This document shows positions 1-64,000 of a stretch of DNA of 64,000 bases, piece by piece. Each line of letters opens with the position of its first letter. The first letter of the stretch is position 1. Under the pieces are notes generated by a model, which was not told where the DNA came from, made no database searches, and saw nothing but the letters and a program-made list of their open reading frames with translations. The position numbers and the translations under genes are program-made. Source of the DNA: Rhodobacter capsulatus (lineage in GTDB: Bacteria; Pseudomonadota; Alphaproteobacteria; Rhodobacterales; Rhodobacteraceae); the NCBI RefSeq assembly GCF_003254295.1, contig NZ_QKZO01000004.1, forward strand, positions 1-64,000. The letters are read 5' to 3'.

Positions 1-422
1 CCGCCAGAGTTTGTGCCCGTCTCGAACACGACGCCCTGGGCCGCATCCGACAGCTTGCGCACCCCCGCGCAGATCGTGGCCTCGTCCGACCCCCAGGCGA
101 TCGCGGCCGCCGCCATCCACTGGTTGAGCCCGTTATGGGCCAGACAGCCGCGGCCCTGCGCATCGAGCTGATAGATCGGGCGATTGGCCGCCGTCGCCTG
201 CACGAAACCGATCTGCCCGCCCGCGGTGAATTTCGACAGCCCCACCGGCTGCCCCGCCGCGGTGACCGGGATCGTCCCGGCCGCATCCTGAAACAGCGTC
301 ACGCCGGGGATCATCGGCTCGACCCAGCCGATTTCGCCCGAGGCGAACAGGCCGGACGGATCAAAGCCCTGCGCCCGCGCCGCTGCCGCGAGCCCAAGCC
401 CGCCGAGGCCAAGACCCAACAT
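1..422 (-). CDS. Hypothetical protein, 3' part cut by the window edge
   Basis: A minus-strand reading frame starts at ATG 422 (an adjacent GTG at 425 is also possible, with GGAG just upstream) and runs open past position 1, so the C-terminus is missing. The N-terminus is a hydrophobic Gly/Ala/Leu stretch ending in AAAARAQG, which looks like a short signal peptide. It is followed by a segment containing LFQDAAGTIPVTAAGQPVGL. That pattern is common near the N-terminus of LamG/tail-associated and exported proteins of Rhodobacterales; this link is from memory and weak. I do not assign a function. Codon use is host-like. Confidence 0.5.
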   Translation of the reverse strand, partial: MLGLGLGGLGLAAAARAQGFDPSGLFASGEIGWVEPMIPGVTLFQDAAGTIPVTAAGQPVGLSKFTAGGQIGFVQATAANRPIYQLDAQGRGCLAHNGLNQWMAAAAIAWGSDEATICAGVRKLSDAAQGVVFETGTNSG

Positions 423-821
423 CACAGCCGCTCCGGGGCAGGGGGCAGGCGGCCGGGGGCAGGCGATATGCGATGGGTCATGACGATCTCCTGTGATTGC
501 ACGGGAGAGAGGATCCCTGCGCGGATTTTACATCCGGTAACGGCGGCGCGCGGCGATCGGCCCCGGGGCGCGACAATGGCGCATTCCTCAACCGGTTCAT
601 TGCCCTCGGCGCAGCCGTCACAGAGGTCGCACGACAGGTTTGTCCCGGGAAAGGCGGTGTCCGACCGTCACCGGATTTGTGCAACAGAGCCGTGGAAACG
701 GAAAAGGCAAACCGGTTCCGGTTTGCGTCCCGCGCGTTTTGACCGGTGTCCCTGGTGCCGCGGACCGACTGTCACCGCCCGAAATCGGCCCTTGCGCCGC
801 GGCTTCGGGGCGCCCCTGCCG
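423..821. other. Intergenic stretch, no gene seen
   Basis: About 400 bp separate the partial gene to the left from the GGDEF-EAL gene to the right. Several short frames exist here, but none has a good ribosome site or protein-like composition. It should hold the promoter of the leftmost gene. It ends in the hairpin described next. Confidence 0.5.
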
Positions 822-831
822 TCAGGGGCGC
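810..831 (-). terminator. Hairpin overlapping the stop codon of the PAS-GGDEF-EAL gene
   Basis: A perfect 9-bp stem (GCGCCCCTG / CAGGGGCGC) with a 4-nt loop covers the TGA stop at 822-824. It is very stable, but no T-run follows on the minus strand, so simple intrinsic termination is uncertain. Confidence 0.4.
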
Positions 832-3611
832 GCGTGCAGCGCGACATCTAGGTTGGGCACCTGCGCAGGCTCGCAGCCGAAGAACCGCGCCTCGAAGGCG
901 GATTGCGGCAGCGGCCTCTCGAACAGATAGCCCTGCCCGTAATCGCAACCCAGCTCGATCAGCGTCTGCAGCGCCGCCTCGGATTCGATCCCCTCGGCCA
1001 GCGCGACGAAGCCGAATTTCTTCGCCAGACCGATGATCGCCTCGACGATCTGGCGGGCGTCGCCGTCGGCCTCGATGCCGCGCACGAAACTGGCGTCGAT
1101 CTTCAGCGTCGTCACCGGCATCCGGCGCAGATAGGTCAGGCTGGAATAGCCGGTGCCGAAATCGTCGATCGCCAGCGCGATTCCCATCTTGCGCAGCCGC
1201 TGCAGCGCCTCCATCGCGCCGGGAATGTCGACGGCCAGCTGATCCTCGGTCAGTTCGATCTGCAGCCCGAAGGGCGGCGCCACATCGTCCGAGGTCTTCC
1301 AGCCCACCCGCACCAGCGCCGCCTCGAGCACCTCGGCCCAGTCCTGCGCCGCAAGGCTGGAGGCGGTCTGATTGATCGACAGCGTCCAGTCGGCATGGAC
1401 AAGCCCCGCCCAGCGCCAGCGCGCCTGCACCGCCACCGCGCGGCGCAGCACCATCCGGTCGATCGCCGGCATCAGCCCGGCCTTGGCGGCCACCGGCAGG
1501 AACGCGCCCGGCATCACCAGCCCGTGCCCGGGCCGGTTCCAGCGCACCAGCGCCTCGCAGCCGCGCGGGCGCTTGTCATCGAGCGCGAAGATCGGCTGGA
1601 AATGCAGCTCGAATTCGTCGTTTTCCAGCGCGCTGACCAGCGCCACCCGGGTTTCCAGCTCGCGCAGCGCCTCGGCCCCCATCGAGGGCTCGTAGACCAT
1701 CACCGCCCGGCGGTCGGATTTCGCCGCATACATCGCCAGATCGGAGTTGCGCAACAACGCGTCGCGGCTGTCGCCATGGCGGCCATAGCAGGCGATCCCC
1801 GCCGAGGCCGAGGGCCGGTAATTGTGCAGCCCCGGCAGATCGAGCGGCCGCGCCAGATGGTCGAGCAATTCGCCCGCGCGGCGCTGCGCCGCCGCCTCGT
1901 CGGCATGGCCGATCAGCACCACGAATTCATCGCCGCCGATCCGCGCCGCCAGCTCGCCCTCGGTCAGCGCCGCGCGCAACCGGTCGGCGATCACCGTCAG
2001 CAGCAGATCCCCGGTCTCGTGGCCAAGCGAGTCGTTCACCGACTTGAACTTGTTCAGATCCAGATACATCAGCGCGAAACTTTGCCCCGCGCGCGAGGCG
2101 AAGCCGATCCAGTCGTCGATCCGCTCCGCCAGCAGGCGGCGGTTGGCAAGGCCGGTCAGCTGGTCGAACTGCGCCATGCGCTGGTTGTCGGCCTGGGTCT
2201 GGCGCAGAAGCGTCAGATCGGCCAGCATCGCCACATGGCCCAGATTGGTGCCCGACGCATCGGTCAGCCGGGTGATCCGCGCCCAGCAGGTCAGCTGGCG
2301 GTCGTCGTGGCTGTGCAGCGCCACCTCGCCCTGCCAGGCGCCCTCGGCGCGCGCGAGCACCTGCCGCAGCCAGGAATCGGTCTCGGACATCCCGGCCATG
2401 ATCCAGCGCGTGCCGGTGCGCGGCGTCACCAGCGCATCCAGCCGCAGCTCCGGGTTGGCGCCGGGGGCGAGGCCGCTCATCCGCTCGAAAGCCGGATTGA
2501 CCCGCATCACCCGCAGCTCCGGATCGGTGATCACGATCGCATCCGAGGATTGTTCGAAGACCCTGTCGGCCAGCCCTTCCACCTCGCGGGTGCGCAATTC
2601 CTCGGTGACGTCGCGGGCGCGAGTGAAGACGCCGATCACCGCGCCGTCGTCGTCGAAGACCGGGCGGCGTTCGGTCAGCAGATGCGCCGGGCGTGGTGTG
2701 CCGGGCTGGCCATCATGGGCCCGGGTCGGACGCAGCACCGTCTCCTCGACGATCAGCGCCGTGCGCTTCGCGATCACCCCGGTCTCCAGCCCGTTCAGAT
2801 GGCGGGCCAGCTTCTCGTCCATGAACTGCGACCGCCGCCGCCCCTCGATCTCGGCGGGGATGCGGCCGAAGGGCTGGGCATAGGCCTTGTTGGCGATCAC
2901 CACCCGGCCATCGGTGTCGGTCAGCGCCACCGGGTCGATCGTGCTCTCGATCAGCAGGCGCAACAATTCGGGATTGCCGGCCGACGTTCCGGCTTCGAGC
3001 GGAAACAGCACCAGCCACCAGGTCGCACGCTCTGCCTCGAGCTTGCCGGGCGCGGCGATGACATGAGCGTGAAAGCTTTGCCGCCGCCCGTCGGCCCGTC
3101 CGATCCGCAGCGTCACCGCGGGCGCCGCGGGCGCGGTGTCGGGCCGCAGGAAGGCCGCATCCAGCGCCTGGGTCAGCGCCCGCGCCTGACTGCGCGACAG
3201 CACCGCCCGCAACACGCCCGAACGCCCGCCGGGGCCGCCATCGCCCAGCAGCGCCCGCGCCGCCGCATTCGCATCGACGACGCGCAGCGCATGGGTCAGC
3301 TGCAGCACCGGCACCGGCAGAAGGCGCAGCAATTCGCCCGGCAGATGCATCTGCTCGACCGGGTGGTGCAGCGCAAGCTCCAGCGCCGCCGCCTGTTCCG
3401 CGCAGCTCACCCGCAGCCGGTCGAGCGCCGCGCGCAGCTCGGCCTGCGCCGCCGCGGGCTGCGACAGCGCCGCTTCCAGCGCGCACAGGCGCGTCTCGAT
3501 CTCGGCCATCGGGTTGTTGACGGTCTCCGAGATCTTCGGACGCGGCCCGACGGACGGCGAAAGGCGGGCCGCCGGGTTCGCTGCGGGGGATGAAGGGGGC
3601 TTCCAATTCAT
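822..3611 (-). CDS. PAS-PAS-PAS-GGDEF-EAL c-di-GMP signalling protein
   Basis: A 929-residue cytoplasmic protein predicted both to make and to break cyclic di-GMP. Start ATG 3611 is chosen because AAGGAG lies 9 nt upstream; a longer frame to 3788 has no such site. Order: a short helical N-terminus with a likely coiled coil (about 35-90), a PAS-like segment (about 95-210), two further PAS domains (about 225-345 and 350-470, e.g. IVITDPELRVMRVNPAFERM), then GGDEF (motif RIGGDEFVVLIG intact) and EAL (CEALVRW, DDFGTGYSS and EGIES all present). Both catalytic signatures are complete, so it may be bifunctional, with the PAS domains setting the balance. No membrane segment is seen. The gene is divergent from the chemoreceptor gene, so the two share a 290-bp control region. 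Confident family assignment; the sensed signal is unknown. Confidence 0.93.
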   Translation of the reverse strand: MNWKPPSSPAANPAARLSPSVGPRPKISETVNNPMAEIETRLCALEAALSQPAAAQAELRAALDRLRVSCAEQAAALELALHHPVEQMHLPGELLRLLPVPVLQLTHALRVVDANAAARALLGDGGPGGRSGVLRAVLSRSQARALTQALDAAFLRPDTAPAAPAVTLRIGRADGRRQSFHAHVIAAPGKLEAERATWWLVLFPLEAGTSAGNPELLRLLIESTIDPVALTDTDGRVVIANKAYAQPFGRIPAEIEGRRRSQFMDEKLARHLNGLETGVIAKRTALIVEETVLRPTRAHDGQPGTPRPAHLLTERRPVFDDDGAVIGVFTRARDVTEELRTREVEGLADRVFEQSSDAIVITDPELRVMRVNPAFERMSGLAPGANPELRLDALVTPRTGTRWIMAGMSETDSWLRQVLARAEGAWQGEVALHSHDDRQLTCWARITRLTDASGTNLGHVAMLADLTLLRQTQADNQRMAQFDQLTGLANRRLLAERIDDWIGFASRAGQSFALMYLDLNKFKSVNDSLGHETGDLLLTVIADRLRAALTEGELAARIGGDEFVVLIGHADEAAAQRRAGELLDHLARPLDLPGLHNYRPSASAGIACYGRHGDSRDALLRNSDLAMYAAKSDRRAVMVYEPSMGAEALRELETRVALVSALENDEFELHFQPIFALDDKRPRGCEALVRWNRPGHGLVMPGAFLPVAAKAGLMPAIDRMVLRRAVAVQARWRWAGLVHADWTLSINQTASSLAAQDWAEVLEAALVRVGWKTSDDVAPPFGLQIELTEDQLAVDIPGAMEALQRLRKMGIALAIDDFGTGYSSLTYLRRMPVTTLKIDASFVRGIEADGDARQIVEAIIGLAKKFGFVALAEGIESEAALQTLIELGCDYGQGYLFERPLPQSAFEARFFGCEPAQVPNLDVALHARP

Positions 3612-3903
3612 GAAAGGACGCTCCTTGGCGTCGTGAAAAGTGAGTCGGATCGATATCTTTGTTCCGACATGAATGGGGAACCGCGACCATCTGTCAACTT
3701 GGCAGTTTTCGCGCGCAGGCGACGGCTCGCGCAAAAGATGTGCAGTGGGGCTTCCGGAAATGCCCCTCTCGGCCGGGGTTCGTTGCATTTTAACGAAGAA
3801 AAATTGGCATTTCGGCCTTGCGGGGCCTTGCGGCGGGGCGGGATTCGCAAAGCGTTAGGAAACCCCCGGCACGCTCGCGGAGGTTGCAAATGGATGCGTT
3901 CAG

Positions 3904-6342
3904 ATGTCGGAAAAAACTCTTCCCCAGACTTCGCTGCCCCGGACTTCTCTGGCCCAGACTTCGCCGGCCCGGACTTCGCTGCCCCGGAACTCCTTGCGGC
4001 GCGTGATGGTGATGACGCTGGGCATGCCTGCCTTTCTGGCGCTGCTCTTCGGGGTCTTCCTGATCGTGGAACGCTGGACGGCGCTTGGCGATGCCCGGCA
4101 GGTGCAGCGGCTGATGGCCCTGGCCGAGACGGCCGCGGCGGTGGCGCATGACCACGCGCTTGAACGCGGTCTGACGAGCCTGTTTCTGAACGGCCAGGAG
4201 ACGGCGGTGCCCGACAAGCTGACGGCGCAGCGGGGGCAGACCGATGCCGCGCGGGCCGCGCTGATCACGCGGGCCGAGACGATCGGGCTGGACCGGTTGC
4301 CGCCGCAGGTGGGCGCGCTGATCGAGGAGCTGCGCGGCGATTTCGAGAATAGCGCCGGTCTGCGCACCGCGGTCGATGCCCGCACGATCCCCGCGCCCGA
4401 AGCGATCGGCTATTACACCGAAATGAATGACGACGTGCTGCAGCTGGTCGAGGTGGTGGCCGGTGCCAGCGCCGATGCCGAGGTCAATGCCCGGATCACC
4501 TCCTATGCCGCCTTCATGACGGCGAAGGAACGCGCCGGGCTTGAACGCGCGCTGGGCGCGGGGGCGTTCCGCAAGGGTGTCTTCGACACGGCGGTGCTGC
4601 TGAAGATGCGCGCGATGGTGGCGCAGCAGGATCAGGCCCTGCAGTTCTTCGCCGCTTTCGCCACCGACGAGGACCGGACGACGGTGACACGGCTGAACGA
4701 GCTGCCCGCTTCGGTCGAGCTTGCGCGGATGCGCGAGATCGCCTTCCGCTTCCCCGAGACGCAGGATGCCGGTGGCGTCACCGGAGAGGCCTTCTTCGCC
4801 ACCAGCACGACGCGGATCGAGGCGATGAAACAGCTCGAGATCGAGATCGGCACGCATATCGCCGCGGCGGCGGCGGACCGGGCGCAGATGGCGCTGATCG
4901 GCTTTCTCGGTTATGGCGCGATCATTGCCGGGGCGCTGCTGCTGTCGATGCTGACCGGGACGCGGTCGGTGCTGCGGACCGAGGCGGATGTGGGCGCGCT
5001 GGTGCGGGCGGCCGATGCGATGGCGGGGGGGCAGCTGGAGGCGGATCTGCCGGAGCCGCGCCTGCGCGAGACGGCGCAGATGGGCCGCGCGCTCGACAGT
5101 TTCCGGGTCAGCATCCTTGAGGGCCGGGAGATCGCCCGCAAGGCCGAGGAAGACCGAGAGGCGCATCGCCAGGCCGAGGCGCAACGCGAGGCCGCCGCGC
5201 GGGCCGGCAAGGAAGCGCGGCTGGCGCGCGAGGCCGAGGCGGCGCGGCTTGCCGCCGAGCGCGACCGGCAGATCGCCGCCGAGATTTCCGCTGTGGTGAC
5301 GGCCTGTGCCGAGGGCGATTTCTCGCGCCGGATCCCGCTTGACGACAAGGAGGGCATCCTGGCTCAGATCTGCGCCGGGTTGAACCGGATCGGCGAGATC
5401 ACCGACGCCGGGATCGCCGAGGTCAACACCGCGCTGCGTCATCTGGCCGAGGGGGATCTGACCTATCGGATCCGCGACGGCTTTGTCGGCGTTTTCGGCG
5501 AGATGGCGCGGTCGGTGCGGGCGGCGAAGGACAGCATCGCCCGGACGGTGCTGGCGATCGAGGCGGCCTCGGTGACGATCGACGGATCGAGCAGCGAGAT
5601 CAGCACCGCCGCCAACGATCTGGCGCGGCGCAGCGAGCAGAATGCGGCGATGCTGGAACAGACCGCCTCGGCGCTGGAAGAGATGTCGGGCTCGATCGGC
5701 TCGATGGCGGGGATCGCCAATGATGCCAAGAACCGCATGCGCGAGATTTCGCGCCGGGCCGAGACCGGCAATGGCATCGCCTCCCAGGCGATGGAGGCGA
5801 TGGACAGCATCCGCCAGTCTTCCGAACGCATCGCCGGGGTGTTGCAGGTGATCGACGACATCGCCTTCCAGACCAATCTTCTGGCGCTGAACGCGGGCGT
5901 CGAGGCGGCGCGGGCGGGCGAGAGCGGGCGCGGCTTTGCCGTCGTCGCCTCCGAGGTGCGGGCGCTGGCGCAGCGCTCCTCCGAAGCCTCGCGCGAGATC
6001 GCGCAGATCATCGGCACGGCGACGCAGGATGTCGGCCGCGGCGTCGAGATGGTCGATCAGACCGCGGGGGCGCTGGGGCAGATCGTCGGCACGATCCGCG
6101 AGGCGCTGGACCGGATCGAGCATATCGCCGGGGCCGTGGGCGAGACCGAGGTCGGCATCGCCGAGATTTCCAAGGCGACGACCGAACTCGACCGGGTGAC
6201 GCAGCAGAATGCGGCAATGTTCGAGGAAACCAATGCCGCGCTGGGCGCCCTGCGGATCGAGGCCGATGCGCTGGTGGCCAATGTGGCGCAGTTCCGCACC
6301 GACAAGAACGATCAGGCGGCGCTGCGGGGCCGCGCCGCCTGA
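3904..6342 (+). CDS. Methyl-accepting chemotaxis protein with nitrate/nitrite-sensing-type domain
   Basis: An 812-residue chemoreceptor. It has a cytoplasmic N-tail of pentapeptide repeats, a first membrane helix (about residues 37-58, [20 protein letters not shown]), then a periplasmic helical domain with the NIT-type opening ([24 protein letters not shown]). A second membrane helix follows (about 335-350), then two HAMP-like segments, and a C-terminal signalling domain whose hairpin tip is [20 protein letters not shown]. It would relay periplasmic ligand binding to CheA/CheW. The start is not secure: GGAGG at 3879-3883 is about 20 nt upstream, and earlier ATGs at 3890 and 3894 are out of frame. 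It ends convergently with the next c-di-GMP gene. No che genes are adjacent, so it is an orphan receptor. Confidence 0.9.
3927..4001 (+). repeat. 15-bp tandem repeat, five units, coding for pentapeptides
   Basis: Units of the form GACTTCGCTGCCCCG repeat in phase (3927, 3942, 3957, 3972, and a degenerate fifth at 3987). They encode [25 protein letters not shown] at the cytoplasmic N-tail of the chemoreceptor. The in-phase period allows copy-number change without frameshift. Confidence 0.85.
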
Positions 6343-6344
6343 CC

Positions 6345-6368
6345 CGGCGCCGACGGCCTCCGGCGCCG
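6345..6368. terminator. Hairpin between convergent genes
   Basis: Two copies of the self-complementary octamer CGGCGCCG (6345-6352 and 6361-6368) form an 8-bp stem between the chemoreceptor stop (6342) and the stop of the facing gene (6370). Position suggests a shared terminator; neither side has a clear T-run. Confidence 0.45.
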
Positions 6369-6369
6369 C

Positions 6370-9300
6370 TTACGCCGGAGCGTCGAAGGCGGGGGCAAGT
6401 TGTCGGGCCAGATAGTCGCGAAAGGCCGCTTCCTCGAGCGGCGGCGCGAACAGATAGCCCTGCAGGATGTCGCAGCCCATCAGCCGCAGCGTCTCGGCCT
6501 GGGCCATGGTTTCCACCCCCTCGGCGACGGTGGCGACGCCAAGGGTGCGGGCGATCTGCACGATCTGCCGCACCAGATCGGCCTCATGCGTGTCGCGGCG
6601 CAGCGCCGCCACGATGCGCCGGTCGATCTTCAGCGCCGCGGGCCGGATTTCCATCAGCCCGAGGATCGAAGTCTGCCCCGAGCCGAAATCGTCGATCTCG
6701 ATCTCGATCCCCTCGGCGCGCAGCCGTGTCAGCGTGTCCCTGAGGTTGCGCCCCTCCTCCTGCCAGTCGCCGGTCTCGATCAGTTCCAGCGCCACCCGGG
6801 TGCGGCCGCGCCCGACCCTCCGCACCGCCGCGGGCAGGGCCGGATCGCGCAGCCGCCCGGTGCAGACGTTGAAGCTGATCCGCGGCAGCACGATCCCCGT
6901 CGCCTCGAGCCGCTCCAGCACCGTCGCGGTCTTCTCCATCATCACCCGGTCGATCTCTGCGACGATGCGCAGATCACGCGCCACCCGCAAAAAGGCGTCC
7001 GGCGTCAGCAGGCCGCGCTCGGGGTTGCGCCAGCGCACCAGAACCTCGACCCCGGCGAGCCGCAGATCCTGCGCCCGGACCTGCGGCTGAAACCAGGGTT
7101 CGAATTCGTCCCGCTCGAAGGCGGCGCTGAACTGCGCCGCCATCAGCCGGTCCAGATGCATCTGCTCGGCCATCGCATGGTCGAAGATCTCGACCCGGTT
7201 GCGCCCCGCCGCCTTCGCCCGATAGAGCGCCGCATCGGCGTAAAGCTGCAACTCTTCGGCCAGATCGGTGATGTTCTTCGCGATCACCACGCCAAAGGAG
7301 GCGCTGATCCGGCAGGGATGGCCGCGGTAGCGCAAGGGCTCGTCGAGCCCCTTGCGCAGCCGTTCCAGCACGGTGCGGGCCCGCACCTCGGTGCTGCCGG
7401 GGGCGAGCAGCAGGCAGAATTCGTCACCGCCAAGCCGGGCAGCGAAATCATCCGCCTGCAGGGTGCTGCGCATCAGATCGGCGACCCGCAGCAGCACCCG
7501 ATCGCCTGCCTCGTGGCCCAGCGTGTCGTTGATCTGCTTGAAATGATCGAGATCGATCTGGATCAGCACGCAATCGCGCGGCCCGCCGCCGCCCGCCGCG
7601 CGCAGCCGGGCCTCGATGTGGCGGTCGAAATAGCGCCGGTTCGGCAGCCGCGTCAGCCCGTCATGCAGCGCCAGATGCTCGTTTTCGCCGCGCATCCGTT
7701 CGGCCAGCGCATAGGCGCGTTCCAGCTCGGCCTCGCGCAGCACGTCGGGGGTGGCGTCGTAAAGCGCGCCGGTCCAGACCAGCGTGCCGTCGGGCTTCGC
7801 CTCGGGCAGCGAGGCCGCCATCAGCCAGATCTGCCCGCGCTCGGGATGAAGGAAGCGGAACCGCATCCGCCAGGGCGTCAGGCTTTCCGCGCTGTGTCGC
7901 GTCATCTCCTCCATCGCGGCGCGATCCTCGGGCACGACCCGCGCCAGCAGGCCGCCGCCGAGCCGGTCGATCGCGGCGCGGTCCAGGCCCACAAGTTCGC
8001 TGAACCGGCCGCTCGTATAGGGGAAATCGGCCCGTCCGTCGGGGTGGCGGCGGTATTCGAACAGCCCCACCGGCACGATGTCGAGGATCGAGGCGATGCG
8101 CGCATGCGCCTGCCGGATCTCCTCGGCGTCGGCGCTGGCCCGGGCCTCCATCTCCAGCCGCTCGGTGATGTCGAGCGCCTTGCCGAACCAGCGCACCCGG
8201 CCATCGGCCTGCACCGAGGGCGAGGCCCAGAGGTTGATCCAGCGCGTGCTGCCGTCGGGCAAAAGCACCCGGTGCCGCGCCTCGACCTGCGACAGCGTCT
8301 CGCGCGCGCACCAGAAGGCGTCGAAGACCGCATCGAATTCCGCGGGCGGGATGTTGCGGAACACCGCCGGACCGCCCGTCAGCATGTCTTCCTCGGTGAC
8401 GCCCAGAAGCTCGGCGAATTTGTGCGTGAAATAGGGGAAGGACACGACGTCGCCGAGGCGCTGCATCTCGAACAGTGCCCCCGGCACGTTCTGCGCGATC
8501 GTGTCGAGCCGTTCATGCGCCAGCCGCAGCTCCTCGAGCGTTTCGGCCAGCCGCGCCTGCATCGCGCTTTGCTCGGTCACGTCCAGCACCGAACCGTACC
8601 AGATCACCGCGCCATCGGCCTGGCGCACCGGCATCGAGGACAGCTGCATCCGCCGCAGGCCCTTTTGCGGATGCACGAGCCGGTAGACGACGACGAGCGG
8701 CGCCAGGTTTTCGCGCGAGGTCCGGATCGCGGCGGTCAGGATCGGCGCATCTTCGGGGTGGATATTGGCGGCGGCGGCGGCGCCGTCAGCCTCGATCGCG
8801 GCACGGCTGACGCCCAGCAGATCGGGCAGCCGGGCGCTGAAATAGGGCAGGTCGATCCGGCCCGAGGGATGTTCGCGGTGTTCGAACAGCGCCCCCGGCG
8901 CCTTGTCGGCCAGCGTGTTCAGCCGGTCGCGCGCGATCCGCGCCGCCTCGGCCGCCTCGGCCAGCCGTTTTTCCGTTTCCTTGCGGGCGGTGATGTCCTG
9001 GAAGGCGCCGCAGATGCGCACCGGCTGGCCGTCTTCGAACTGCGCCTCGCCCAGCGACAGCACCCAGATCCGGGTGCCGTCGGCGCGGATCAGCGGCAGC
9101 TCGTACTGCCAGGAGGTGCCGTCGCGCATCGCCGCCGCCACCGCGGCCGTGACCACCGGGCGGGCCTCGGGGGCATAGAAGTCGATCGCGCTGTCCAGCG
9201 GCGGCACCGTGCCGGGCGGCATGCCATGGATCCGGCAGGTCTCGTCGGACCAGTAGATTTCCTCGCTGCGCAGGTCGAGTTCCCAGCAGCCGAAGCCCGC

Positions 9301-10143
9301 CAGCGCCCCGGCCTTTTCCAAAAGCCCCTGCACCCGGCGCAGCTGGCCCTCGCGCGCCTTGGTCGCGTCGATGTCGCGGCGCACGCCATAAATCCATTCC
9401 GGCCGCCCCTGCGCATCGCGCAGCTGCAACCGCCCGACATCGCGCACCCAGATCCAGCGGCCGTCGCGGTGGCGCATCCGCGCCTCGACGTCATACCACG
9501 GGGTCTCGCCGGCCAGATGGCGCTGCAATTCCTGTTGCGCCCGGATCAGATCGTCGGGATGGCAAAGCCGTCGCCAGGTGTCGAGGCCAGTGTCGGGGCC
9601 AGCGTCGGGGCCGGTGTCGCGACCCCGGGAGGCCAGATCGGTCGGCCGATAGCCGAGGATCGCGGCCCATCGGTCGTTCATCCGGGTGGCGCCGGTCTGC
9701 AGGTTCCAGGCCCAGGTGCCCAGCAGGGTCTGGTCCAGATAACGGGAGATCTCGTCGCGTTCGGCCCGACTGCGGGCGAGCGCCTCGGCGCTTGCCGCCT
9801 CGGTCAGGACGGCGCGGCCGGGCTGGGCCGGACCCGGGCGCAACAGGGTGACATGGCAGGGCAGGGCGGGCCTGCGGCCGCGCGCAACCCCGAGGCGCAA
9901 TGTCGTGGCCGTCGCCTCCGAGGCAAGCCAGGTCGCAAGGCGTCTCCGGTCGGCGGGGGCGAAAAGATCCGCCAGCGCCGCGCCCGCAGCCGGGTCGGCA
10001 AGGTTCAGCAGCCCGGCGGGATCGGCCAGCGCGATGATCCGGCCCGCGGCGTCGAAATCGATCGTCACCGGCGGCGGTGGGCCGTCGCAGGTCTCGGTTG
10101 CGGCTTCTCCGGCAGCGCCTCCGAAATCCGGTGCAGTGAGCAT
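6370..10143 (-). CDS. Multi-PAS GGDEF-EAL c-di-GMP signalling protein
   Basis: A 1257-residue soluble protein. After a first PAS-like segment come four or five further PAS/PAC units, recognisable by repeated PAC-type strings such as WYDVEARMRHRDGRWIWVRD and by the spacing of about 125-140 residues. GGDEF (RLGGDEFCLLLA) begins near residue 850 and is intact. The EAL domain has EVLVRW where EALVRW is usual, but keeps DDFGSG and EGVE, so phosphodiesterase activity is plausible but not assured. Start ATG 10143 opens the protein with a low-complexity segment; the upstream 100 bp is AT-rich (runs of TTAA near 10,215-10,240) and probably holds the promoter. It differs from the 822-3611 paralogue in having more PAS units. 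Confidence 0.9.
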   Translation of the reverse strand: MLTAPDFGGAAGEAATETCDGPPPPVTIDFDAAGRIIALADPAGLLNLADPAAGAALADLFAPADRRRLATWLASEATATTLRLGVARGRRPALPCHVTLLRPGPAQPGRAVLTEAASAEALARSRAERDEISRYLDQTLLGTWAWNLQTGATRMNDRWAAILGYRPTDLASRGRDTGPDAGPDTGLDTWRRLCHPDDLIRAQQELQRHLAGETPWYDVEARMRHRDGRWIWVRDVGRLQLRDAQGRPEWIYGVRRDIDATKAREGQLRRVQGLLEKAGALAGFGCWELDLRSEEIYWSDETCRIHGMPPGTVPPLDSAIDFYAPEARPVVTAAVAAAMRDGTSWQYELPLIRADGTRIWVLSLGEAQFEDGQPVRICGAFQDITARKETEKRLAEAAEAARIARDRLNTLADKAPGALFEHREHPSGRIDLPYFSARLPDLLGVSRAAIEADGAAAAANIHPEDAPILTAAIRTSRENLAPLVVVYRLVHPQKGLRRMQLSSMPVRQADGAVIWYGSVLDVTEQSAMQARLAETLEELRLAHERLDTIAQNVPGALFEMQRLGDVVSFPYFTHKFAELLGVTEEDMLTGGPAVFRNIPPAEFDAVFDAFWCARETLSQVEARHRVLLPDGSTRWINLWASPSVQADGRVRWFGKALDITERLEMEARASADAEEIRQAHARIASILDIVPVGLFEYRRHPDGRADFPYTSGRFSELVGLDRAAIDRLGGGLLARVVPEDRAAMEEMTRHSAESLTPWRMRFRFLHPERGQIWLMAASLPEAKPDGTLVWTGALYDATPDVLREAELERAYALAERMRGENEHLALHDGLTRLPNRRYFDRHIEARLRAAGGGGPRDCVLIQIDLDHFKQINDTLGHEAGDRVLLRVADLMRSTLQADDFAARLGGDEFCLLLAPGSTEVRARTVLERLRKGLDEPLRYRGHPCRISASFGVVIAKNITDLAEELQLYADAALYRAKAAGRNRVEIFDHAMAEQMHLDRLMAAQFSAAFERDEFEPWFQPQVRAQDLRLAGVEVLVRWRNPERGLLTPDAFLRVARDLRIVAEIDRVMMEKTATVLERLEATGIVLPRISFNVCTGRLRDPALPAAVRRVGRGRTRVALELIETGDWQEEGRNLRDTLTRLRAEGIEIEIDDFGSGQTSILGLMEIRPAALKIDRRIVAALRRDTHEADLVRQIVQIARTLGVATVAEGVETMAQAETLRLMGCDILQGYLFAPPLEEAAFRDYLARQLAPAFDAPA

Positions 10144-10356
10144 AGATGACCCCCAGTGCCCTGCTCGGCCGAGGCGGGGACATTTCCCCTCGCTGGAAAG
10201 GGACCATAATTTGGTTAATGAAAAATTAACGATTTATTAACGCGGCCGCGCGGCGGAGGGCGGGCCGGAGCAGGGCGCGGCTTCGGGGCTGTCGCGGGGT
10301 CCGGCTGTGTCCCGGCTCTTGCCAGCCGCGACTGCGGGTTGTAAGAGGCGCAGAGC

Positions 10357-10430
10357 GCGGGTGTTGTGTAATGGTAAGACCCTAGCCTTCCAAGCTAGAG
10401 ACACGGGTTCGATTCCCGTCACCCGCTCCA
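10357..10430 (+). tRNA. tRNA-Gly (anticodon UCC)
   Basis: A 74-nt gene with CCA encoded. The acceptor stem GCGGGTG pairs with CACCCGC, the anticodon loop reads CTTCCAA (anticodon TCC), and the T-loop TTCGATT is standard. It is followed 87 bp downstream by an integrase fragment, the usual layout when a prophage or island has used the tRNA 3' end as attachment site. I saw no second copy of its 3' end in the window. Confidence 0.97.
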
Positions 10431-10516
10431 TCTGACCCCTATCCGGGTCAAATTTCTCAATATCTTCTGGCCCTTGCGTCCCTTCCGGTGCACATTCAAG
10501 CACGCACGGGGCACAC

Positions 10517-11437
10517 ATGGGACTTGTCTTGAAGCACGTTGAGCAAACCAAATCGGGAAGCTGGCAATACCGCCGCAGGGTTCCCAAGGACGTTTCCGAG
10601 GTTATCACCAAGCGCGAATTCAAGCGCAAGCTGGGCGATTCTCAGAAGGAAGCCCTTGCCGCCTATCCGCAGTATCACGCCCAAGTGGAGCGCGTGATTG
10701 ATGCTGCGAAGAAAAGGATGGCCGGGGCCGTGGCTGCGTCGGGGCCGAGTGCGTCGGAGCGCGAAGCCTATGCCGAGGCGTTGCGGCGTCGGGCTGATCT
10801 GGTGGCGCGCGGGGCGACGGAGGAGGTCCTAGAGCTTGCCGCCGATTCTCTGGCCGATAGCTTCCCGCAGGAAGGCTATGAGCCTGTCGGAGCGCCCCCG
10901 GTGGACCGCCACACGGTCAACCTTCTGCGCCTTGGGCCGGAACGCTACAGGCCCCCGGAGCCCACCTTGGGGGACGCCCTGCGGCTCTATCTGAAAGAGC
11001 ATCTGAAAGCGGACAGCCCGGAGACGGACAGCCGCGTCACGGGGCTTGCAACCCGCGTTGTGGAGGCGGCAATCGCTGCCATCGGGCGCGATCCGCTGTT
11101 GACCGCAATCACCCGCGAAGATGCCCGCGCCGTCCGCGATCACATGCTTGACCGGGTGAAGGCGACAGGCCGAGGGGCCGGAGGCAAGGTCAGCGCGGCA
11201 ACGGTGTCGCGGGAATTGTCGATCCTGTCCGCCGTCATCAACTTCGCCAAGGTCGAATTCGGGATGCCCGACACGATGCCGAACCCGTTCAGCCGCTTGC
11301 CTGTGGCGCGGGTGGCGAAGGGACAGGGACAGAAGGCGTCGGAGAAACGCGACCCGCTGCCGCCCACTGTGCTGACGAAGACCCGCGCGAGAGTGCTTGC
11401 GAATGCTGCCCCCGAATTGGCCCTGATCTGGCGCATG
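10517..11437 (+). pseudogene. Tyrosine integrase, C-terminal catalytic domain lost
   Basis: The frame opens with the DUF6538-type N-terminus seen in many proteobacterial phage integrases (KSGSWQYRRRVPKDVSEVI). It continues through a core-binding domain (LYLKEHLKAD... and ATVSRELSILSAVINFAKVE). It reaches ...PELALIWRMD and then loses homology just before the first catalytic Arg box, so the R, HxxR and Tyr residues are all absent. The open frame continues to 11,824, but the rest belongs to other phage fragments. It sits right after tRNA-Gly, which was presumably its attachment site. It cannot be an active recombinase. Confidence 0.8.
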
Positions 11438-11447
11438 GACCTACCGC

Positions 11448-11690
11448 ATGCCGCCCGCTCCCGGCGATGCTGTCGAAACTCGGGTGACGCTGCGGTTCGT
11501 GTCCCATCGTCTCGACGTGGTGGGACTGCGCTGATGGCTCATTGGCCCTACAACACCTCGAAGTGGGCAAGGCTGAGAGAGGCCAAGCTTGCCGAGACGC
11601 CGCTGTGCGAGATCTGCGCGCGGCGTGGCGAGATCGAGGATGCCGTGGCGGTGGACCACTTCAAGCCCGTGAACCAAGGCGGGCATCCGC
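11448..11690 (+). pseudogene. Phage gene fragments: 3' end of an unknown gene and 5' part of an HNH endonuclease
   Basis: From 11,448 a short frame encodes the tail of an unknown phage protein (ending RFVSHRLDVVGLR) and stops at 11,532-11,534. The stop overlaps ATG 11,534 as TGATG. That ATG opens an HNH-nuclease N-terminus with the zinc/His motif start (TPLCEICARRGEIEDAVAVD, then HFKPVNQGG). After about 11,690 the HNH homology ends abruptly; the second Cys pair and the Asn/His half of the motif are missing. The tight overlap shows these two were neighbours in the parent phage, while the left and right edges are recombination joints. Confidence 0.65.
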
Positions 11691-12272
11691 GCCTTCTTGC
11701 CGCGTCGTTGTGGCAACAACCCCGATCGAGCCAACGGAGGCGGCACGGTCAAGAACAAGCTCTGCCGCCTGCGATCCAAGCCAATAGGCCAGCGATGCCC
11801 CCATGCCCGCGACATGAGCGGTGATCGGTTTTGTGATGGCGCGCAGCATGTCCGCCGCGGCGCCAACGTCCGACACCACGCCGCCAGGGCTGTCGATCAC
11901 CATCACGATCCGCTCGACATCGGCACTGGCCTCGGCCACGCGCACATCGTGCATCAGCGCGTCCAGCGACGTGCCGCCGGTCGAGGCGTTGATCATTGAC
12001 GCCCGCGGAAAAATCGTGCCGATCATCGGCACCACGGCATTGCCGTTGCGGATCGTGCTGCCCCGCGACCCGTCCAGCCGCGTGCCGACGGCCGCCACCG
12101 CCTCAAGATTGGCAGGCATCCGCTCGGCATGCCCGTCACGGGCCAGCAGCTGCAGCACATCGGCGGCCAGCGCCCGCACCGCGATTGCCTCGATCGCCTC
12201 GAGATATTCCGGCATGATCGCCCAGGGCTGCGCCCGGATTGCCGCGATCAGCGCCGCTGCCTCATTGCGCAT
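11661..12272 (-). pseudogene. S49-family (SppA/ClpP-like) head protease, C-terminal part lost
   Basis: A minus-strand frame of 203 codons. The first 190 residues match phage S49 peptidases used in prohead maturation: VPMIGTIFPRASM, the substrate loop MVIDSPGGVV, and the catalytic-Ser region HVAGMGASLAYWLGSQA followed by RAASVGSIGVV, where the catalytic Ser/Lys pair and beyond would normally continue for about 100 more residues. The frame then runs through a junction into antisense HNH sequence and stops at 11,661. It lies just downstream of, and slightly overlaps, the portal gene, the usual order portal-protease-capsid. The capsid gene is missing. Confidence 0.75.
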
Positions 12273-13545
12273 CGCTTGCCCCCTGATTTTGCGCCGGGGT
12301 CACCGGCTGACCTGCCAGCGCCATGTTCGCCGGGCGCCAGTATTCGGTTCCTGCCTCGCCCGGCAGGTTGTTCTGGTTTTCGCGCCGCAGCAGGTCATTG
12401 GCGTTGACCATGCCCATCTGCCGTTGCAGCCAATAGGCCTCCATCCGGCTTTTCAGATCGCCGCGTACCAGCGCATCGGTCAGATGCTCGAAATAGGTGC
12501 CGTTCCCGCCGAATTGCCGCGTTGCCGCCCCCGCCACCCGCGCGAAATGCGGGCCCAGGTGATAGGTCACGAATTCAAGGCTCTGCTGCTCGATGTTTGA
12601 AAACGTCGCCTTCGACAGCTCGAAGATCAGATGCGGCGGCACACCCCAGATGCGCGCCAGATCCACCACCTGAAACTGCCGCGTCTCGAGGAACTGGCTG
12701 TCCTTGAAGTTGTGGGACAGAAACGCGGCCTTCAGGTCCTGGTCCAGAACAGCGGTGGCGCTCCCCTCCAAGCCCGCATGCAACCGCTCCCAGTCAGCGC
12801 GGATGCGGGTCTTGTCTTCAGGGCTCACTTTCTGTTCGGTGGTCAAGACGGTGGACGGTTTTCCGCCGCGCGACCAGAACCGATGCGCATGTTCAGACGT
12901 CGCCAACGCCCCGCCCAGGGCCTCGCGGGCATATTGCACCGGGTTGAGGCCGATCAGCCCATCCCGCGACAGACCCGCGATATGCCAGATGTTGCGCGCC
13001 GCAAACCGCTCGCGCGATCCGTCCGGCAGCGTGGCATCGTAAAACAGGATTTGGCCTTCGGCCCGGTCGAAATACTCCGCCACGACCACCGAACCGGGCC
13101 GCAGCCGGGTCAGCGCAACGGGCTCCCCGCGGGCATTCAGCGAGACATAGGCGTAAAAGTTTCCCGCCAGCAGCAGATCCGACATGATCAGCTCAAACAG
13201 CGCAAACGGCGACTGGTGCGCATTCGGCCGCTCGGCCAGCAGGATTTCCGCCGGGTGATCATCCAGCCGCGTGCGCCCTTCCGGGGTGCGCCCATACATG
13301 TGCAGGGGCGCCATCGCAAACACCCCGCTGATGATGCGCAGCGCCTGCAGCGTCGCCGGTATCGTCAGCGCCGTGCGCTCATCAACCCGCACACCGGCCT
13401 TGCTGACCCCGCTGCCAACCGAAAAACCGCGCCATTGCGATTCGCTTTGCACGGCCGGGGCCGAGGCAACCAGAGGCGGCTCCACGCGCGCGGCCACCGG
13501 GGCCGGGGCGGCAGCACCGGTCCGAAAGTAGCGCATAAGCCCCAT
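12262..13545 (-). CDS. HK97-family phage portal protein
   Basis: A 427-residue protein with the hallmarks of HK97-type portals: an N-terminal arm, then RTALTIPATLQALRIISGV, the LIMSDLLLAGNFYAYV segment, the NIWHIAGLSRDGLIGLNPV segment, the wing/stem region, and the typical late motif FSNIEQQSLEFVTYHLGPH. It would form the dodecameric DNA channel at one capsid vertex and dock the terminase. Length is normal, with no internal stop. It follows the terminase gene directly (2-bp gap) and overlaps the protease gene by 11 nt, so the packaging module order is kept even though the phage is defective. Confidence 0.92.
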   Translation of the reverse strand: MGLMRYFRTGAAAPAPVAARVEPPLVASAPAVQSESQWRGFSVGSGVSKAGVRVDERTALTIPATLQALRIISGVFAMAPLHMYGRTPEGRTRLDDHPAEILLAERPNAHQSPFALFELIMSDLLLAGNFYAYVSLNARGEPVALTRLRPGSVVVAEYFDRAEGQILFYDATLPDGSRERFAARNIWHIAGLSRDGLIGLNPVQYAREALGGALATSEHAHRFWSRGGKPSTVLTTEQKVSPEDKTRIRADWERLHAGLEGSATAVLDQDLKAAFLSHNFKDSQFLETRQFQVVDLARIWGVPPHLIFELSKATFSNIEQQSLEFVTYHLGPHFARVAGAATRQFGGNGTYFEHLTDALVRGDLKSRMEAYWLQRQMGMVNANDLLRRENQNNLPGEAGTEYWRPANMALAGQPVTPAQNQGASDAQ

Positions 13546-13547
13546 GG

Positions 13548-15245
13548 TTACATCCCCGTATATTCAAATTCCTGCGGCCCGGCGGCCACCGGATCGCGCA
13601 GCATCAGCATGATCGCATTGAAGGTCGCCATCAGCGGGTCGATCTTCGCCTTGCCCGCGATTTCCTTGGTGATCCGCACCGCAGACCCCTTGATCTCTGG
13701 CTTTGCATTCCCAGCCGCCCAGGCCATCAGCGGTTGCCCGCAGTGCCGAAACGTGCCTTGCTTCAGCATCCGCTCCAGCCCCCAGATCGCGGGCGACAGG
13801 CGCCAGTCCTGACCGACGATCACCAGCTGCTCATAAGTGATCCCGGCCCCGAACATCTGGAACTGAATCGCGGCGCTGTTCGTCGTGTCGACGCCGATCG
13901 CGCCCTGTTGCGGCAGCAGCCCTGCCGCCGACAGGCGCGCTGCCGTTTCCGCCACGCGGCGCACATCGCCTGAGGTGTCGTCATCACCCAGCTCGATCAA
14001 ATCGCCGTCTTCGACGAAATTCAAAAGCCGCGGGGCGATTTCGGGCCGCTCCTTGAACACCTCCGGATGCGCAAAAGCCCGCGCCTAGTGCAGCCAGTGG
14101 CCCGTCTCACGGCACCGGCCGATCACCGCCTCGGCAAAAAGGTCATCCAGCCCGCCGCCGTCGATGCCCTGCACCGCGACCTCTGATCGCTCGATCAGCT
14201 CGTCCAGCGTCAGATCGGTTTCGACGCAGCCTTCCCAGTATTGCGCCCCCAGCCATCCGGCCGAAAGCCCGACACCGATTTCGATGTTCAGATGCTGGCT
14301 CGCCCAGATCTGTTCGGCGTGCTTCGTCGCCTTGCCGTTGTTGTCGTAATCGTCGGCCAGCGCCTGCGGGTCGATCGACAGGCCAAGGTTCGGCAGCACC
14401 AGACCCCAGTTGCGCTTGTCGCGCCAGAACTCCTGCTTGTGCTGCAGTTCCAGCGGAAACTCGTACAGCACCGGCAACATGATGGGCGACGGTCCGGCGC
14501 GGCCATCGCGGATCTTGCGCGCCTTGTCCAGTTCGGTGCGCCAGACCCCGGCAGGGCTTTCGTCGCTCTGCGTCGTGATCATCAGCAGTTTGCCGCGCTG
14601 CTTGGTGATCCCGCCGCCGCGGATCTGCTGCATCACCGCCGCGGCGCGGGGCACTTTCCCCAGCTCGTGCAGCTCGTCGATGATGGTCAGCACCGGGATT
14701 TCGCCGGTCACGATGGCGGTGCCGAAAGTCTTCACCGCCAGGCTGGTGCCGGTCTTGCGTCGGGTGATCACGGTGTCCGAGTCCGGAACGTGGAAGATCT
14801 TCTTCAGCGTCTCATCGACATCGATCATCCCGCGCGCCTGGTCAAAACAGCGACAGGCGATTGCCTGCGACGGGCCGACCAGAAGCATTTTCCGATTCGG
14901 CGCGTCCTCCATGTAAAGCGCCGTCAACCCCAGCGCCGCCGCATAGGTCGTCTTCGAGTTCTTCTTGGGCACCTCGCACAGCAGTTCCCAGACAATCGGC
15001 TGCAGCGTCTGCGGATCTTCGCTTGCCAGAAACGCCACCAGGATATCGCGAAACCAGTCTCCGCAAGCATCTGCCAGCGAAGGCGCCCCGGCAACGTCCG
15101 GCAGGCGCAGCCGGTTGAAAAACGTCACGACCTTCTGCGCGCGCTCCTCGTTGACCGGTACGGACGCCATCGGTGGGAGTCCCTGCTGCATCCGCTCCCA
15201 CCAGTCCGGGCAGGCAAAGCGCGGCAGCGCCTCAGTTGCGGACAT
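13548..15245 (-). pseudogene. Phage terminase large subunit broken by one amber codon
   Basis: Two frames in the same phase (ATG 15,245 to 14,085 and 14,084 to 13,548) form one HK97/lambda-like TerL of about 565 residues. They are interrupted only by TAG at 14,085-14,087. The ATPase half has the walker-A-like VPKKNSKTTYAAALGL and walker B VLTIIDELHEL; the nuclease half has the acidic VQGIDGGGLDD and, after the stop, QQGAIGVDTTN and KIDPLMATFNAI. The text on either side of the stop (RETGHWLH, then ARAFAHPEVFKERPEIAPRL) reads as continuous family sequence in which Trp is expected at the stop, so TGG to TAG is the simplest event. Start chosen at MSATEALPRF. Confidence 0.8.
14085..14087 (-). other. 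In-frame amber codon in terminase
   Basis: TAG lies between CAC (His) and GCG (Ala) with the frame unchanged on both sides. This is a single point change rather than an indel. Confidence 0.85.
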
Positions 15246-15305
15246 GCCCCGCAGCCTCGCGCTCAAGCTCCAGCATCAGTTCGGTCTCGGCATCATGCGC
15301 CTGCG
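15232..15305 (-). pseudogene. C-terminal scrap of the gene upstream of terminase
   Basis: A frame ends at TGA 15,232-15,234 with a charged helical tail (AHDAETELMLELEREAAGHV). It overlaps the terminase start by 14 nt, as a small terminase subunit or HNH gene would. Upstream it meets the junction at about 15,306, where sense flips to the DUF5131 fragment, so only about 25 codons survive. Identity unknown. Confidence 0.4.
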
Positions 15306-15803
15306 CGCATTCCGCATTTGCTGGACACCCCGGCGGCGGTGCGGTTCGTCTCGGCCGAGCCGCTGCTGGGGCCGGTGGATCTGACGCTGGATGGTCTTTC
15401 CTGCGCGCCGTGCCCCTACTGCGCAGACGGATCAACAGACCCTGAAACCGGATTGGTCGACTGCCCGAGGTGTGACGGCACCGGAAAGGGCAATGAGGTT
15501 GCGCTTGACCTCGTGATTGTCGGCGGCGAAAGCGGCCCGCGCGCGCGGCCCATGCACCCCGATTGGGTGCGCAGCCTGCGCGACCAGTGCGTAAGCGCGG
15601 GCGTGTCGTTCCACTTCAAGCAATGGGGGGAATGGGCACCTGCAATCGGCATTGCGGTGACGCATCGCTGGATCGGGAACAATTATCTGCACAAATTTAA
15701 CGGCGGACCTGTGGTTGGCCCCGGCATGGCCCGCATTGGCAAGCGCGCCGCTGGTCGCCTGCTCGACGGGCGCACCTGCGACGAGATGCCGGGGGGTGCG
15801 TGA
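15306..15803 (+). pseudogene. DUF5131 (phage Gp37/Gp68-like) protein, N-terminal half lost
   Basis: From position 15,306 the plus frame reads RIPHLLDTPAAVRFVSAEPL and continues with a zinc-knuckle insert (CAPCPYCADG...CPRCDGTGKG), then LVIVGGESGPRARPMHPDWV, the family signature, and FHFKQWGEW. Complete family members are roughly 250-300 residues; only about 165 remain, and no start codon belongs to the family sequence. The 5' portion was removed at the same junction that cut the gene upstream of terminase. Family proteins occur widely in prophages; their biochemical role is unsettled. Confidence 0.8.
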
Positions 15804-15925
15804 TGGTTGATTTGGAGACCCGGCAGGCGCGGATTACTGACGTGCGACCTGCAAAGCGCAGTGCCGACATGGCTCCCACTGCGACCGGGCAACGGCATTC
15901 TATCACAAGGGACGCAGATGGGTAA
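15803..15925 (+). CDS. Small phage protein, 40 residues, unknown
   Basis: ATG 15,803 overlaps the stop of the DUF5131 frame (TGATG), and its own TAA (15,923-15,925) overlaps the start of the next gene. This tight coupling on both sides argues that the frame is translated. The product is basic and hydrophilic (MVDLETRQARITDVRPAKRS at the start) with no recognisable domain. Confidence 0.45.
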   Translation: MVDLETRQARITDVRPAKRSADMAPTATGQRHSITRDADG

Positions 15926-16160
15926 ACACGAGCCCCATTTTGTGCCGCGCCTGCTGCCCGCGCCAGAGGCCGCGCTCTATCTTGGCGTCAGCCAGACGAC
16001 ACTGCGCGGCCTCGACATCCCGCGCCGGATCCTTGGCGCCAAGCGCCTTTATGATCGCTACGACCTTGACGCCTTCGCCTCGGCGCTGCCCATTGAGGGC
16101 GACGCGATCGAATCGGAGGTCGTCAACACATGCGCGGGAAAATTCGGGAGGGCACGGTGA
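15918..16160 (+). CDS. Small helix-turn-helix protein, excisionase-like
   Basis: An 80-residue protein with an AlpA/MerR-type winged helix (LLPAPEAALYLGVSQTTLRG... then LGAKRLYDRYDLDAFAS), the layout of DNA-binding excisionases that sit directly in front of phage integrases. Start ATG 15,918 has AAGGGA 5-10 nt upstream. Its end overlaps the integrase start by 31 nt, so the two should be co-expressed. Probable role: directionality factor for the adjacent integrase and possibly its repressor. Confidence 0.7.
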   Translation: MGKHEPHFVPRLLPAPEAALYLGVSQTTLRGLDIPRRILGAKRLYDRYDLDAFASALPIEGDAIESEVVNTCAGKFGRAR

Positions 16161-17335
16161 CGCTGGAGCATATCCAGACCGTCCACGCCGGAGGCAAGAT
16201 CTACCGTTACCTGCGCATCCCGGGCCAGCCGCGCGTAAAACTGCCCGATCTGCCGCTCGACCACCCAGAGTTTTTGGCGGCCTATGCCGCCGCTCGCGCC
16301 GCGGCACCAAAACAGGTTCGCGCTACCACCGGCACCATCGCCGCGCTTTGCGAGGCCTATCTGCGCTCGGACTCCTACCTGGCCCACTCAGCCAACTACC
16401 GTGCGACCCTGCGCCGCCACATTGAGGCAATCCGCGAGCAGGCCGAGGACGCCTTGGCCAGCCACCTGCGCGCCGATGACATTGCCGACGACCTCGCGCC
16501 TCTAAAGCCAAACGTCGCTGGCGCGCGCCTCAAAGCATGGCGGGCAGTCTGCAAATTTGGCGTCGAAAAGCGGCTGCTGAAATCCGATCCGTCGCACGCG
16601 GTGATAAAACCAAAAGCTCCGAAAACAGATGGGCATCCGCCATGGTCAGCCGCCGAGATTGAGCGGTTCCGCGCGCGCTGGTCGATCGGCACCGTGCCGC
16701 GCGCCTGCTTTGAGCTGCTGTTCTGGACTGGCGCGCGGATCTCGGACGCGGTCAGGATCGGCCCGGGCATGGTCGGCCGCGACGGGGTGCTGGCGTTCCG
16801 GCAGCAAAAAACCGGCGACGAGGCCTTTGTGCCATGGGCCTGCCCACTGCCTGCCTATGCTGAGGGGATGATCGAGGACCGCGACACGATGCACGCGGCG
16901 ATCGCCTGCCTCGGCGGGCACATGACATTCCTCGCCACGCATGGCGGGCGGACGCGGTCCCACAAGGCTCTCGGGACAGTGATTGCCGACGCCGCGAGAT
17001 CGGCGCAAATCACCGGCCGCAGCGCCCACGGCCTGCGCAAATCCCGCGCGCAGCAGCTGGCCGAGGCCGGGGCGACCACGCATCAGATCGCCGCCTGGAC
17101 GGGGCATCAGAGCTTGTCAGAGGTGCAGCACTACACCGAATCCGCCAACCGCCGGGCAGCGGTTACCGGAACAGAACAAGACCGGAACTCTGTAAAACGT
17201 TCCGATCTGCCTGTAAAAACGCGAAATACCCCTTGTGAACCAAAGTGGTTTCTGAGGCGTGGCGATCCCGGGAGGACTCGAACCCCCGACCCGCTGCTTA
17301 GAAGGTCACTGGTCTACGTCCCCAACCGCTTGTAA
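16130..17335 (+). CDS. Tyrosine recombinase (phage integrase) ending in tRNA-Arg
   Basis: A 401-residue integrase. It has an N-terminal arm domain (LEHIQTVHAGGKIYRYLRIP), a core-binding domain, and a catalytic domain with Arg (FWTGARISDAVRI), HxxR (SAHGLRKSRAQQ), His (WTGHQSLSEV) and nucleophile Tyr (QHYTESA), so the active site is complete. GGAGG lies 10 nt before ATG 16,130. Downstream of about residue 375 the frame reads the tRNA-Arg gene in antisense (GDPGRTRTPDPLLRR), which is a mark of integrases whose attachment site is the adjacent tRNA. The last ten codons (17,306-17,335) come from the later 42-kb insertion; joined to the right flank the frame would run on for about 40 codons. It likely once inserted the prophage at the 3' end of tRNA-Arg. 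Confidence 0.88.
   Translation: MRGKIREGTVTLEHIQTVHAGGKIYRYLRIPGQPRVKLPDLPLDHPEFLAAYAAARAAAPKQVRATTGTIAALCEAYLRSDSYLAHSANYRATLRRHIEAIREQAEDALASHLRADDIADDLAPLKPNVAGARLKAWRAVCKFGVEKRLLKSDPSHAVIKPKAPKTDGHPPWSAAEIERFRARWSIGTVPRACFELLFWTGARISDAVRIGPGMVGRDGVLAFRQQKTGDEAFVPWACPLPAYAEGMIEDRDTMHAAIACLGGHMTFLATHGGRTRSHKALGTVIADAARSAQITGRSAHGLRKSRAQQLAEAGATTHQIAAWTGHQSLSEVQHYTESANRRAAVTGTEQDRNSVKRSDLPVKTRNTPCEPKWFLRRGDPGRTRTPDPLLRRSLVYVPNRL
17260..17305 (-). pseudogene. 3' half of host tRNA-Arg(UCU), separated from its 5' half
   Basis: Read on the minus strand this is the anticodon loop, the 3' anticodon strand GCAGC, the variable loop, the T-arm (GGGGG TTCGAGT CCTCC), the acceptor strand CGGGATC, a discriminator base and CCA. 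No matching 5' half lies upstream. Its partner is at 59,347-59,385, 42 kb away: GCTGC there pairs with GCAGC here and GGTCCCG there with CGGGATC here, and the joined gene is exactly 77 nt. Confidence 0.93.
17298..17305. other. Left attachment core (attL)
   Basis: TTAGAAGG, shared with 59,347-59,354. Sequences diverge immediately on both sides (CGCTGC-core-TCACTG here, CTGGAA-core-CAGCTG at the right), so crossover lies within these 8 bp. Confidence 0.88.
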
Positions 17336-17367
17336 AGCAAGCTTTTTCAGTGGCCGATTTTGACGGT

Positions 17368-17387
17368 ATGCAATTGCGATGCAATTG
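17368..17387. repeat. Left arm-type repeats, ATGCAATTG twice
   Basis: Two direct copies of ATGCAATTG at 17,368 and 17,379, an 11-bp step that puts them on one face of the helix. The same nonamer occurs twice, plus once inverted, at the right end (59,232-59,255). They are likely integrase arm-binding sites. The second copy touches the 3' end of the element-borne tRNA. Confidence 0.7.
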
Positions 17388-17462
17388 GCGACCCCTGCAC
17401 GACTCGAACGTGCGACATTCCGCTTAGAAGGCGGATGCTCTATCCAGCTGAGCTAAGGGGCC
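17386..17462 (-). tRNA. tRNA-Arg (anticodon UCU), carried by the element
   Basis: A complete 77-nt tRNA gene with encoded CCA: acceptor GGCCCCT/AGGGGTC (one G-U), D-arm GCTCAGCTGGATAGAGC, anticodon stem TCCGC/GCGGA around CTTCTAA (anticodon TCT), and T-arm GCACG TTCGAGT CGTGC. It lies 80 bp inside the left attachment core, so it belongs to the mobile element. Its stems differ from those of the split host tRNA-Arg(UCU), so it is not a by-product of integration. It can supply AGA/AGG decoding that the insertion destroys. Confidence 0.95.
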
Positions 17463-17572
17463 ACGTCTGCGACGTTTAAACGGTCAGTCGCCGTTGGGCA
17501 AGCCATTGAGGGCTATCGGCAAAGCGAGAGCGGGCGACGAGTTGCCCCGCCGCCCAGCCCTCGGCTGATGGA

Positions 17573-17926
17573 TCACTTGGGTTCAAGCTGCATCATGTCG
17601 AACAGGTCCGGGTTGCCGCGCAAAGCCGACAACTTACGATAGTGGCGGGTGAGCCGCCGAAGGATCATGTTCACCGCCCGCTCGGCGGTTTCCAGCGGCA
17701 TGTAGACGGAAACGTCTTCCCCCGACATTTCCCAGCCGGTCATGGGGTCATACATGATCTCAACCTCACCACCTGCTCGAATGTCAAACAGGACGCGTTC
17801 GGCGGTCTTGACGTCACGGTCGTAGGCCTCCATCTCGGCCTTCACAGGGTCAACGATGCTGTCGGTCATGCCGCCACAGTCATCGGGAACGGTCGTCAAG
17901 ATTGACGCAACAAGTTCAGTAGTCAT
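17573..17926 (-). CDS. Hypothetical protein, 117 residues
   Basis: An acidic soluble protein with no recognised domain (central segment GEVEIMYDPMTGWEMSGEDV, then a helical C-terminus with LRRLTRHYRKL). Start ATG 17,926 is preferred because AAGGA lies 9 nt upstream; a longer in-frame start at 17,953 has no ribosome site. It is divergent from the next gene with about 85 bp between them, including a small GCCAC...GTGGC hairpin that could be a shared operator. It sits beside the element-borne tRNA at the left edge of the satellite backbone. Confidence 0.6.
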   Translation of the reverse strand: MTTELVASILTTVPDDCGGMTDSIVDPVKAEMEAYDRDVKTAERVLFDIRAGGEVEIMYDPMTGWEMSGEDVSVYMPLETAERAVNMILRRLTRHYRKLSALRGNPDLFDMMQLEPK

Positions 17927-18011
17927 GGCTGGGAATCCTTTCCATTTTGCCATTCAGTCGCCACGTTCATCGTGGCTTCCTAGAATTACCTTGAACGGAG
18001 AAGGACTTGAT

Positions 18012-18527
18012 ATGGGACGGGACGGGCGAGAACCTGCCAACATGCCGCCCGATTGGCTGGACGAACTGGCCAAGCTAGGCGCAGCAGAAAGGCCGTTATC
18101 ATCGGACGACATGACGGGCGGCGTTCCACCTGAACGCTTCCGACGGCATCTTGCCTTGAGCGCGTGGAAGTACATCGCAGATTACGGGTCAGCCAAGGAA
18201 CCGCTGCCCGACTGGGTCATCGGCTACCTCAAAGCGGTCGCCAAGCACATTGCATCGAACCTTGGCCCAAAGGGTGCCTTGAGCCGAGAGGACGCCTCAT
18301 CGGCACTTGGCATCGACGGGAAGGCATGGCCGGAACACTCGCCCATCGTGGTCTATCTCGCGATGCAGGAATGGATTGACGGCGAGGCATGGCCCGACGT
18401 GACCGGGCCTGCGGCTGCGGCAAAGCTCTATATCCAAGAGCGGATGGCGGGGGACCGTGATGCGCTCGCCTCGACAGTGATCCGGCTCTACAAGGAGGGC
18501 AAACGCCTTTGGCTGGCGGAGGGCTGA
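18012..18527 (+). CDS. Hypothetical protein, 171 residues
   Basis: ATG 18,012 follows GGAGAAGGA at good spacing. The protein has a Pro-rich opening, then a mainly helical body (LSAWKYIADYGSAKEPLPDW, AVAKHIASNLG, AKLYIQERMAGDRDALASTV). I do not recognise a family. It is the only plus-strand gene in the left arm of the element backbone and ends 19 bp from the convergent PD-(D/E)XK gene. GC content is intermediate between host and the AT-richer genes that follow. Confidence 0.6.
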   Translation: MGRDGREPANMPPDWLDELAKLGAAERPLSSDDMTGGVPPERFRRHLALSAWKYIADYGSAKEPLPDWVIGYLKAVAKHIASNLGPKGALSREDASSALGIDGKAWPEHSPIVVYLAMQEWIDGEAWPDVTGPAAAAKLYIQERMAGDRDALASTVIRLYKEGKRLWLAEG

Positions 18528-18546
18528 CAACGCTCCGCGCAGGCGA

Positions 18547-19695
18547 TCACTCCCCTTTTCGATTGTCGAAAAGGGGGCCCAACTCGTCCACTACCTCAAT
18601 ACCTGACTTTGTGGCGTCCGGCTTGACAGACGGTTTGGGAGTCCAGCTTTTCGCAACGGCCGCGCGATCACAATCTACAAAATCCACAAGGACGCCGATG
18701 AATGCCTTTTCCTCTTGAGACAAGTCGTCGAAGCCCAGTAGTTGTCGATTGAAAGCACGCAGATCGAGGCTCCGTGCAATCCTAAATAGGCCATCTGCCC
18801 GGATATTGCCTACAACGTGATCCGCGATAATCTCTGCCGGTATCTTGGCATAGTCTTTTCTGACGGCTTGGGCCACAGTCTGAGACAGCGCGCCTCCATT
18901 AGGCGCGTATCTCTCTATTAGCGCGGTAGCAATTCGCACCTTCTCAAGGCCTCTGGCCTCGTCCTCATCTCCATATCGGATTATATTGATTATGGCATGT
19001 CGCCGCTCATCGGTTGACTTAAACGAAACCTTACTCAATGCGGCATCAATCGCAATCGCCGAAATTGATGCAGCGATGTAAGTAAGTCTCAGGCAAATTT
19101 CTGCACTTGGGGAGTTAGGATGGCTTGCGACCAACTCATTTGAGAAGCGATGGACATGCTCAAGCGCCCGGTTTGCTGTGCCGCCACCAAAATTGTCGAT
19201 CAGTGCGCCCTTCAAATCTGAATAACCCGTTTGGAGGTATTTATTCCTCCTATCAGTGTCCCGACGACGAATAGCATCGTCTATTTCTTCTTCCGCAAGG
19301 CGGTCAGGAAACACAACCTTGTCGCTTTCTGCCATGCGCTTAATGTCGGATCCGTCAAGAACAGAGATACCAAGCCGTCGAGACATGTCCTTAAGAAGCG
19401 GCCTTGTGTCAGTAGTGGCGATGTATGCTCCATCAACGTCAAGTAATTCAAAGAGGCCTTTCGTCCAGAGCAGTCGTTCGATAGCTTTTGGTTTCGTTTT
19501 GGACTTCGCGTCCACGATCTGCCTTCGGCGCGACGATCCAGTGGGCCGCTCATAAAGCCAAATGTCGATGTCCGTTAGATCATCGCCATCAAACTTCAAC
19601 GGAACACCTCGCACTGCATATACCCCGGCTCGGATAAAATATGCTCTCAGAAGTTCTTCCAGACGGAAACCCTTTTGGTCCTTGCGCTCTCCCAT
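18547..19695 (-). CDS. PD-(D/E)XK nuclease-like protein, second gene of a two-gene cassette
   Basis: A 382-residue protein. The N-terminal 130 residues carry a restriction-endonuclease fold signature: helix FRLEELLRAYFIRAG, then LTDIDIWLYERP and, after a short loop, RQIVDAKSKTKPKA. The D...DAK pair corresponds to the D-(D/E)xK metal site, followed by a helix with RLLWTKGL. The C-terminal two thirds are helical and unrecognised. ATG 19,695 overlaps the stop of the upstream gene by one base (TGATG), so the two are translationally coupled. The pair is visibly AT-richer than the surroundings and occupies the accessory-gene slot of the element. I infer an anti-phage role; catalysis is suggested, not shown. 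Confidence 0.7.
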   Translation of the reverse strand: MGERKDQKGFRLEELLRAYFIRAGVYAVRGVPLKFDGDDLTDIDIWLYERPTGSSRRRQIVDAKSKTKPKAIERLLWTKGLFELLDVDGAYIATTDTRPLLKDMSRRLGISVLDGSDIKRMAESDKVVFPDRLAEEEIDDAIRRRDTDRRNKYLQTGYSDLKGALIDNFGGGTANRALEHVHRFSNELVASHPNSPSAEICLRLTYIAASISAIAIDAALSKVSFKSTDERRHAIINIIRYGDEDEARGLEKVRIATALIERYAPNGGALSQTVAQAVRKDYAKIPAEIIADHVVGNIRADGLFRIARSLDLRAFNRQLLGFDDLSQEEKAFIGVLVDFVDCDRAAVAKSWTPKPSVKPDATKSGIEVVDELGPLFDNRKGE

Positions 19696-20963
19696 CACAG
19701 CCCCCGTCCACCCCGGAGGGCGCTAAGAATATCATGCGTCTGCTGCCTACTGGGCTTCGACTGATGTTTACGCGCCTGCTCTCGCGTGCGCTCCGGCCCA
19801 ACGTAACCAGTGATTGGCGCGCTCGGCGGGGTCTGGATAGTTTCAGCGTTTGCGTCGCCCCGCTTGAGTACCTGGAGTGCTAGCTCGCCAACCTCCCGCT
19901 TGAGCAGTTTCATCCGATACATTCCACTATGTGCGGGTATCAATTGAACGACCCGGTTCTGCTCTAGTATCCTGTAGTCGTTCGCAATAGCTGTCGCAGG
20001 GCCAATTGTTCTCCCTGCGATAAGCGCGCCCAGAATCCAATCGACACTGACAATTCGACCCTGCGAAGACGGTCGAAGATGAAGTCCATACGCCAACGCC
20101 GAAACCAACGCCTTTGCCATGTCAAAGCTGTCGTCGATCAAGGGGTTTACGAATTTGTGGAAGGCACCCGGGAGCGTGACAAACGCATGGTCTCCCTGCT
20201 CGTTGGCAACGGTGTTAACTTCAAGCACTCCTGCGGCTTTGAGTTTCTCAAAGAGTTGGTTGCCCAGTATGTTCTCACACCTTGATGCCAACATGCAGCC
20301 GCTTGAACTAAGCAGGCCGTTCAACTCCACAAGCTTTGCCTGCTCCGCTGAACCAAGCGACGACAGAACCTTTGCCGCTTTTCCCACACTATCCCGTTTG
20401 AAGAGATTACCGTTGAACAAAAGGACGTTGCTGGGATCGTCGCCCTCCTGATCAACGAAGCCGATCTCACCCGCTCGCCTGATAAACTCTGACGCATCGG
20501 CAGATTTCATCTTATAGGTGTCGCCAAAGTACTGCGCCGCGTCCGAGCGCAATATCGGCGCACGGGAAGCAACCTCTCCCAGCTCAATAGCGGCAATTTC
20601 ACTATTGCTTGGGTTCGCATCTTCAAAAATGTCGGATGCGTGCCGCAAAACACTCCGGGCGTTCACACCAAGCACCTGAACTTCTGAATTGGAAGTGTCA
20701 ATCAACCGACGTTGCTTAAGTAGATTCAGATAATGGGGGAGCTCGGTCCTTGCGTTTAGGTTGGCAGCGCGGGCTATTGCGCTCACTTCGTCTGTCGTAA
20801 GGTTGCTTTCGGCAGACGCTCCCAGTCGCATTAGCAGTTCAGCGGCTTTCCCCGCCTCATCGAGCGCGGAATATTCAGCCGGGGCGCTTACATCCATTGT
20901 GATTTTTCGTGCATGATGAACTATCCATGCGCCGCGCGTTTCTTTTTCGGTGGAAGCGTTCAT
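19695..20963 (-). CDS. Helical protein with winged-helix-like segments, first gene of the two-gene cassette
   Basis: About 422 residues from ATG 20,963 (start not certain; the open frame reaches 21,056 and a second ATG lies at 20,897). An N-terminal winged-helix-like unit is suggested by LTTDEVSAIARAANLNARTE followed by YLNLLKQRRLIDTSNSEVQV. The middle repeats a similar helical pattern, and the C-terminus is basic (ARKHQSKPSRQQTHDILSAL). I do not recognise the family. Because it directly precedes and overlaps the nuclease-like gene, it may be the sensor, DNA-targeting subunit or repressor for that protein. It is read divergently from the small gene interrupted by the IS66 unit. Confidence 0.55.
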   Translation of the reverse strand: MNASTEKETRGAWIVHHARKITMDVSAPAEYSALDEAGKAAELLMRLGASAESNLTTDEVSAIARAANLNARTELPHYLNLLKQRRLIDTSNSEVQVLGVNARSVLRHASDIFEDANPSNSEIAAIELGEVASRAPILRSDAAQYFGDTYKMKSADASEFIRRAGEIGFVDQEGDDPSNVLLFNGNLFKRDSVGKAAKVLSSLGSAEQAKLVELNGLLSSSGCMLASRCENILGNQLFEKLKAAGVLEVNTVANEQGDHAFVTLPGAFHKFVNPLIDDSFDMAKALVSALAYGLHLRPSSQGRIVSVDWILGALIAGRTIGPATAIANDYRILEQNRVVQLIPAHSGMYRMKLLKREVGELALQVLKRGDANAETIQTPPSAPITGYVGPERTREQARKHQSKPSRQQTHDILSALRGGRGL

Positions 20964-21124
20964 TAGAAATTTCCGCACTACGGTGACAAGACAGCCTCGC
21001 ATAGTGGCACAGCCGGAGCAACGGCGATTCCCACGGAAGCATATCCATCGCCGCAACCACGGTTGACGTCCCCGGCGGTTCTGTTCTCGTTGTGTCAGCC
21101 TCTACCATCAACGGAGGCACACCA

Positions 21125-21226
21125 ATGTTCACCCGACGCCCGCCCGCGCTGCCCGAGCGACCCTTCCCGCTTGTCCTGCGCGCCTTGGCGCTGATCGTCA
21201 CTGGCCCGAAGGCGGCACGACCGTAA
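21125..21226 (+). pseudogene. Small gene interrupted by the IS66 unit (5' part)
   Basis: ATG 21,125 follows GGAGG at 8 nt. The frame encodes MFTRRPPALPERPFPLVLRA... and is broken at 21,223 by the IS66 terminal repeat, whose GTAA supplies an accidental stop. Removing the transposon and one target copy joins codon CC|T across 21,222/48,740. The frame then continues APYRLIAAE to TGA at 48,768-48,770, giving a 42-residue basic protein. Function unknown; the restored frame supports the insertion map. Confidence 0.65.
21215..21222. repeat. Target-site duplication, left copy (GCACGACC)
   Basis: The eight bases abutting the left IS66 end are identical to 48,732-48,739, which abut the right end. Eight bp is the duplication length typical of the IS66 family. 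Confidence 0.92.
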
Positions 21227-21235
21227 GCGGTGCAT
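21223..21235. repeat. IS66 terminal inverted repeat, tnpC side
   Basis: GTAAGCGGTGCAT matches the other terminus (48,719-48,731) in inverted orientation over 13 bp and then diverges. The GTAAGCGG start is characteristic of IS66 ends. Confidence 0.88.
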
Positions 21236-21858
21236 CGGCCCGATAAACCCCGATTTTCGGCCCCTGAGGGGAAAGATTCTTGGCGCAATTCCGCGCCTGG
21301 GGTCGAATCGAGCGATGATCGGAACGGTGGTGGACGTGGGCGCTGATCGGCTGAGCGCCGGGTTCGGGACTGCTGCCGCGGGTCGCTGATACCGCGCCCA
21401 GCTCTCATACGGGGCGATGCCAATGATGCTCCTGCGGACCCCACGGCATGCCGGACCGCCTGCGGCGCTCAGGATGTGATGGAGTTAGGGAGCGCGAACC
21501 GGCTACGGTCGGCTCGAGACCCGTGTCGTGGGCTGTCGCCACGCGGATGCCGCCCCCCCTCGGCCCTCATATGGGGCGATGGCGGTGCTGTTCCCGCGGA
21601 CCGGACGGCGTGTCGGCCTGCCTGCGGGGCGCAAAATGGAATGAAAATGAGCGCAACCGGCGTGCGCCTCGAACGCGAGGCCCTGCGGTGGGCGCGGCGG
21701 CGGTCAAATGTGTCGGGGAGCGTGCGAAGGGCTCTGGAGCCTGAAGGCACGGGCAACGCGGCGCATCGGCTTGCAGAAGGCCAGCGCGCACGGCTTTTGG
21801 CCGGTACCCCGATCCCGGGGCCCGGCTCAAAACACGATATCCGCGTGGCGCGGGGGTG
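21236..21858. other. Non-coding region between the IS66 end and tnpC, with an imperfect direct repeat
   Basis: Over 600 bp with no convincing gene. Two diverged copies of a 93-97 bp unit (21,404-21,500 and 21,566-21,658) share CTCATA(C/T)GGGGCGATG near the start, GCGGACC in the middle and GAGCGC(G)AACC at the end, with a period near 160 bp. Most IS66 copies have almost nothing between tnpC and the terminal repeat, so this is extra sequence of unknown role. Confidence 0.5.
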
Positions 21859-21885
21859 GGATCGCCGCCCAGAAAGCGGCGATCC
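21859..21885 (-). terminator. Hairpin after tnpC
   Basis: A perfect 10-bp stem GGATCGCCGC / GCGGCGATCC with a 7-nt loop, 10 bp beyond the tnpC stop. There is no T-run on the minus strand, so it may act as an RNA stabiliser or a factor-assisted terminator. Confidence 0.5.
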
Positions 21886-21894
21886 GGAGCGAGG

Positions 21895-23640
21895 TCAGGC
21901 CGCCTTGCCTTGCGACGGGGCCTCGTTGGCGGCCTTGTAATGCCAGGGCATCAGCTGGCTGTAATCGGTCAGCTCACGCCCCTTTTCGATCTGATCGATG
22001 ACCCAGCTCAGATAGCGGAAGGGGTCGACGCCGTTCAGGCGCGCGGTCTCGATCAAGGAATAGAAGATGGCCCAGTTCTTCGCAGCCATGAGGTTGCCGG
22101 CAAAGAGCGAGTTCTTTTTCGAAAGGGCAATCCCGCGCATGCAGCGTTCGACGGGGTTGTTGTCGATCGCGAGCCGACCGTCATAAACGTACCGGGTCAG
22201 ATCCTCCCAGCCGCTCAGGAAGTAATTGACGGCAGTCTTCAGGCTGCCCTTGGCCAGATCGGGTTGGACCCGCAGCAGGTCCGCACGGATCTTTTCGAGG
22301 ACCGGCAGCGCCTCGGCGAGGCGCAGCGCCTGGCGCTCCTCGGGCGGGCAGCCATAGACCCGTTCCTCGACCTCATAGACGGCCTTGAGCCCCTTGATCA
22401 CGCGCTTCGCAAGGGTGCTCGGCGCGGCCTTTTGGCTGTCGGTGAACTTGCGGCGCGCATGCGCCATGCAGCGCGCGATCTCCACCCCGTCGTTCTGCCC
22501 CGGCACCCGGCGGATCCGGTTGTAGGCCTTCCAGCCGTCGATCTGGAGGGTGTCGATCAGCGCGCCCTCGAGCATGCGCTCCGCGACATGCCCGCCACGC
22601 GAGGCGTCGTGCTCGAAATAAACCGCCGGTTCGGCCTCTTTGTTCCAGCCACGTTCATCGCGGCACAGACCCCAGAGCCAGGTCGTCTCGCAGCCCCCTT
22701 TGGCTTGGGTGCGCAACGGCGTCTCGTCCATGTGCGCCGCATGCCCGCTGGTCACGTGCCGCCAGATTTCATCGCACACCGGCTCCAGAAAGCCCGCGAT
22801 GTGGGTCGCGTTGCGGCTAAGCGTCTGGCGCGCCACGTTGAACCCGGCGTTGTCCAGTCGACGCCGTTGGCGGTAATGCGTCGAGTGTTCGTAAAATTTC
22901 TGGCAGACCGCCTCGACCACGGTCCTCGGCGTGATCGTGCGCCTCCGGCCGATGAAGCCCTCGGCATGTGCGGACACGGGCTTGTGCTCCTTGCAGGCGG
23001 CGCTGCGGTTGCAGGCGCAGCGGAAGTAGATGTGCTTTTCCCACACGTAATGCTCCGGGATGACCCTGAGCAGGGTGGAGATCCAGTGGCCGATCTCCTT
23101 CAACTCGCCCCCGCAGGGGCAGTGCGTCTGCTCCGGATAATGCTTGATCTCGATGGTCTTGATGTCCTTGGGCATTTTCCGCTTCTGCTTGCCCTTGCGC
23201 GCTTTCGGCGTCTCTTCCTCCTCGTCGATGTCGTCGTCGGGCAGATCGAGGGTGCCGTCCTCGATGTCCTGGTAATTGTTGTCCGATCCGCCGACGAAGA
23301 TCTTGTGGCGCAGGAGCTTCGCCTGCTCCTTCTCTTGGCGCAGGCTCCGCTTGAGGGTGGCGATCTGACGCCGGGCGATGCTCTCGCGGGACACCACGTC
23401 TTCGAATTCCAGATGTACGCCGATCAGGCACTCCTCGATGCCATGCTTGATCTCGGCGCAGTCGCCGGGCAGCGCGGCCAGCAAATCGGTGATTTCCGTG
23501 ATGATCTCCCCCATCGGGCTGAGCTCGCCCTCGACCGTTTCCTCGGTCTGGACGGTCTCTTGCGCGATCAAGGGGGCGGTGTCCTCGGGCGGCAGGATCT
23601 CGTCCTTCAGGGGTTTGTCAGTCTGGTCTTTGTCAGCCAT
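21895..23640 (-). CDS. tnpC: IS66-family transposase TnpC
   Basis: A 581-residue DDE transposase of the IS66 family. It has an N-terminal leucine-zipper/helical region (about 100-160, IARRQIATLKRSLRQEKEQA), a zinc-finger segment (YPEQTHCPCGGELKEIG and CNRSAACKEH), and a catalytic core with HMDETPLR (first Asp) and LQIDGWKAYNR. The family-typical C-terminus is NPVERCMRGIALSKKNSLFA followed by the WAIFYSLIETARLNGVDP tail. Start ATG 23,640 gives the usual MADKDQ-type N-terminus. Length is normal and no stops interrupt it. It has been separated from tnpA/tnpB by about 24 kb. Expression of TnpC from its own promoter would therefore be needed for mobility. Confidence 0.95.
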   Translation of the reverse strand: MADKDQTDKPLKDEILPPEDTAPLIAQETVQTEETVEGELSPMGEIITEITDLLAALPGDCAEIKHGIEECLIGVHLEFEDVVSRESIARRQIATLKRSLRQEKEQAKLLRHKIFVGGSDNNYQDIEDGTLDLPDDDIDEEEETPKARKGKQKRKMPKDIKTIEIKHYPEQTHCPCGGELKEIGHWISTLLRVIPEHYVWEKHIYFRCACNRSAACKEHKPVSAHAEGFIGRRRTITPRTVVEAVCQKFYEHSTHYRQRRRLDNAGFNVARQTLSRNATHIAGFLEPVCDEIWRHVTSGHAAHMDETPLRTQAKGGCETTWLWGLCRDERGWNKEAEPAVYFEHDASRGGHVAERMLEGALIDTLQIDGWKAYNRIRRVPGQNDGVEIARCMAHARRKFTDSQKAAPSTLAKRVIKGLKAVYEVEERVYGCPPEERQALRLAEALPVLEKIRADLLRVQPDLAKGSLKTAVNYFLSGWEDLTRYVYDGRLAIDNNPVERCMRGIALSKKNSLFAGNLMAAKNWAIFYSLIETARLNGVDPFRYLSWVIDQIEKGRELTDYSQLMPWHYKAANEAPSQGKAA

Positions 23641-23854
23641 TTCCGGTGTCCTCATTCTTCGGGGCAGAGCCGCCCGGGTCGGGCGGTCCGTGGGAGGCGG
23701 ACCCGATCGACAGGCATGACGAGGCCAGCCTCCGGACATGCGAAAAAACGCGCCCGAAGCGATGCTTCTCTTGCTGTCGTAGGGTCCGGTTCGAGGAGGG
23801 CTGAAGCCGGGCGTTTCCTTGCGGCGAGCCGCAGGAAATGCTATGAACCAGTCG

Positions 23855-24082
23855 TCAATGCTGGTGGGCTTCGGCCTTCCACATCACGTCCACGTCGGGA
23901 TGCGCCAACATCCCGGCGTTTTCGTTTTCAGGGCTCAAGTGCAGGTCATTGCGATCTCCAGGATGGGGGCGAGGATCCGGCAGAGTCATAGCGCGAGAGC
24001 GCTCAAAACGGAAGAAATCGTTAATAAACAAGCACTTGATGCCTTTTCCGTCTTTTTCTTCGTTTTTCGCTTCGCCGTTCAT
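23855..24082 (-). CDS. Hypothetical small protein, 75 residues
   Basis: ATG 24,082 is preceded by GAGG at 8 nt (an upstream GTG at 24,091 is an alternative). The product starts with a Lys/Glu-rich segment (MNGEAKNEEKDGKGIKCLFI), then FERSRAMTLPDPRPHPGDRN and a His-rich end. No family recognised. It is the first cargo frame after tnpC and may be a decayed piece of a larger gene. Confidence 0.4.
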   Translation of the reverse strand: MNGEAKNEEKDGKGIKCLFINDFFRFERSRAMTLPDPRPHPGDRNDLHLSPENENAGMLAHPDVDVMWKAEAHQH

Positions 24083-24875
24083 TTTCGCCACCTCAGGTCT
24101 TGTGTCCGACTGATCCCGCTCTACGACCGGCAGCCCCCGAAAGCGGGCTGCGCGGCGTCTGAACCGGGTCGGAGGGGGTGCTGAAACCTTGCGAATTCCG
24201 GGTCCCTTTCGGGACGGTCCTCACAAAGTTTCGGCGCTCGGGCGGCAAGAGAACCTCTCGATGACCGTTTCAAGCCGCGCGACGTCCGATTTTACGGGCG
24301 TGATTCGGGGCGAGAAGTCGGTCAGGAGAGCATCGATGCGAGACACGAAACCCCACGTCCGATCCGGAGGGATCAGCGTATGAGCCGGGAGGCGGCGGGG
24401 GTGATATGCGTGTTCTGGGTCATCATGGCGATGAGATAAGGGCAGAAATGTCGCCCGAACAATGGGGTCGACGGGGCGAACCTGTCGATTTTTCGGGTCT
24501 GTGCAAATCCGCAACGGTCTGAATTTATTGAATTGCGGGCGCCAAATGGGGGCTTGCCAAAAGTCCCTTCCTACTTACTTCTACTCGATTAAAGGAAGGG
24601 CCGACCGACCGGCGACGGATCGACAGGTGCCACCTAACTTCCCATAAAAATGCGCCCCGGAAAAATCGTCATCATTGGCCGTTTCGGTCTTGACTTTATT
24701 TCATTGGCGATTCGCGAAGGTGTCTTTCGGCGCCTTTTGGCATTCGAGGCGCAGGCTGCTTGATCACGGCCAGAATCTCGCCCCTGCGCGCTGGTTTTTG
24801 GCAGGATTTGATTCGCGTCAGGCCCCGGCCGTGCGCATCCTGAGCCGAGGTCTGGCATCACGCGGGGAACGGAAA
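24083..24875. other. Non-coding stretch upstream of the SRAP gene; possible frameshifted remnant
   Basis: No intact gene is supported across about 790 bp. On the minus strand around 24,430-24,221 a start (MMTQNTHITPAASRL) and a protein-like continuation (PDRTWGFVSRIDALLTDFSP, ending ETL) lie in different frames, as if a small gene had suffered a one-base shift near 24,375. The right part is AT-rich and probably holds the SRAP promoter. I saw no GTTC-N7-GTTC LexA-type site there. Confidence 0.35.
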
Positions 24876-25541
24876 ATGTGCGGGCGGTTCGTCGATCCCA
24901 ATCTGCGCAACACCGAAGTGGACATGTCGCAGATCAAGCTCGATCCGTTCGGGGCTCGGTTCAATGTCAAGCCGACCGAGACGGTGGTGATCCTCGCAAA
25001 ATCTCCGCTGATCGCGATGGAGGCCAGATGGGGCCTCATCCCGTCATGGTTCGGGGGCGACAGCCCGAAGGCGTGGAAAGCCGCGACGTTCAACGCCCGC
25101 ATCGAGGATGCGCGCGAAAAGCCCGCCTTTCGGCAGGTCTGGCGGCATGGCCGATGCCTTGTGCCGGTCGGCGGTTTTTACGAGTGGAGCGGCCCCAGGG
25201 GCGCCCGCCAGCCGCATTTCTTCCACCCCGCCGGAAACGAGGCGAACCTCTATCTGGCCGGGCTGGCGAGCCGCTGGCGCGATCTTCTGACCTGCACCAT
25301 CCTGACGCGGGAGGCGACGGGGGCAATGGCCGGGCTTCACCATCGGATGCCGGTCATCCTGAATGCCGACGAGCGCGACGCGTGGCTGGGAGGCTCGGAC
25401 GACGTTGCACCGCTCGGAACCGGGGTGAAGCTGGCGTGCCACCCGGTCGCCCCGTTCGGACTGCAAGACGATGGCCCGGAGCTGATCGAAGCCATCAACC
25501 TACAGGGTGGAACGCAGTCCTTCGTGCGCTGCCCCAGTTGA
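24876..25541 (+). CDS. SOS response-associated peptidase (SRAP/YedK/HMCES family)
   Basis: A 221-residue protein that forms a covalent bond with abasic sites in single-stranded DNA and shields them. Start ATG 24,876 gives MCGRF, exposing Cys2, the crosslinking nucleophile after removal of Met1. Other family landmarks follow: FNVKPTE, RWGLIPSW, the Asn of TFNARIEDA, the Glu of GGFYEW, TILTREA and the His of HHRMPVIL. Length is normal. The open frame upstream of MCGRF is not part of the protein. SRAP genes are often carried on mobile elements, plausibly to tolerate DNA damage during their transfer or replication. Confidence 0.93.
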   Translation: MCGRFVDPNLRNTEVDMSQIKLDPFGARFNVKPTETVVILAKSPLIAMEARWGLIPSWFGGDSPKAWKAATFNARIEDAREKPAFRQVWRHGRCLVPVGGFYEWSGPRGARQPHFFHPAGNEANLYLAGLASRWRDLLTCTILTREATGAMAGLHHRMPVILNADERDAWLGGSDDVAPLGTGVKLACHPVAPFGLQDDGPELIEAINLQGGTQSFVRCPS

Positions 25542-25552
25542 CGCCTCAAACC

Positions 25553-27517
25553 TTAAATTAGTTTGCTGATCCGCTCGAACGCCGCCTCGAACCGCTCGAG
25601 AGTCTTCACCACTTGATCATCAGTGCCGCTCAGAAGCTCAGGATGCTGCAAGAGATACACCGACGGGTCGAAGTGGCTGAATTCGGGGCATTGCGGAGGC
25701 AGCACACGGAAATAGGCCTCGGCCTTCTTGACCAGCCGCTCGGTTGTCGCGTCCGCATCCATCAGCTTTTTCACGGTGAGCTGGTGCGCCTTGCCGAGCT
25801 GATAGGTCTTGTTGACCAAATCCACGAATAACCGAGGATCGAAGAAATCCTCAATGTCGGCCTCGTCTTTTCCCGCAATCTCAGTGGCAAGGATGATCCG
25901 CTCGTTTTCGAGCAGGGCCGACTTGTGAAGATCCTCGAGCTTTCGCTTTTGGCCTCGGTCAAAGTCCGTAAGCACAGCGACGTTCAGCTTGTTCCCATAG
26001 AACAGCCGCACGAAAGGCAGCACCTTATCGATGCCACCGGATGGGCAGATCGCCCAATGGGCCGAAAGGTGTGTGCGCTTTGCTGCCTTGAGGGCAGCCG
26101 ATGCGGCTTGCAGATAAAGGATATCGCTTGGTCCTTCGACCAGCAGGGTATTCTTTCCAATCACCAGTGTCTGGGTGACTTCAAAGCCCATCGCGCCGAA
26201 AATCGGAAAGTTTGTCTGGGGATCAGTCGTCAGAACATCTGAGCGAACCTTGGTACCTTTGGACTGCTTCCTGCCTCGATCATCCCGAACCACAACGTCC
26301 TCGACGGTCCTCACGCTGGAAAGATCATCGGCCGGCACAAGAAAGGGCGAGTGGGTCGAGTAGATCAGCTGGTGCTTGGGGGCGATCTGCTCTGCAAAGT
26401 ATCGCAAGAGGTCTTTCTGAGCGGTGCCGTGCAGGGTTAGCCCAGGTTCATCGAGAAGCAGAATGACGTTGCCGTGGCTTTTCTTGATCTGGGCAAATTT
26501 CACGAGGAACGAGAAGAACCAGATGAAGCCAGCGGATCGCTCCGAGAAGGGAACGGTGACACCGTGTAGCTTGTTTTTAACTCGGGCGCGGGCGACCGGG
26601 CCACTGTTGAATGGCGCTGGGTCCGCTGCCTTTCCCTCGGACAGAACGACCGTTATCTCAAGATCATCGTTCTGGGTCCAATACTCGAAAATCTGCTCGG
26701 TGATCCTAAGGGCCGCAGCCTCGCATTTGGCATTGAGTTCCTCGAATCTGTCGAGTGCGGCCAGTTCGTCAATCGTCGTCCCTGCGTACTCCAGAAAATC
26801 GAGGAACACCCGGTCACCGCTTTCCAGCGGTATACCATGCTGCTTGTCCGTGTTCATCTTGTTGATGGAAAGCGCACCGCTCATGCGGTCATAGTGAGAA
26901 AAGTAGAGGAATTTCGGAGTGCGGGCGTTCAGTGTGTCGATGGCGTGGAGGTTGGCTGATCCGTCACGAAACTTCTTGATCGCCGCCAGAAGCTCAGTCT
27001 GGCGCTCGGTCGGTGTCGGCAGAGCCTCAAGGATCTTCATCGCGGCTTTGGTCGATTTCGCGGCGACAAGGGGACCCCGATCCGCTTGGTCCAGCGCGAA
27101 GCGCTTTACAAGATTGTCGAATACCTTTTCCTCGTCCAGAGGAACGGACCACGTTGCGTTGTCCTGATCGTAAGCCTTCTGAATTGTGATGGTCTTGGAA
27201 TTCAGAACCCCTTCGCCAAACGTCGCTTCCATTGCCTTGATATCGGCCGGCTCCAATTCCCACTCAGTTCGCATGACGACTGCATCGCCATCCTCGTGCT
27301 TACTGTCGTATTCGCTCAGATATCGCCGCGGATAATTCTCGGTCTTTCCGTAGCTCTTGAATTCTGAGTTTGTTGATCGAAGACATTCAAGTGCTTTCAG
27401 GAAAGCCGTCTTTCCCGCTTCGTTCTTGCCAACCAAGCAGGTTGATCGGCCAATCTCGACCGGATTCGAGTCGATGATATTACGATAATTAGTCGCGTGC
27501 GCTTTTATCAGCTTCAT
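25553..27517 (-). CDS. OLD-family ATPase with TOPRIM nuclease domain
   Basis: A 654-residue protein. The N-terminal ABC-type ATPase has Walker A GKNEAGKTAFLKALE, an ABC signature region (VPFSERSAGFIWFFSFL), Walker B NVILLLDEPGLTLHG and the His switch STHSPFL. The C-terminal TOPRIM domain has Glu in NTLLVEGPSDILYL and the DxD in VLTDFDRGQ. This is the architecture of OLD (overcoming lysogenization defect) nucleases. No UvrD-like helicase neighbour of the Gabija type is present, so it would be a stand-alone (class 1) OLD protein. Stand-alone members can act against phage or foreign DNA. It ends 11 bp from the convergent SRAP gene. ATG 27,517 opens with MKLIKAHATNYRNI, as is usual for the family. 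Confidence 0.9.
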   Translation of the reverse strand: MKLIKAHATNYRNIIDSNPVEIGRSTCLVGKNEAGKTAFLKALECLRSTNSEFKSYGKTENYPRRYLSEYDSKHEDGDAVVMRTEWELEPADIKAMEATFGEGVLNSKTITIQKAYDQDNATWSVPLDEEKVFDNLVKRFALDQADRGPLVAAKSTKAAMKILEALPTPTERQTELLAAIKKFRDGSANLHAIDTLNARTPKFLYFSHYDRMSGALSINKMNTDKQHGIPLESGDRVFLDFLEYAGTTIDELAALDRFEELNAKCEAAALRITEQIFEYWTQNDDLEITVVLSEGKAADPAPFNSGPVARARVKNKLHGVTVPFSERSAGFIWFFSFLVKFAQIKKSHGNVILLLDEPGLTLHGTAQKDLLRYFAEQIAPKHQLIYSTHSPFLVPADDLSSVRTVEDVVVRDDRGRKQSKGTKVRSDVLTTDPQTNFPIFGAMGFEVTQTLVIGKNTLLVEGPSDILYLQAASAALKAAKRTHLSAHWAICPSGGIDKVLPFVRLFYGNKLNVAVLTDFDRGQKRKLEDLHKSALLENERIILATEIAGKDEADIEDFFDPRLFVDLVNKTYQLGKAHQLTVKKLMDADATTERLVKKAEAYFRVLPPQCPEFSHFDPSVYLLQHPELLSGTDDQVVKTLERFEAAFERISKLI

Positions 27518-27594
27518 TGGAATGCTGTGCCTCTGCCCAGGATCAACTCATAGTGGCGAAGGCGAGTGCGGCGTCAAGAGGCACCTGCTGATGG

Positions 27595-27774
27595 CTGAAC
27601 CTCAGCGCGCATATGGAGAAGAGCGGCGATGCGGATCTGCTGCGCGAGATGAGCTGTTTCGCAGCCGAGTGACTGATGAAGCTTGAGGTCGGTGCCAAGA
27701 CCGGCACCGACGGCGGCGAGAAGATCTTCGAGCGGCTGGCACAACGCAACGGCAACCCTCTCGCGCATGGCTTG
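27595..27774 (+). pseudogene. Remnant of an IS256-family transposase N-terminus
   Basis: The plus frame reads ...SAHMEKSGDADLLREM..., hits TGA at 27,670-27,672, then continues in phase as LMKLEVGAKTGTDGGEKIFE and LAQRNG. This pattern follows the opening of IS256/mutator-type transposases (DADLLREM, then LM.LEV.A..G and QRNGYR). Only about 60 codons remain, with one stop and no DDE domain. It marks an old insertion between the OLD and fibre genes. Confidence 0.6.
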
Positions 27775-27808
27775 TCTATGTCGTCTGTCGTTGACAATTC
27801 GCAATTCT

Positions 27809-30727
27809 TCAGATCGGAGACAGAAAAAGCTCCAAGCTCCCAGAATAATAAATACCGTTTACATCTCCGAGTGAGGGTTTCCCAGAAATGATCAAAGGAT
27901 CTTCGCTGTTTGCTTCAATGAAGTGTCCGGAAACTGACCTGTTCAAAGGATCAGTTATATACAGCCCGTTCCCGTTCTGAGCCAGTGCGGATGTAGTCCA
28001 TGGGTTGCTGTTAAAATGGAGAGATGACCCATCCGAAGTGATGACGTCTCCCGGAAGAGCCTTGAAATAGCGGGTCGCAGAGAACGTTATGGGTGCCGCA
28101 GAAGAAAGAGTAGCTTTCAAGATCCACTCATACCCGGACGGTGGGTTTCCGACATTGATGGTCATGGATCTATCCGATGTATAATAATTTTTGTACATAT
28201 TTGAAGTCGCCCCGTCTCCCTTTACAGCTGGGATCAGCATACGGATATTTCCGAGATCCAACCGTCTCGTAATATTGAATGCCAGACTATCGGCATATTT
28301 CTTGCTGACGACCTGATTGTCCGCGGTCGGATCCGTCGCGATCGGCACCGTCGGAAAGGCGGCAAAATCCTTCACGCCCGCAATGGCTTGGTTGCCGGTC
28401 AGGGACACCTTGGTGTCCGCATAGGCCTTGTTGGCCACCGCGGTCGAGGTGGTGCCCATCGCCGGGATATAGGTTGCCGGGGGCAGGTTCACCGTTCCCG
28501 TTCCCGTCAGCGTGCCGGTGAAGGTTTTCGTCCCGGCCACCGTTTGGGCACCGGTGGTGTTCACTGTCGGCAGCGTGATCGCAGCGGAACCGTCAAAGGC
28601 CACGCCATTGATATTCGCCGCCGCCGCCAATTTCGTCGCGGTGGCCGCATTGCCGGTGATCGAACCCACGATCGGCGAGGAGAAGGTTTTCACCCCGGCC
28701 ACCGTTTGGGCACCGGTGGTGTTCACCGTCGGCAGCGTGATCGCAGCGGAACCGTCAAAGGCCACCCCATTGATGGCGCTCGGCGCCACCAGCTTCGTTG
28801 CCGTCGCCGCGTTGCCGGTGATCGAGCCTACGATCGGCGAGGAGAAGGCTTTCACCCCGGCCACCGTTTGGGCACCGGTGGTGTTCACCGTCGGCAGCGC
28901 GATCGCAGCGGAACCATCGAAGGCCACGCCATTGATATTCGCCGCCGCCGCCAGTTTCGTCGCGGTTGCCGCATTGCCGGTGATCGAACCCACGATCGGC
29001 GCCGAGAAGGTCTTCACCCCCGAAAGCGTCTGATCGCCCGAGGTGCGCACCACCGAGCCATCCACCGCAAAGGTGGTGCCGACGAGCGACAGCCCGGAGC
29101 CTGCGGTATAGGTGGTGCCTTCTGCGCTCGCGACCTGCGCATCGACATAGGCTTTCGAGGCCACCTGGCCCGCCACGGTCGGTGCCGTGATCGGGATGAC
29201 CGGGATATCGCTGAAGGTCTTCACCCCTGCCACCGCCTGAGCACCGGTGGTATTCACCGTCGGCAGCGTGATCGCAGCAGAACCGTCGAAGGCCACGCCG
29301 TTGATGGTTTTCGCCGCCGCCAGCTTCGTTGCCGTCGCCGCATTGCCGGTGATCGAGCCCGCGATCGGCGCGGAGAAGGTCTTTACGCCGGCCAGCGTCT
29401 GATCGCCCGTCGTGCGCACCACCGTGCCGTTCACTGCGAAAGTGGTGCCCGCAAGAGACAGGCCGTCTCCCGCGGCATAGGTGGTGCCGACCGCGCCCGC
29501 AACTTGGGCGTCGACATAGGCCTTCGAGGCCACCTGGCCCGCAAGCGTCGGGGCCGCGGTCGGGACCGTCGGCAGGGACGAGAAGTTTTTCACACCCGCC
29601 AGCGTCTGATTGCCCGAGGTGCGCACGACGGTCGGATCCACCGACACCGTGATCCCGCCGCCGAGCGTGCCCGAAGCGGTAATCCCCGATCCCGCGGTGA
29701 TCGTTCTGTTTGCGAGATTGGTCACACGGGTGTCGAGGGTCGAAACATCGCCTTGCAGCGTGGTCACGTCGCTCCGCAACGAGACGACATTGCCTTGCAG
29801 GGTCGTCACCGAGGCGGTGAGCGCGGTCACATCGCCCTCGAGCACGGTCACCCGTCCAGCGAGCCCGTCGGTCAGATTGTCGACATAGGCCTTGTTGACG
29901 GCATCATTCGCATCATCAGGGGTGCTTGTAACATTGACCTCGCCACCGAAGGTGACAGCACCGGTGAAGCCCTTGGCCCCGGTGATCGGCGTGCCGCCGA
30001 TGATCTGGTTCGTACCCATCGTGACATAGCTGCCGCCCGCAGCCGAGATCGCGTTGTCGACGTAGAGCTTGTTCGCCGCCCCCATGTCGCCGGTGGGCGT
30101 TCGCACCGCGACGGAACCGGTGAAGCTCTTGTCGCCACTCACGCTCTGGTTCGTCGTCAGGGTGACCAGATCGTCGATCGCATCGTCGACATAGGCCTTG
30201 TTAGTGACATCGCGCGTCGAGGCCGGCACCTTCGTCACCTGCACGTCGTCGGAAAACAGCACCGGCCCATCGAAGGTTTTCGCACTGGTGATGGTCTGAG
30301 GCATGCCCGATTTCGTGACATAGTCGGACAGGTCGGGCTCCGGCGGCGTATAGGCGCCGAACATGTCCTCGACATATTGCACGTTGACGCCGGCGCCCGG
30401 GTCGCTGCCATCCGGGGTGAGAATGCCGGAGATCCCGAACCCGGCCATGTTCAGGCCCTGGGTGGCGATGTGATCGCCAAGGTTGTCGCCGCCTCCAGTC
30501 GTCGTGTCGGCCAGATAGCCGACCGTGCTCTGGATCACGCCTGAACTCTCCTCTGTCACCTCACCGGCCCGATCAATCCGAAACTGCGCCGCGGCCGGGG
30601 AAAGACCGAACAGAAGGGCGATGACGGAGACCGAAAGCAGATGGCGCGCGACGCCGGTCAGCCCCGACCGAGCCCGATCTCCTTCGGGGGCGATGCGAGA
30701 GAGTTGTGTCGTCATATTGCGCGCCAT
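27809..30727 (-). CDS. Secreted tail-fibre-like repeat protein
   Basis: A 972-residue protein starting at ATG 30,727 (GAGG 8 nt upstream). It has a Sec signal peptide (LLSVSVIALLFGLSPAAAQ, cleavage after AAA). The body is a series of phage-fibre-type repeats of about 60-90 residues built from NTTGAQTVAGVKTFSSPIVG, SITGNAATATKLAAA and INGVAFDGSAAITLP, together with VSKKYADS/NKAYVDN spacers. A coiled-coil-like segment sits near residues 310-360 (VTALTASVTTLQGNVVSLRS). A non-repetitive C-terminal domain of about 150 residues follows (from RRLDLGNIRMLIPAVKGDG). Phage fibres are cytoplasmic and lack signal peptides, so a secreted version suggests a surface or periplasmic fibre, adhesin or decoy. 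Repeats are nearly identical at DNA level, so copy number may vary. Confidence 0.75.
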   Translation of the reverse strand: MARNMTTQLSRIAPEGDRARSGLTGVARHLLSVSVIALLFGLSPAAAQFRIDRAGEVTEESSGVIQSTVGYLADTTTGGGDNLGDHIATQGLNMAGFGISGILTPDGSDPGAGVNVQYVEDMFGAYTPPEPDLSDYVTKSGMPQTITSAKTFDGPVLFSDDVQVTKVPASTRDVTNKAYVDDAIDDLVTLTTNQSVSGDKSFTGSVAVRTPTGDMGAANKLYVDNAISAAGGSYVTMGTNQIIGGTPITGAKGFTGAVTFGGEVNVTSTPDDANDAVNKAYVDNLTDGLAGRVTVLEGDVTALTASVTTLQGNVVSLRSDVTTLQGDVSTLDTRVTNLANRTITAGSGITASGTLGGGITVSVDPTVVRTSGNQTLAGVKNFSSLPTVPTAAPTLAGQVASKAYVDAQVAGAVGTTYAAGDGLSLAGTTFAVNGTVVRTTGDQTLAGVKTFSAPIAGSITGNAATATKLAAAKTINGVAFDGSAAITLPTVNTTGAQAVAGVKTFSDIPVIPITAPTVAGQVASKAYVDAQVASAEGTTYTAGSGLSLVGTTFAVDGSVVRTSGDQTLSGVKTFSAPIVGSITGNAATATKLAAAANINGVAFDGSAAIALPTVNTTGAQTVAGVKAFSSPIVGSITGNAATATKLVAPSAINGVAFDGSAAITLPTVNTTGAQTVAGVKTFSSPIVGSITGNAATATKLAAAANINGVAFDGSAAITLPTVNTTGAQTVAGTKTFTGTLTGTGTVNLPPATYIPAMGTTSTAVANKAYADTKVSLTGNQAIAGVKDFAAFPTVPIATDPTADNQVVSKKYADSLAFNITRRLDLGNIRMLIPAVKGDGATSNMYKNYYTSDRSMTINVGNPPSGYEWILKATLSSAAPITFSATRYFKALPGDVITSDGSSLHFNSNPWTTSALAQNGNGLYITDPLNRSVSGHFIEANSEDPLIISGKPSLGDVNGIYYSGSLELFLSPI
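28505..29400 (-). repeat. Near-identical tandem coding repeats in the fibre gene
   Basis: Blocks encoding GVAFDGSAAITLPTVNTTGA plus GSITGNAATATKL recur with very high DNA identity near 28,540-28,680, 28,700-28,840, 28,870-28,990 and 29,240-29,370, with a longer spacer before the last. They are prone to recombination and to assembly collapse. Confidence 0.75.
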
Positions 30728-31158
30728 GATTACGCCTCGTCTACTGGGGACCATTTTCTCCATTGTAATCACGCGAACGAAAGCAACCAAACAAGATGAG
30801 ACGGAAATTCACATGAAACGGCGAAATAAGTCGAATTTGCCGCCAATCTCGGAAAAACAATTTCGCAAAACTGTTGATTTAGGCATCTTCAGGCGGCACA
30901 ATGCTGCGCGTTGAATATCATTTCGGAAAAGATATCATATTTTATTTCCAGATGACCGGAGATCACACATTGAAAATCCGGATTTTCAGATTTTCACCAT
31001 GCCGACAAAGTCTGTTGCGTTTTGTCGTGTCAACCGCCGGACAGGCCGTGACGGCGATCTACGAGCCGCGCGAATATATCCGCTGTCCATGGCGTTCCAG
31101 ATCAAGGCGCGGGGCGGCAGACTGTGCTGTCATGGAGCCAATTGCTCCGGAGGCCCGC
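30728..31158. other. Divergent promoter region, AT-rich
   Basis: About 430 bp separate the fibre gene (minus) from the MgtC-like gene (plus). The middle, 30,770-30,990, is unusually AT-rich for this genome. No gene with a ribosome site is seen. It probably carries both promoters. Confidence 0.5.
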
Positions 31159-32409
31159 ATGGACACGCTGCCGATCCTCGTTCCGCCCGCCCTGAACCTG
31201 GTGAGTGCGATCGCCGTGGGCGCGCTCATCGGCACCGAGCGCGAGCGGCGCAAGGGCGAGGGACCGGCGCGCTCGCCTGCGGGGTTGCGCACTTTCGCCA
31301 TCGCCTCGACCGCCGGGGCGGTGGCCTTCAGTCTGGGCGGGGCGGTGCTTCTGGCCGTCGTCGCGGCCTCGGTCGCGGGGCTGCTGGCCGTGTCTTACGG
31401 CAAGCGGCCGCATCAGGACCCGGGGCTGACCACGGAAATCGTGCTGCTGCTGACGGTGCTGCTGGGCGGGCTCTGCATCCCCGCGCCGCAGATGGCGGCG
31501 GCGATCGCCGTCACGGTGACGGTGCTGCTGCATCTCAAGGCGTGGCTGCACACCTTGGTCACGACGCTGATTTCAAAGGATGAACTCGACGATGCGCTGA
31601 TCTTTGCCGCGGCGACGCTGGTCATCCTGCCGCTGGTGCCGGATCGGCCGATGGGGCCTTGGCTCGCGCTGAATCCGCATTCCTTGGGCATCGTGATCGT
31701 GCTGGTGATGGCGATCGGCGCGGCGGGCTATCTGGCGGTGCGGGTCTTCGGGGCGAGGTTCGGGCTGCCGCTGTCGGGGGCGCTCTCGGGGTTCGTCTCC
31801 AGCACCGCGACGATCGGCGCGATGGGGGCGCGGGCGCTGCAATCGCCCGAGATGCGTGCCGCCTGCGTCGCGGCGGCGGTGCTCTCGACCGTGGCGACGG
31901 TGCTGCAGATGGCGCTGGTGCTGGCGGCGGTCAGCCTGCCGACGCTGCGCCAGCTGATCCTGCCGCTGGTCTTTGCCGGTTTCACCGCCGTGGCCTACGG
32001 AGTGGTGCTGACGCTGGCGGCGATGCGCCATCCCGCGCCCGAGACGCCCGGTCCCGGCAGCGCCTTCAGCCTGAAGACGGCGCTGATCTTCGGCACCGTG
32101 CTGGCGCTGGTGCTGATCCTCGCGGCCGGGTTGCAGGCAAATTTCGGGGGTTCCGGCGTGCTTCTTGCCGCGACGGTGGCGGGGCTGGTCGACACCCATG
32201 CCTCGGCGATCTCGGTGGCGACGCTGGTCGCTGCAGGCAAGGTTGCGCCCGAGGCGGCGGCGGTGCCGATCCTCGCCGGGCTGAGCGCGAACACGGCGAC
32301 GAAGATCCTGGTCGCCACCATCAGCGGCGGGCGCAGCTTTGCCCTGCGCGTCGTGCCGGGGCTGGTTCTGGTCATCCTGGCGGCTTGGGCGGGCAGTTTG
32401 CTCATGTGA
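31159..32409 (+). CDS. MgtC/SapB-DUF4010 family membrane protein
   Basis: A 416-residue inner-membrane protein. GGAGG (31,149-31,153) precedes ATG 31,159. The N-terminal third is an MgtC/SapB domain (NLVSAIAVGALIGTERERR, SPAGLRTFAIASTAGAVAFS, TTEIVLLLTVLLGG); the rest matches DUF4010, with about a dozen membrane helices in all and the conserved SGALSGFVSSTATIGAM and ILAGLSANTATKIL segments. MgtC-type proteins affect Mg2+ homeostasis or ATP synthase; for the fused DUF4010 form the substrate is unknown. GC content and codon use are host-like, unlike several neighbouring cargo genes. It is an unusual passenger in a defence-rich island. Confidence 0.88.
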   Translation: MDTLPILVPPALNLVSAIAVGALIGTERERRKGEGPARSPAGLRTFAIASTAGAVAFSLGGAVLLAVVAASVAGLLAVSYGKRPHQDPGLTTEIVLLLTVLLGGLCIPAPQMAAAIAVTVTVLLHLKAWLHTLVTTLISKDELDDALIFAAATLVILPLVPDRPMGPWLALNPHSLGIVIVLVMAIGAAGYLAVRVFGARFGLPLSGALSGFVSSTATIGAMGARALQSPEMRAACVAAAVLSTVATVLQMALVLAAVSLPTLRQLILPLVFAGFTAVAYGVVLTLAAMRHPAPETPGPGSAFSLKTALIFGTVLALVLILAAGLQANFGGSGVLLAATVAGLVDTHASAISVATLVAAGKVAPEAAAVPILAGLSANTATKILVATISGGRSFALRVVPGLVLVILAAWAGSLLM

Positions 32410-32526
32410 TCGGAAGGGGCCGCAACCACGTGGCACAATCGTCTGAAGCGTTCAGAGGAGGCGATTGAATTGTTCTGATCGCGTCCCCACCTTGCGTCCG
32501 TGAACCTATCGAGGGCGGGCAAGGTC

Positions 32527-33237
32527 ATGATCAATCTACCTGAAAGTCAGAAAGCTGCGATCTCTGCCATCAACGCCGACCTTCTCCGCGGGTCAATCGA
32601 GAGAGAAATCGAGCGCCGCGGGGCAGGCGCCCTGAGCGAGTATTCGCTTTGGCAATGCGGGGAGTTCATTGAAGGCAAGCGACAGATTTTTGCAAAAGCC
32701 CTTGATACCTTTCGTCAAGCCAAGTCGCAGGCGAAAACAGAGCGGACCGAGAGAGAGGCGCGCAAGGCTGGAGATGACATCCTTTACGCCGTCAGCATGA
32801 TGAAGGCACGGGTCCTCGAGGAAGAGCGTGATGCGCTTCTGTTTGTCGTCGATGACTACGTCGGGCGACCGCTCATCAATCGCGACGAGCTGAAGGTTGG
32901 TATCGGCTATCGTTGGCGGGCCTCCGCAGAGGATGAATGGAAGTTCGGCCATATCACTTTCCTGCACAAATCGACGCCATGGCCGCACCTTGGTTCGCAA
33001 ACCTCCCCTAGGAAGGTCAGCAAAGCCCAGCAGGCGCGTGAAAATGAGAATAGGCTGGAGAAGGAGTGGGATGATATGGTGCTGAATGCCCTCTGTTCCG
33101 TCCGCGACTTCTTCAGGGCGGGGGGCGATGGCAAGGATATTCCCGCCGAGTTTCGGGCCATCCCGAGCCGGTTTGGCTGCGGGCTTGACAATCACAGCCT
33201 GAAATTCTGGGGCGACCGGTACAAATCTCAACCGTAA
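32527..33237 (+). CDS. Hypothetical protein, 236 residues
   Basis: A soluble protein with a strongly helical N-terminal half, probably coiled coil (about residues 20-110: AKALDTFRQAKSQAKTERTE, REARKAGDDILYAVSMMKAR). A compact C-terminal half contains VGIGYRWRASAEDEWKFGHI and FGCGLDNHSLKFWGDRY. No family recognised. Start ATG 32,527 is favoured by AAGG just upstream. It stands alone on the plus strand, between the MgtC-like gene and the toxin-antitoxin pair. Confidence 0.6.
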   Translation: MINLPESQKAAISAINADLLRGSIEREIERRGAGALSEYSLWQCGEFIEGKRQIFAKALDTFRQAKSQAKTERTEREARKAGDDILYAVSMMKARVLEEERDALLFVVDDYVGRPLINRDELKVGIGYRWRASAEDEWKFGHITFLHKSTPWPHLGSQTSPRKVSKAQQARENENRLEKEWDDMVLNALCSVRDFFRAGGDGKDIPAEFRAIPSRFGCGLDNHSLKFWGDRYKSQP

Positions 33238-33432
33238 GGCGTATGGCCGCGTCTATGGCCTTCGGAGCGCCTATCCGCTTCCACCGAACGGGTGGCGGCC
33301 GAGCCGAGTTGAAAACCTCATCTTCGAAGCACTTTGGCGGAGATGCTTGACGGGGGGCACAGAATCGGCACCCTGTCCCCATGATCCCGAGATGTCGTCG
33401 ACGCGCGACCTCGGACCTGCCTGTGAAACACC

Positions 33433-34137
33433 ATGACCGCACACAAGTCACCGCACGAGTTCGTCGGCATCGGTCTCTATACGATCGATGAGGCCGCGAA
33501 GCTCCTCAAGTCGCCCACCCGGACCGTCCGGCGGTGGCTGCTCGGTCATGACTTCAAGGCGAGAAATGGCGAGACGCGGCATTCTCCTCCTCTTTGGGCC
33601 ACGGATCTTCCTCATGCCGATGGGGCGGCCGAGCTGAGCTTCCGCGATCTCGTCGAACTTCGCTTCGTGCGCGCCTTCGTCGAGATGGGGCTCGATATCC
33701 GAATTGTCCGGTCCTGCCTTGAGACCGCTCGCGAATGCATCCAGTCGGATCGACCATTCTCGTCCGGCCGCTTCCGCACCGATGGCAAGCGGATCTTTCT
33801 GCAAAGTCTCGAACAGGATGACACGCCCGTCCTGATCGACCTGAAGCGGAAGCAATTCGTGTTTCATCAGATCGTCGAGCGCACCTTCAAGGATCTCGAT
33901 CTCGAGGATGACATCGTCACCCGCTGGCGCCCGTTCCATGGCAGGGCCAGCATCGTCGTCGATCCGAAGCGCGCCTTCGGTCAGCCGATCGCGGCAGAAT
34001 CCGGCGTGCCGACGATCGTTTTGGCGGAAGCCGTCGTCGCCGAGGGCTCTGTGACGCGGGTGGCCGCCCTTTACGAGGTGGATCGTGCGGCCGTTCAGGA
34101 TGCGGTGACCTTCCACAAGGAGCTCGCAGCCGCTTGA
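33433..34137 (+). CDS. DUF433-type antitoxin with N-terminal HTH
   Basis: A 234-residue protein. It starts with a MerR-like winged helix (GLYTIDEAAKLLKSPTRTVRRW) and a middle region (SFRDLVELRFVRAFVEMGLD, IRIVRSCLETAR). It ends with a DUF433 module (KRAFGQPIAAESGVPTIVLA, SVTRVAALYEVDRAAVQDAV). DUF433 proteins are paired with DUF5615 toxins, binding both toxin and operator. The next gene is such a toxin and overlaps or abuts its stop, as expected for coupled antitoxin-toxin synthesis. Likely autoregulator of this pair. Confidence 0.85.
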   Translation: MTAHKSPHEFVGIGLYTIDEAAKLLKSPTRTVRRWLLGHDFKARNGETRHSPPLWATDLPHADGAAELSFRDLVELRFVRAFVEMGLDIRIVRSCLETARECIQSDRPFSSGRFRTDGKRIFLQSLEQDDTPVLIDLKRKQFVFHQIVERTFKDLDLEDDIVTRWRPFHGRASIVVDPKRAFGQPIAAESGVPTIVLAEAVVAEGSVTRVAALYEVDRAAVQDAVTFHKELAAA

Positions 34138-34139
34138 GG

Positions 34140-34529
34140 ATGATGCTCGACGAAAATCTTCCCCCGGCGATGGCCAAGGCTTTGGCCGCCCTTTTCGTCA
34201 ACGAGCACCAGATCATCCACCTTCGCGATCGCTTCGGCTCCGGGGTGACGGACATCGCATGGATGACGGAACTTGCACGGGATGGTGCATGGGTCATCCT
34301 CTCCGCCGATCGCAGGATATCGAAAAACCGCTCGGAAAAGCGCGTGTTTACCGAGTCCCGGTTGATCGGGTTTTTCTTTGCGCCGAGCCTTCAAAAGGCG
34401 CCCACGTTGAAGAAGATGGAGCGCCTCATGGCGGTCTGGGACACGATCGAGAAGCAAGTGCCTCTGGTGCGCGGCGGGTCCATGTTTGAAATTCCGGGCA
34501 AAGGCAACCTCCTGCAGCCGATTGCGTGA
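34140..34529 (+). CDS. DUF5615 PIN-like toxin
   Basis: A protein of about 129 residues with the PIN-like acidic sites of the DUF5615 family: MLDENLPPAMAKALAALF at the N-terminus (first Asp-Glu pair), DIAWMTELARDGAWVILSAD in the middle, and SADRRISKN after it. It would be a metal-dependent RNase held in check by the DUF433 partner. The start may be ATG 34,140 or 34,143 (GAGG directly upstream is very close; an earlier AAGGAG in the antitoxin end is an alternative). Length is normal. Confidence 0.82.
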   Translation: MMLDENLPPAMAKALAALFVNEHQIIHLRDRFGSGVTDIAWMTELARDGAWVILSADRRISKNRSEKRVFTESRLIGFFFAPSLQKAPTLKKMERLMAVWDTIEKQVPLVRGGSMFEIPGKGNLLQPIA

Positions 34530-34773
34530 TGGCGCTCGCAAGTAGGCGTGGATGCCGGCCGACAGCAAACCCGATAGTCATGCCGGAAGCGGCGCAAGGC
34601 GTCAGGAAGTCCTCGGAAACGGGTTTTCCACATTTTTCGATTGGCCGCCTGAAATCAGTGCCACGCTCTGCCTGGACTTTTTCATGAGCATCCATGAGAC
34701 TGCATGAAAGAAGATTTGCGATAGCCCACAGCCTGAGCCCAGGATATTGTGGGGCAACGAGCAGGACACGCGC

Positions 34774-35850
34774 ATGGACCAGACCCAGACCAACAGCTTC
34801 CGCTTCATTGACCTCTTCGCGGGGATCGGCGGCCTGCGCCGCGGCTTCGACGCGATCGGCGGGCAGTGCGTGTTCACCAGCGAGCTGAACAAATACTCGC
34901 AGATGACCTACCGGGCGAATTTCGGCGAGGATCACGAGATTGCCGGGGACATCACCAAGGTCGACGCGGCCGACATCCCGGAGCATGATCTTCTTCTGGC
35001 CGGGTTTCCCTGCCAGCCGTTTTCGCTGGCGGGTGTCAGCAAGAAGAACTCGCTGGGCCGTGCGCACGGATTCGCCGACGAGACGCAGGGCACCTTGTTC
35101 TTCGACGTCGTCCGCATCCTGCGTCACCACAAGCCGAAGGCCTTCCTGCTCGAGAACGTCAAGAACCTGCTGAGCCATGATCGTGGCAACACGATGCGCG
35201 TCATCCTGCACGCCCTCGACGAGCTCGGCTACGAGGTCGACCACAAGGTGATCGACGCGCGGTCATGGGTGCCGCAGCATCGCGAGCGGATTTTCATCGC
35301 CGGCTTCCGTCGTGACCACAAGACGACCTTCTCCTTCAACGACGTCTCGATCCCGGCCGGGCCCAATCCGACGCTGTCGTCGATCCTGCACCCCGAGGAC
35401 GGCTCCGAGGCGCCCGACGCCCATTTCACCGTCGGCCCGGAGGCCAAGGTGAGCGACCGTTACACGCTGACCGACGGCCTTTGGTCCTATCTGCAACGCT
35501 ATGCCGCGAAACATCGCGCCGCCGGCAACGGCTTCGGTTTCGGCCTCGTCGGTCCGGACAGCGTGGCGCGCACCCTGAGCGCCCGCTACCATAAGGACGG
35601 GTCGGAAATCCTGGTGGCGCAGCCCGGCAAGAACCCGCGGCGCCTGACGCCCCGCGAATGCGCGCGACTGATGGGTTTCGACCGCCCCGGCTCGAACGAT
35701 CCGTGGAAAATCCCGGTGAGCGACACCCAGGCCTATCGCCAGTTCGGCAATGCCGTGGCGGCGCCCGTGTCGGTTGCCATTGCCGAGGCGATGGCGCCTT
35801 GGCTGGGCAACGTGATCGCGATCAGGGGCAGAAGGAACAAGATTGCCTGA
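34774..35850 (+). CDS. dcm: Dcm/EcoRII-type DNA (cytosine-5) methyltransferase, predicted CCWGG
   Basis: A 358-residue m5C methylase. Motifs in order: [36 protein letters not shown] (catalytic Cys), [59 protein letters not shown]. The target-recognition region contains GNGFGFGLV and [15 protein letters not shown]. These correspond closely to what I recall of E. coli Dcm in the same place, so CCWGG is the predicted target. Start ATG 34,774 ([15 protein letters not shown]) is chosen over an upstream ATG because it keeps the family N-terminus; E. coli-type Dcm has a longer N-terminal extension. First gene of a five- to six-gene overlapping operon; it should protect host sites from the downstream nuclease module. 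Confidence 0.95.
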
Positions 35851-36298
35851 AAAGAAAGCTCCCCTTTCGCGGTCCGAGATGATGGCGCGGGTCCAGTCCA
35901 AGGACACCAAGCCGGAGATGGTGCTGCGAAGGGGGCTGCATGCGGCGGGTTTCCGCTTTCGCCTTCATGCGCGCGATCTGCCGGGGTCTCCCGATCTGGT
36001 TTTTTCGAAATACCGGAGTGCGATTTTTGTTCATGGCTGTTTCTGGCACGGTCACGAGGGATGCGCCAATTTCCGCATTCCGACCACGCGCCGAGAATTC
36101 TGGACCGAAAAGATTTTCCGGAACCGCGAACGTGATCTCTCCGCGCGCGAAAGTCTTGAACGGTCTGGCTGGCGGGTGCTGGTCGTCTGGGAATGCGCGA
36201 CAAGGTCGATTTCTGTGGATTGTCTTGTCCGGACTGTCGCAGCATGGTTGCAAGGCATTGAAGCAGGTGCAGAATTGACATCGAGCGGCCTCTCCTGA
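35843..36298 (+). CDS. vsr: Very-short-patch-repair endonuclease (Vsr)
   Basis: A 151-residue T:G mismatch nicking enzyme that repairs deamination of 5-methylcytosine made by the upstream methylase. Landmarks: [18 protein letters not shown], the catalytic Asp in LPGSPDLVF, the metal/zinc region [13 protein letters not shown], and [18 protein letters not shown] with RVLVVWECA. These closely parallel E. coli Vsr. TTG 35,843 overlaps the methylase stop by 8 nt, with AAGGA just upstream, so a non-ATG start is likely. Its presence supports cytosine methylation at CCWGG as the operating modification. Confidence 0.94.
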
Positions 36299-36347
36299 GG
36301 CGATCCGGAATTTGCGCGCAGGCGCGGGACAGCAAGGAATTGGAAGA

Positions 36348-37976
36348 ATGAGCGACCTTATCAATAATCCCAATGCCGCCCGGCTGATCTACGGCCTGCG
36401 CGACACCGGCTATAACGTCAAGACCGCCGCCGCCGACATCATCGACAACTCCATCGCGGCGGGCGCCACAGAGATCAACATCGACGTCCAGATGCTCACG
36501 GGCGGGCGCAAGATCGTCAGCTTCGGGGACAACGGGCACGGCATGGATGCGGCCGGGATCAGGGATGCCATGCGCTATGGCGCGAACAAGCGGCCGGACC
36601 CGAAAAGTCTCGGCAAGTTCGGACTGGGGCTCAAGACGGCGTCGACTTCGGTGTGCAAACGTTTCAGCGTGATCTCGCGGAAGAGCCCGGATGCAGATCT
36701 CGCCAAGTATACATGGGACCTTGAGCATGTCGCGGCGCAGAATGCCTGGGAAATGCTGGCCCCGCCCGTGACAGCCGACGAGATCGACCTCTTCGAAGAT
36801 CTGTGCGGCCCGACCGGAACTCTCGTCGTCTGGGAGAACTGCGACCGGATCCTCTCCAAGGATTACATGGACGAGACGAAGGAAAAAGCGGCACTCAAGC
36901 GCATGACGGAGGCTCTGAGCCGACATGTTTCGCTCGTCTTCCATCGGTTTCTCGATGTGACCGACAAACGTGAAAAAGACGTCGTGATCCGCATCGACGG
37001 CACGCCCGCGAAGCCCTGGAACCCCTTCTATCCGCAACGGTCCGAACAGGTTCTCGCGGCCAACAAGCAAAAGCTGATCGTCGAGCTTCCTGACGGGAGC
37101 GAGGAGACGGCGGGCATCAAGGCATGGATCCTCCCGCACCGGCGCGACATGGAGAAAGACGAAGAGGCGGAATTCGCCCGGATCACCAACCGGGCCCAAG
37201 GGTTCTACGTTTATCGGGAAGGGCGTCTCATCCAGGACGGCGGCTGGATGGATGTCTTCGGCCCGCCCGAACCGCACACGTCCCTGTTGCGGATCGAGTT
37301 CGACTTCGGCCACGAGCTGGACGACGCCTTCAGCATCGACGTCAAGAAATCCCGGATACTCTTCCACCCCGATCTTGGCGACGGGCTTGAGAAATTCCTT
37401 TCTCCGATCCGTCGAGAGGCAGAGGCGCGGTATCGGCGCATCTCCCGCGAGGATGCGAACAAGAAGAACACGGTTGACCATTCCAGCGCGAACAAGAACA
37501 TCGCGAATACGCCCAACACCGCCAAACCGCAGGTTGCGGGCGTCGATGTGGCCACGCAGACCGCCGAGGTGAACAACAACCGTGGCGTGAAGATCAGGAT
37601 CAAGGCCCCGATCCAGAACGATGTCAGCCCGGACTCGATCCACGTCGAGGCGGTGACCACCATCACCAATGGGCATCTCTGGGAACCGGCCTATCGCAGC
37701 CCAGGCGCATCGGGACACGTTCCGGGCGTGATCCTGAACAAGCATCACGACTTTTACCAGAAGATCTACCAGCGCGCCGCCGCGAACGGCTATGCGGTGG
37801 AGGGGATGGACCTGCTCCTTTACGCCTTCGCGATGGCCGAGCAGAACAATACCGATCCGGAACTGGAGCCGGTGTTCGAGGACATTCGCGAGGAGATTTC
37901 CTCCAACCTTCGGAAATTGCTGCGCAACATGCCGGATCCGGAACCTTCGGAGCTGACAGAGGCCGACGAGGATTGA
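36348..37976 (+). CDS. MORC/MutL-type GHKL ATPase
   Basis: A 542-residue protein with a Bergerat-fold ATPase: N box TAAADIIDNSIAAGA, G1 box FGDNGHGMD, G2 box LGKFGLGLKTASTS. An S5-like transducer follows with the conserved Lys (FSIDVKKSRILFHPD), then a charged linker and a C-terminal helical region (LLLYAFAMAEQNNTDPE). Family members of this kind occur in prokaryotic restriction loci and are relatives of eukaryotic MORC proteins; they are thought to close around DNA as ATP-gated clamps. Start ATG 36,348 follows GGAAGA; an upstream in-frame ATG lacks a site. The gene begins 49 bp after vsr and ends one base before the HNH gene start. Proposed role: ATP-driven clamp or loop-trapping subunit of the nuclease complex. 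Confidence 0.9.
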   Translation: MSDLINNPNAARLIYGLRDTGYNVKTAAADIIDNSIAAGATEINIDVQMLTGGRKIVSFGDNGHGMDAAGIRDAMRYGANKRPDPKSLGKFGLGLKTASTSVCKRFSVISRKSPDADLAKYTWDLEHVAAQNAWEMLAPPVTADEIDLFEDLCGPTGTLVVWENCDRILSKDYMDETKEKAALKRMTEALSRHVSLVFHRFLDVTDKREKDVVIRIDGTPAKPWNPFYPQRSEQVLAANKQKLIVELPDGSEETAGIKAWILPHRRDMEKDEEAEFARITNRAQGFYVYREGRLIQDGGWMDVFGPPEPHTSLLRIEFDFGHELDDAFSIDVKKSRILFHPDLGDGLEKFLSPIRREAEARYRRISREDANKKNTVDHSSANKNIANTPNTAKPQVAGVDVATQTAEVNNNRGVKIRIKAPIQNDVSPDSIHVEAVTTITNGHLWEPAYRSPGASGHVPGVILNKHHDFYQKIYQRAAANGYAVEGMDLLLYAFAMAEQNNTDPELEPVFEDIREEISSNLRKLLRNMPDPEPSELTEADED

Positions 37977-37977
37977 G

Positions 37978-38811
37978 ATGCTTTCGGCCCAGCAGGAACT
38001 CATCCGGAAAGAACTGGAGAACGGCACAGGCGCCGCGATCGGGATGCGGGTGGACCCGACCGGAACGCGGACACGGCTGAGCATCTGGTTTTCCGATCTC
38101 GACGAACGGCACGGCCCGGTCGCCGAACTGCGCCCTGTCGGCCTTAAGGGTTACCAGGTGACGCTGGGCTTCGGAACATTCGCCGGCGATGTCGTCCGGC
38201 AAATCCGCGCGGCGAGCGACGAGGACGTCCGCCTCGCACAGGCTCTGCTGGGGTCGATCCCCTCGTCGATCGAACTCGATCTGGGCGGGCAGGATGTCAC
38301 CTCCTGGCGGGTGGAGACGGGTCAGACGAAGGTGATCGCCACCGCCCGGAGGTTGCCGCAGGAGCCGGAAGCCGCGCTGACAGCCATGTGCAAGGACGCG
38401 ATCGTCCCCATGATGGCGGCCATGGCCGAACTGATCGGCTATGACGTGATCGAGGCCGAGGACGAGGCGGAAGGGGAGTTCGAGGGGGCAATCCTGCTCT
38501 CGACCGTGCGGCGGCGGGAGCGCAACCCGCGAAACCGTCTGCTGTGTATCCGCCTGCATGGGGAAAAGTGCGCCTGCTGTGGCTTCGAGCCGCGCCAGGC
38601 CTATGGTGCGGCGGGGGGCATCATCGAGGTGCATCACCTCGAGGCGCTGTCCTTGCTGTCCGCCCCTCGGCCCTACAATCCGGCGACCGATCTCGTTCCG
38701 CTTTGCCCGAACTGTCACCGCGCAGTTCATACCCGTCGCCCCGCGCCATATTCCCTCGAGGAGATCCGGCGGCTGCTCGGTCTTGGCGATGCGCGGGAGG
38801 TGAACGGATGA
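37978..38811 (+). CDS. HNH endonuclease
   Basis: A 277-residue protein. The C-terminal third is a zinc-bound HNH domain: CIRLHGEKCACCGFEPRQAY (first Cys pair), IIEVHHLEALSLL (catalytic His pair), and YNPATDLVPLCPNCHRAVH (Asn, second Cys pair and final His). The N-terminal 180 residues are unrecognised: a beta-rich start (LSIWFSDLDERHGPVAELRP, GYQVTLGFGTFAGD) and a helical middle, possibly a DNA- or partner-binding module. The start lies one base after the GHKL stop (TGAGATG) and the end overlaps the SNF2 start as ATGA, so synthesis is coupled. It is the only obvious catalytic nuclease of the operon apart from Vsr, so it is the best candidate for the cleaving subunit. Confidence 0.88.
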   Translation: MLSAQQELIRKELENGTGAAIGMRVDPTGTRTRLSIWFSDLDERHGPVAELRPVGLKGYQVTLGFGTFAGDVVRQIRAASDEDVRLAQALLGSIPSSIELDLGGQDVTSWRVETGQTKVIATARRLPQEPEAALTAMCKDAIVPMMAAMAELIGYDVIEAEDEAEGEFEGAILLSTVRRRERNPRNRLLCIRLHGEKCACCGFEPRQAYGAAGGIIEVHHLEALSLLSAPRPYNPATDLVPLCPNCHRAVHTRRPAPYSLEEIRRLLGLGDAREVNG

Positions 38812-40628
38812 TCGACCTCGCGGCCCAACCACCCTCGTTCGAGGCGATGGCGACATCGGTTCCCGACGGCTTTTCCGTCTCGGAGCGCATCCTTGAGCCG
38901 GTGATCCTCATCGGGCGTGAGGATGGGCGCATTCAGGTCCGCCTCGGCGGGCGTCGCGTCGTGCGCGGCGAAGAAAAAGTGTTCGTGGCACCATCGCCCG
39001 GCCATGCTTGGGTTGCAGATGGCAACGTGTTGCGGCCGATCCCTGCCGACGCTCCGGCTTTGCTGTCCCGAATGCTCGGGGGGGAGCCTGCGGAGAACAT
39101 CAGCTATCCGACGGCGATCCGTCTGCTTCGTGCCTGCTCCGACGAGATCGCCGTCCAAGCTGCCCCGGACGTGTTGCATGCAGGCAAGCTCGCCGCGGAG
39201 GAGCTGAGCGCGGAGGTCGACATTCCGGGGCTCCACGCCGATCTTTTCCCCTATCAGGCGCGCGGCGTGCAATGGATGTGGGAAACCGTGAACCGGACGG
39301 GCGGCCTCATTCTCGCCGACGAGATGGGGCTGGGCAAGACCTTGCAAATCATCGCCCTTCTGCTTCTTGACCCGCCCGAAAAGACCGCGCCGGCCCTGAT
39401 CGTCTGCCCCACCAGCCTGATCGCCAACTGGGTCCGGGAGTTTCAAAAGTTCGCCCCCGGGATCAGCATCATGGTGCATCGCGGGGCGCACCGGGCCGGG
39501 ATCTATCGCGACCTTCAGGTGGCGAGCGTCGTGATCACCACCTACGAGACGATGGTCAACGACGTCTCGATCTTTTCCTCTTTCGAATGGTCTTGGGTGA
39601 TCTGCGACGAGGCGCAGGCGATCAAGAACCCGCATTCGAACCGCCGCAAGGCGATCGTCACCATCCCGCGGCGCCACTCGATCCCGATGACCGGAACGCC
39701 GGTGGAGAACACGCTGCTCGACCTCTGGTCGTTGGCCGACTTCGCAATTCCCGGGATGCTGGGTGACCGCACGGTATTCGAGGCTGAATTCCCGGACACC
39801 GTCGAGGCCGGCAAGGCGCTCGGTGCGCTGACGGATCCCGTGATCCTGAAGCGGCGCGTGCGCGATGTCGCCGCGGACCTGCCGGAGCGGATCGATATCG
39901 ACCTGCCCGTCGAACTCGATGACCGCCTCGCGCGGCACTATGACGATGTGCGCGAGGCGACACTCCAGAAATATCCGGTCGCCGGTGCCCTCGTGGCCAC
40001 GCTTCAGCTTCAACTCGTCTGTGCGCACCCGTGGCTCCGGGTTCCTGACGCCGAGACCGCCGATTGGGACGATGTGAAAATCGTCACCCACGACGAATTG
40101 CCCCTGATCACCCCCAAGATGGAAAGGGTGATCGATCTGCTGCGCGAGGCGTTCCAGAACGGGCGCAAGGTCATCGTCTTTGCCCTGTTCAACCGGATCG
40201 GCGATCTGCTGCGGCAAGCCTGCAAGGACTTCACCGGTGTCCATTGGGGGGCGATCAACGGATCGACGCCGCAACAGGAGCGCCAGGCGATCGTCGACGC
40301 CTTCACCGAATTCGACGGCGCGGCCTGTCTCGTGCTGAACCCCAAGGCGGCGGGCGCCGGGCTGAACATCACGGCGGCCACGGTGGTGATCCACTTCACC
40401 CCCGTATGGAACCCGGCACTGGAAGCGCAGGCGAGCGCCCGCGCGCATCGGCGGGGGCAGACGGAACCGGTCACGATCTACCGGCTGTTCTACAAGAACA
40501 CGGTCGAGGAGGTGATGCTCGAACGGTCCGCATGGAAAAGCGATCTGGCAAACGAAACCGTGCCCGTGTCGAGCCGTGACGCGGACGACCTGAAACGGGC
40601 ACTCGAAATATCTCCGGTGAGGACATGA
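38808..40628 (+). CDS. SNF2-family DNA translocase
   Basis: A 606-residue SF2 ATPase. Motifs: I DEMGLGKTLQIIALLLL, Ia VCPTSLIANWVREFQKF, II VICDEAQAIKN, III PMTGTPVENTLLDLWSL, V LNPKAAGAGLNITAA, VI EAQASARAHRRGQTEPV. The first 150 residues have no clear motif. Start ATG 38,808 overlaps the HNH stop by 4 nt (ATGA). Its own stop overlaps the next start in the same way. SNF2 proteins move along double-stranded DNA; here it likely drives scanning or loop formation for the MORC/HNH subunits. Z1-type ATPases are the partner I recall in related MORC-linked loci; none is seen here. Confidence 0.93.
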   Translation: MIDLAAQPPSFEAMATSVPDGFSVSERILEPVILIGREDGRIQVRLGGRRVVRGEEKVFVAPSPGHAWVADGNVLRPIPADAPALLSRMLGGEPAENISYPTAIRLLRACSDEIAVQAAPDVLHAGKLAAEELSAEVDIPGLHADLFPYQARGVQWMWETVNRTGGLILADEMGLGKTLQIIALLLLDPPEKTAPALIVCPTSLIANWVREFQKFAPGISIMVHRGAHRAGIYRDLQVASVVITTYETMVNDVSIFSSFEWSWVICDEAQAIKNPHSNRRKAIVTIPRRHSIPMTGTPVENTLLDLWSLADFAIPGMLGDRTVFEAEFPDTVEAGKALGALTDPVILKRRVRDVAADLPERIDIDLPVELDDRLARHYDDVREATLQKYPVAGALVATLQLQLVCAHPWLRVPDAETADWDDVKIVTHDELPLITPKMERVIDLLREAFQNGRKVIVFALFNRIGDLLRQACKDFTGVHWGAINGSTPQQERQAIVDAFTEFDGAACLVLNPKAAGAGLNITAATVVIHFTPVWNPALEAQASARAHRRGQTEPVTIYRLFYKNTVEEVMLERSAWKSDLANETVPVSSRDADDLKRALEISPVRT

Positions 40629-41068
40629 GCACGCAGACCTTCATCAAGACCCTCAGCGCCAATGACGTGGGCACCACAGGCGGCCACATGGGCGGCATTC
40701 TCGTCCCGCGGGGCGATGGGCAGTTGCTCGCCTTTCTGCCGCCTCTCGATCCCGGTGTCCTGAATCCGGACGCCTGGATCAATTGCGTGACGCCCGATGG
40801 CGAGGTGCTCCGCCTGCGGTTCGTCTATTACAACAACCGGCTTCACGCGCCGACAGGAACCCGGAACGAATACCGGATCACCTATCTGACGAAGTTCCTG
40901 AGGGATGCTGGCGCCAAGGAAGGCGACACCTTCGAGATCTCGAAAGACGACGATGCCGGTACCTACCGCATCCGGGTGATCTCGCGCGAGGCGGCGATGC
41001 CCGAGCCGACAGACGATGATGGCCCGGTCCGGATCAGGCTCACGACGGGATGGCGTCGCGTCCACTGA
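40625..41068 (+). CDS. Free-standing EcoRII N-terminal-type DNA recognition protein
   Basis: A 147-residue protein matching the effector/DNA-binding (B3-like pseudobarrel) domain of EcoRII. FIKTLSANDVGTTGGHMGGI parallels EcoRII FIKRLSANDTGATGGHQVGL, and LRFVYYNNRL...TGTRNEYRITYLTK parallels the YYNSRH...KTRNEKRIT loop that reads CCWGG. The PD-(D/E)XK catalytic half of EcoRII is entirely absent, and the frame ends naturally at 41,068. Start ATG 40,625 overlaps the SNF2 stop as ATGA. As last gene of the operon it is well placed to be the recognition subunit, bringing the SNF2/HNH/MORC proteins to unmethylated CCWGG, the same site predicted for the methylase. Confidence 0.87.
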   Translation: MSTQTFIKTLSANDVGTTGGHMGGILVPRGDGQLLAFLPPLDPGVLNPDAWINCVTPDGEVLRLRFVYYNNRLHAPTGTRNEYRITYLTKFLRDAGAKEGDTFEISKDDDAGTYRIRVISREAAMPEPTDDDGPVRIRLTTGWRRVH

Positions 41069-41089
41069 CGCGCCGCCATCCCGCAATCT

Positions 41090-43204
41090 TCAGTGAACGC
41101 GTGATCCGCCGGAGATCCGGATCCGTGGCGTTTCCTCGATGTCGAAATACCCCTCAGCCCTTGCACGCCCAAGAATTTCGACCGCGCCAACGCATTGCCT
41201 CTCCGAGGGAAGCCGACGGTCCTGCTGGGCGCATGCCTTCAGGATACCGTCGTCCTTGAGCGAAAACTGACGGTTCGGCGCCGCCCATTGCCGGAGCCGT
41301 TCCCAAAAGGCGCCACCGTGTTCGATGACCTTCGCTTGCGCCTCGATGCCGGAGACCATCGCAGCCTCGCGGCGGCCGTCTCGCTGAGCCGCATTCGCAT
41401 CTTGGGGCTCTACGAGGCAATCGTCAAAGTTTTCGGCATGGTCGACCTCAAGCCGCATCACCGCGGCCCAACAAGCCTGCTTTTTCGCCCATTCGGTTAT
41501 GTTGCGGATCCCGCTCTCCGGCACGGTGATCACGCTGGCAGCGGCTTCGCATGACGCAAGCAGAGCTGCCATCATGACATCCGGAACCTGTTGAGCATTC
41601 CAGACCGAGTCCAGATCGAGCAGTTTTCCTTTTTCGTCAGCATCCTGAACCATCTTGGCGATGCCATAGGTCACGATGTTCGCCCGATAGCCACCAGGAT
41701 ACCATTCCTGCTTGGGAATGGCGCGTTCGAGCGCACGGAAGATGATCACCTTGGCCACGAGGCGTTTGAACCATGTTTCGTCGTATTTGCGATCGCTGGC
41801 GGACCATGCCTCACCGATGTCCGAGGCGAATGCGGCGAAGTTTTTCTGGGCACCCTTGCTGACCGTGTCCGGTTTCATCCGGAACGACAGTTCGACCTTC
41901 GCGAGATCGGTCTTGCTGAACAACTGGGATTTCGGATGCTCGTTGTCGAAGCGTCGGCGATCGGCGGTGCCGAGTTTGTTGCGCTCGACCTGATATTGCC
42001 CCCGGGCGCGCTCATAGAACCAGCGCGTCTGCCGACTGGCGCCCTGCGCCGGTGGCGCGAACACCCGACGCGAATATCCCTCCATCCGCATGTGGAACGG
42101 ATGGTTCGAGAAGAAATCCGCGGCGCTCACCTTGTTCTGGCTGTTGGCGAACTTGGAAATGTTTGGCACCACCTGCTCCGACGCCTCCGCAGGAACCACT
42201 GTCAGCTTCATCTGGACATGGATATTCGCCAAGGCATCCGGGCTGTGTTTCCGCGCTGCGTGAAGCGATGCCGTCGTCTGGCCGCCGTTCACAATCTGAA
42301 GGTTTTTCGCCGAAAGGATCCGCACCCCGGCCCCGTCCACCACGGTTTCGACGCTGTCGGCCGTTGCAGAGAGACCGTTGTTGTAGCTGAAAAACATCTC
42401 GGGCTCGCCCTTGATCGTGTCGCGGATCCCCTCGTTGACCGATTTTCGTCGCGCCTGGATGAAGCTCCGGATGTTGGATTCAAGCAGCCTTGCCCCCCAT
42501 TTGTCATAGAGATCCGCGAGCTGTCGGCCGTTGATCACTGCGAGATAGGCAGGCAAGGCGGTTTCCGGACCCGAAGCGGCCAATGCCGGGAGCGCGCCGC
42601 CGAAGTCATCGGCGAAGTTCACGACAATCTTTTCCTTCGAGCACGTGGTTTAGACCCGATGCAAACGGCCCAGGTCCCAGATGTTGTAGGTCACCGGAAT
42701 GTCGTCGATTTTACCCGCAAGCACCGCGTCGGTGCGGGCATTGTAGGCGCCGTTCGTGACCAGGATGAGCTTCACCTTGGACACGGCGGGCCACGCCTCG
42801 GCGATCATCGTCGCCGTCCCGAATTCAGGGGTTCCGAGAGGCAATTGGTCCCTGAACTCGCGCCGACGGCAGGCCGCCACGAAGTTGATGAGGTGACCGA
42901 AGAGCTTTTTCACGTCCGCGGCGTTCACGCTGACGGGGGCGTCGTCTTCGAAAAGCTCACAGACCACGACACTGAGGATGCCTTCGGCATCACGCGGATC
43001 CCCGCCATGTCCGTCGATGCGCAATGTCTTGCCCGATGCGGCTCCCCGGTACTTGATCCGATCTGATGTCTCGAGTTCACCCTCCGCTTCCAGCGTCGAA
43101 CACATGCGTTCGAACGCGAGATCCTGCGCATCAAGCCCGGAAACCGCACTCTCCTCGCGGATATCGGCAAGAAGTTCCTGGTTGAATTCGTTCAGGTGTT
43201 CCAA
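41090..43204 (-). pseudogene. AIPR (abortive infection phage resistance) protein split by one in-frame stop
   Basis: Two frames in the same phase (ATG 43,204 to 42,653 and 42,649 to 41,090) together make an AIPR-family protein of about 704 codons. The N-terminal part (ELETSDRIKYRGAASGKTLR, RIDGHGGDPRDAEGILSVVV) and the C-terminal part (FSYNNGLSATADSVE, LQIVNGGQTTASLHAARK) are both typical. TAA at 42,650-42,652 is the only break. A GTG at 42,622 with AAGGA 10 nt upstream could restart translation, so two polypeptides may be made. The gene faces the Dcm/MORC operon, stops 22 bp apart. AIPR genes recur beside MORC-linked restriction loci. Confidence 0.82.
42650..42652 (-). other. In-frame ochre codon inside AIPR, with a downstream restart site
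   Basis: TAA follows ...LGRLHRV and is followed in frame by TTCSKEKIVVNF. AAGGA at 42,633-42,637 and GTG at 42,620-42,622 could permit reinitiation 28 nt after the stop. Confidence 0.75.
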
Positions 43205-43489
43205 TCGTGTCTCCGTTGGGCGTCATCAAAATCCGGAAAGCGCGTCGATCTCCGTAAATCGAAGTATTTGCATTGTCGCCATCGAATGCAAACCAAACTA
43301 CTCCGAAAGATGTGGACAACCGGTCGTTGACTGGGAGACGGCCAACGGTGGTGCAAGGATTACTGCCCCTGACGTTGATCTTGGCATCGTAGACATGGCC
43401 AACTCCAAGCCGACATTGGCGCGGTCAACAGCCAAGGTCTGGTTAACCCACCAAGACCAATCCAAAAGTGAGAGTGGAGTGCAGCAGAG
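43205..43489. other. Intergenic, no gene seen
   Basis: About 285 bp between the AIPR start and the stop of the next minus-strand gene. It should carry the AIPR promoter. No ribosome site with a credible frame is visible. Confidence 0.4.
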
Positions 43490-44491
43490 TTATTTAGAAG
43501 GTTGCTTATTGAATAACGGCGCATCTTCGGCCAATATCATTTCGGGCGGCTCCTTTATTACTTTATCCTCATTTCGGTTATTAAACTGTTGCGCAAATTC
43601 CTCATCCGTCCATTCACCATCGCCGTAATCGGGTACATCCATCACTTCTAAACCGTGACCTTCGAAATTCCTAATTCCAAACAACGGCCCAACATAGGGA
43701 AATTGTGGCGCAAAATAAGTTCGCACAAAGGGGTGTAGCTCAAAATCCTTAGCTACAAACGTGCTTCCTTTTGTCCCGCTTATAAACCAAGGGCGAATGC
43801 CCCAAGTTCCAAATTGACAGTCAATGATTTTGCGCATATGGAGAACCGCACTGATCGAATCCTTCCGCAATGTTTCATAGGTACTTTTATTAAAGTGAAT
43901 GGACCGGTGACGAAGTACTTTAAGCTCCCTGAACTCTTTTGCCACTTCAGGCAGGAGAATGCCCCAAGCCTCCAATGTGGATATTGGCGCGTCCCAGTTA
44001 TCAAATGAGTTCTTTCGATAGACTTTTTGATACTCGGCAGTATTTTGAAACATTGGGCGCATGTCGATAATAAGATGGTTGAGTATCCTCTCACCTAAGG
44101 CACACGCTCCCACCAATGACGGGTAAAAGTGCCCCATCACATAAGCTGAACGCACCTGCGCGAAAAACTCATTGTGATATGAAATTATTGACATTGGCTT
44201 CGTATCAATCTCAATAAATCTTTCGCTCTTTTCGATAATTTCATTTTCGCCAAATTCGTAAGCAAGGCCTTTCATTATAGCTGCATGATTTCTCATCCAA
44301 GTTTCTTTTACTTCGGGCTCCCAGTGATCTTCAATTTTGGTCCCCAAGAGTGCAGCACGAGTATCGAAGTCACCGTGCGTGCAAAGAAGTCGTCGCCGAC
44401 CTGAATCAGGGATAAGGGATTTGAACTCCTCAAACTTCAGGCCTTTTGGAGCTTGATAAATTGTAGGTCGAGTCAGCGTAAAAACGGTCAT
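43490..44491 (-). CDS. Hypothetical protein with HEPN-like motif, 333 residues
   Basis: A soluble, AT-richer gene. A helical central region (YVMGHFYPSLVGACALGERI, LNHLIIDMRPMF, ISTLEAWGILLPEVAKEFRE) ends in LKVLRHRSIHFNKSTYETLR. The string RHRSIH fits the R-x4-H pattern of HEPN ribonucleases and is placed at a helix start as in that fold. The C-terminus is acidic. It lies downstream of, and in the same orientation as, the SIR2-domain gene but 314 bp away, so cotranscription is possible but not clear. Function unassigned; the HEPN reading is an inference from one motif. Confidence 0.55.
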   Translation of the reverse strand: MTVFTLTRPTIYQAPKGLKFEEFKSLIPDSGRRRLLCTHGDFDTRAALLGTKIEDHWEPEVKETWMRNHAAIMKGLAYEFGENEIIEKSERFIEIDTKPMSIISYHNEFFAQVRSAYVMGHFYPSLVGACALGERILNHLIIDMRPMFQNTAEYQKVYRKNSFDNWDAPISTLEAWGILLPEVAKEFRELKVLRHRSIHFNKSTYETLRKDSISAVLHMRKIIDCQFGTWGIRPWFISGTKGSTFVAKDFELHPFVRTYFAPQFPYVGPLFGIRNFEGHGLEVMDVPDYGDGEWTDEEFAQQFNNRNEDKVIKEPPEMILAEDAPLFNKQPSK

Positions 44492-44805
44492 GCTTCACGC
44501 TACAACATATCTTTCGTAAGTTCATCACAAAAGCTCAATCTGCCAGATTGAATTGTACGCTGCCTAGCCAAGATTTTGTACTTAGATGTCATTGATCCTA
44601 AGCGCAGCGAAGGTCCGCCCTCCGCGAAGGCGACGGCCAGAACCACGCGCTCAGCCCAGAGCCGCCGATAGTGCGCCTTGAATGCTACGCGGCGTTGATC
44701 CCCGAAACGGCCATTCGTGCTAAGCGCAGAGCAAGGGCGGGTTGGCCGCACAAGATGCGGTGCCGGACATATCGTGTCCACCGTCAGCCAAAGTCAATAT
44801 CAATG
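44492..44805. other. Gap between SIR2 and HEPN-like genes; weak open frame only
   Basis: A 93-codon minus-strand frame (44,781-44,500) exists. It is GC-rich in a locally AT-rich setting, has no ribosome site and resembles decayed intergenic sequence. I do not call a gene. The segment near 44,600-44,760 differs in base composition from both neighbours, suggesting a patch inserted between them. Confidence 0.4.
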
Positions 44806-46158
44806 TCACATGGCGAGATCATATTTCTCTCCTGCGGCAACTTTCTTGAAGAGACTAACAGCATCGTGAGACCATTTTCGGGCTACACTGGTCGCCTTTG
44901 TTCCAGTCTTGATCCGGCATTGATAGCGATTGTCACTTGACCGAAGGTCTATTCCCTTTTCCTCCCTAACCCGATGGATCAGTTTATTCAGGGCTTGCCA
45001 GTTGGGAAGACCGACGCGCTGCGCAAGTTGGCTGATCGTCAATGGATGAGAAAAATTTGGGTTACTCACTGCCGTTATCCCTAATAGAGTTGGCAGGAAG
45101 TCCTTCTCGTCTGCCACCTTTTCGAGCGTCTCGTAGTTAACTTCGACTGCCCCTGACGGGATGTCATGGCGAACAAGCTTCATAGTGCGAGCAGCAAGCG
45201 CCCGGACCAGCTTAGGGTTGATCGACTTTAGGGCGGACTGGCTCTTCAATGCTCTAAATATCCAGTCGAATTCGTTCGTGTGAATAGCGCGAATACGATA
45301 TTCCTTGCCGTCGACGGCAAAAATTGCCTGATCAGGCGGGTGCCTTTCGATCCTATCAGGTCTCCAGACAATCTGATAAACGTTGGGGATCAGCCCATCC
45401 TCTCCTGCAACAAGTTCTCCAATGTCTCTGAGGATGGACTTCACGTTAGGATCACCCAATCCGTATCCCATGATGAACACGGGGTGCTCCGCGAAGTAGG
45501 TCAGAAGTTTAGCGGAAACATATTTTTTCTTTTCAGACCATTCGTCGTAATCTGCACGAGTGAGAACAATCGAGGGAGGATTTGAGACATCTCCGTGAAT
45601 ATGGAATATCTCGCCAAAGCTATTGGTGTTGTATCGAAGAATCGTTTGCCCGCTGACGGGTTCATATCCATCAAACACCTGCTCTAAGAACATGTCATAG
45701 TTCGTGGTTATGATTGCGTGAGGCTTTATTTCAGCGAAAGCAGCCAGCTCATCCTCAAGATCTCCGCCGGTGACATCTTTAGTTCTTGGGGTTACCGTTT
45801 GGATGTGTCCGCATACCATGTGCTTAAGGAAGATGTCCTTATTCACTCTGGATGAATAGTATTCCGGCGGAAAGTGGTTCCTCCCCTCTTTCCACGCCCA
45901 TTCGAAGGCCATCTCCGCCAAAACAGACCCGATTGCAACCATGTCATCATCCAGCTTTTGCCTCCAGTACTCATATGCGTCCGCTCCTGCTGGGAGCTTT
46001 TCAAACATGGCCTGAAGAAGCTCCGACCAACTTGGGTATCCAAAGTAACGCCGTGAAATACCGCTGCCGATGAACAGGATGGGCTGACACTCGAATTCAA
46101 GTAATAGATCCCTGATGGCCGCGTCCGCCTTTAATTTATACGATGTCTCTTGATCCAA
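44806..46158 (-). CDS. SIR2-domain defence-type protein
   Basis: A 450-residue protein with a SIR2_2-type NAD-binding domain over residues 1-270: ILFIGSGISRRYFGYPSW (the G-x-G/S loop), AIITTNYDMFLEQ, IFHIHGDVSNP (the His-Gly pair near the active site) and VFIMGYGLGDPNVKSIL. The C-terminal 180 residues are helical, with a winged-helix-like unit (LTISQLAQRVGLPNWQALNK). Bacterial SIR2 proteins of this kind deplete NAD+ on phage infection and cause abortive infection. The start is TTG 46,158 with GAGGAA upstream. The gene is AT-richer than the host. The adjacent HEPN-like gene may be a partner. Confidence 0.85.
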   Translation of the reverse strand: MDQETSYKLKADAAIRDLLLEFECQPILFIGSGISRRYFGYPSWSELLQAMFEKLPAGADAYEYWRQKLDDDMVAIGSVLAEMAFEWAWKEGRNHFPPEYYSSRVNKDIFLKHMVCGHIQTVTPRTKDVTGGDLEDELAAFAEIKPHAIITTNYDMFLEQVFDGYEPVSGQTILRYNTNSFGEIFHIHGDVSNPPSIVLTRADYDEWSEKKKYVSAKLLTYFAEHPVFIMGYGLGDPNVKSILRDIGELVAGEDGLIPNVYQIVWRPDRIERHPPDQAIFAVDGKEYRIRAIHTNEFDWIFRALKSQSALKSINPKLVRALAARTMKLVRHDIPSGAVEVNYETLEKVADEKDFLPTLLGITAVSNPNFSHPLTISQLAQRVGLPNWQALNKLIHRVREEKGIDLRSSDNRYQCRIKTGTKATSVARKWSHDAVSLFKKVAAGEKYDLAM

Positions 46159-46400
46159 ATTTATTTCCTCAGCTTCTCAACTCGAGCGGGCGATTAGGTG
46201 GATTTTCGTGCATACAATAAGAGAAATCGCACAGATTAGCGACTTCGCTTCTTTCACTCTACGAAGAAGTCTCGATGGCATCAAGGTAGATCCGCTTAGT
46301 CATGTTGCTCTGATTGGTCTTGATTGGCGGCCTACGCATCAGCACCTCAGTCGGTTCCGGCCCCGGGGTTCATGCGGGAATAGATGGTGATCGTGATCAA

Positions 46401-46640
46401 TCAGCTGTCATCCTTGGGGAGCTTGTTCGGAGGAAACTCCACATACCGCCGCTTGCCAGGCTTGCCCTTGACCGGAAACCCGACCCTGAGCGGCCCATTC
46501 TGTCCACCGAGTGCCCGTGCGAAATGCGCATTCTCTTTCTGCAGATCCGCGGCTGATATCTCGCCTCTGGCAAGACGGTCTTCATCTCTCGCGCGCGCCT
46601 CGGCTTTTTGCCTTGCGCGGTCCTCAAATGAAAATGCCAT
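46401..46640 (-). CDS. Hypothetical small basic protein, 79 residues
   Basis: ATG 46,640 follows GGAGG at 5 nt. The product has a charged helix (MAFSFEDRARQKAEARARDE, DRLARGEISAADLQKENAHF) and a basic C-terminus (VGFPVKGKPGKRRYVEFPPN). No family recognised. It lies 51 bp downstream of the AAA ATPase gene in the same direction, so the two probably form an operon; it could be an adaptor or DNA-binding partner. Confidence 0.6.
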   Translation of the reverse strand: MAFSFEDRARQKAEARARDEDRLARGEISAADLQKENAHFARALGGQNGPLRVGFPVKGKPGKRRYVEFPPNKLPKDDS

Positions 46641-46691
46641 TCCGTCCTCCACTGGGTTTATCATAATCTCTCCAATGCGTTGCGGCGCCCG

Positions 46692-47792
46692 TCAGTGCTG
46701 CCGCGGCCCCGCCTCAAGCGTCTCGGCACGCGCGATCATCCTCATCACGGTGCGCAGCGAGATCGGCTGGACGGGTCCCGCGCTCGCCTCGATGGCCTCA
46801 ACGATCACCTCGATGCCGACGTCGGAAAGGCCACGCCGCGCGCCTTGGCGGCGGGCAAAGCCGGTCAGGTCCCGCGTTGTCAGGTGCGGCAGCCGGATCG
46901 GCGGGCAGCGGCTCAAGAGCGGCTCCGGCAAGGGGCGCGTCGCGTTGACGGTCATCACCCATGACACCTGTCCCAAGTCAAATGGCACTTGAAAATACGG
47001 GCAAGTCCAATGACTTGCGGTTGCAGGCTCCAACAGCGGCAACAGTCCGCCGCACAGATCATAGGACCCGCCATTCGTCCCTGTCACACGACCGGCCTTT
47101 TCGAGTTCATCGATCACGACGATCGGGTTGCCAACCCTCTCCTGAAGGATCAGCTGGAGCAGCCGCCCGGGTCCTGCGGTGGCCCAGCCGCGCTGGCAGC
47201 CGAGAACTCCGAAGCTGGCGTTCTCGACCGTCGCTTCGACTGACATCGACGGCATGCGCAGCGCGGCAGCCAGATGACGTGCCCAAGTCGATTTGCCGAT
47301 CCCGGGCGGCCCGTCGAGCAGGAGCGGCGGCAAGCGGATACCCGGCCAGCCTTCGCGCACCGATTTCCGCAACGCGTGCCAGACAACTTCGGTCGCGGGT
47401 GCCATCCAAGGATACTCCGCATGCAATTCTGCCGCGATCTCGTCGGCGCGGTGCTCCGACGGGAGGCGGATCAGATTGACACCGTCGCGCAGGGCCGCAA
47501 GCCGGTCCCGATCTTCTTTGCGCAAGTGAGCGAGCCCCGAGGCGGCCTCGCGGCGCTCGATCAACCGCTTTGCTCGGCGCGCAATCTTGCGGCAATCCGC
47601 GTCCTCCAATTTGATGATAATGTCCACCTCTGGGCCCGTGGGGCGGGGCGGATCCTCGTCCCGGATTGCGTCCAACTCGACGTGGATCATCGCCCGCCGA
47701 AGGTTCTTGAGGTGCTCGGACAGGCGCAGTTCGATCGATTTCTGAGTCTGGTCCGACGGATATTTGACCAGCAATATCTTGTGGCGGAGCAT
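46692..47792 (-). CDS. AAA ATPase, Lon/Rubisco-activase-like
   Basis: A 366-residue protein with a helical N-terminal domain (1-140) and an AAA module: Walker A LLLDGPPGIGKSTWARHLAA, Walker B NPIVVIDELEKAG, sensor 1 VSWVMTVNATRPLPEPLLSR, and an arginine-finger/lid region with LPHLTTRDLTGFARRQGAR. The spacing resembles the AAA core of Lon proteases, but the protease domain is absent, so it would be a remodelling ATPase. AAGGA precedes ATG 47,792. It is the first cargo gene after tnpB, 76 bp away and in the same direction, so it may ride on the tnpAB transcript. A defence or transposition role is open. Confidence 0.8.
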   Translation of the reverse strand: MLRHKILLVKYPSDQTQKSIELRLSEHLKNLRRAMIHVELDAIRDEDPPRPTGPEVDIIIKLEDADCRKIARRAKRLIERREAASGLAHLRKEDRDRLAALRDGVNLIRLPSEHRADEIAAELHAEYPWMAPATEVVWHALRKSVREGWPGIRLPPLLLDGPPGIGKSTWARHLAAALRMPSMSVEATVENASFGVLGCQRGWATAGPGRLLQLILQERVGNPIVVIDELEKAGRVTGTNGGSYDLCGGLLPLLEPATASHWTCPYFQVPFDLGQVSWVMTVNATRPLPEPLLSRCPPIRLPHLTTRDLTGFARRQGARRGLSDVGIEVIVEAIEASAGPVQPISLRTVMRMIARAETLEAGPRQH

Positions 47793-47868
47793 GGGATTTC
47801 CTTTTCAGGCAAAGCCTTACCGGGGGCCGGGAAAATCCCGACCCGCCTTGAAGGGCATTTTGGGGGGC

Positions 47869-48219
47869 TCAGGCGATGACCGGCTTGCGCGGGGCGTTGA
47901 CCGCGATGCCGCGCCAATCGACCCCGGCAAAGAGGGCGTCGAACTGTACCTGGTTCAGCATCATCGGCCCGGACTGGGCCTTGGGCCAGACGAAGCGCTT
48001 GCCGTCGAGGCGCTTCATCGTCAGCACCAGCCCGGTGCCATCCCAGACGATCATCTTCAGCTTGTCGGCGCGCCGCGACCGGAACACCCAGATCGCCCCG
48101 TCGAACGGGTCGAGCTGGAACTGGCTCGCGACATGCGCCACCAGCCCGTCCATACCCTTGCGAAAATCGATCGGCTCGGTGGCGAGGTAGATGCGGTAGC
48201 TCGGGGTGTGGTAACTCAT
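47869..48219 (-). CDS. tnpB: IS66-family accessory protein TnpB
   Basis: A 116-residue protein with the IS66 Orf2 signature: YLATEPIDFRKGMDGLVAHV, DPFDGAIWVFRSRRADKLKM, VWDGTGLVLTMKRLDGKRFV and the W near DWRGIAVNAP. It is required with TnpA and TnpC for transposition in studied IS66 members. Its start overlaps the tnpA end by 4 nt, the normal arrangement. tnpC does not follow; instead comes the AAA ATPase gene, and tnpC is 24 kb away at the other end of the unit. Confidence 0.95.
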   Translation of the reverse strand: MSYHTPSYRIYLATEPIDFRKGMDGLVAHVASQFQLDPFDGAIWVFRSRRADKLKMIVWDGTGLVLTMKRLDGKRFVWPKAQSGPMMLNQVQFDALFAGVDWRGIAVNAPRKPVIA

Positions 48220-48650
48220 TGCGAGGCCCTCACCGCACGCAGGATCTCGGCCAGCTGCTCGGCCGGAAAATCACCACCGACCGATATCTCGGCGTCGCCA
48301 ATCCGGATCTGACAGGCCGCCGTATCCGGGGTGCCCGTCTGCCTCGTGGCGCGCACCGGTTCCGAGGGCGCCATCACCTCGACGAATTGCGGCGCATTGC
48401 GCTCCGACGCACTCTTGCCTTGCGGCCTTCCCCGGCGCGGCAGCTCGGGCAATTCGGCGCGCACCCATTTCGCGACCAGGGACTCGTTGGCCCCGATCTC
48501 CTTGGCGACGGTGACGATCTTGGTGCCGGCCTCGATCTTCTTCACCGCCATCGCCTTGAGCTCATCGGGCCAGATCCGACGCCCGTTGTCGGCGGTGATC
48601 ACCGGGATTCCCCAGACCACCACATCGCCGCCCTCCTTCTCGTCCAACAT
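48216..48650 (-). CDS. tnpA: IS66-family accessory protein TnpA
   Basis: A 144-residue protein with an N-terminal helix-turn-helix of the IS3/IS66 TnpA kind (RRIWPDELKAMAVKKIEAGT, VAKEIGANESLVAKWVR), a proline/arginine linker (PRRGRPQGKSA) and a conserved C-terminal strand-helix (IRIGDAEISVGGDFPAEQLA). A strong AAGGAGG site precedes ATG 48,650. It lies 59 bp inside the IS66 terminus, as expected for the first gene of an IS66 element. Confidence 0.93.
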   Translation of the reverse strand: MLDEKEGGDVVVWGIPVITADNGRRIWPDELKAMAVKKIEAGTKIVTVAKEIGANESLVAKWVRAELPELPRRGRPQGKSASERNAPQFVEVMAPSEPVRATRQTGTPDTAACQIRIGDAEISVGGDFPAEQLAEILRAVRASQ

Positions 48651-48708
48651 CTCGACCTCCTTCGAACAGAGAGAGGGCGATCATCGCAAAACCCTTATTT
48701 CATTGGAA

Positions 48709-48731
48709 CATGGGGTATATGCACCGCTTAC
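48709..48731. repeat. IS66 terminal inverted repeat, tnpA side
   Basis: The minus strand reads GTAAGCGGTGCATATACCCC from 48,731 inward, a standard IS66-type end. Its outer 13 bp match the other end at 21,223-21,235. Confidence 0.92.
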
Positions 48732-48739
48732 GCACGACC
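48732..48739. repeat. Target-site duplication, right copy (GCACGACC)
   Basis: Identical to 21,215-21,222. Together with the terminal repeats it defines the IS66 unit as a transposition product. Confidence 0.92.
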
Positions 48740-48879
48740 TGCTCCCTACCGACTGATCGCCGCAGAGTGACCCCGCAGCAGCGTCGATTCTAGGCGGGGT
48801 TGCGGCTGTTCGGTATCGTCGCGGGGCTAGCGGGCATCAGGCGTCTGCTCGCCCGGCTCTCCGAGGGCGCTGCACGGGG

Positions 48880-49608
48880 TCAGAAGGCACCCCGAAGCTT
48901 GAACTGCCCGACGACCTGATTGCTGAGGTACTGGGTGGCGAACGCGCCAACGATCAGGGCAATCCCAAGGTCGCCGTGCCCTGCCGCCGACCGTGACTGC
49001 GTGATGATCTGATTACCCGCCGCCGTCGTCTGCGTCGTGAATGATGCCAAATCCTGCTCGATCTCTGCCCGCAACGGCAGGTCATGGGCGAAGCGGATTT
49101 CCCCGGCAGCGAACAGGACAGCGAGGTTCTCGATCATGAAGGTCTTGCCCGCGTTGACGTAGCGCCCCTTCCGCGTCCAATCCTGCCCACCCGTCATCTG
49201 CACGGCCTTGTGGTCGATGTTCTGATCCCAGAGCATGTCCGACACGACGCGACCGATAGAAGTGCCGTCGATTGCCAATTCCGATTTGCCGCCGAACGGC
49301 GGCGCGTTGGTAAGGCGGATCAGATGATCCACGACCGCGACGTAGGACACGCCCCGGAAGCGGTCGGCATAGACGACGGTGCGCTTGCGCGGGCCGACGA
49401 TGACCGCGCCGTCATCCACAATGGGCAGCGCCTCGTCCTTGATCACCACCACGGCGGAATAGTCGTTCGCCTGCCCCAAGTCGGCGGCAATCTGAAAGCG
49501 GCTGTAACCCGTCACGCGCGGGATGGCCGGGTCTTGGTTCGTCTCGTTCACAACCCGCCCGTCAGGCAGATAGATCAGGTCGAGTTTGGGGATCACATGC
49601 GCGGACAT
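48880..49608 (-). CDS. Terminase large subunit, nuclease domain as separate gene
   Basis: A 242-residue RNase H-like nuclease of the terminase type. Acidic residues sit where expected: FQIAADLGQANDYSAVVVI (first Asp), KSELAIDGTSIGRVVSDMLW (second) and AAGHGDLGIALIVGAF (third). It would cut concatemeric DNA during packaging. Its start (ATG 49,608) overlaps the ATPase gene by 16 nt in a different frame. The ends of both proteins look natural, so this seems a two-gene TerL rather than a recent frameshift. No portal or capsid gene follows; next comes the right end of the IS66 unit. Confidence 0.82.
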   Translation of the reverse strand: MSAHVIPKLDLIYLPDGRVVNETNQDPAIPRVTGYSRFQIAADLGQANDYSAVVVIKDEALPIVDDGAVIVGPRKRTVVYADRFRGVSYVAVVDHLIRLTNAPPFGGKSELAIDGTSIGRVVSDMLWDQNIDHKAVQMTGGQDWTRKGRYVNAGKTFMIENLAVLFAAGEIRFAHDLPLRAEIEQDLASFTTQTTAAGNQIITQSRSAAGHGDLGIALIVGAFATQYLSNQVVGQFKLRGAF

Positions 49609-50387
49609 ACAGCGCCCTCCTGCGGATTAGTGGCCTGCTCGATGGCCGAAAGATCGAAGTAGCTGGTGCCGTCGGCCAAGAATTCCCCCAACACCTCTTG
49701 TCGGAAGCGCGTGGCCGAAAGCTGCTGCCGCAGCCGTTCGACACGGGAGGCAAGCCGGGGGATTGACGTGCCGGGCACAGTGATGCGGTGGATGCCGTCA
49801 TTCGGCTTGCGGTCGAGGAACAGGCGGGCGAAGAAGTTATTTCGCCCTGCGGGCGTCGAGGCATACACGACGGTTCCGTTATCGGTCAGCATGGGCAGCA
49901 AGGCGGTGATGATGGATTCATCGTCCTGAATCCAAGCCGCTTCATCGACCAGCAAGCGCGAAGCCGTGTAACCCCGGATCGTCGCGCCCGACGCGGGCAC
50001 GGCGATGAACCGCCCACCCGTGTTGCACTCGATCTCGGATTGCGTCCCGCGTTCCACGATCAGGTCAGTGGCGCGAAGGTAGAGCTGCACCTTACGCGTC
50101 AGTTCGCGCACCTGCCGCTCTGCGGGGCACAGGGCAATCGTCGTGCCGCCCGCCTGCAACTCCCGCACCCCCATCGCGGCAAGGGTCGAGGATTTGCCCG
50201 CCTGACGGCAGATGTTGAGGGCGAGAGTCGATGCCGTCGAGGTCAGCGCCTCGACCTGATACCACTCGGCCTCGGTCGCAGAAGGCACCTCCTGACGCAG
50301 GAAGTGCAGCATCTGCGCGCCGGGGTCGAGGTCGCGTTCGACCTGTTCGCACCATTGCCGGAAGCCATCAAATGCCAACGCCCGCAT
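49593..50387 (-). CDS. Terminase large subunit, ATPase domain as separate gene
   Basis: A 264-residue packaging ATPase. It has a Walker A-like loop LNICRQAGKSSTLAAMG, Walker B SRLLVDEAAWIQDDES, a coupling motif TVVYASTPAGRNNFFARLF and a C-terminal helix with LRQQLSATRFRQEVLGEFLA. The start is ATG 50,387 or the in-frame TTG at 50,378, which has better spacing from GGGAGG. It overlaps terS upstream and the nuclease gene downstream. It follows the same order (terS, ATPase, nuclease) as a whole packaging module, which in a satellite would redirect a helper phage's packaging. Confidence 0.85.
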   Translation of the reverse strand: MRALAFDGFRQWCEQVERDLDPGAQMLHFLRQEVPSATEAEWYQVEALTSTASTLALNICRQAGKSSTLAAMGVRELQAGGTTIALCPAERQVRELTRKVQLYLRATDLIVERGTQSEIECNTGGRFIAVPASGATIRGYTASRLLVDEAAWIQDDESIITALLPMLTDNGTVVYASTPAGRNNFFARLFLDRKPNDGIHRITVPGTSIPRLASRVERLRQQLSATRFRQEVLGEFLADGTSYFDLSAIEQATNPQEGAVCPRM

Positions 50388-50946
50388 CCTCCCGCGTGAC
50401 CGAAAGGACGTGATGGCGCATCCGCCGAAGGAGCGGTTCGCGGGCGGCAGGCACCTCGTCGCAGACTTCTTGCAGGATGGTGCGCAGTGTCACCCATTCC
50501 TTCGCCTCGGCCAGCGTGACGTTGACGGTCAGGGCGGTGGCGAGCTTGCCCTGCATGGTGGCAATGTCGCGCAACACCTTGCGCAGCCCCTCCATCGCAG
50601 CCAGGGCGAAAGCGTCGTCCTCGTTCGCCTCGGCCTTCGTGATCAGCTTTTCCACCCGACGAGCCAGAGACTCGTAGGTAGTGGCGACGTCCATCCGATC
50701 CTGATTGATCACCTCGGTTTCCGCCTCGACCTGACGGATGCGCTGCTCCGCCATGATCGAACGGCGCATTTCCTCGGTGATCTTGCTGTCGCGGTAGCGT
50801 TGAATGGTCGTGTAATCGACGCCGATCCGCTTCGCGATCTCGGTCAGGGTGCGCCGCCCAAGCACAATGTCTTTGATGATCTCCTGCTTGTCGGGGCGCA
50901 TGTCGATGACCGCGCGCCGACCGCTGTTCTTGTTGCCGCCCTGCAT
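50368..50946 (-). CDS. Terminase small subunit-like protein
   Basis: A 192-residue protein with an N-terminal HTH (KQEIIKDIVLGRRTLTEIAK, RIGVDYTTIQRYRDSKIT) followed by long amphipathic helices (IRQVEAETEVINQDRMDVAT, ARRVEKLITKAEAN), the plan of TerS oligomers that recognise pac/cos DNA. ATG 50,946 is one base after the upstream stop (TGAAATG) and has GGAG upstream. It directly precedes and overlaps the terminase ATPase gene by 20 nt, which supports the assignment although sequence alone is not diagnostic. Confidence 0.72.
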   Translation of the reverse strand: MQGGNKNSGRRAVIDMRPDKQEIIKDIVLGRRTLTEIAKRIGVDYTTIQRYRDSKITEEMRRSIMAEQRIRQVEAETEVINQDRMDVATTYESLARRVEKLITKAEANEDDAFALAAMEGLRKVLRDIATMQGKLATALTVNVTLAEAKEWVTLRTILQEVCDEVPAAREPLLRRMRHHVLSVTREDAGVGI

Positions 50947-50947
50947 T

Positions 50948-51349
50948 TCAGGAGTCTCCTGCCTTATCGGTGTCAGGCAGCGCCGTTTCCACGTTAAATT
51001 CGGCATACCACCCAGCACGGGCGCGGATTGCGTCCCAGTCTTCAACGGAGAAGGAAACCAGATGTTCATGGACGAAATTCGCGAAGTCTGCGAGGTCTTC
51101 GCTGACGTCACGCCCGAGCAGCTTCTCGCGCAGGTCGCCAAGATCGACACCACGAAGGTGAAGCTTCATCACCTTCGCCGTCGCGATGATCAAGGCGTCC
51201 GTCGCATCGCGTGACGGGCGCAGCTTGAAGTGGGCGGTGTGGACAAGCAGCGAGCCGTCCTCGAAGACGAGAATGTCGTCTTGATCACCGCAGACAATGC
51301 GGCGCGCTGCCTCGAGACAGGCCTGATCCTCAGGAGTCAGCTTGCGCAT
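50948..51349 (-). CDS. Hypothetical phage/satellite protein, 133 residues
   Basis: A soluble acidic protein (MRKLTPEDQACLEAARRIVC at the start; DVSEDLADFANFVHEHLVSF in the middle). No family recognised. Overlaps of 20 nt upstream and near-contact with terS downstream place it inside the early-packaging operon. Confidence 0.6.
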   Translation of the reverse strand: MRKLTPEDQACLEAARRIVCGDQDDILVFEDGSLLVHTAHFKLRPSRDATDALIIATAKVMKLHLRGVDLGDLREKLLGRDVSEDLADFANFVHEHLVSFSVEDWDAIRARAGWYAEFNVETALPDTDKAGDS

Positions 51350-51962
51350 TTGCCGCGGCCTCCATCATCTCGAATTTCTGCCGCGCATGGGCCGGAAGGT
51401 CGTCGAGGGTGTGGAACGTGCGCACCTTGAAGCCTTCACGTTCGGCGGCGAGGCGGCGATTGACGAGGCCGGAATCCGTCTGCATGTCGGCCCGCAGCCA
51501 GCGCACCATTTCGTGGCGGTCGTCGAAGGTGAACACCTTGCTTTGCATCACTTCGCGGCGGTCGGTGTTGCGGATCGTCGGGTCGATGCCGTCTTCCGCG
51601 ATGACCAAGGGCACGCCACGCGCGGCAGCGGCTGCTTTCGCCTCCCGGTATTTCTGCGGGTTTCGCGCGCTTTCACGGTCGAGGACGACCGCGTTGCCGT
51701 GATCGCCCTTGCCGGAAGCAAGGCGCACGGACCCATCCGGCTGGGTGACGAGATTCAGGCTTTCGCGGCGACGGTCGCGCTCTTGCTGCTCCAGCTTCTC
51801 GAACAGCGGGTCCGCTTTGGCCGCGCGTTTGGCGTCCTGCACTTCGTCGAGCAGCTTTTCCGCGTGCTTCTTGAACCCGCCAAGCTGTTCTTCGACAAGC
51901 GACTGGATATGGGGTTTCAGCGCCTCGATAAAGGCCGCCATCTGCTTTTCGTTTTCGCTCAT
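51330..51962 (-). CDS. Hypothetical phage/satellite protein, 210 residues
   Basis: GGAG lies 6-7 nt before ATG 51,962. The N-terminal 80 residues are a charged amphipathic helix, probably coiled coil (FIEALKPHIQSLVEEQLGGF, KKHAEKLLDEVQDAKRAAKA). The rest is mixed (SARNPQKYREAKAAAAARGV, FDDRHEMVRWLRADMQTDSG). It could be a scaffold-like or packaging accessory protein, but I recognise no family. Its ribosome site is buried in the hairpin described next. Confidence 0.6.
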   Translation of the reverse strand: MSENEKQMAAFIEALKPHIQSLVEEQLGGFKKHAEKLLDEVQDAKRAAKADPLFEKLEQQERDRRRESLNLVTQPDGSVRLASGKGDHGNAVVLDRESARNPQKYREAKAAAAARGVPLVIAEDGIDPTIRNTDRREVMQSKVFTFDDRHEMVRWLRADMQTDSGLVNRRLAAEREGFKVRTFHTLDDLPAHARQKFEMMEAAANAQADS

Positions 51963-51968
51963 TTGTTT

Positions 51969-52021
51969 CTCCAAAAACAAAGACGGGTCCGAATGGGAAC
52001 CCGCCTCCGCTGTTTTTGGAG
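51969..52021 (-). promoter_or_regulatory. Hairpin that pairs the ribosome site of the 210-residue gene and includes a terminator-like inner stem
   Basis: CTCCAAAAACA (51,969-51,979) and TGTTTTTGGAG (52,011-52,021) are perfect 11-bp inverted arms. On the transcript the GGAG ribosome site of the downstream gene lies in the second arm. Inside is a smaller GC stem (CGGGT...ACCCG) followed by a T-rich run, which has the look of an intrinsic terminator. The two structures share bases and could be alternatives. Confidence 0.55.
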
Positions 52022-52104
52022 TGACGTGAACCCATCCCGTCTTGCCCTGATGATTGGGTCCGCTTTGGGGAGGAACAAGCAAAGAACAAGGAGTAGTTGC
52101 GGGA

Positions 52105-52890
52105 TCAGGCGGCTTTGGGCAACTGTTTGAGGTAGAGCCGCAGGCCCGCGTTGAGCTGGTAATCGGGCAGGCGTTCACCCTTCGCCGACCAAAGCACGTC
52201 GCATTGAGGCAGTGTGTCTTTCACCATCCGAATGGCCGCATCGGTGGTGTGGCCGAGGGTTTCGATTGCACTCTTGCCACTGCGCGACCGCTGGCTGATC
52301 TGCCAGATCAGTTGCCCCGCCTTGCTGTGGAAGGGAGGCAGCGGCCCAAGGATGCGGGAACGTTCGCCGTCAGACCACGGGCGAGAGGCGACGACGTGCC
52401 CCGACTGGCTGACGAAGAAGGGGTCGTCGGGGACATGCCGCAGATCGACGTCTTCGGGTTCGATGGTGGGGCGAGTGACAGGCGCGGCAGGAGGGGGTGA
52501 CGGGCGTTTGATCGTCGGCGGGCGCGCAGGTGTTGGAGGTGCCTTGGGTGCGGCGGGCTTGATCCGTGCCCAACGCTCGCGGGCGCGGGCAATGCCCTTA
52601 TCAAAGGCGCTGATATGCGCCCGCCCGCGCATTTCGACGGTCGGTTCAATCTCGCCGTCTAGGAGCTTGCGCACCCGTGCGGCGAAACGATCACCGTCGA
52701 GGTTGACGGCAGCGCACCAGAGGTTGCGCCACTGCGCCGACGTGCCTGCGCGGTCGGTCAGGAACCTGATGGCCGCGACGGCGGCGGTGTCGGCAGACTC
52801 GCCATCGCGGGAGTCGGTCGTGGTCATATCCGAGAATGCTTGGGCGAGGATGGCAGCGGCCAGCTTCACCTCCGGGGTAGAGTCGCCCAT
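52105..52890 (-). CDS. Hypothetical phage/satellite protein, 261 residues
   Basis: The N-terminal half is helical (VKLAAAILAQAFSDMTTTDS, LTDRAGTSAQWRNLWCAAVN). A Pro/Ala-rich linker (about residues 110-140, KAPPTPARPPTIKRPSPPPA) follows, then a C-terminal domain (PPFHSKAGQLIWQISQRSRS). No family recognised. The start is 3 bp after the next gene's stop, so it belongs to the same minus-strand operon. Confidence 0.6.
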   Translation of the reverse strand: MGDSTPEVKLAAAILAQAFSDMTTTDSRDGESADTAAVAAIRFLTDRAGTSAQWRNLWCAAVNLDGDRFAARVRKLLDGEIEPTVEMRGRAHISAFDKGIARARERWARIKPAAPKAPPTPARPPTIKRPSPPPAAPVTRPTIEPEDVDLRHVPDDPFFVSQSGHVVASRPWSDGERSRILGPLPPFHSKAGQLIWQISQRSRSGKSAIETLGHTTDAAIRMVKDTLPQCDVLWSAKGERLPDYQLNAGLRLYLKQLPKAA

Positions 52891-52893
52891 CGC

Positions 52894-53163
52894 TTAGGCG
52901 TTCAAGGCGTTCGCAACCGGGGTGATCCAGCGCCACGGCAGGTCGATGTGACCGTGCATGGCAGTGATGCGCAGGCCCGTCTCGACGGGATACACCTGAT
53001 AGGCCGGGGTGTTGTCCACGGGCGCCGTCGAAGGGTCGTTGACGAAGGCGAGCAGTTCGTTGCCGAGGTTGGTCGCGCCGTCGATCTTGAGATTGGCCGT
53101 GCTGTTGAGGTTGACCAAGACGATGGTGGCGGTCGTGCCGCTGAGGGTGGCCGAGAAGGTCAT
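52894..53163 (-). CDS. Hypothetical small protein, 89 residues
   Basis: AAGGGA precedes ATG 53,163. Beta-rich and hydrophobic at the start (MTFSATLSGTTATIVLVNLN), then QVYPVETGLRITAMHGHIDL. It resembles small phage decoration or head-tail proteins in composition only. Upstream 53,164-53,424 holds no convincing gene. Confidence 0.55.
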   Translation of the reverse strand: MTFSATLSGTTATIVLVNLNSTANLKIDGATNLGNELLAFVNDPSTAPVDNTPAYQVYPVETGLRITAMHGHIDLPWRWITPVANALNA

Positions 53164-53424
53164 GGGGATTGTTCCCTTTCAGGCGGCATGGGCAACGTGG
53201 GCGCACCCCTGCCGCGTGATCGAAACGGCACCCACGACAATGCGTATCATCTTGCTTCGGGGCGTTGGCGCGGACGTTAGGTAGAGCAGGCAGGGAATGA
53301 GGTGGCGCAGCAGCGCGTCAGCGCGGGCGGTGTGCTGTGTCGGGCATCGGCATAGGGCATGGGGCATCGAACCGAACAGCGCCTCAGCAGATCGTGGGGC
53401 GCTGTCGAGTTGCCGTGACAGGGA

Positions 53425-53850
53425 TCAGGGACGGGCTTTCGTCAGGACGAAGACATGACAGGCGGGCGGGTTCCAAAAGCCAAGAGACGGGTCAAGGGCC
53501 TCGAACGTGTCGAAACCCATCACGCCTGCCCAATGGCGTGCGAGGTCGATCTTCGGGCAGGTTTGCCAGTCCTGTGTGCCAAGATAGGGTTGGGTGACGA
53601 GATAGCGCATATTGCCGCCGTCGAAGGCGGCGGGATGGTCCGTCCACTCGAAGCCAAGGTGGGTATAGTGGCTGCGATGGCCGCGCAGATCACCGAAGAA
53701 CGTCCAGTTGGCATGACGCGGGCGCACCAGCTTTGCGCCAAGACGCTGCTCGAAGGTGGCGATGCGGTTGAGGTACTCGGGGTAAACGTCGCAGTTGCGC
53801 ATGTGATCACGGGTCAGCCACGAACTGCCGACGAGGTATTCAGTTTTCAT
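53425..53850 (-). CDS. Hypothetical protein, 141 residues
   Basis: A soluble aromatic-rich protein (KTEYLVGSSWLTRDHMRNCD, HANWTFFGDLRGHRSHYTHL, GFEWTDHPAAFDGG). No family recognised. First gene after the iteron region, so it may be the start of the late operon of the element. Confidence 0.55.
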   Translation of the reverse strand: MKTEYLVGSSWLTRDHMRNCDVYPEYLNRIATFEQRLGAKLVRPRHANWTFFGDLRGHRSHYTHLGFEWTDHPAAFDGGNMRYLVTQPYLGTQDWQTCPKIDLARHWAGVMGFDTFEALDPSLGFWNPPACHVFVLTKARP

Positions 53851-54502
53851 CTCGATGCCTTTGGTAGCCGATGGGAATGACGCCGCGACGATGCGGGGCG
53901 TCCGCGGCGGTCAACAAGCGGAGTATGAGGATACCGCCATGTTCCTGAGGTAATGTAGGTTAAAGACGACCTAATTGACCGACTATTCGCGAGCCATGTG
54001 TGCCATGGGTCAAACAATACATGATTAGATGGTCTACGTTGATTTCATTGGGGATTTTCGACGGCCAATTGCATACCGATGCAATCAGACCGAAAGCACA
54101 GTATCATCTGCGCGCAGACATGCGGAGATTTCGGGGGAAGTGTGGATCGCTGCACAGACGGCTTCGCCACCGCATCGACAGCATTGCCCTCGTGTCACGG
54201 TTGTCACGGTTGTCACGGTGGTTTCGACAAGAGAGAGTTTTTTCACGAAAACACACGCGAAACCGTCATCATCATCATCATCATCATCTCTCTTATATTA
54301 TATACCGTGACAACCGTGACAGCGCGCAGCAAACCCATGTTTTCCAAGCGCAATCCCCTGTCACGGTTTCCACTTCCGCACCGTGACGCGTCACGGATTA
54401 AGCGTGACACGCCGCTGAAAGCCCAACCGCTTTGCTCAACTACTGCCTCGGCAAAGCGTGACAAACCGTGACACGACACGGCCTGTCACGCCCTAAACCG
54501 TG
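53851..54502. other. Candidate replication origin with TGTCACGGT iterons
   Basis: No gene fits here. TGTCACGGT occurs three times in perfect tandem at 54,193-54,219. Its complement ACCGTGACA occurs twice in tandem at 54,305-54,322. Further full or partial copies lie at 54,360, 54,381-54,397, 54,403, 54,436-54,453 and 54,473-54,500. Between the two tandem sets lies an AT-rich tract (CTCTTATATTATATA, 54,290-54,305) preceded by about seven CAT triplets. Iterons flanking an unwinding tract, next to a primase and a helicase gene, is the layout of satellite and plasmid origins. Confidence 0.7.
54193..54219. repeat. Three tandem 9-bp iterons
   Basis: TGTCACGGT at 54,193, 54,202 and 54,211 without spacers. 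Confidence 0.85.
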
Positions 54503-56215
54503 TCACTCGCCCGAGCCAACCACGTCCTGCAACCGCGTCAAGTCGATGCGCAGCGCAGAAGGTCGATGCGCCAACCGTGGCACGCGCACCGTCCACTTGT
54601 CGCCCTTGGCTGGCCGATGCAGGATGCCCCGCAGGTGCAGCCAGCCGTAAAGCCGCGCCCTGCCGAAACCATCCATGATCTTGGCCATCGCCTCGGCGCG
54701 CAGATAGACGAACTCGCTATCAAACCAGCCATCGCGCTCCTTGTAGGAATTGCCGATTTCCCCCTCGTCCTGGCCGAACGGCGAGCCATCATCGTCGCCA
54801 TCTTCTTCCGCCAACTGCATGATCGAAACGCGCAGGTTACGCTCGATGAAGGCCAAGACAGCCCGGCCAATCTGCAAGTCGTCGTCGAACACTTCGCGAA
54901 CCTCGCTCGACCATTGCGCCCAAACCTGATCGACAACCGCCGTGTCGATGCCCATGACCTCGCCCGTCAGTTTCAACTGGGCGAAGGCGTTTGCGGCGCG
55001 GCCCAACTTCGGATCATCGCCCGCATAGAGCGCTTGCGCGGCCCGCCCATGCCGCTCTTTCAGATCGGCCATACCCACCACGCGCCGGACAAACTCAGGG
55101 CCTGCCGTGCCGTAGTGCATCCGCAGCATTGCCTCGAACTCGTTGACCGCCGCCCCGTCGATGATCGGCAACCAATCCGTCATGTCAATGTCCACCAGCC
55201 GCGTAACCATGCCTGCCGCCTGCTGCTGTTCCATCGCCTCGAAGATGCCTTCGACCGACTTCTCGGACGACATGATGCAGTTCAGCAGCCAACGGCGACG
55301 GCGCTGCATTTCTGCGTTCGATTTCATCCGCTCCTTGCCCATGCCGTTACCGAACAGATAAGCGAACTGGCCGAGGATGTTCTTGTTCGCGGTCTTCAAC
55401 TCGTCGAGGGACAGGCCGATACCATTGCCACCCTCGAACAGGCCTTCCAGCGCATTTTCCGTGGTGATGAATGACTTGAGGCACCCTGACGCATCAGGCC
55501 GCCCCCAGCACCCAGCGGCTGCCTTCAACGCTGCGGTCTTGCCCGACCCTGACGGTCCATAGGCGTTGAACGCCGTGCCCGTTTCAATGCCCAACGGCTC
55601 AAGCAGCACGGACGACAGGCCGACCAAGATGGCGAACAGCCAAGCAGGCTTCTGCTGCGCCCGTGATAGCACCTCGCGTTCCCAGTCATCGAAGGTCGAG
55701 CGGCGATCATAGACGGCAAGGTTGGCTTCGGTTTTCAGGACATGGCCGACGCCAAGCAACACCGTGTCACCGACGACAAAGGCACCGTTGCGCTGCCAGC
55801 CGTTGCGGGTGTAGCCGATCACCTCTGGCGGGCGCGTTTCCATGAACATGCGGGCGAGCAGGGACAGGTGCTTCGGGTTGAAGTACGCCTTGCGCGCGGC
55901 AAGCCACTTGCCGATGTCTTGGGCTTGGATCAGGTCTTCGCGTTTGACGGTCGCGCGGCGGTCGTCGATGCGGACAAGCAGCCCCGCGTCCACCTCTGAG
56001 TCGATAGGATCGACAAGGCCCTCAATGTCGATGATGGACGAGGCGACCCTGACCGTTTCGTCATACGCCTTTCCGGCCTTCGACACCTTGCTTTCGATGA
56101 ACCAAACGCCATCCTCGCGGATTTCGATGGAGGTTTTCGAGTCCAAGTCATACCGCGTGATCACCAGCGGTTCGGCGGGCACGTTCTCGGGCGTGCGCAT
56201 AGTGATGTCTTCCAT
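54503..56215 (-). CDS. DUF927-domain replicative helicase-like protein
   Basis: A 570-residue P-loop ATPase. DUF927 begins near residue 130 (YFNPKHLSLLARMFMETRPP, VIGYTRNGWQRNGAFVVGDT), with Walker A AYGPSGSGKTAALKAAAGCW and Walker B IGLSLDELKTANKN. The C-terminal 150 residues form a separate helical/winged region (AEAMAKIMDGFGRARLYGWL). DUF927 proteins serve as hexameric helicases in plasmids, prophages and satellites. ATG 56,215 overlaps the primase stop (TAATG) and has GAGGAG at 8 nt. It should work with the primase at the iteron region just downstream. Confidence 0.85.
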   Translation of the reverse strand: MEDITMRTPENVPAEPLVITRYDLDSKTSIEIREDGVWFIESKVSKAGKAYDETVRVASSIIDIEGLVDPIDSEVDAGLLVRIDDRRATVKREDLIQAQDIGKWLAARKAYFNPKHLSLLARMFMETRPPEVIGYTRNGWQRNGAFVVGDTVLLGVGHVLKTEANLAVYDRRSTFDDWEREVLSRAQQKPAWLFAILVGLSSVLLEPLGIETGTAFNAYGPSGSGKTAALKAAAGCWGRPDASGCLKSFITTENALEGLFEGGNGIGLSLDELKTANKNILGQFAYLFGNGMGKERMKSNAEMQRRRRWLLNCIMSSEKSVEGIFEAMEQQQAAGMVTRLVDIDMTDWLPIIDGAAVNEFEAMLRMHYGTAGPEFVRRVVGMADLKERHGRAAQALYAGDDPKLGRAANAFAQLKLTGEVMGIDTAVVDQVWAQWSSEVREVFDDDLQIGRAVLAFIERNLRVSIMQLAEEDGDDDGSPFGQDEGEIGNSYKERDGWFDSEFVYLRAEAMAKIMDGFGRARLYGWLHLRGILHRPAKGDKWTVRVPRLAHRPSALRIDLTRLQDVVGSGE

Positions 56216-57072
56216 TACCATTTCTCCTCGCCGAAGAATTTCTTCACGGCGTCCTCGGCCATCTGACGGATGCGCGGGCGCAGCTTGCGCCAATCATCGG
56301 TCCGCAGGTGCGCCGGGAAGTTGTTTTCGATGAAGGTTGCGATGTCTTCGGGCGAATAGCCTTGCGAGACGAGCCACGCTGTGACGGTCAGACAAGTCGG
56401 GTGTCGCGATCCATCATGAAGGCCGATGATTGCGCGCTGCGCCGCATCAATGCCGTCCTTTCGCAGCGACTCCCGCAGTTCGTCAATTCCCGTCCAACCG
56501 AGCTTGCGGCCATGATGGTCGCGGGTTTCCAACAGCGGTTTGATGGTGTCGAGCCACGCCGTCACCTGCTCCTGCGTCACCTCGGGCAGATCGCCGGGGG
56601 TCACGTCGAGAAGTGACCTGCCCGGCCAGTCATAGGCTTTCTTGGTTGTGGGGTGCGTTCCGAAGATGGCGACCTGACCGGACGAGCCGAACACTTCGAC
56701 CCCGTTCAGCTTCTGCGACCGCACGGCGCCCCGAAAGAACGCCATGTACTTCGGATGATTGCCGACGCGGACGAATTCCGACTGGATGCCGCAATCGTAG
56801 CCGCCAATCTCCGTGATGCGGCGGTTGAGCGCCGGATCAGTCAGGTCAATGTCGAGGGCAACGATCTCGCGGCATTCACCGAACACCATGCCCGTCAGAG
56901 GCATCCGCCCCATGCGCCCGCGATACCATTCGCGCAGCGTATCGAGGGGGATGTCTTCGTGCTGGTAAGCTGCCCACTTGACCGCAGGCTTCTTCTGCCC
57001 CGTGTCGATGGTCAGGGGGATGATATTGTGCCAGCCGTTCGGCACCATCTTGGCCGCGACGTCAGCGAACAT
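56215..57072 (-). CDS. Primase-polymerase (prim-pol) domain protein
   Basis: A 285-residue protein. After GWHNIIPLTIDTGQKKPAVK the catalytic carboxylates appear in REIVALDIDLTDPALNRRI, followed by YMAFFRGAVRS and VEVFGSSGQVAIFGTHP, as in bifunctional primase-polymerases of mobile elements. The C-terminal 90 residues are helical (SLRKDGIDAAQRAIIGLHDG, YSPEDIATFIENNF). Start ATG 57,072 is fixed by GAGGAG 7 nt upstream; the longer open frame is antisense to other genes. It is translationally coupled to the DUF927 helicase gene. Confidence 0.83.
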   Translation of the reverse strand: MFADVAAKMVPNGWHNIIPLTIDTGQKKPAVKWAAYQHEDIPLDTLREWYRGRMGRMPLTGMVFGECREIVALDIDLTDPALNRRITEIGGYDCGIQSEFVRVGNHPKYMAFFRGAVRSQKLNGVEVFGSSGQVAIFGTHPTTKKAYDWPGRSLLDVTPGDLPEVTQEQVTAWLDTIKPLLETRDHHGRKLGWTGIDELRESLRKDGIDAAQRAIIGLHDGSRHPTCLTVTAWLVSQGYSPEDIATFIENNFPAHLRTDDWRKLRPRIRQMAEDAVKKFFGEEKW

Positions 57073-57463
57073 GGAACAACTCCTCGAGCGCGAGGATTGC
57101 CGCTGTCTCGTCATGCAAGGCGAACGGTTCGCACGGCCTGACATCACGCAGCCAGATCGACTTGCCATCGACGTCCAGCCGGAACCAGTGGAACGTGTTG
57201 CGCACCTTCGCGGCGAGAGCCTTCGCGTCGAAGTGGACGGCCTCAAATTCGGCGGCGAAGCCGTCACCGATCATCTTTTGAATCAGCCACCAGTTATGCC
57301 CGCGCGTCGAATTGCGCGGTGACTGAGGGTTGAAAACGAGGGTCAACTCGAAGGGTTTCAGGTCAGGGGTTTGGCATTGCAGCGCAAGCACATGGCCGCC
57401 CAACTGGTCGTAGACCTCGATTTCCGAGATCCACGCTTTGGTTTTTGCTTGTCTATTCATCAT
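57062..57463 (-). CDS. Hypothetical protein, 133 residues
   Basis: Mixed alpha/beta small protein (WISEIEVYDQLGGHVLALQC, NWWLIQKMIGDGFAAEFEAV, FHWFRLDVDGKSIWLRDVRP). No family recognised. It overlaps the primase gene start by 11 nt, so it is part of the replication operon. Confidence 0.6.
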   Translation of the reverse strand: MMNRQAKTKAWISEIEVYDQLGGHVLALQCQTPDLKPFELTLVFNPQSPRNSTRGHNWWLIQKMIGDGFAAEFEAVHFDAKALAAKVRNTFHWFRLDVDGKSIWLRDVRPCEPFALHDETAAILALEELFHVR

Positions 57464-57614
57464 CTTGTCCTAGGAGCGGACAAGCAGGTTCCTCATTCCG
57501 TGGTCGATCAGTTCGCAAGCATCTGATATAAGCAAGTTATCCCGACTTAACGCGCTTTCGATGCTCTACGCGCATGATTACGACCGAGGCGAGTGCCAGC
57601 TTGCCTCGGTCAAT

Positions 57615-57848
57615 TCATGCGGCGATGCGCGAACGGTTCAGCCAAGCGATCAAATCCGACCGCATGTAGCGGACGATCTTCGATGCGGGCTGGCTGTAGG
57701 GCGGCCCCGACCTGCGCTTGCGGTGGTCACGCAGATAGTCCTCGGACACGCCAAGGAATTGCGCGGCCTGCGCCGGGGTCATGATTTCAGGGAAACTCTG
57801 CGCTTCGATAGCCGTGCGCAACTCGGCAAGGAGGGAGTCTGGAGTCAT
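57615..57848 (-). CDS. AlpA/excisionase-like HTH protein
   Basis: A 77-residue protein with the winged-helix plan of AlpA/Xis factors: IMTPAQAAQFLGVSEDYLRD, then HRKRRSGPPYSQPASKIVRY and MRSDLIAWLNRSRI. ATG 57,848 is chosen as the start; upstream GTG is possible. It sits between the integrase and replication genes, the usual place for the switch/excision factor of satellites and prophages, and likely regulates excision of the 42-kb element and the replication operon. Confidence 0.78.
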   Translation of the reverse strand: MTPDSLLAELRTAIEAQSFPEIMTPAQAAQFLGVSEDYLRDHRKRRSGPPYSQPASKIVRYMRSDLIAWLNRSRIAA

Positions 57849-58024
57849 GGGTGTTCTCACATTGAGGGCACCTGATGACCGCGCGCTTTCCTCCCATCCT
57901 CTCCACTGACCGCCTTCACACGCCCTTGGGCTGCTTCGGGTTCCTCGGCCTGTCAGTTTCGCAGTCGCGTCACGGCCTCACTCGACAGGGGGTTTCCCGC
58001 AAGTGGAGGCAAGGTATATCCAAT

Positions 58025-59221
58025 CTAAGCACGTCTGAGCATGTCTTCAACCGACAAGGCAGGTGCGCTTTTGGAAACGATCTGGTTCGCGATGGCGTTT
58101 GCATCGGCATGTGACCCAAGATCGTGCATATAGCGGCCAGCGGCACCCTGCATGATGGTCACGTCGCCGCGCATCCAGTTGATTACTGGACCTGAAAGAC
58201 CCGCTTTTGCCGCCGCCGACGAAAACAGGTGGCGAGTGTCATGGGGGCGCAGCACCCCTCCGTTGTCCACGTCATTGCCGTCAATGTCGATCTGTCGAAG
58301 GCCCGTGATGGGCTTATTGTAGTGCCGCCCCTCGAAGACGATCTGATCATGTGTCCGCGGCGTCAGGCGGAAAACGTCGAGGGCAGCGTCCGACAGGGGG
58401 AACGTGCGCCGAAGGCCGTTCTTCATCCGCCCGAGGGTCAGCATCTTCTCGTCGAAGTCGATGTCTTGCCAGCGCAGGGCGCGGATGTTGCACATCCGAA
58501 AGCCCGTGAACAGCAGCGCCAGCCACGCCGCCCGCCGCGTCATGTTCGGCACCTTCGAGATCGCTTCCATCGCGGGCCAACGCTTTGCCTCGTCGAACAG
58601 CAGTTCCCGTGTCCGCGCCTCATACCCCTTCACGCGATAGGTGGGGTCATGTTCATAACCGTCGTCCCGGTATGCAAGCTGGGTGCCGTAGATCGCGCCC
58701 AGCGCGCGCAGCAGACAGCTTGCCGTGGTAGGCTTGTTCGCCATCGCCTTGATCTTCTCGTTGACCATCTGCCGCGTGATGTCCGTGATGGGCATGTCGA
58801 GCCACCGGGGCGTGTGAAGGCGCAGCATGGCGGCATAACCCGCCGCCGTTTCCTCCGACACATGACGCTGGCGCGGGTCGAGGGCCTTCGTGACATGCTG
58901 CTCAAGCGCGACCCGCAGGGTGATCTCGGGTGCGTTGCGCGGGGCATCGTTGCGGACGATCACGCCTGCGTCTTCGATGCGGGTGTTGAACTCGGCCGCC
59001 GTCTGCGCCGCCTCGATCACGGTCATGGCAGGCCATGTCCCAAGGGTTTCCGTGAAGTTTTGCCCCTTCCAAAACTTGCGGAAGCGCCACGTCTTCGACC
59101 GTGCGCCGACTTCAAGGTAGAGGTTGGGGTAGCGGCTGTCGCGGTAGCGGGTCGCTGCGCCGCCAGTGTGGGCCGCCTTGTCGAGCGCGCCCTTCGTGAA
59201 TGTCATTTCCAGCGTTGCCAT
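58025..59221 (-). CDS. Tyrosine recombinase, integrase of the 42-kb element
   Basis: A 398-residue integrase with an N-terminal DUF4102-like arm-binding domain (TFTKGALDKAA..., RYRDSRYPNLYLEVGARSKT), a core-binding domain, and a catalytic domain with Arg (FTGFRMCNIRALRW), HxxR (LRPHDTRHLFSS) and Tyr (MQGAAGRYMHD). ATG 59,221 has GAGG 6 nt upstream. The gene ends the element at its right side, 126 bp from the core, with ATGCAATTG arm repeats between. It should have inserted the element in the tRNA-Arg anticodon loop. The Tyr context is less typical than in many relatives. Confidence 0.88.
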   Translation of the reverse strand: MATLEMTFTKGALDKAAHTGGAATRYRDSRYPNLYLEVGARSKTWRFRKFWKGQNFTETLGTWPAMTVIEAAQTAAEFNTRIEDAGVIVRNDAPRNAPEITLRVALEQHVTKALDPRQRHVSEETAAGYAAMLRLHTPRWLDMPITDITRQMVNEKIKAMANKPTTASCLLRALGAIYGTQLAYRDDGYEHDPTYRVKGYEARTRELLFDEAKRWPAMEAISKVPNMTRRAAWLALLFTGFRMCNIRALRWQDIDFDEKMLTLGRMKNGLRRTFPLSDAALDVFRLTPRTHDQIVFEGRHYNKPITGLRQIDIDGNDVDNGGVLRPHDTRHLFSSAAAKAGLSGPVINWMRGDVTIMQGAAGRYMHDLGSHADANAIANQIVSKSAPALSVEDMLRRA

Positions 59222-59231
59222 GATCGGCCTC

Positions 59232-59255
59232 ATGCAATTGTCTATGCAATTGCAT
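59232..59255. repeat. Right arm-type repeats, ATGCAATTG
   Basis: Direct copies at 59,232 and 59,244; the second is part of the palindrome ATGCAATTGCAT (59,244-59,255). They match the left-end copies at 17,368-17,387 and overlap the integrase promoter region, so the integrase may also control its own gene. Confidence 0.7.
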
Positions 59256-59346
59256 GTCACCCATCACCCGGTCTGATCAACCGAAGATGCTGATTTTATT
59301 AGGTAATCCAACCGTCAGCACGGGTTAGCATGGTCGGATTCTGGAA

Positions 59347-59385
59347 TTAGAAGGCAGCTGCTCTATCCAGCTGAGCTACGGGACC
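59347..59385 (-). pseudogene. 5' half of host tRNA-Arg(UCU) with right attachment core (attR)
   Basis: Read on the minus strand from 59,385: acceptor GGTCCCG, D-arm GCTCAGCTGGATAGAGC, anticodon 5' strand GCTGC, and loop CTTCTAA, after which homology to a tRNA stops. The core TTAGAAGG is 59,347-59,354. It completes the 3' half at 17,260-17,305. The promoter of the original tRNA remains on this side, so a truncated transcript may still be made. Confidence 0.93.
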
Positions 59386-59428
59386 GCATGCCCCCCTTTT
59401 GCGCCAAGCGCGAAAGGCATGCAAGCAT

Positions 59429-59887
59429 TCACAGCGCCCGCGTCATGAAGACCGAATTCGGATCATGCCCGTAACCCTCGAACGGGCCGCATTCGACGAA
59501 GCCCTCGGCCAGATAGAGCGCCCGCGCCGGGCCGAAACTGTCTTGCGATCCGGTCTCGAGGCTGACACGGGCAAATCCCAGGCGCCGGGCCTCGCCCACC
59601 AGATGCACGACCAGCGCCCGCGCCAGCCCCATGCCGCGCATTTCGGACAGCACATGCATCGATTTCACCTCGGCATGATGGGCGTCGATCCGCTTCAGCG
59701 CGCCCATGCCCACCGGCCGCCCCTCGAAGCGCAGCACGTAAAACCAGATCCCCGGGGCCGCCAGCGCCGAGGCGGGCAGCATGTGGATCGATTCGGGCGG
59801 CGTGTCGGCATGCATCGCAACCGTGTGCCGTTCGTGCAACAGCGCCAGCTCCGGCGCCAACGGCGAAGAAAGTTCAATCTCGATCAT
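59429..59887 (-). CDS. GNAT-family N-acetyltransferase
   Basis: A 152-residue protein with the GNAT core: GIWFYVLRFEGRPVGMGALK (strands 2-4), EVKSMHVLSEMRGMGLARAL (motif A with the R/Q-x-x-G-x-G/A acetyl-CoA loop), and ARALYLAEGFVECGPFEGYG (motif B). It is predicted to acetylate a small molecule or amino group; the substrate is not evident. Start ATG 59,887 has GAGA upstream and overlaps the end of the Kdo-transferase gene by 14 nt, so it is the last gene of a minus-strand host operon. Confidence 0.88.
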   Translation of the reverse strand: MIEIELSSPLAPELALLHERHTVAMHADTPPESIHMLPASALAAPGIWFYVLRFEGRPVGMGALKRIDAHHAEVKSMHVLSEMRGMGLARALVVHLVGEARRLGFARVSLETGSQDSFGPARALYLAEGFVECGPFEGYGHDPNSVFMTRAL

Positions 59888-61247
59888 GGCTTGTCTCGTG
59901 CTGTTTCGACCTCGCGCGGTTCTGGCGCGATCGGACGGCCAAGTCCAGCCGGGCCAGCGCCGCATCCGCCGCGGCAAGGGTCCGGGCGCTGGCCCCCGCA
60001 TGTTCGGCCAGAAAGGCCGCGATCGCGGCACGATTGTCGCGCGGCGGCTCGGCCAGCGCCGCCAGCAGCGCCGCCCGGTCGGGCAGGCTTCGCGCCACGC
60101 CCACCGCGGCGGCCTCGGCAAAGGGATATTCGATTGTATGCACCTGCGGCCCGGTCAGCACCGGCTTGCCCAGCATCAGCGGCTCGATCACGTTATGCGC
60201 GCCCTTCGGGCTGAAGCCGCCGCCGACGATCACCCGGTCGGCCAGCGCGAGGTAGAAGAACATCTCGCCCAGACTGTCGCCCAGAACCACATCGGGCGGC
60301 AGGATCGGCCCGCGGGGCGCCAGATCGGGGCCCAAGGTGCGGCTTCGGCGCAGGACGTTCAGCCCCGCCGCCGTCAGCCCGGTGGCCACCGCGTCGAAGC
60401 GTTCCGGCGCGCGGGGGACATGGACGAACAGCGGCGCGGGGCGGTTTTCGGCGCGGGCCCGCGCGGTGATTTCGGCGATGACGCCGGTGAAAAGGGCCTC
60501 CTCCGCCTCGACGCAGCTGGCGATGGTGATCACCTCGCGCCCGGCGGCAAGCAGGGGGCGCAGGCGCTCGGCGGCGGCGGGCAGGGCGGGGGGCACCGGC
60601 TGGTCAAAGCGCAATTCGCCGGTGACGGTGATCTCGCCAAGCCCGGTGGCGGCGAAACGCTCTGCCTGCAGGCGGGATTTCACGAAGGCCCCGGCCAGCT
60701 GCGCGATGACCCGCTGGCGCAGCCGCAAGCCCTTGCTGTCGCGGGCAAAACGGCCCTGCGTGTAAATCGCGTTCGCGGCGAAAAGCGGCACGCCCGCGGC
60801 GCGGCTGGCCGTGATCATCGCGGGCCAGATCTCGACTTCCAGCGTCAGGCCCAGCCGCGGGCGGCAGGCGCGCAGGAACCGGCGCCAGCACCAGCCCATG
60901 TCGAGCGGCACCCAGACCACCACGACCCGCCCCGCGGCGATCTCGGGGCCGAAGGCGCGGGCGGATTCGCCGCGCCCGGCCGGGGTGAAATGCGTCAGCA
61001 CCACGGTTTCGCCGCGATCCAGCATCCGCCGCACCAGCGCGAGGGCCGAGCGCATTTCGCCCAAGGAGACCGCATGCACCCAAAGCGCGCCCTGCGGCAG
61101 CGCCCGGCGGTAAAAGCCGAAGCGCTCGGGCAGGGCCTGCAGATAGGCCGGATCGCGGCGGCCGCGCCGCCAGAGATAAAGCAGCACGACAGGCAGGCCG
61201 ACAAGCCACAACAGCCGGTAAAGCCCCATGAACAGCCGCAGGATCAT
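59874..61247 (-). CDS. Kdo transferase family protein (WaaA-like), second paralogue
   Basis: A 457-residue GT30-type glycosyltransferase with an N-terminal membrane anchor (MILRLFMGLYRLLWLVGLPV, VVLLYLW). It has the donor-side and acceptor-side Rossmann domains: LWVHAVSLGEMRSALALV, LTLEVEIWPAMITASRAAGV, VGGGFSPKGAHNVIEPLMLG and HTIEYPFAEAA. WaaA adds Kdo from CMP-Kdo to lipid IVA at the inner membrane. It overlaps the preceding paralogue by 4 nt (ATGA). Two such genes side by side suggest that one adds a different or further Kdo-like residue. Confidence 0.88.
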   Translation of the reverse strand: MILRLFMGLYRLLWLVGLPVVLLYLWRRGRRDPAYLQALPERFGFYRRALPQGALWVHAVSLGEMRSALALVRRMLDRGETVVLTHFTPAGRGESARAFGPEIAAGRVVVVWVPLDMGWCWRRFLRACRPRLGLTLEVEIWPAMITASRAAGVPLFAANAIYTQGRFARDSKGLRLRQRVIAQLAGAFVKSRLQAERFAATGLGEITVTGELRFDQPVPPALPAAAERLRPLLAAGREVITIASCVEAEEALFTGVIAEITARARAENRPAPLFVHVPRAPERFDAVATGLTAAGLNVLRRSRTLGPDLAPRGPILPPDVVLGDSLGEMFFYLALADRVIVGGGFSPKGAHNVIEPLMLGKPVLTGPQVHTIEYPFAEAAAVGVARSLPDRAALLAALAEPPRDNRAAIAAFLAEHAGASARTLAAADAALARLDLAVRSRQNRARSKQHETSHDRD

Positions 61248-62551
61248 CGGTCGGTCTTCCTCAGCGCCAGCAGCTCGCGGGCCAAAGGCTCCAGCTCGGC
61301 CCGGGCCGTGGCGACCAGCGCGCGGGCGCGGTCTTGCGCGGCGGGGGCGGTTTCGGCCACCGCCCGCGCCAGCGTGGCGCTTGCCTCCGGGCCGGTTTCG
61401 ATGCGCTGCGCAAGGCCCGCCGCGGCCAGATCGGCGTAATCGGCGGCGAAATTATGGGTCACGGGGCCTGCCAGTACCGGCAGGCCCAGACAGACGGCCT
61501 CCCAGGGATTATGGCCGCCAACGGGGCCGAAACTGCCGCCGACGCAAGCGACGCGGGCCAGCCGATACCAAAGACCAAGCTCGCCGAAACTGTCGGCCAG
61601 ATAGACCTGCGTTGCGGCATCGGGCATCCCGCCCGTGCTGCGCCGCGAGCTGCTCAGCCCGGCCCGGGTCAGCGCGTCCTGAATCGTCTCGGCCCGGGCG
61701 GGCAGGCGCGGGGCCAGGATCAAAAGCCAGGCCGGGTCTTGCGCGGCAAGCGCCTTGGCGGCTTCGATCACCACCGCCTCGTCCTCGGCATGGGTCGAGG
61801 CCGCGACCCAGACCTTGCGGCCCGAAAGCGCGGCTTGAAACCGGGATAGTTCGGCCGGATCGACGCCCAGCGGCGCGGCGGCGGGCTTGAGCGAGCGCAT
61901 CACCCGCACGTTCTCGGCCCCAAGCGCGCGCAGATGCCCGGCCGAGCCCGCATCCTGCGCCGCGATCAGGGAAAACCGCCCCAGCACGTCGCGGTAAAGC
62001 CCGCCCAGCCGCGCCCGTTTCGCCGCCGCCCCGGCGCCGATCCTTGCATTGACATAGGCCAGCGGCACACCGCGCGCGGCAGTGTCGCAGATCGCGCCCG
62101 GCCAGAGATCCTGTTCCGACCAGATCGACAGATCGGGGCGCCAGTGATCCAGAAAGCCGCGCAGGAAATCCGGCCCGTCGAGCGGCAGGAACTGATGCAC
62201 CGCGCCCGCGGGCAGGTTCGTCCCCAGCACCTGCGCCGAAGACCGCGCGGTGGAGGTGATCAGCACCGCCAGATCGGGGGCCTCCGCCTGCAGCGCCACA
62301 ATCAGCGGGCGCAGCGCCAGCACCTCGCCCAGACCCACCGCATGCAGCCAGACCAGCCGCCCCGCAGGCCGCGCCGCGGTCGGTCGGCCCAGCTTTTCGG
62401 GCAGACGGGCGGGGTCTTCCTTGCCCTGCTTGAGCCTGCGCGCCAGCACCGCGCGCATCAGCGGTTGCAACAGCGGCCGCGCCGCCAGATAGGCGCGCAG
62501 CTGCCAGCCGTCAGGGCGGGGGCGGGGGGATGTCACGGCGCTCCTCTCCAT
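61244..62551 (-). CDS. waaA: 3-deoxy-D-manno-octulosonic acid transferase (WaaA/KdtA)
   Basis: A GT30 protein of up to 435 residues: RLPEKLGRPTAARPAGRLVW, LHAVGLGEVLALRPL, LSIWSEQDLWPGAICDTAAR, CVGGSFGPVGGHNPWEAVCL and LPVLAGPVTHNFAADYADLA. It lacks a long N-terminal helix seen in the other paralogue, but YLAARPLLQPLMRAVLARRL may associate with the membrane. ATG 62,551 opens the frame; an in-frame GTG at 62,536 has GAGAGGAG in front and may be the true start. It heads the pair of Kdo-transferase genes and follows dgkA by about 60 bp, so it sits in an envelope-lipid cluster. Which paralogue is the canonical WaaA is uncertain. Confidence 0.85.
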   Translation of the reverse strand: MERSAVTSPRPRPDGWQLRAYLAARPLLQPLMRAVLARRLKQGKEDPARLPEKLGRPTAARPAGRLVWLHAVGLGEVLALRPLIVALQAEAPDLAVLITSTARSSAQVLGTNLPAGAVHQFLPLDGPDFLRGFLDHWRPDLSIWSEQDLWPGAICDTAARGVPLAYVNARIGAGAAAKRARLGGLYRDVLGRFSLIAAQDAGSAGHLRALGAENVRVMRSLKPAAAPLGVDPAELSRFQAALSGRKVWVAASTHAEDEAVVIEAAKALAAQDPAWLLILAPRLPARAETIQDALTRAGLSSSRRSTGGMPDAATQVYLADSFGELGLWYRLARVACVGGSFGPVGGHNPWEAVCLGLPVLAGPVTHNFAADYADLAAAGLAQRIETGPEASATLARAVAETAPAAQDRARALVATARAELEPLARELLALRKTDR

Positions 62552-62611
62552 CGGGCAGCAAAACCGCGCGGACCCTAGGGCGGCGCGGCGGATTTGTCCA
62601 TCCGGGCGGGC

Positions 62612-63004
62612 TCAGACAAGACCAAGCCCGACGGCGGCGACGAAACCCACGTTGCACAGCACCATCAGCCCGACGGCCAGCGAGCCCAGATCCTTGGCAT
62701 CTTTCGCCGCTTGCGACCATTCGGGGGAAATCCGGTCGGTCAGCACCTCGATCGCGGTATTGAGCGCCTCGATGGCCAGAAGCAGCGCGAAAAGCACGCC
62801 AAAGCCAAGAAACTGCGCCACCGAGGCGCCGAAGAACGCCAAAAGCCCCAGCGCGACGGTGCCCAGGATCAGTTCCTGCCGGGCGGCGGTCTCGCGCCAA
62901 AGCCGCCCCATCCCGGCGATCGAATAGCCGGTCGCATCGATCAGATGCCCCAGCCCCGGCCGCGGCGGTACCACCTGCGGCGCGGGTTTTTCCGGCTTGG
63001 CCAT
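62612..63004 (-). CDS. dgkA: Diacylglycerol kinase
   Basis: A 130-residue inner-membrane enzyme with three helices and the family active-site string AIEALNTAIEVLTDRISPEW, followed by AKDAKDLGSLAVGLMVLCNV. It recycles diacylglycerol, a by-product of phosphoethanolamine transfer, to phosphatidate. ATG 63,004 overlaps the stop of the upstream phosphoethanolamine transferase (TGATG), which fits that metabolic link: EptA makes the diacylglycerol that DgkA phosphorylates. Confidence 0.92.
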   Translation of the reverse strand: MAKPEKPAPQVVPPRPGLGHLIDATGYSIAGMGRLWRETAARQELILGTVALGLLAFFGASVAQFLGFGVLFALLLAIEALNTAIEVLTDRISPEWSQAAKDAKDLGSLAVGLMVLCNVGFVAAVGLGLV

Positions 63005-64000
63005 CACGCCCCTCCCTTGCGGCAGTCGTGGCTCAGATCCAGCGCATCCTTGCGCACCGAGGTCCGGATGTCGAGCAGGCCCAGCACCGAATGAAACAGG
63101 TTGTCTTGCGACACCGCCGCCCCGGATTGCGCCGCCAGACAGGATTGCGGCACCTGCATCGCGTCCTGAAAGGCCTGCGACAGCCAGATCACGAAGGGCA
63201 CCTTGCGCTGTTCGTCCGGCGCCATGAACATCGGCGCGGCATGCAGATAAAGCCCTTTCTCGCCAAGGCTTTCGCCATGATCCGAGACGAAATACAGCGC
63301 CGGGATCACCCGGTCCTGCGCCGCCATCATGCGGATCGTCCCGGCCAGCACATGATCGGTCATGCGGATCGAATTGTCATAGGCGTTGACGATTTCCCCG
63401 GGCTGGCAATCGGCAAAGGCCGAGGACCGGCAATCGGGTTTGAACACCGCCTGATCGGCCGGGTAGCGCAGGTAATAGGCGGGCCCGTGGCTGCCGATCA
63501 TGTGCAGGACCAGCACGGTGTTTTCGGTGATCGTCTGCATCCGCGCCTTGATGATCGGCAGGAAGGCCGCATCGGTGCATTCGCCGCCCGCACAGGCGGC
63601 CGGATCCAGCGTCGCATCGATCCGCGTCACCGGGCCCAGCCGTTTCGCCACCTGCTGATCGCCGGTGTTGTTGTCGATCCATTCCACCTTCAGCCCGGCA
63701 TGGGCCAAAATGTCGACCAGATTCTCGCGCCCCAGAAAGCGCTTTTGCGTATAGCCCTCGGTGCCCAGATCGGAAAACATGCAGGGCACCGACACCGCGG
63801 TCGAGGTGCCGCAAGACGCGGTGTCGGTGAAATTCACCACGTCAAGCTTGGCCAGTTCCGGCGTGGTGTCGCGGCCATAGCCGTTCAGCCCGAAATTCTG
63901 CGCCCGCGCGGTCTCGCCGACGAAGAGCACGAACAGCACCGGCTTTGGCGCGGCTTGCAGCAAGGGCCCCGGGCGGGCGTCGCGGCCATGGGGGGCGGCG
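63004..64000 (-). CDS. eptA: Phosphoethanolamine transferase (EptA family), N-terminus outside the window
   Basis: The visible 331 residues are the periplasmic sulfatase-fold domain. VLFVLFVGETARAQNFGLNG holds the metal Glu, the catalytic Thr is in TASCGTSTAVSVPCMFSDL, then LVLHMIGSHGPAYYLRYP, SIRMTDHVLAGTIRMM, and FVSDHGESLGEKGLYLHAAP with the metal Asp-His pair. The enzyme transfers phosphoethanolamine from phosphatidylethanolamine to lipid A, lowering negative surface charge. The frame is open to position 64,000, so the membrane-spanning N-terminus lies beyond the edge. Confidence 0.92.
   Translation of the reverse strand, partial: AAPHGRDARPGPLLQAAPKPVLFVLFVGETARAQNFGLNGYGRDTTPELAKLDVVNFTDTASCGTSTAVSVPCMFSDLGTEGYTQKRFLGRENLVDILAHAGLKVEWIDNNTGDQQVAKRLGPVTRIDATLDPAACAGGECTDAAFLPIIKARMQTITENTVLVLHMIGSHGPAYYLRYPADQAVFKPDCRSSAFADCQPGEIVNAYDNSIRMTDHVLAGTIRMMAAQDRVIPALYFVSDHGESLGEKGLYLHAAPMFMAPDEQRKVPFVIWLSQAFQDAMQVPQSCLAAQSGAAVSQDNLFHSVLGLLDIRTSVRKDALDLSHDCRKGGA

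Follow-up and report, generated by a model that had tools for sequence, protein, structure and literature searches.

In eukaryotes, MORC ATPases take part in gene silencing; for their bacterial relatives a role in restriction has been predicted since 2008. EcoRII, which cleaves CCWGG when the site is unmethylated, has EcoRII-N as its effector domain. According to the pertinent sections of the survey by Iyer, Abhiman and Aravind (2008; PMC2292703), nucleases of HNH or EcoRII-like type are common in MORC operons with SWI2/SNF2, a VP1/RAV (B3) domain protein occurs in some of these, cytosine methylases and Vsr are frequent in MORC neighbourhoods, and AIPR appears in a figure key. The mechanism proposed there combines DNA looping by MORC with helicase unwinding at nicks. 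A further precedent, in the part of the work drawn on here, is CglI/NgoAVII, which joins a C5-methylase to an SF2 ATPase and a nuclease with a B3 domain, and which cuts only when ATP is present and the sites are unmethylated (PMC4267653). None of the open-licence papers listed by our literature searches was an experimental study of such a MORC-SNF2 locus. Here we describe a candidate locus of this kind from a 64,000-nucleotide stretch of DNA (the window). In our judgement it is probably a mobile, ATP-dependent restriction-modification locus directed against unmethylated CCWGG.

By the gene calls of the window, six plus-strand genes between 34774 and 41068 overlap or are closely spaced (Table 1). 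The first-pass annotation had reported an 8-nt overlap of dcm and vsr, a 1-nt gap before the HNH gene, and ATGA overlaps at HNH/SNF2 and SNF2/EcoRII-N; all of these agree with the coordinates. The MORC ATPase most likely starts at the listed ATG, 49 nt downstream of vsr. Pfam likewise confirmed the domain identities proposed for Dcm, Vsr, the MORC ATPase, SNF2 and EcoRII-N, and the HNH protein scored just below the Pfam cut-off of 21.4 bits.

Table 1. Genes of the candidate restriction-modification locus and of its convergent neighbour, in window coordinates.
Feature	Coordinates	Strand	Support
dcm, C5-cytosine methyltransferase predicted for CCWGG; target-recognition region similar to that of E. 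coli Dcm	34774..35850	+	PF00145 9.5e-83
vsr, very-short-patch repair endonuclease, TTG start	35843..36298	+	PF03852 1.1e-29; TIGR00632 146.2 bits, over cut-off
MORC-type GHKL ATPase, S5 region	36348..37976	+	PF13589 (HATPase_c_3) 3.3e-27; alignments
HNH protein, N-terminal alpha/beta domain and C-terminal Zn-type HNH nuclease domain	37978..38811	+	PF01844 19.8 bits
SNF2-family motor	38808..40628	+	PF00176 (SNF2-rel_dom) 6.4e-57; PF00271 1.1e-17; solved relative 1z63 1.2e-66
Free EcoRII-N (B3-fold), no nuclease domain, predicted CCWGG reader	40625..41068	+	PF09217 1.2e-14
AIPR domain fragment, convergent, optional partner	41090..42622	-	PF10592 2.4e-97
AIPR_N fragment, cut off from AIPR fragment by in-frame stop	42650..43204	-	PF22879 3.7e-33

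The first-pass annotation had treated dcm and vsr as parts of one system with the MORC, HNH, SNF2 and EcoRII-N genes, and our neighbourhood search supports their co-inheritance. Among 75 loci listed from a genome scan, 41 carried the SNF2+MORC module; of these, 40 had a Dcm match, 31 a Vsr match and 34 a free EcoRII-N, and an HNH gene adjoined the module in 40 (the match in L077 is remote). In all nine plasmids examined because they hold a free EcoRII-N (reader match covering at least 80%), SNF2, MORC, HNH, Dcm and Vsr were present, and SNF2 occurred with MORC in 9 of 22 viral-contig loci. Because of this recurrence in the genome scan, on plasmids and, for SNF2 with MORC, on viral contigs, the clustering goes beyond chance, and since Dcm lies upstream of, divergent from or downstream of the module in different listed loci, the linkage is not that of one frozen block.

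The same survey bears on the possibility that the EcoRII-N/SNF2/MORC/HNH module is an accessory of a classical EcoRII-type system, or a competitor to one, that is, a modulator or remnant using the same Dcm and restricting nothing by itself. EcoRII-type nuclease genes do adjoin Dcms of the E. coli-Dcm-like class (W-class) in seven of the 41 listed module loci, three of these seven being Pfam-checked, and they adjoin Dcm in seven of the nine plasmids (the Dcm class was not read in L131). In the other 34 listed loci, however, the DNA around the module held no EcoRII-type match, no EcoRII-C domain was found among the window proteins scanned, and the module has a nuclease of its own with invariant HNH residues. 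We consider the accessory role unlikely.

The last gene of the operon encodes the predicted reader, a 147-aa protein with PF09217 as its sole Pfam domain. Its identification as an EcoRII-N domain in the first-pass annotation held. The protein keeps stretches common to EcoRII; it matched the solved structure 3hqf by sequence (4.4e-08), and 3hqf, which is EcoRII-N with cognate DNA, was also the top fold match of its AF2 model. The TR(N/D)E motif and H21 of the window reader align with EcoRII, and the counterparts of EcoRII Y41 and K92 are not conserved. Of the EcoRII residues with assigned roles (H36, Y41, R88, K92, R94, E96 and R98), one appears in the title of structure 1na6, as R88A.

In the HNH protein (AF2 model, pLDDT 86), residues C198, C201, H219, H220, C243, C246 and H247 showed no variation in an alignment of 29 sequences that includes the window protein. 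For its N-terminal domain, Foldseek returned poor matches only, the best being red chlorophyll catabolite reductase at a TM of about 0.3, and we claim no function for it. A link between reader and nuclease is seen in relatives, where 4 of 295 family genomes (G674, G795, G1003 and G941) carry Rosetta-stone fusions of EcoRII-N with HNH_2 adjoining a W-class Dcm. These Dcm-[Vsr]-fusion loci have the Dcm class and the EcoRII-N-HNH pairing in common with the window; they differ in their single fused effector and its altered motif, xRxxERRLT. No SNF2 or MORC match was found within about 1-1.5 kb on each side of them, and their HNH_2 perhaps belongs to another HNH subfamily than the window HNH.

Weak likeness of the HNH part to modified-cytosine-dependent enzymes (6ghc, 0.016; PADLOC mREase_IV, 0.0013) would suit a reader or nuclease that senses methylated, hemimethylated or otherwise modified cytosine, as a type IV-like enzyme or a replication-fork sensor, rather than unmethylated CCWGG. 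Such a device would turn its host into a target, given the Dcm in 40 of the 41 listed loci; neither Pfam nor fold search found an SRA-like domain, and the known role of EcoRII-N is in cutting the unmethylated site. Sensing of modified cytosine is thus improbable.

The window Dcm is 52% identical to E. coli Dcm in the target-recognition region and 67% in the catalytic part, as against 43% and 56% for the pECL18 methylase, and W-class Dcms also stand next to EcoRII-type enzymes in relatives. From these similarities the window dcm is predicted to methylate CCWGG. Identity over the whole target-recognition region does not cleanly separate the classes, because in 8 of the 32 W-class rows the pECL18 enzyme is as near as E. 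coli Dcm or nearer.

We classed the methylases of 40 loci by their target-recognition regions, leaving aside all plasmids, all viral contigs, L064 (reader TRNE, no Dcm in the locus DNA examined) and L053 and L056 (W-class Dcms on contigs that end short of the reader slot). EcoRII-N with TR(N/D)E accompanied 30 of 32 W-class methylases and none of the eight others, an association that on the MORC tree rests on about three changes of each trait. The Ecl18kI-like (CCNGG) class had no EcoRII-N in any of its five loci, and a third class had an altered EcoRII-N in all three. Neither W-class exception has an EcoRII-N: L072 has an EcoRII-C enzyme of its own, and the other is L074. Six of six further W-class viral contigs fit the match. 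In two other viral contigs, L140 and L144, readers with TRNE stand next to Dcms that have no LWxYL motif in the target-recognition region; these Dcms fit no methylase class, and if their site is not CCWGG they contradict the match. Of two supported independent pairs on the tree, the reader differed in the same direction in one and showed no difference in the other; a tree test of coupled change was not significant, the changes being too few, and with the loci collapsed to seven clusters Fisher's test gave p 0.14. The comparison suggests, at the level of sequence, that the reader changes together with its partner methylase.

The first-pass annotation had counted Vsr, with methylase and EcoRII-N, as one of three independent pointers to a single site; this we reject for Vsr, because it also adjoins Ecl18kI-like and other methylases (L057, L076, L028 and L029) and has no match in the DNA examined at ten of the 41 listed module loci. 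In place of the reader, some loci encode unrelated proteins X (about 320 aa) and Y (about 280 aa), with nothing over Pfam cut-offs. A wider, tentative scheme, which we hold possible but doubtful, is that a conserved SNF2-MORC(-HNH) engine is aimed by exchangeable, methylase-matched readers: EcoRII-N at CCWGG, the altered EcoRII-N with its HNE motif and tandem methylases at another, perhaps asymmetric site, and X and Y in partnership with CCNGG-type methylases. Specificity would then reside in a separate, swappable subunit, in neither methylase nor nuclease, and could be read from sequence for a multi-subunit restriction machine; MORC would serve as an ATP clamp, and ideas about its eukaryotic counterparts could then be tested in bacteria.

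The window MORC protein carries GFYVYREGRLI at residues 285-295, which fits the MORC motif GhXhhpXXRhl, and alignments show that its C-terminal portion, roughly 180 aa, is common to the SNF2-linked clade. Its best solved relatives are MORC2 and then MutL. The kinship with MutL, the presence of Vsr in the operon and the likening of MORC systems to Vsr repair in the pertinent text of Iyer et al. 2008 (PMC2292703) recall mismatch repair, with MORC, Vsr, SNF2 and HNH mending T:G at CCWGG under the guidance of EcoRII-N. Yet ten of the 41 listed loci retain the module with no Vsr match (L064, which is among the ten, breaks off shortly after the module), and the spread over plasmids and viral contigs in the company of EcoRII and AIPR points to conflict, which makes a repair device very improbable.

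The AIPR neighbour is convergent, as first annotated, but it is not a single intact gene: an in-frame TAA (42652-42650, minus strand) divides AIPR_N from AIPR. In five relatives (L037, L038, L039, L041 and L043) the AIPR match lies within one open frame of 708-773 codons, with room for both domains. An AIPR match was present in 7 of the 41 listed module loci and absent from 34, so the module does not need AIPR nearby; a decaying locus that has lost its function in this host, as the stop might hint, is very improbable, given six open operon genes with conserved motifs retained.

In the restriction-modification locus that we favour, Dcm would methylate host CCWGG, and the free EcoRII-N protein would locate CCWGG sites that lack methylation on incoming DNA. 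Cutting would fall to the HNH protein, with the SNF2 motor and MORC clamp providing ATP-driven tracking, looping or holding of DNA between recognition and cleavage, and Vsr would mend T:G mismatches arising from deaminated 5-methylcytosine. Together, these proteins may form a complex that cuts DNA and restricts phage. The ATP-dependent cutting described for CglI/NgoAVII in the passages cited (PMC4267653) provides a biochemical precedent. The predicted CCWGG site, the methylated/unmethylated control available in E. coli and the small reader with a solved relative make the 2008 prediction directly testable.

Among known systems, type IIE EcoRII resembles the window in the B3 fold and motif of EcoRII-N, the Dcm-type methylase and the site CCWGG (predicted for the window). 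The window reader, in contrast, is a separate protein without EcoRII-C whose partners are HNH, SNF2 and MORC proteins; lacking a nuclease domain on EcoRII-N, the locus cannot be filed as EcoRII. CglI/NgoAVII likewise has a C5-methylase, a B3-type reader, an SF2 motor ATPase and a nuclease, but the nuclease is of the PLD family and fused to B3, the motor is DEAD/Z1, and the portion of the account cited mentions no MORC or HNH protein (PMC4267653). Pfam found neither PLD nor Z1 among the operon proteins, so the locus, with no PLD-B3 fusion or DEAD-Z1 motor, falls outside that group. The MZA system (MzaA-E) shares a MzaB-like GHKL ATPase and a MzaE-like AIPR; the window has HNH, SNF2 and EcoRII-N in place of Z1, which had no Pfam match among ten window proteins scanned, and its partial scores lie far under the cut-offs (MzaB 191.6 versus 850 bits; MzaE 284.8 versus 1050). 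DISARM was rejected, as only methylase and generic helicase scores were obtained.

The closest relatives are the MORC operons of Iyer et al. 2008 (PMC2292703), whose description, in the sections relevant here, already joins the GhXhhpXXRhl motif, SWI2/SNF2, an HNH and/or EcoRII-like protein, a cytosine methylase and Vsr in a sporadic, mobile distribution; the view of the first-pass annotation that no system of this exact composition had been described is corrected to that extent. Judged by its predicted proteins, the window has each of these elements: the MORC motif with its S5 region, the SWI2/SNF2 gene, the HNH and B3 proteins, and methylase with Vsr. Reader-methylase matching and replaced readers do not feature in those sections. 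The window locus is a member of the MORC-SNF2 kind, for which restriction was predicted in 2008, and what is new is the evidence for matched, swappable readers.

All six operon genes proposed in the first-pass annotation were found in the window sequence with the overlaps it described. Pfam identities were strong for the operon proteins except HNH, which narrowly missed its cut-off (19.8 bits against 21.4); its Cys and His positions are unchanged in 29 aligned sequences (window counted), and we take them to be typical of zinc-type HNH domains. The free EcoRII-N protein, here called the reader, is without a nuclease domain according to Pfam. Its AlphaFold model (pLDDT 89) has EcoRII-N with cognate DNA (3hqf) as the fold match of lowest E-value (query-length TM-score 0.56), plant B3 domains ranking after it, and its phmmer alignment with EcoRII spans the LSANDxGxTGGH and TRNExRIT stretches. 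The MORC N-box carries an Asp (D30) that all 31 aligned sequences share, window counted. MutL presumably has its catalytic Glu at the equivalent position, and with Asp in its place ATP turnover by MORC may be slow. The convergent AIPR gene that had been predicted is present, but an in-frame stop separates its AIPR_N and AIPR domains; in five relatives the AIPR match lies in a single long frame.

A genome scan queried with a three-row MORC alignment gave at least 75 loci and is not a census; partner matches were counted at any position within each locus (about 20 kb at most), some contigs ending early. Any BLAST match was seen at 73 of the 75 loci listed. SNF2 lay within 3 kb of MORC at 41 of the 75; of these listed module loci, 40 had Dcm, 31 Vsr, 34 free EcoRII-N and 7 AIPR. 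HNH was scored in all 41 and adjacent in 40, the match at locus L077 being weak and about 6 kb away. EcoRII-N was found at none of the 32 further loci listed with MORC without SNF2, among which L053 and L056 fall only through contig ends. Two main gene orders occur, MORC-HNH-SNF2-reader in the window's clade versus SNF2-reader-MORC-HNH, and the listed loci closest by identity belong to Pseudotabrizicola, Alloyangia, Thalassovita, Devosia and also a Verrucomicrobiaceae MAG. Any reader match was returned by 2158 plasmid records and reader coverage of at least 80% by nine, all of which carry SNF2, MORC, HNH, Dcm and Vsr; MORC is split in a Sphingomonas plasmid. Searching plasmids for MORC (E up to 1e-40) turned up the same nine and one Vibrio vulnificus record at 64% coverage. 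Two duplications are not independent: sampled genome G842 is the same record as the Fuscovulum ytuae (Rhodobacterales) plasmid (reader at 39114-39545 in both), and genome G668 and locus L041 are one 10,060-base contig ('Maritalea mobilis'). The G842 identity makes broadly defined Rhodobacteraceae the probable family of the family-level sample. Because the partners recur across the genome-scan loci and nine plasmids, the suggestion that dcm/vsr is co-inherited with MORC-HNH-SNF2-EcoRII-N holds.

Methylase target-recognition domains were compared with those of E. coli Dcm (L112) and the pECL18 plasmid methylase (L126), which, going by the plasmid name, we take to be M.Ecl18kI; the Ecl18kI site is CCNGG in the accessible text of PMC4081073. 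Classes were set by eye from motifs in this alignment: W shares LWxYL and, in most cases, RTLSARY with E. coli Dcm (variants THTLSARY in L073 and L075, RTISARY in L074); N, like pECL18, has GH replacing YL together with (N/S)T(I/L)SARY; O has neither. The 40 listed module loci with Dcm comprise 32 W, 5 N and 3 O, and EcoRII-N with the motif TR(N/D)E occurs in 30/32, 0/5 and 0/3, respectively. All three O loci have EcoRII-N bearing HNE instead; methylases occur as a tandem pair in L059 and L070, and L078 has one full and one partial match near a contig end. The N loci carry other genes, protein Y in L057, L069 and L071 and protein X in L076 and L077. Pfam gives nothing above cut-off for Y, whose three loci combine Ecl18kI-like methylases with absence of EcoRII-N. 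The C-terminal part of X contains a DGSxWEP motif and is similar to that of the clade's MORC proteins. On viral contigs, TRNE readers occur in 6/6 W-class loci, L145 adds another N/X combination, and at L140 and L144 a TRNE reader adjoins a Dcm fitting no class assigned.

Fisher's p for the 40 listed loci is 5.9e-7 raw, 3.2e-6 with 33 clusters, 2.2e-4 with 21, 0.015 with 12 and 0.14 with 7. The MORC tree has only three changes of each trait (reader type, methylase class), and two independent pairs fall on supported branches: the reader follows the same direction in one and does not differ in the other. Against matching stand L072 and L074, W class without EcoRII-N: an EcoRII-C nuclease adjoins Dcm in L072 and can explain that case, whereas L074 is unexplained. 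Compared with the motif, whole-domain identity separates the classes less clearly. Identity to the pECL18 enzyme equals or exceeds that to E. coli Dcm in 8 of 32 W rows (9 of 34 counting L053 and L056), and the five N rows show 52-61% identity to the former and 24-38% to the latter. That W denotes CCWGG is independently supported by the EcoRII-type genes adjoining W methylases at L060, L062, L063, L065, L067, L072 and L085 (L062, L063 and L072 Pfam-checked; L060, L067 and L085 aligned in the C-terminal part only). The W motif occurs in 11 of 13 EcoRII-gene loci of the phylum and family samples, the domain being unread in L117 and L118.

An EcoRII-N relative was present in 15 of 295 family genomes: five free (window counted), each adjoined by SNF2, four full EcoRII, four HNH fusions (316-331 aa) and two divergent EcoRII-like (466-479 aa). 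In the phylum sample PF09217 matched 13 of 398 genomes, with two free (window, G668), eight full-length frames, one interrupted EcoRII, one fusion (G674, counted in the family sample too) and one below cut-off. Pfam resolves the L124 fusion into EcoRII-N (3.4e-09) and HNH_2 (5.7e-11), and the other three are 62-63% identical to it over nearly full length. The fusions adjoin a W methylase in 4/4 genome loci and Vsr in 3/4; on a Thauera plasmid, dcm and vsr are accompanied by a relative of 45% identity annotated as HNH endonuclease. The motif of the four genome fusions is xRxxERRLT, not TRNE, which counts against TRNE as the sole CCWGG signature. Such a fusion is perhaps a compact CCWGG restriction enzyme. 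In one and the same Dcm context, readers of a single kind are thus combined with cutters of three kinds, which is the strongest evidence for an HNH nuclease being directed by the reader.

The host genome (3.67 Mb, 24 contigs) has one further, weak relative of the window methylase, on contig 7, and no further SNF2 relative at E 0.001. Across the class, 9 of 385 genomes, including that of the window, encode a MORC homologue (E up to 1e-20); none of the 4 other same-family genomes in that sample does. Integrase, terminase-like and DUF927 genes suggest prophage or satellite remnants, other defence-like genes surround the operon, and we read the region as a mobile defence island. Its SIR2-domain and orphan 333-aa proteins had no match in the 41 module loci listed.

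Features of the window and of related loci (L-numbers, loci extracted from genomes, plasmids and viral contigs)
Feature	Location	Strand	Remark
MORC ATPase	window 36348-37973	+	
Phage-type integrase	window 16130-17335	+	one flank of island
tRNA-Arg	window 17386-17462	-	beside this integrase
Phage-type integrase	window 58025-59260	-	opposite flank
Terminase-like gene	window 49593-50387		between integrases
DUF927 gene	window 54503-56293		between integrases
OLD-like AAA/TOPRIM protein	window 25553-27517	-	
993-aa frame	window 27809-30790	-	four short BppL_N-type (lower baseplate) matches
DUF433/HTH + PIN-like pair	window 33433-34529	+	directly upstream of operon; toxin-antitoxin-like; DUF433 marginally below cut-off
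Orphan 333-aa gene	window 43490-44491		adjoins SIR2-domain gene
SIR2-domain protein	window 44806-46158	-	PADLOC candidate PDC-S25, 3.2e-74
EcoRII-N + HNH fusion	L124:1483-2421	+	
EcoRII-N + HNH fusion	L166:925-1905	-	
EcoRII-N + HNH fusion	L168:922-1875	-	
EcoRII-N + HNH fusion	L170:1492-2439	+	
EcoRII-N + HNH fusion	L173		plasmid
Protein X, ~320 aa	L072:12349-13350		after HNH
Protein X	L074:12368-13345		after HNH
Protein X	L076:12353-13309		after HNH
Protein X	L077:11615-12547		after MORC
AAA_5 + LlaJI-type restriction genes	L077:12547-15544		after protein X; no adjacent HNH gene
Protein Y, ~280 aa	L057:7192-8037		directly before SNF2
Protein Y	L069:7207-8043		directly before SNF2
Protein Y	L071:7163-8020		directly before SNF2
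Methylase	L140:4000-5316		target-recognition region GTWxxL...RTISARY
Methylase	L144:5799-7076		target-recognition region GTWxxL...RTISARY

Most likely, methylated CCWGG would count as self, unmethylated CCWGG would be marked by the free reader, DNA would be moved or clamped by SNF2 and MORC, both ATPases, and HNH would do the cutting. We infer a division of tracking, looping and clamping between SNF2 and MORC; MORC-driven looping was proposed in the accessible text of Iyer et al. 2008 (PMC2292703). Among the matches listed from the open-licence literature, we found neither an experimental study nor a report of reader-methylase matching. As identities of the window locus, EcoRII, MZA and CglI were ruled out on the features tested. 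Since operons of such a kind were predicted by Iyer, Abhiman and Aravind 2008 (PMC2292703, accessible text), we file the locus within their SWI2/SNF2 group. CglI/NgoAVII provides a biochemical precedent for the proposed mechanism, with a B3 reader, an SF2 ATPase and a C5-methylase and, as far as the available text goes, a requirement for ATP and unmethylated sites (PMC4267653).
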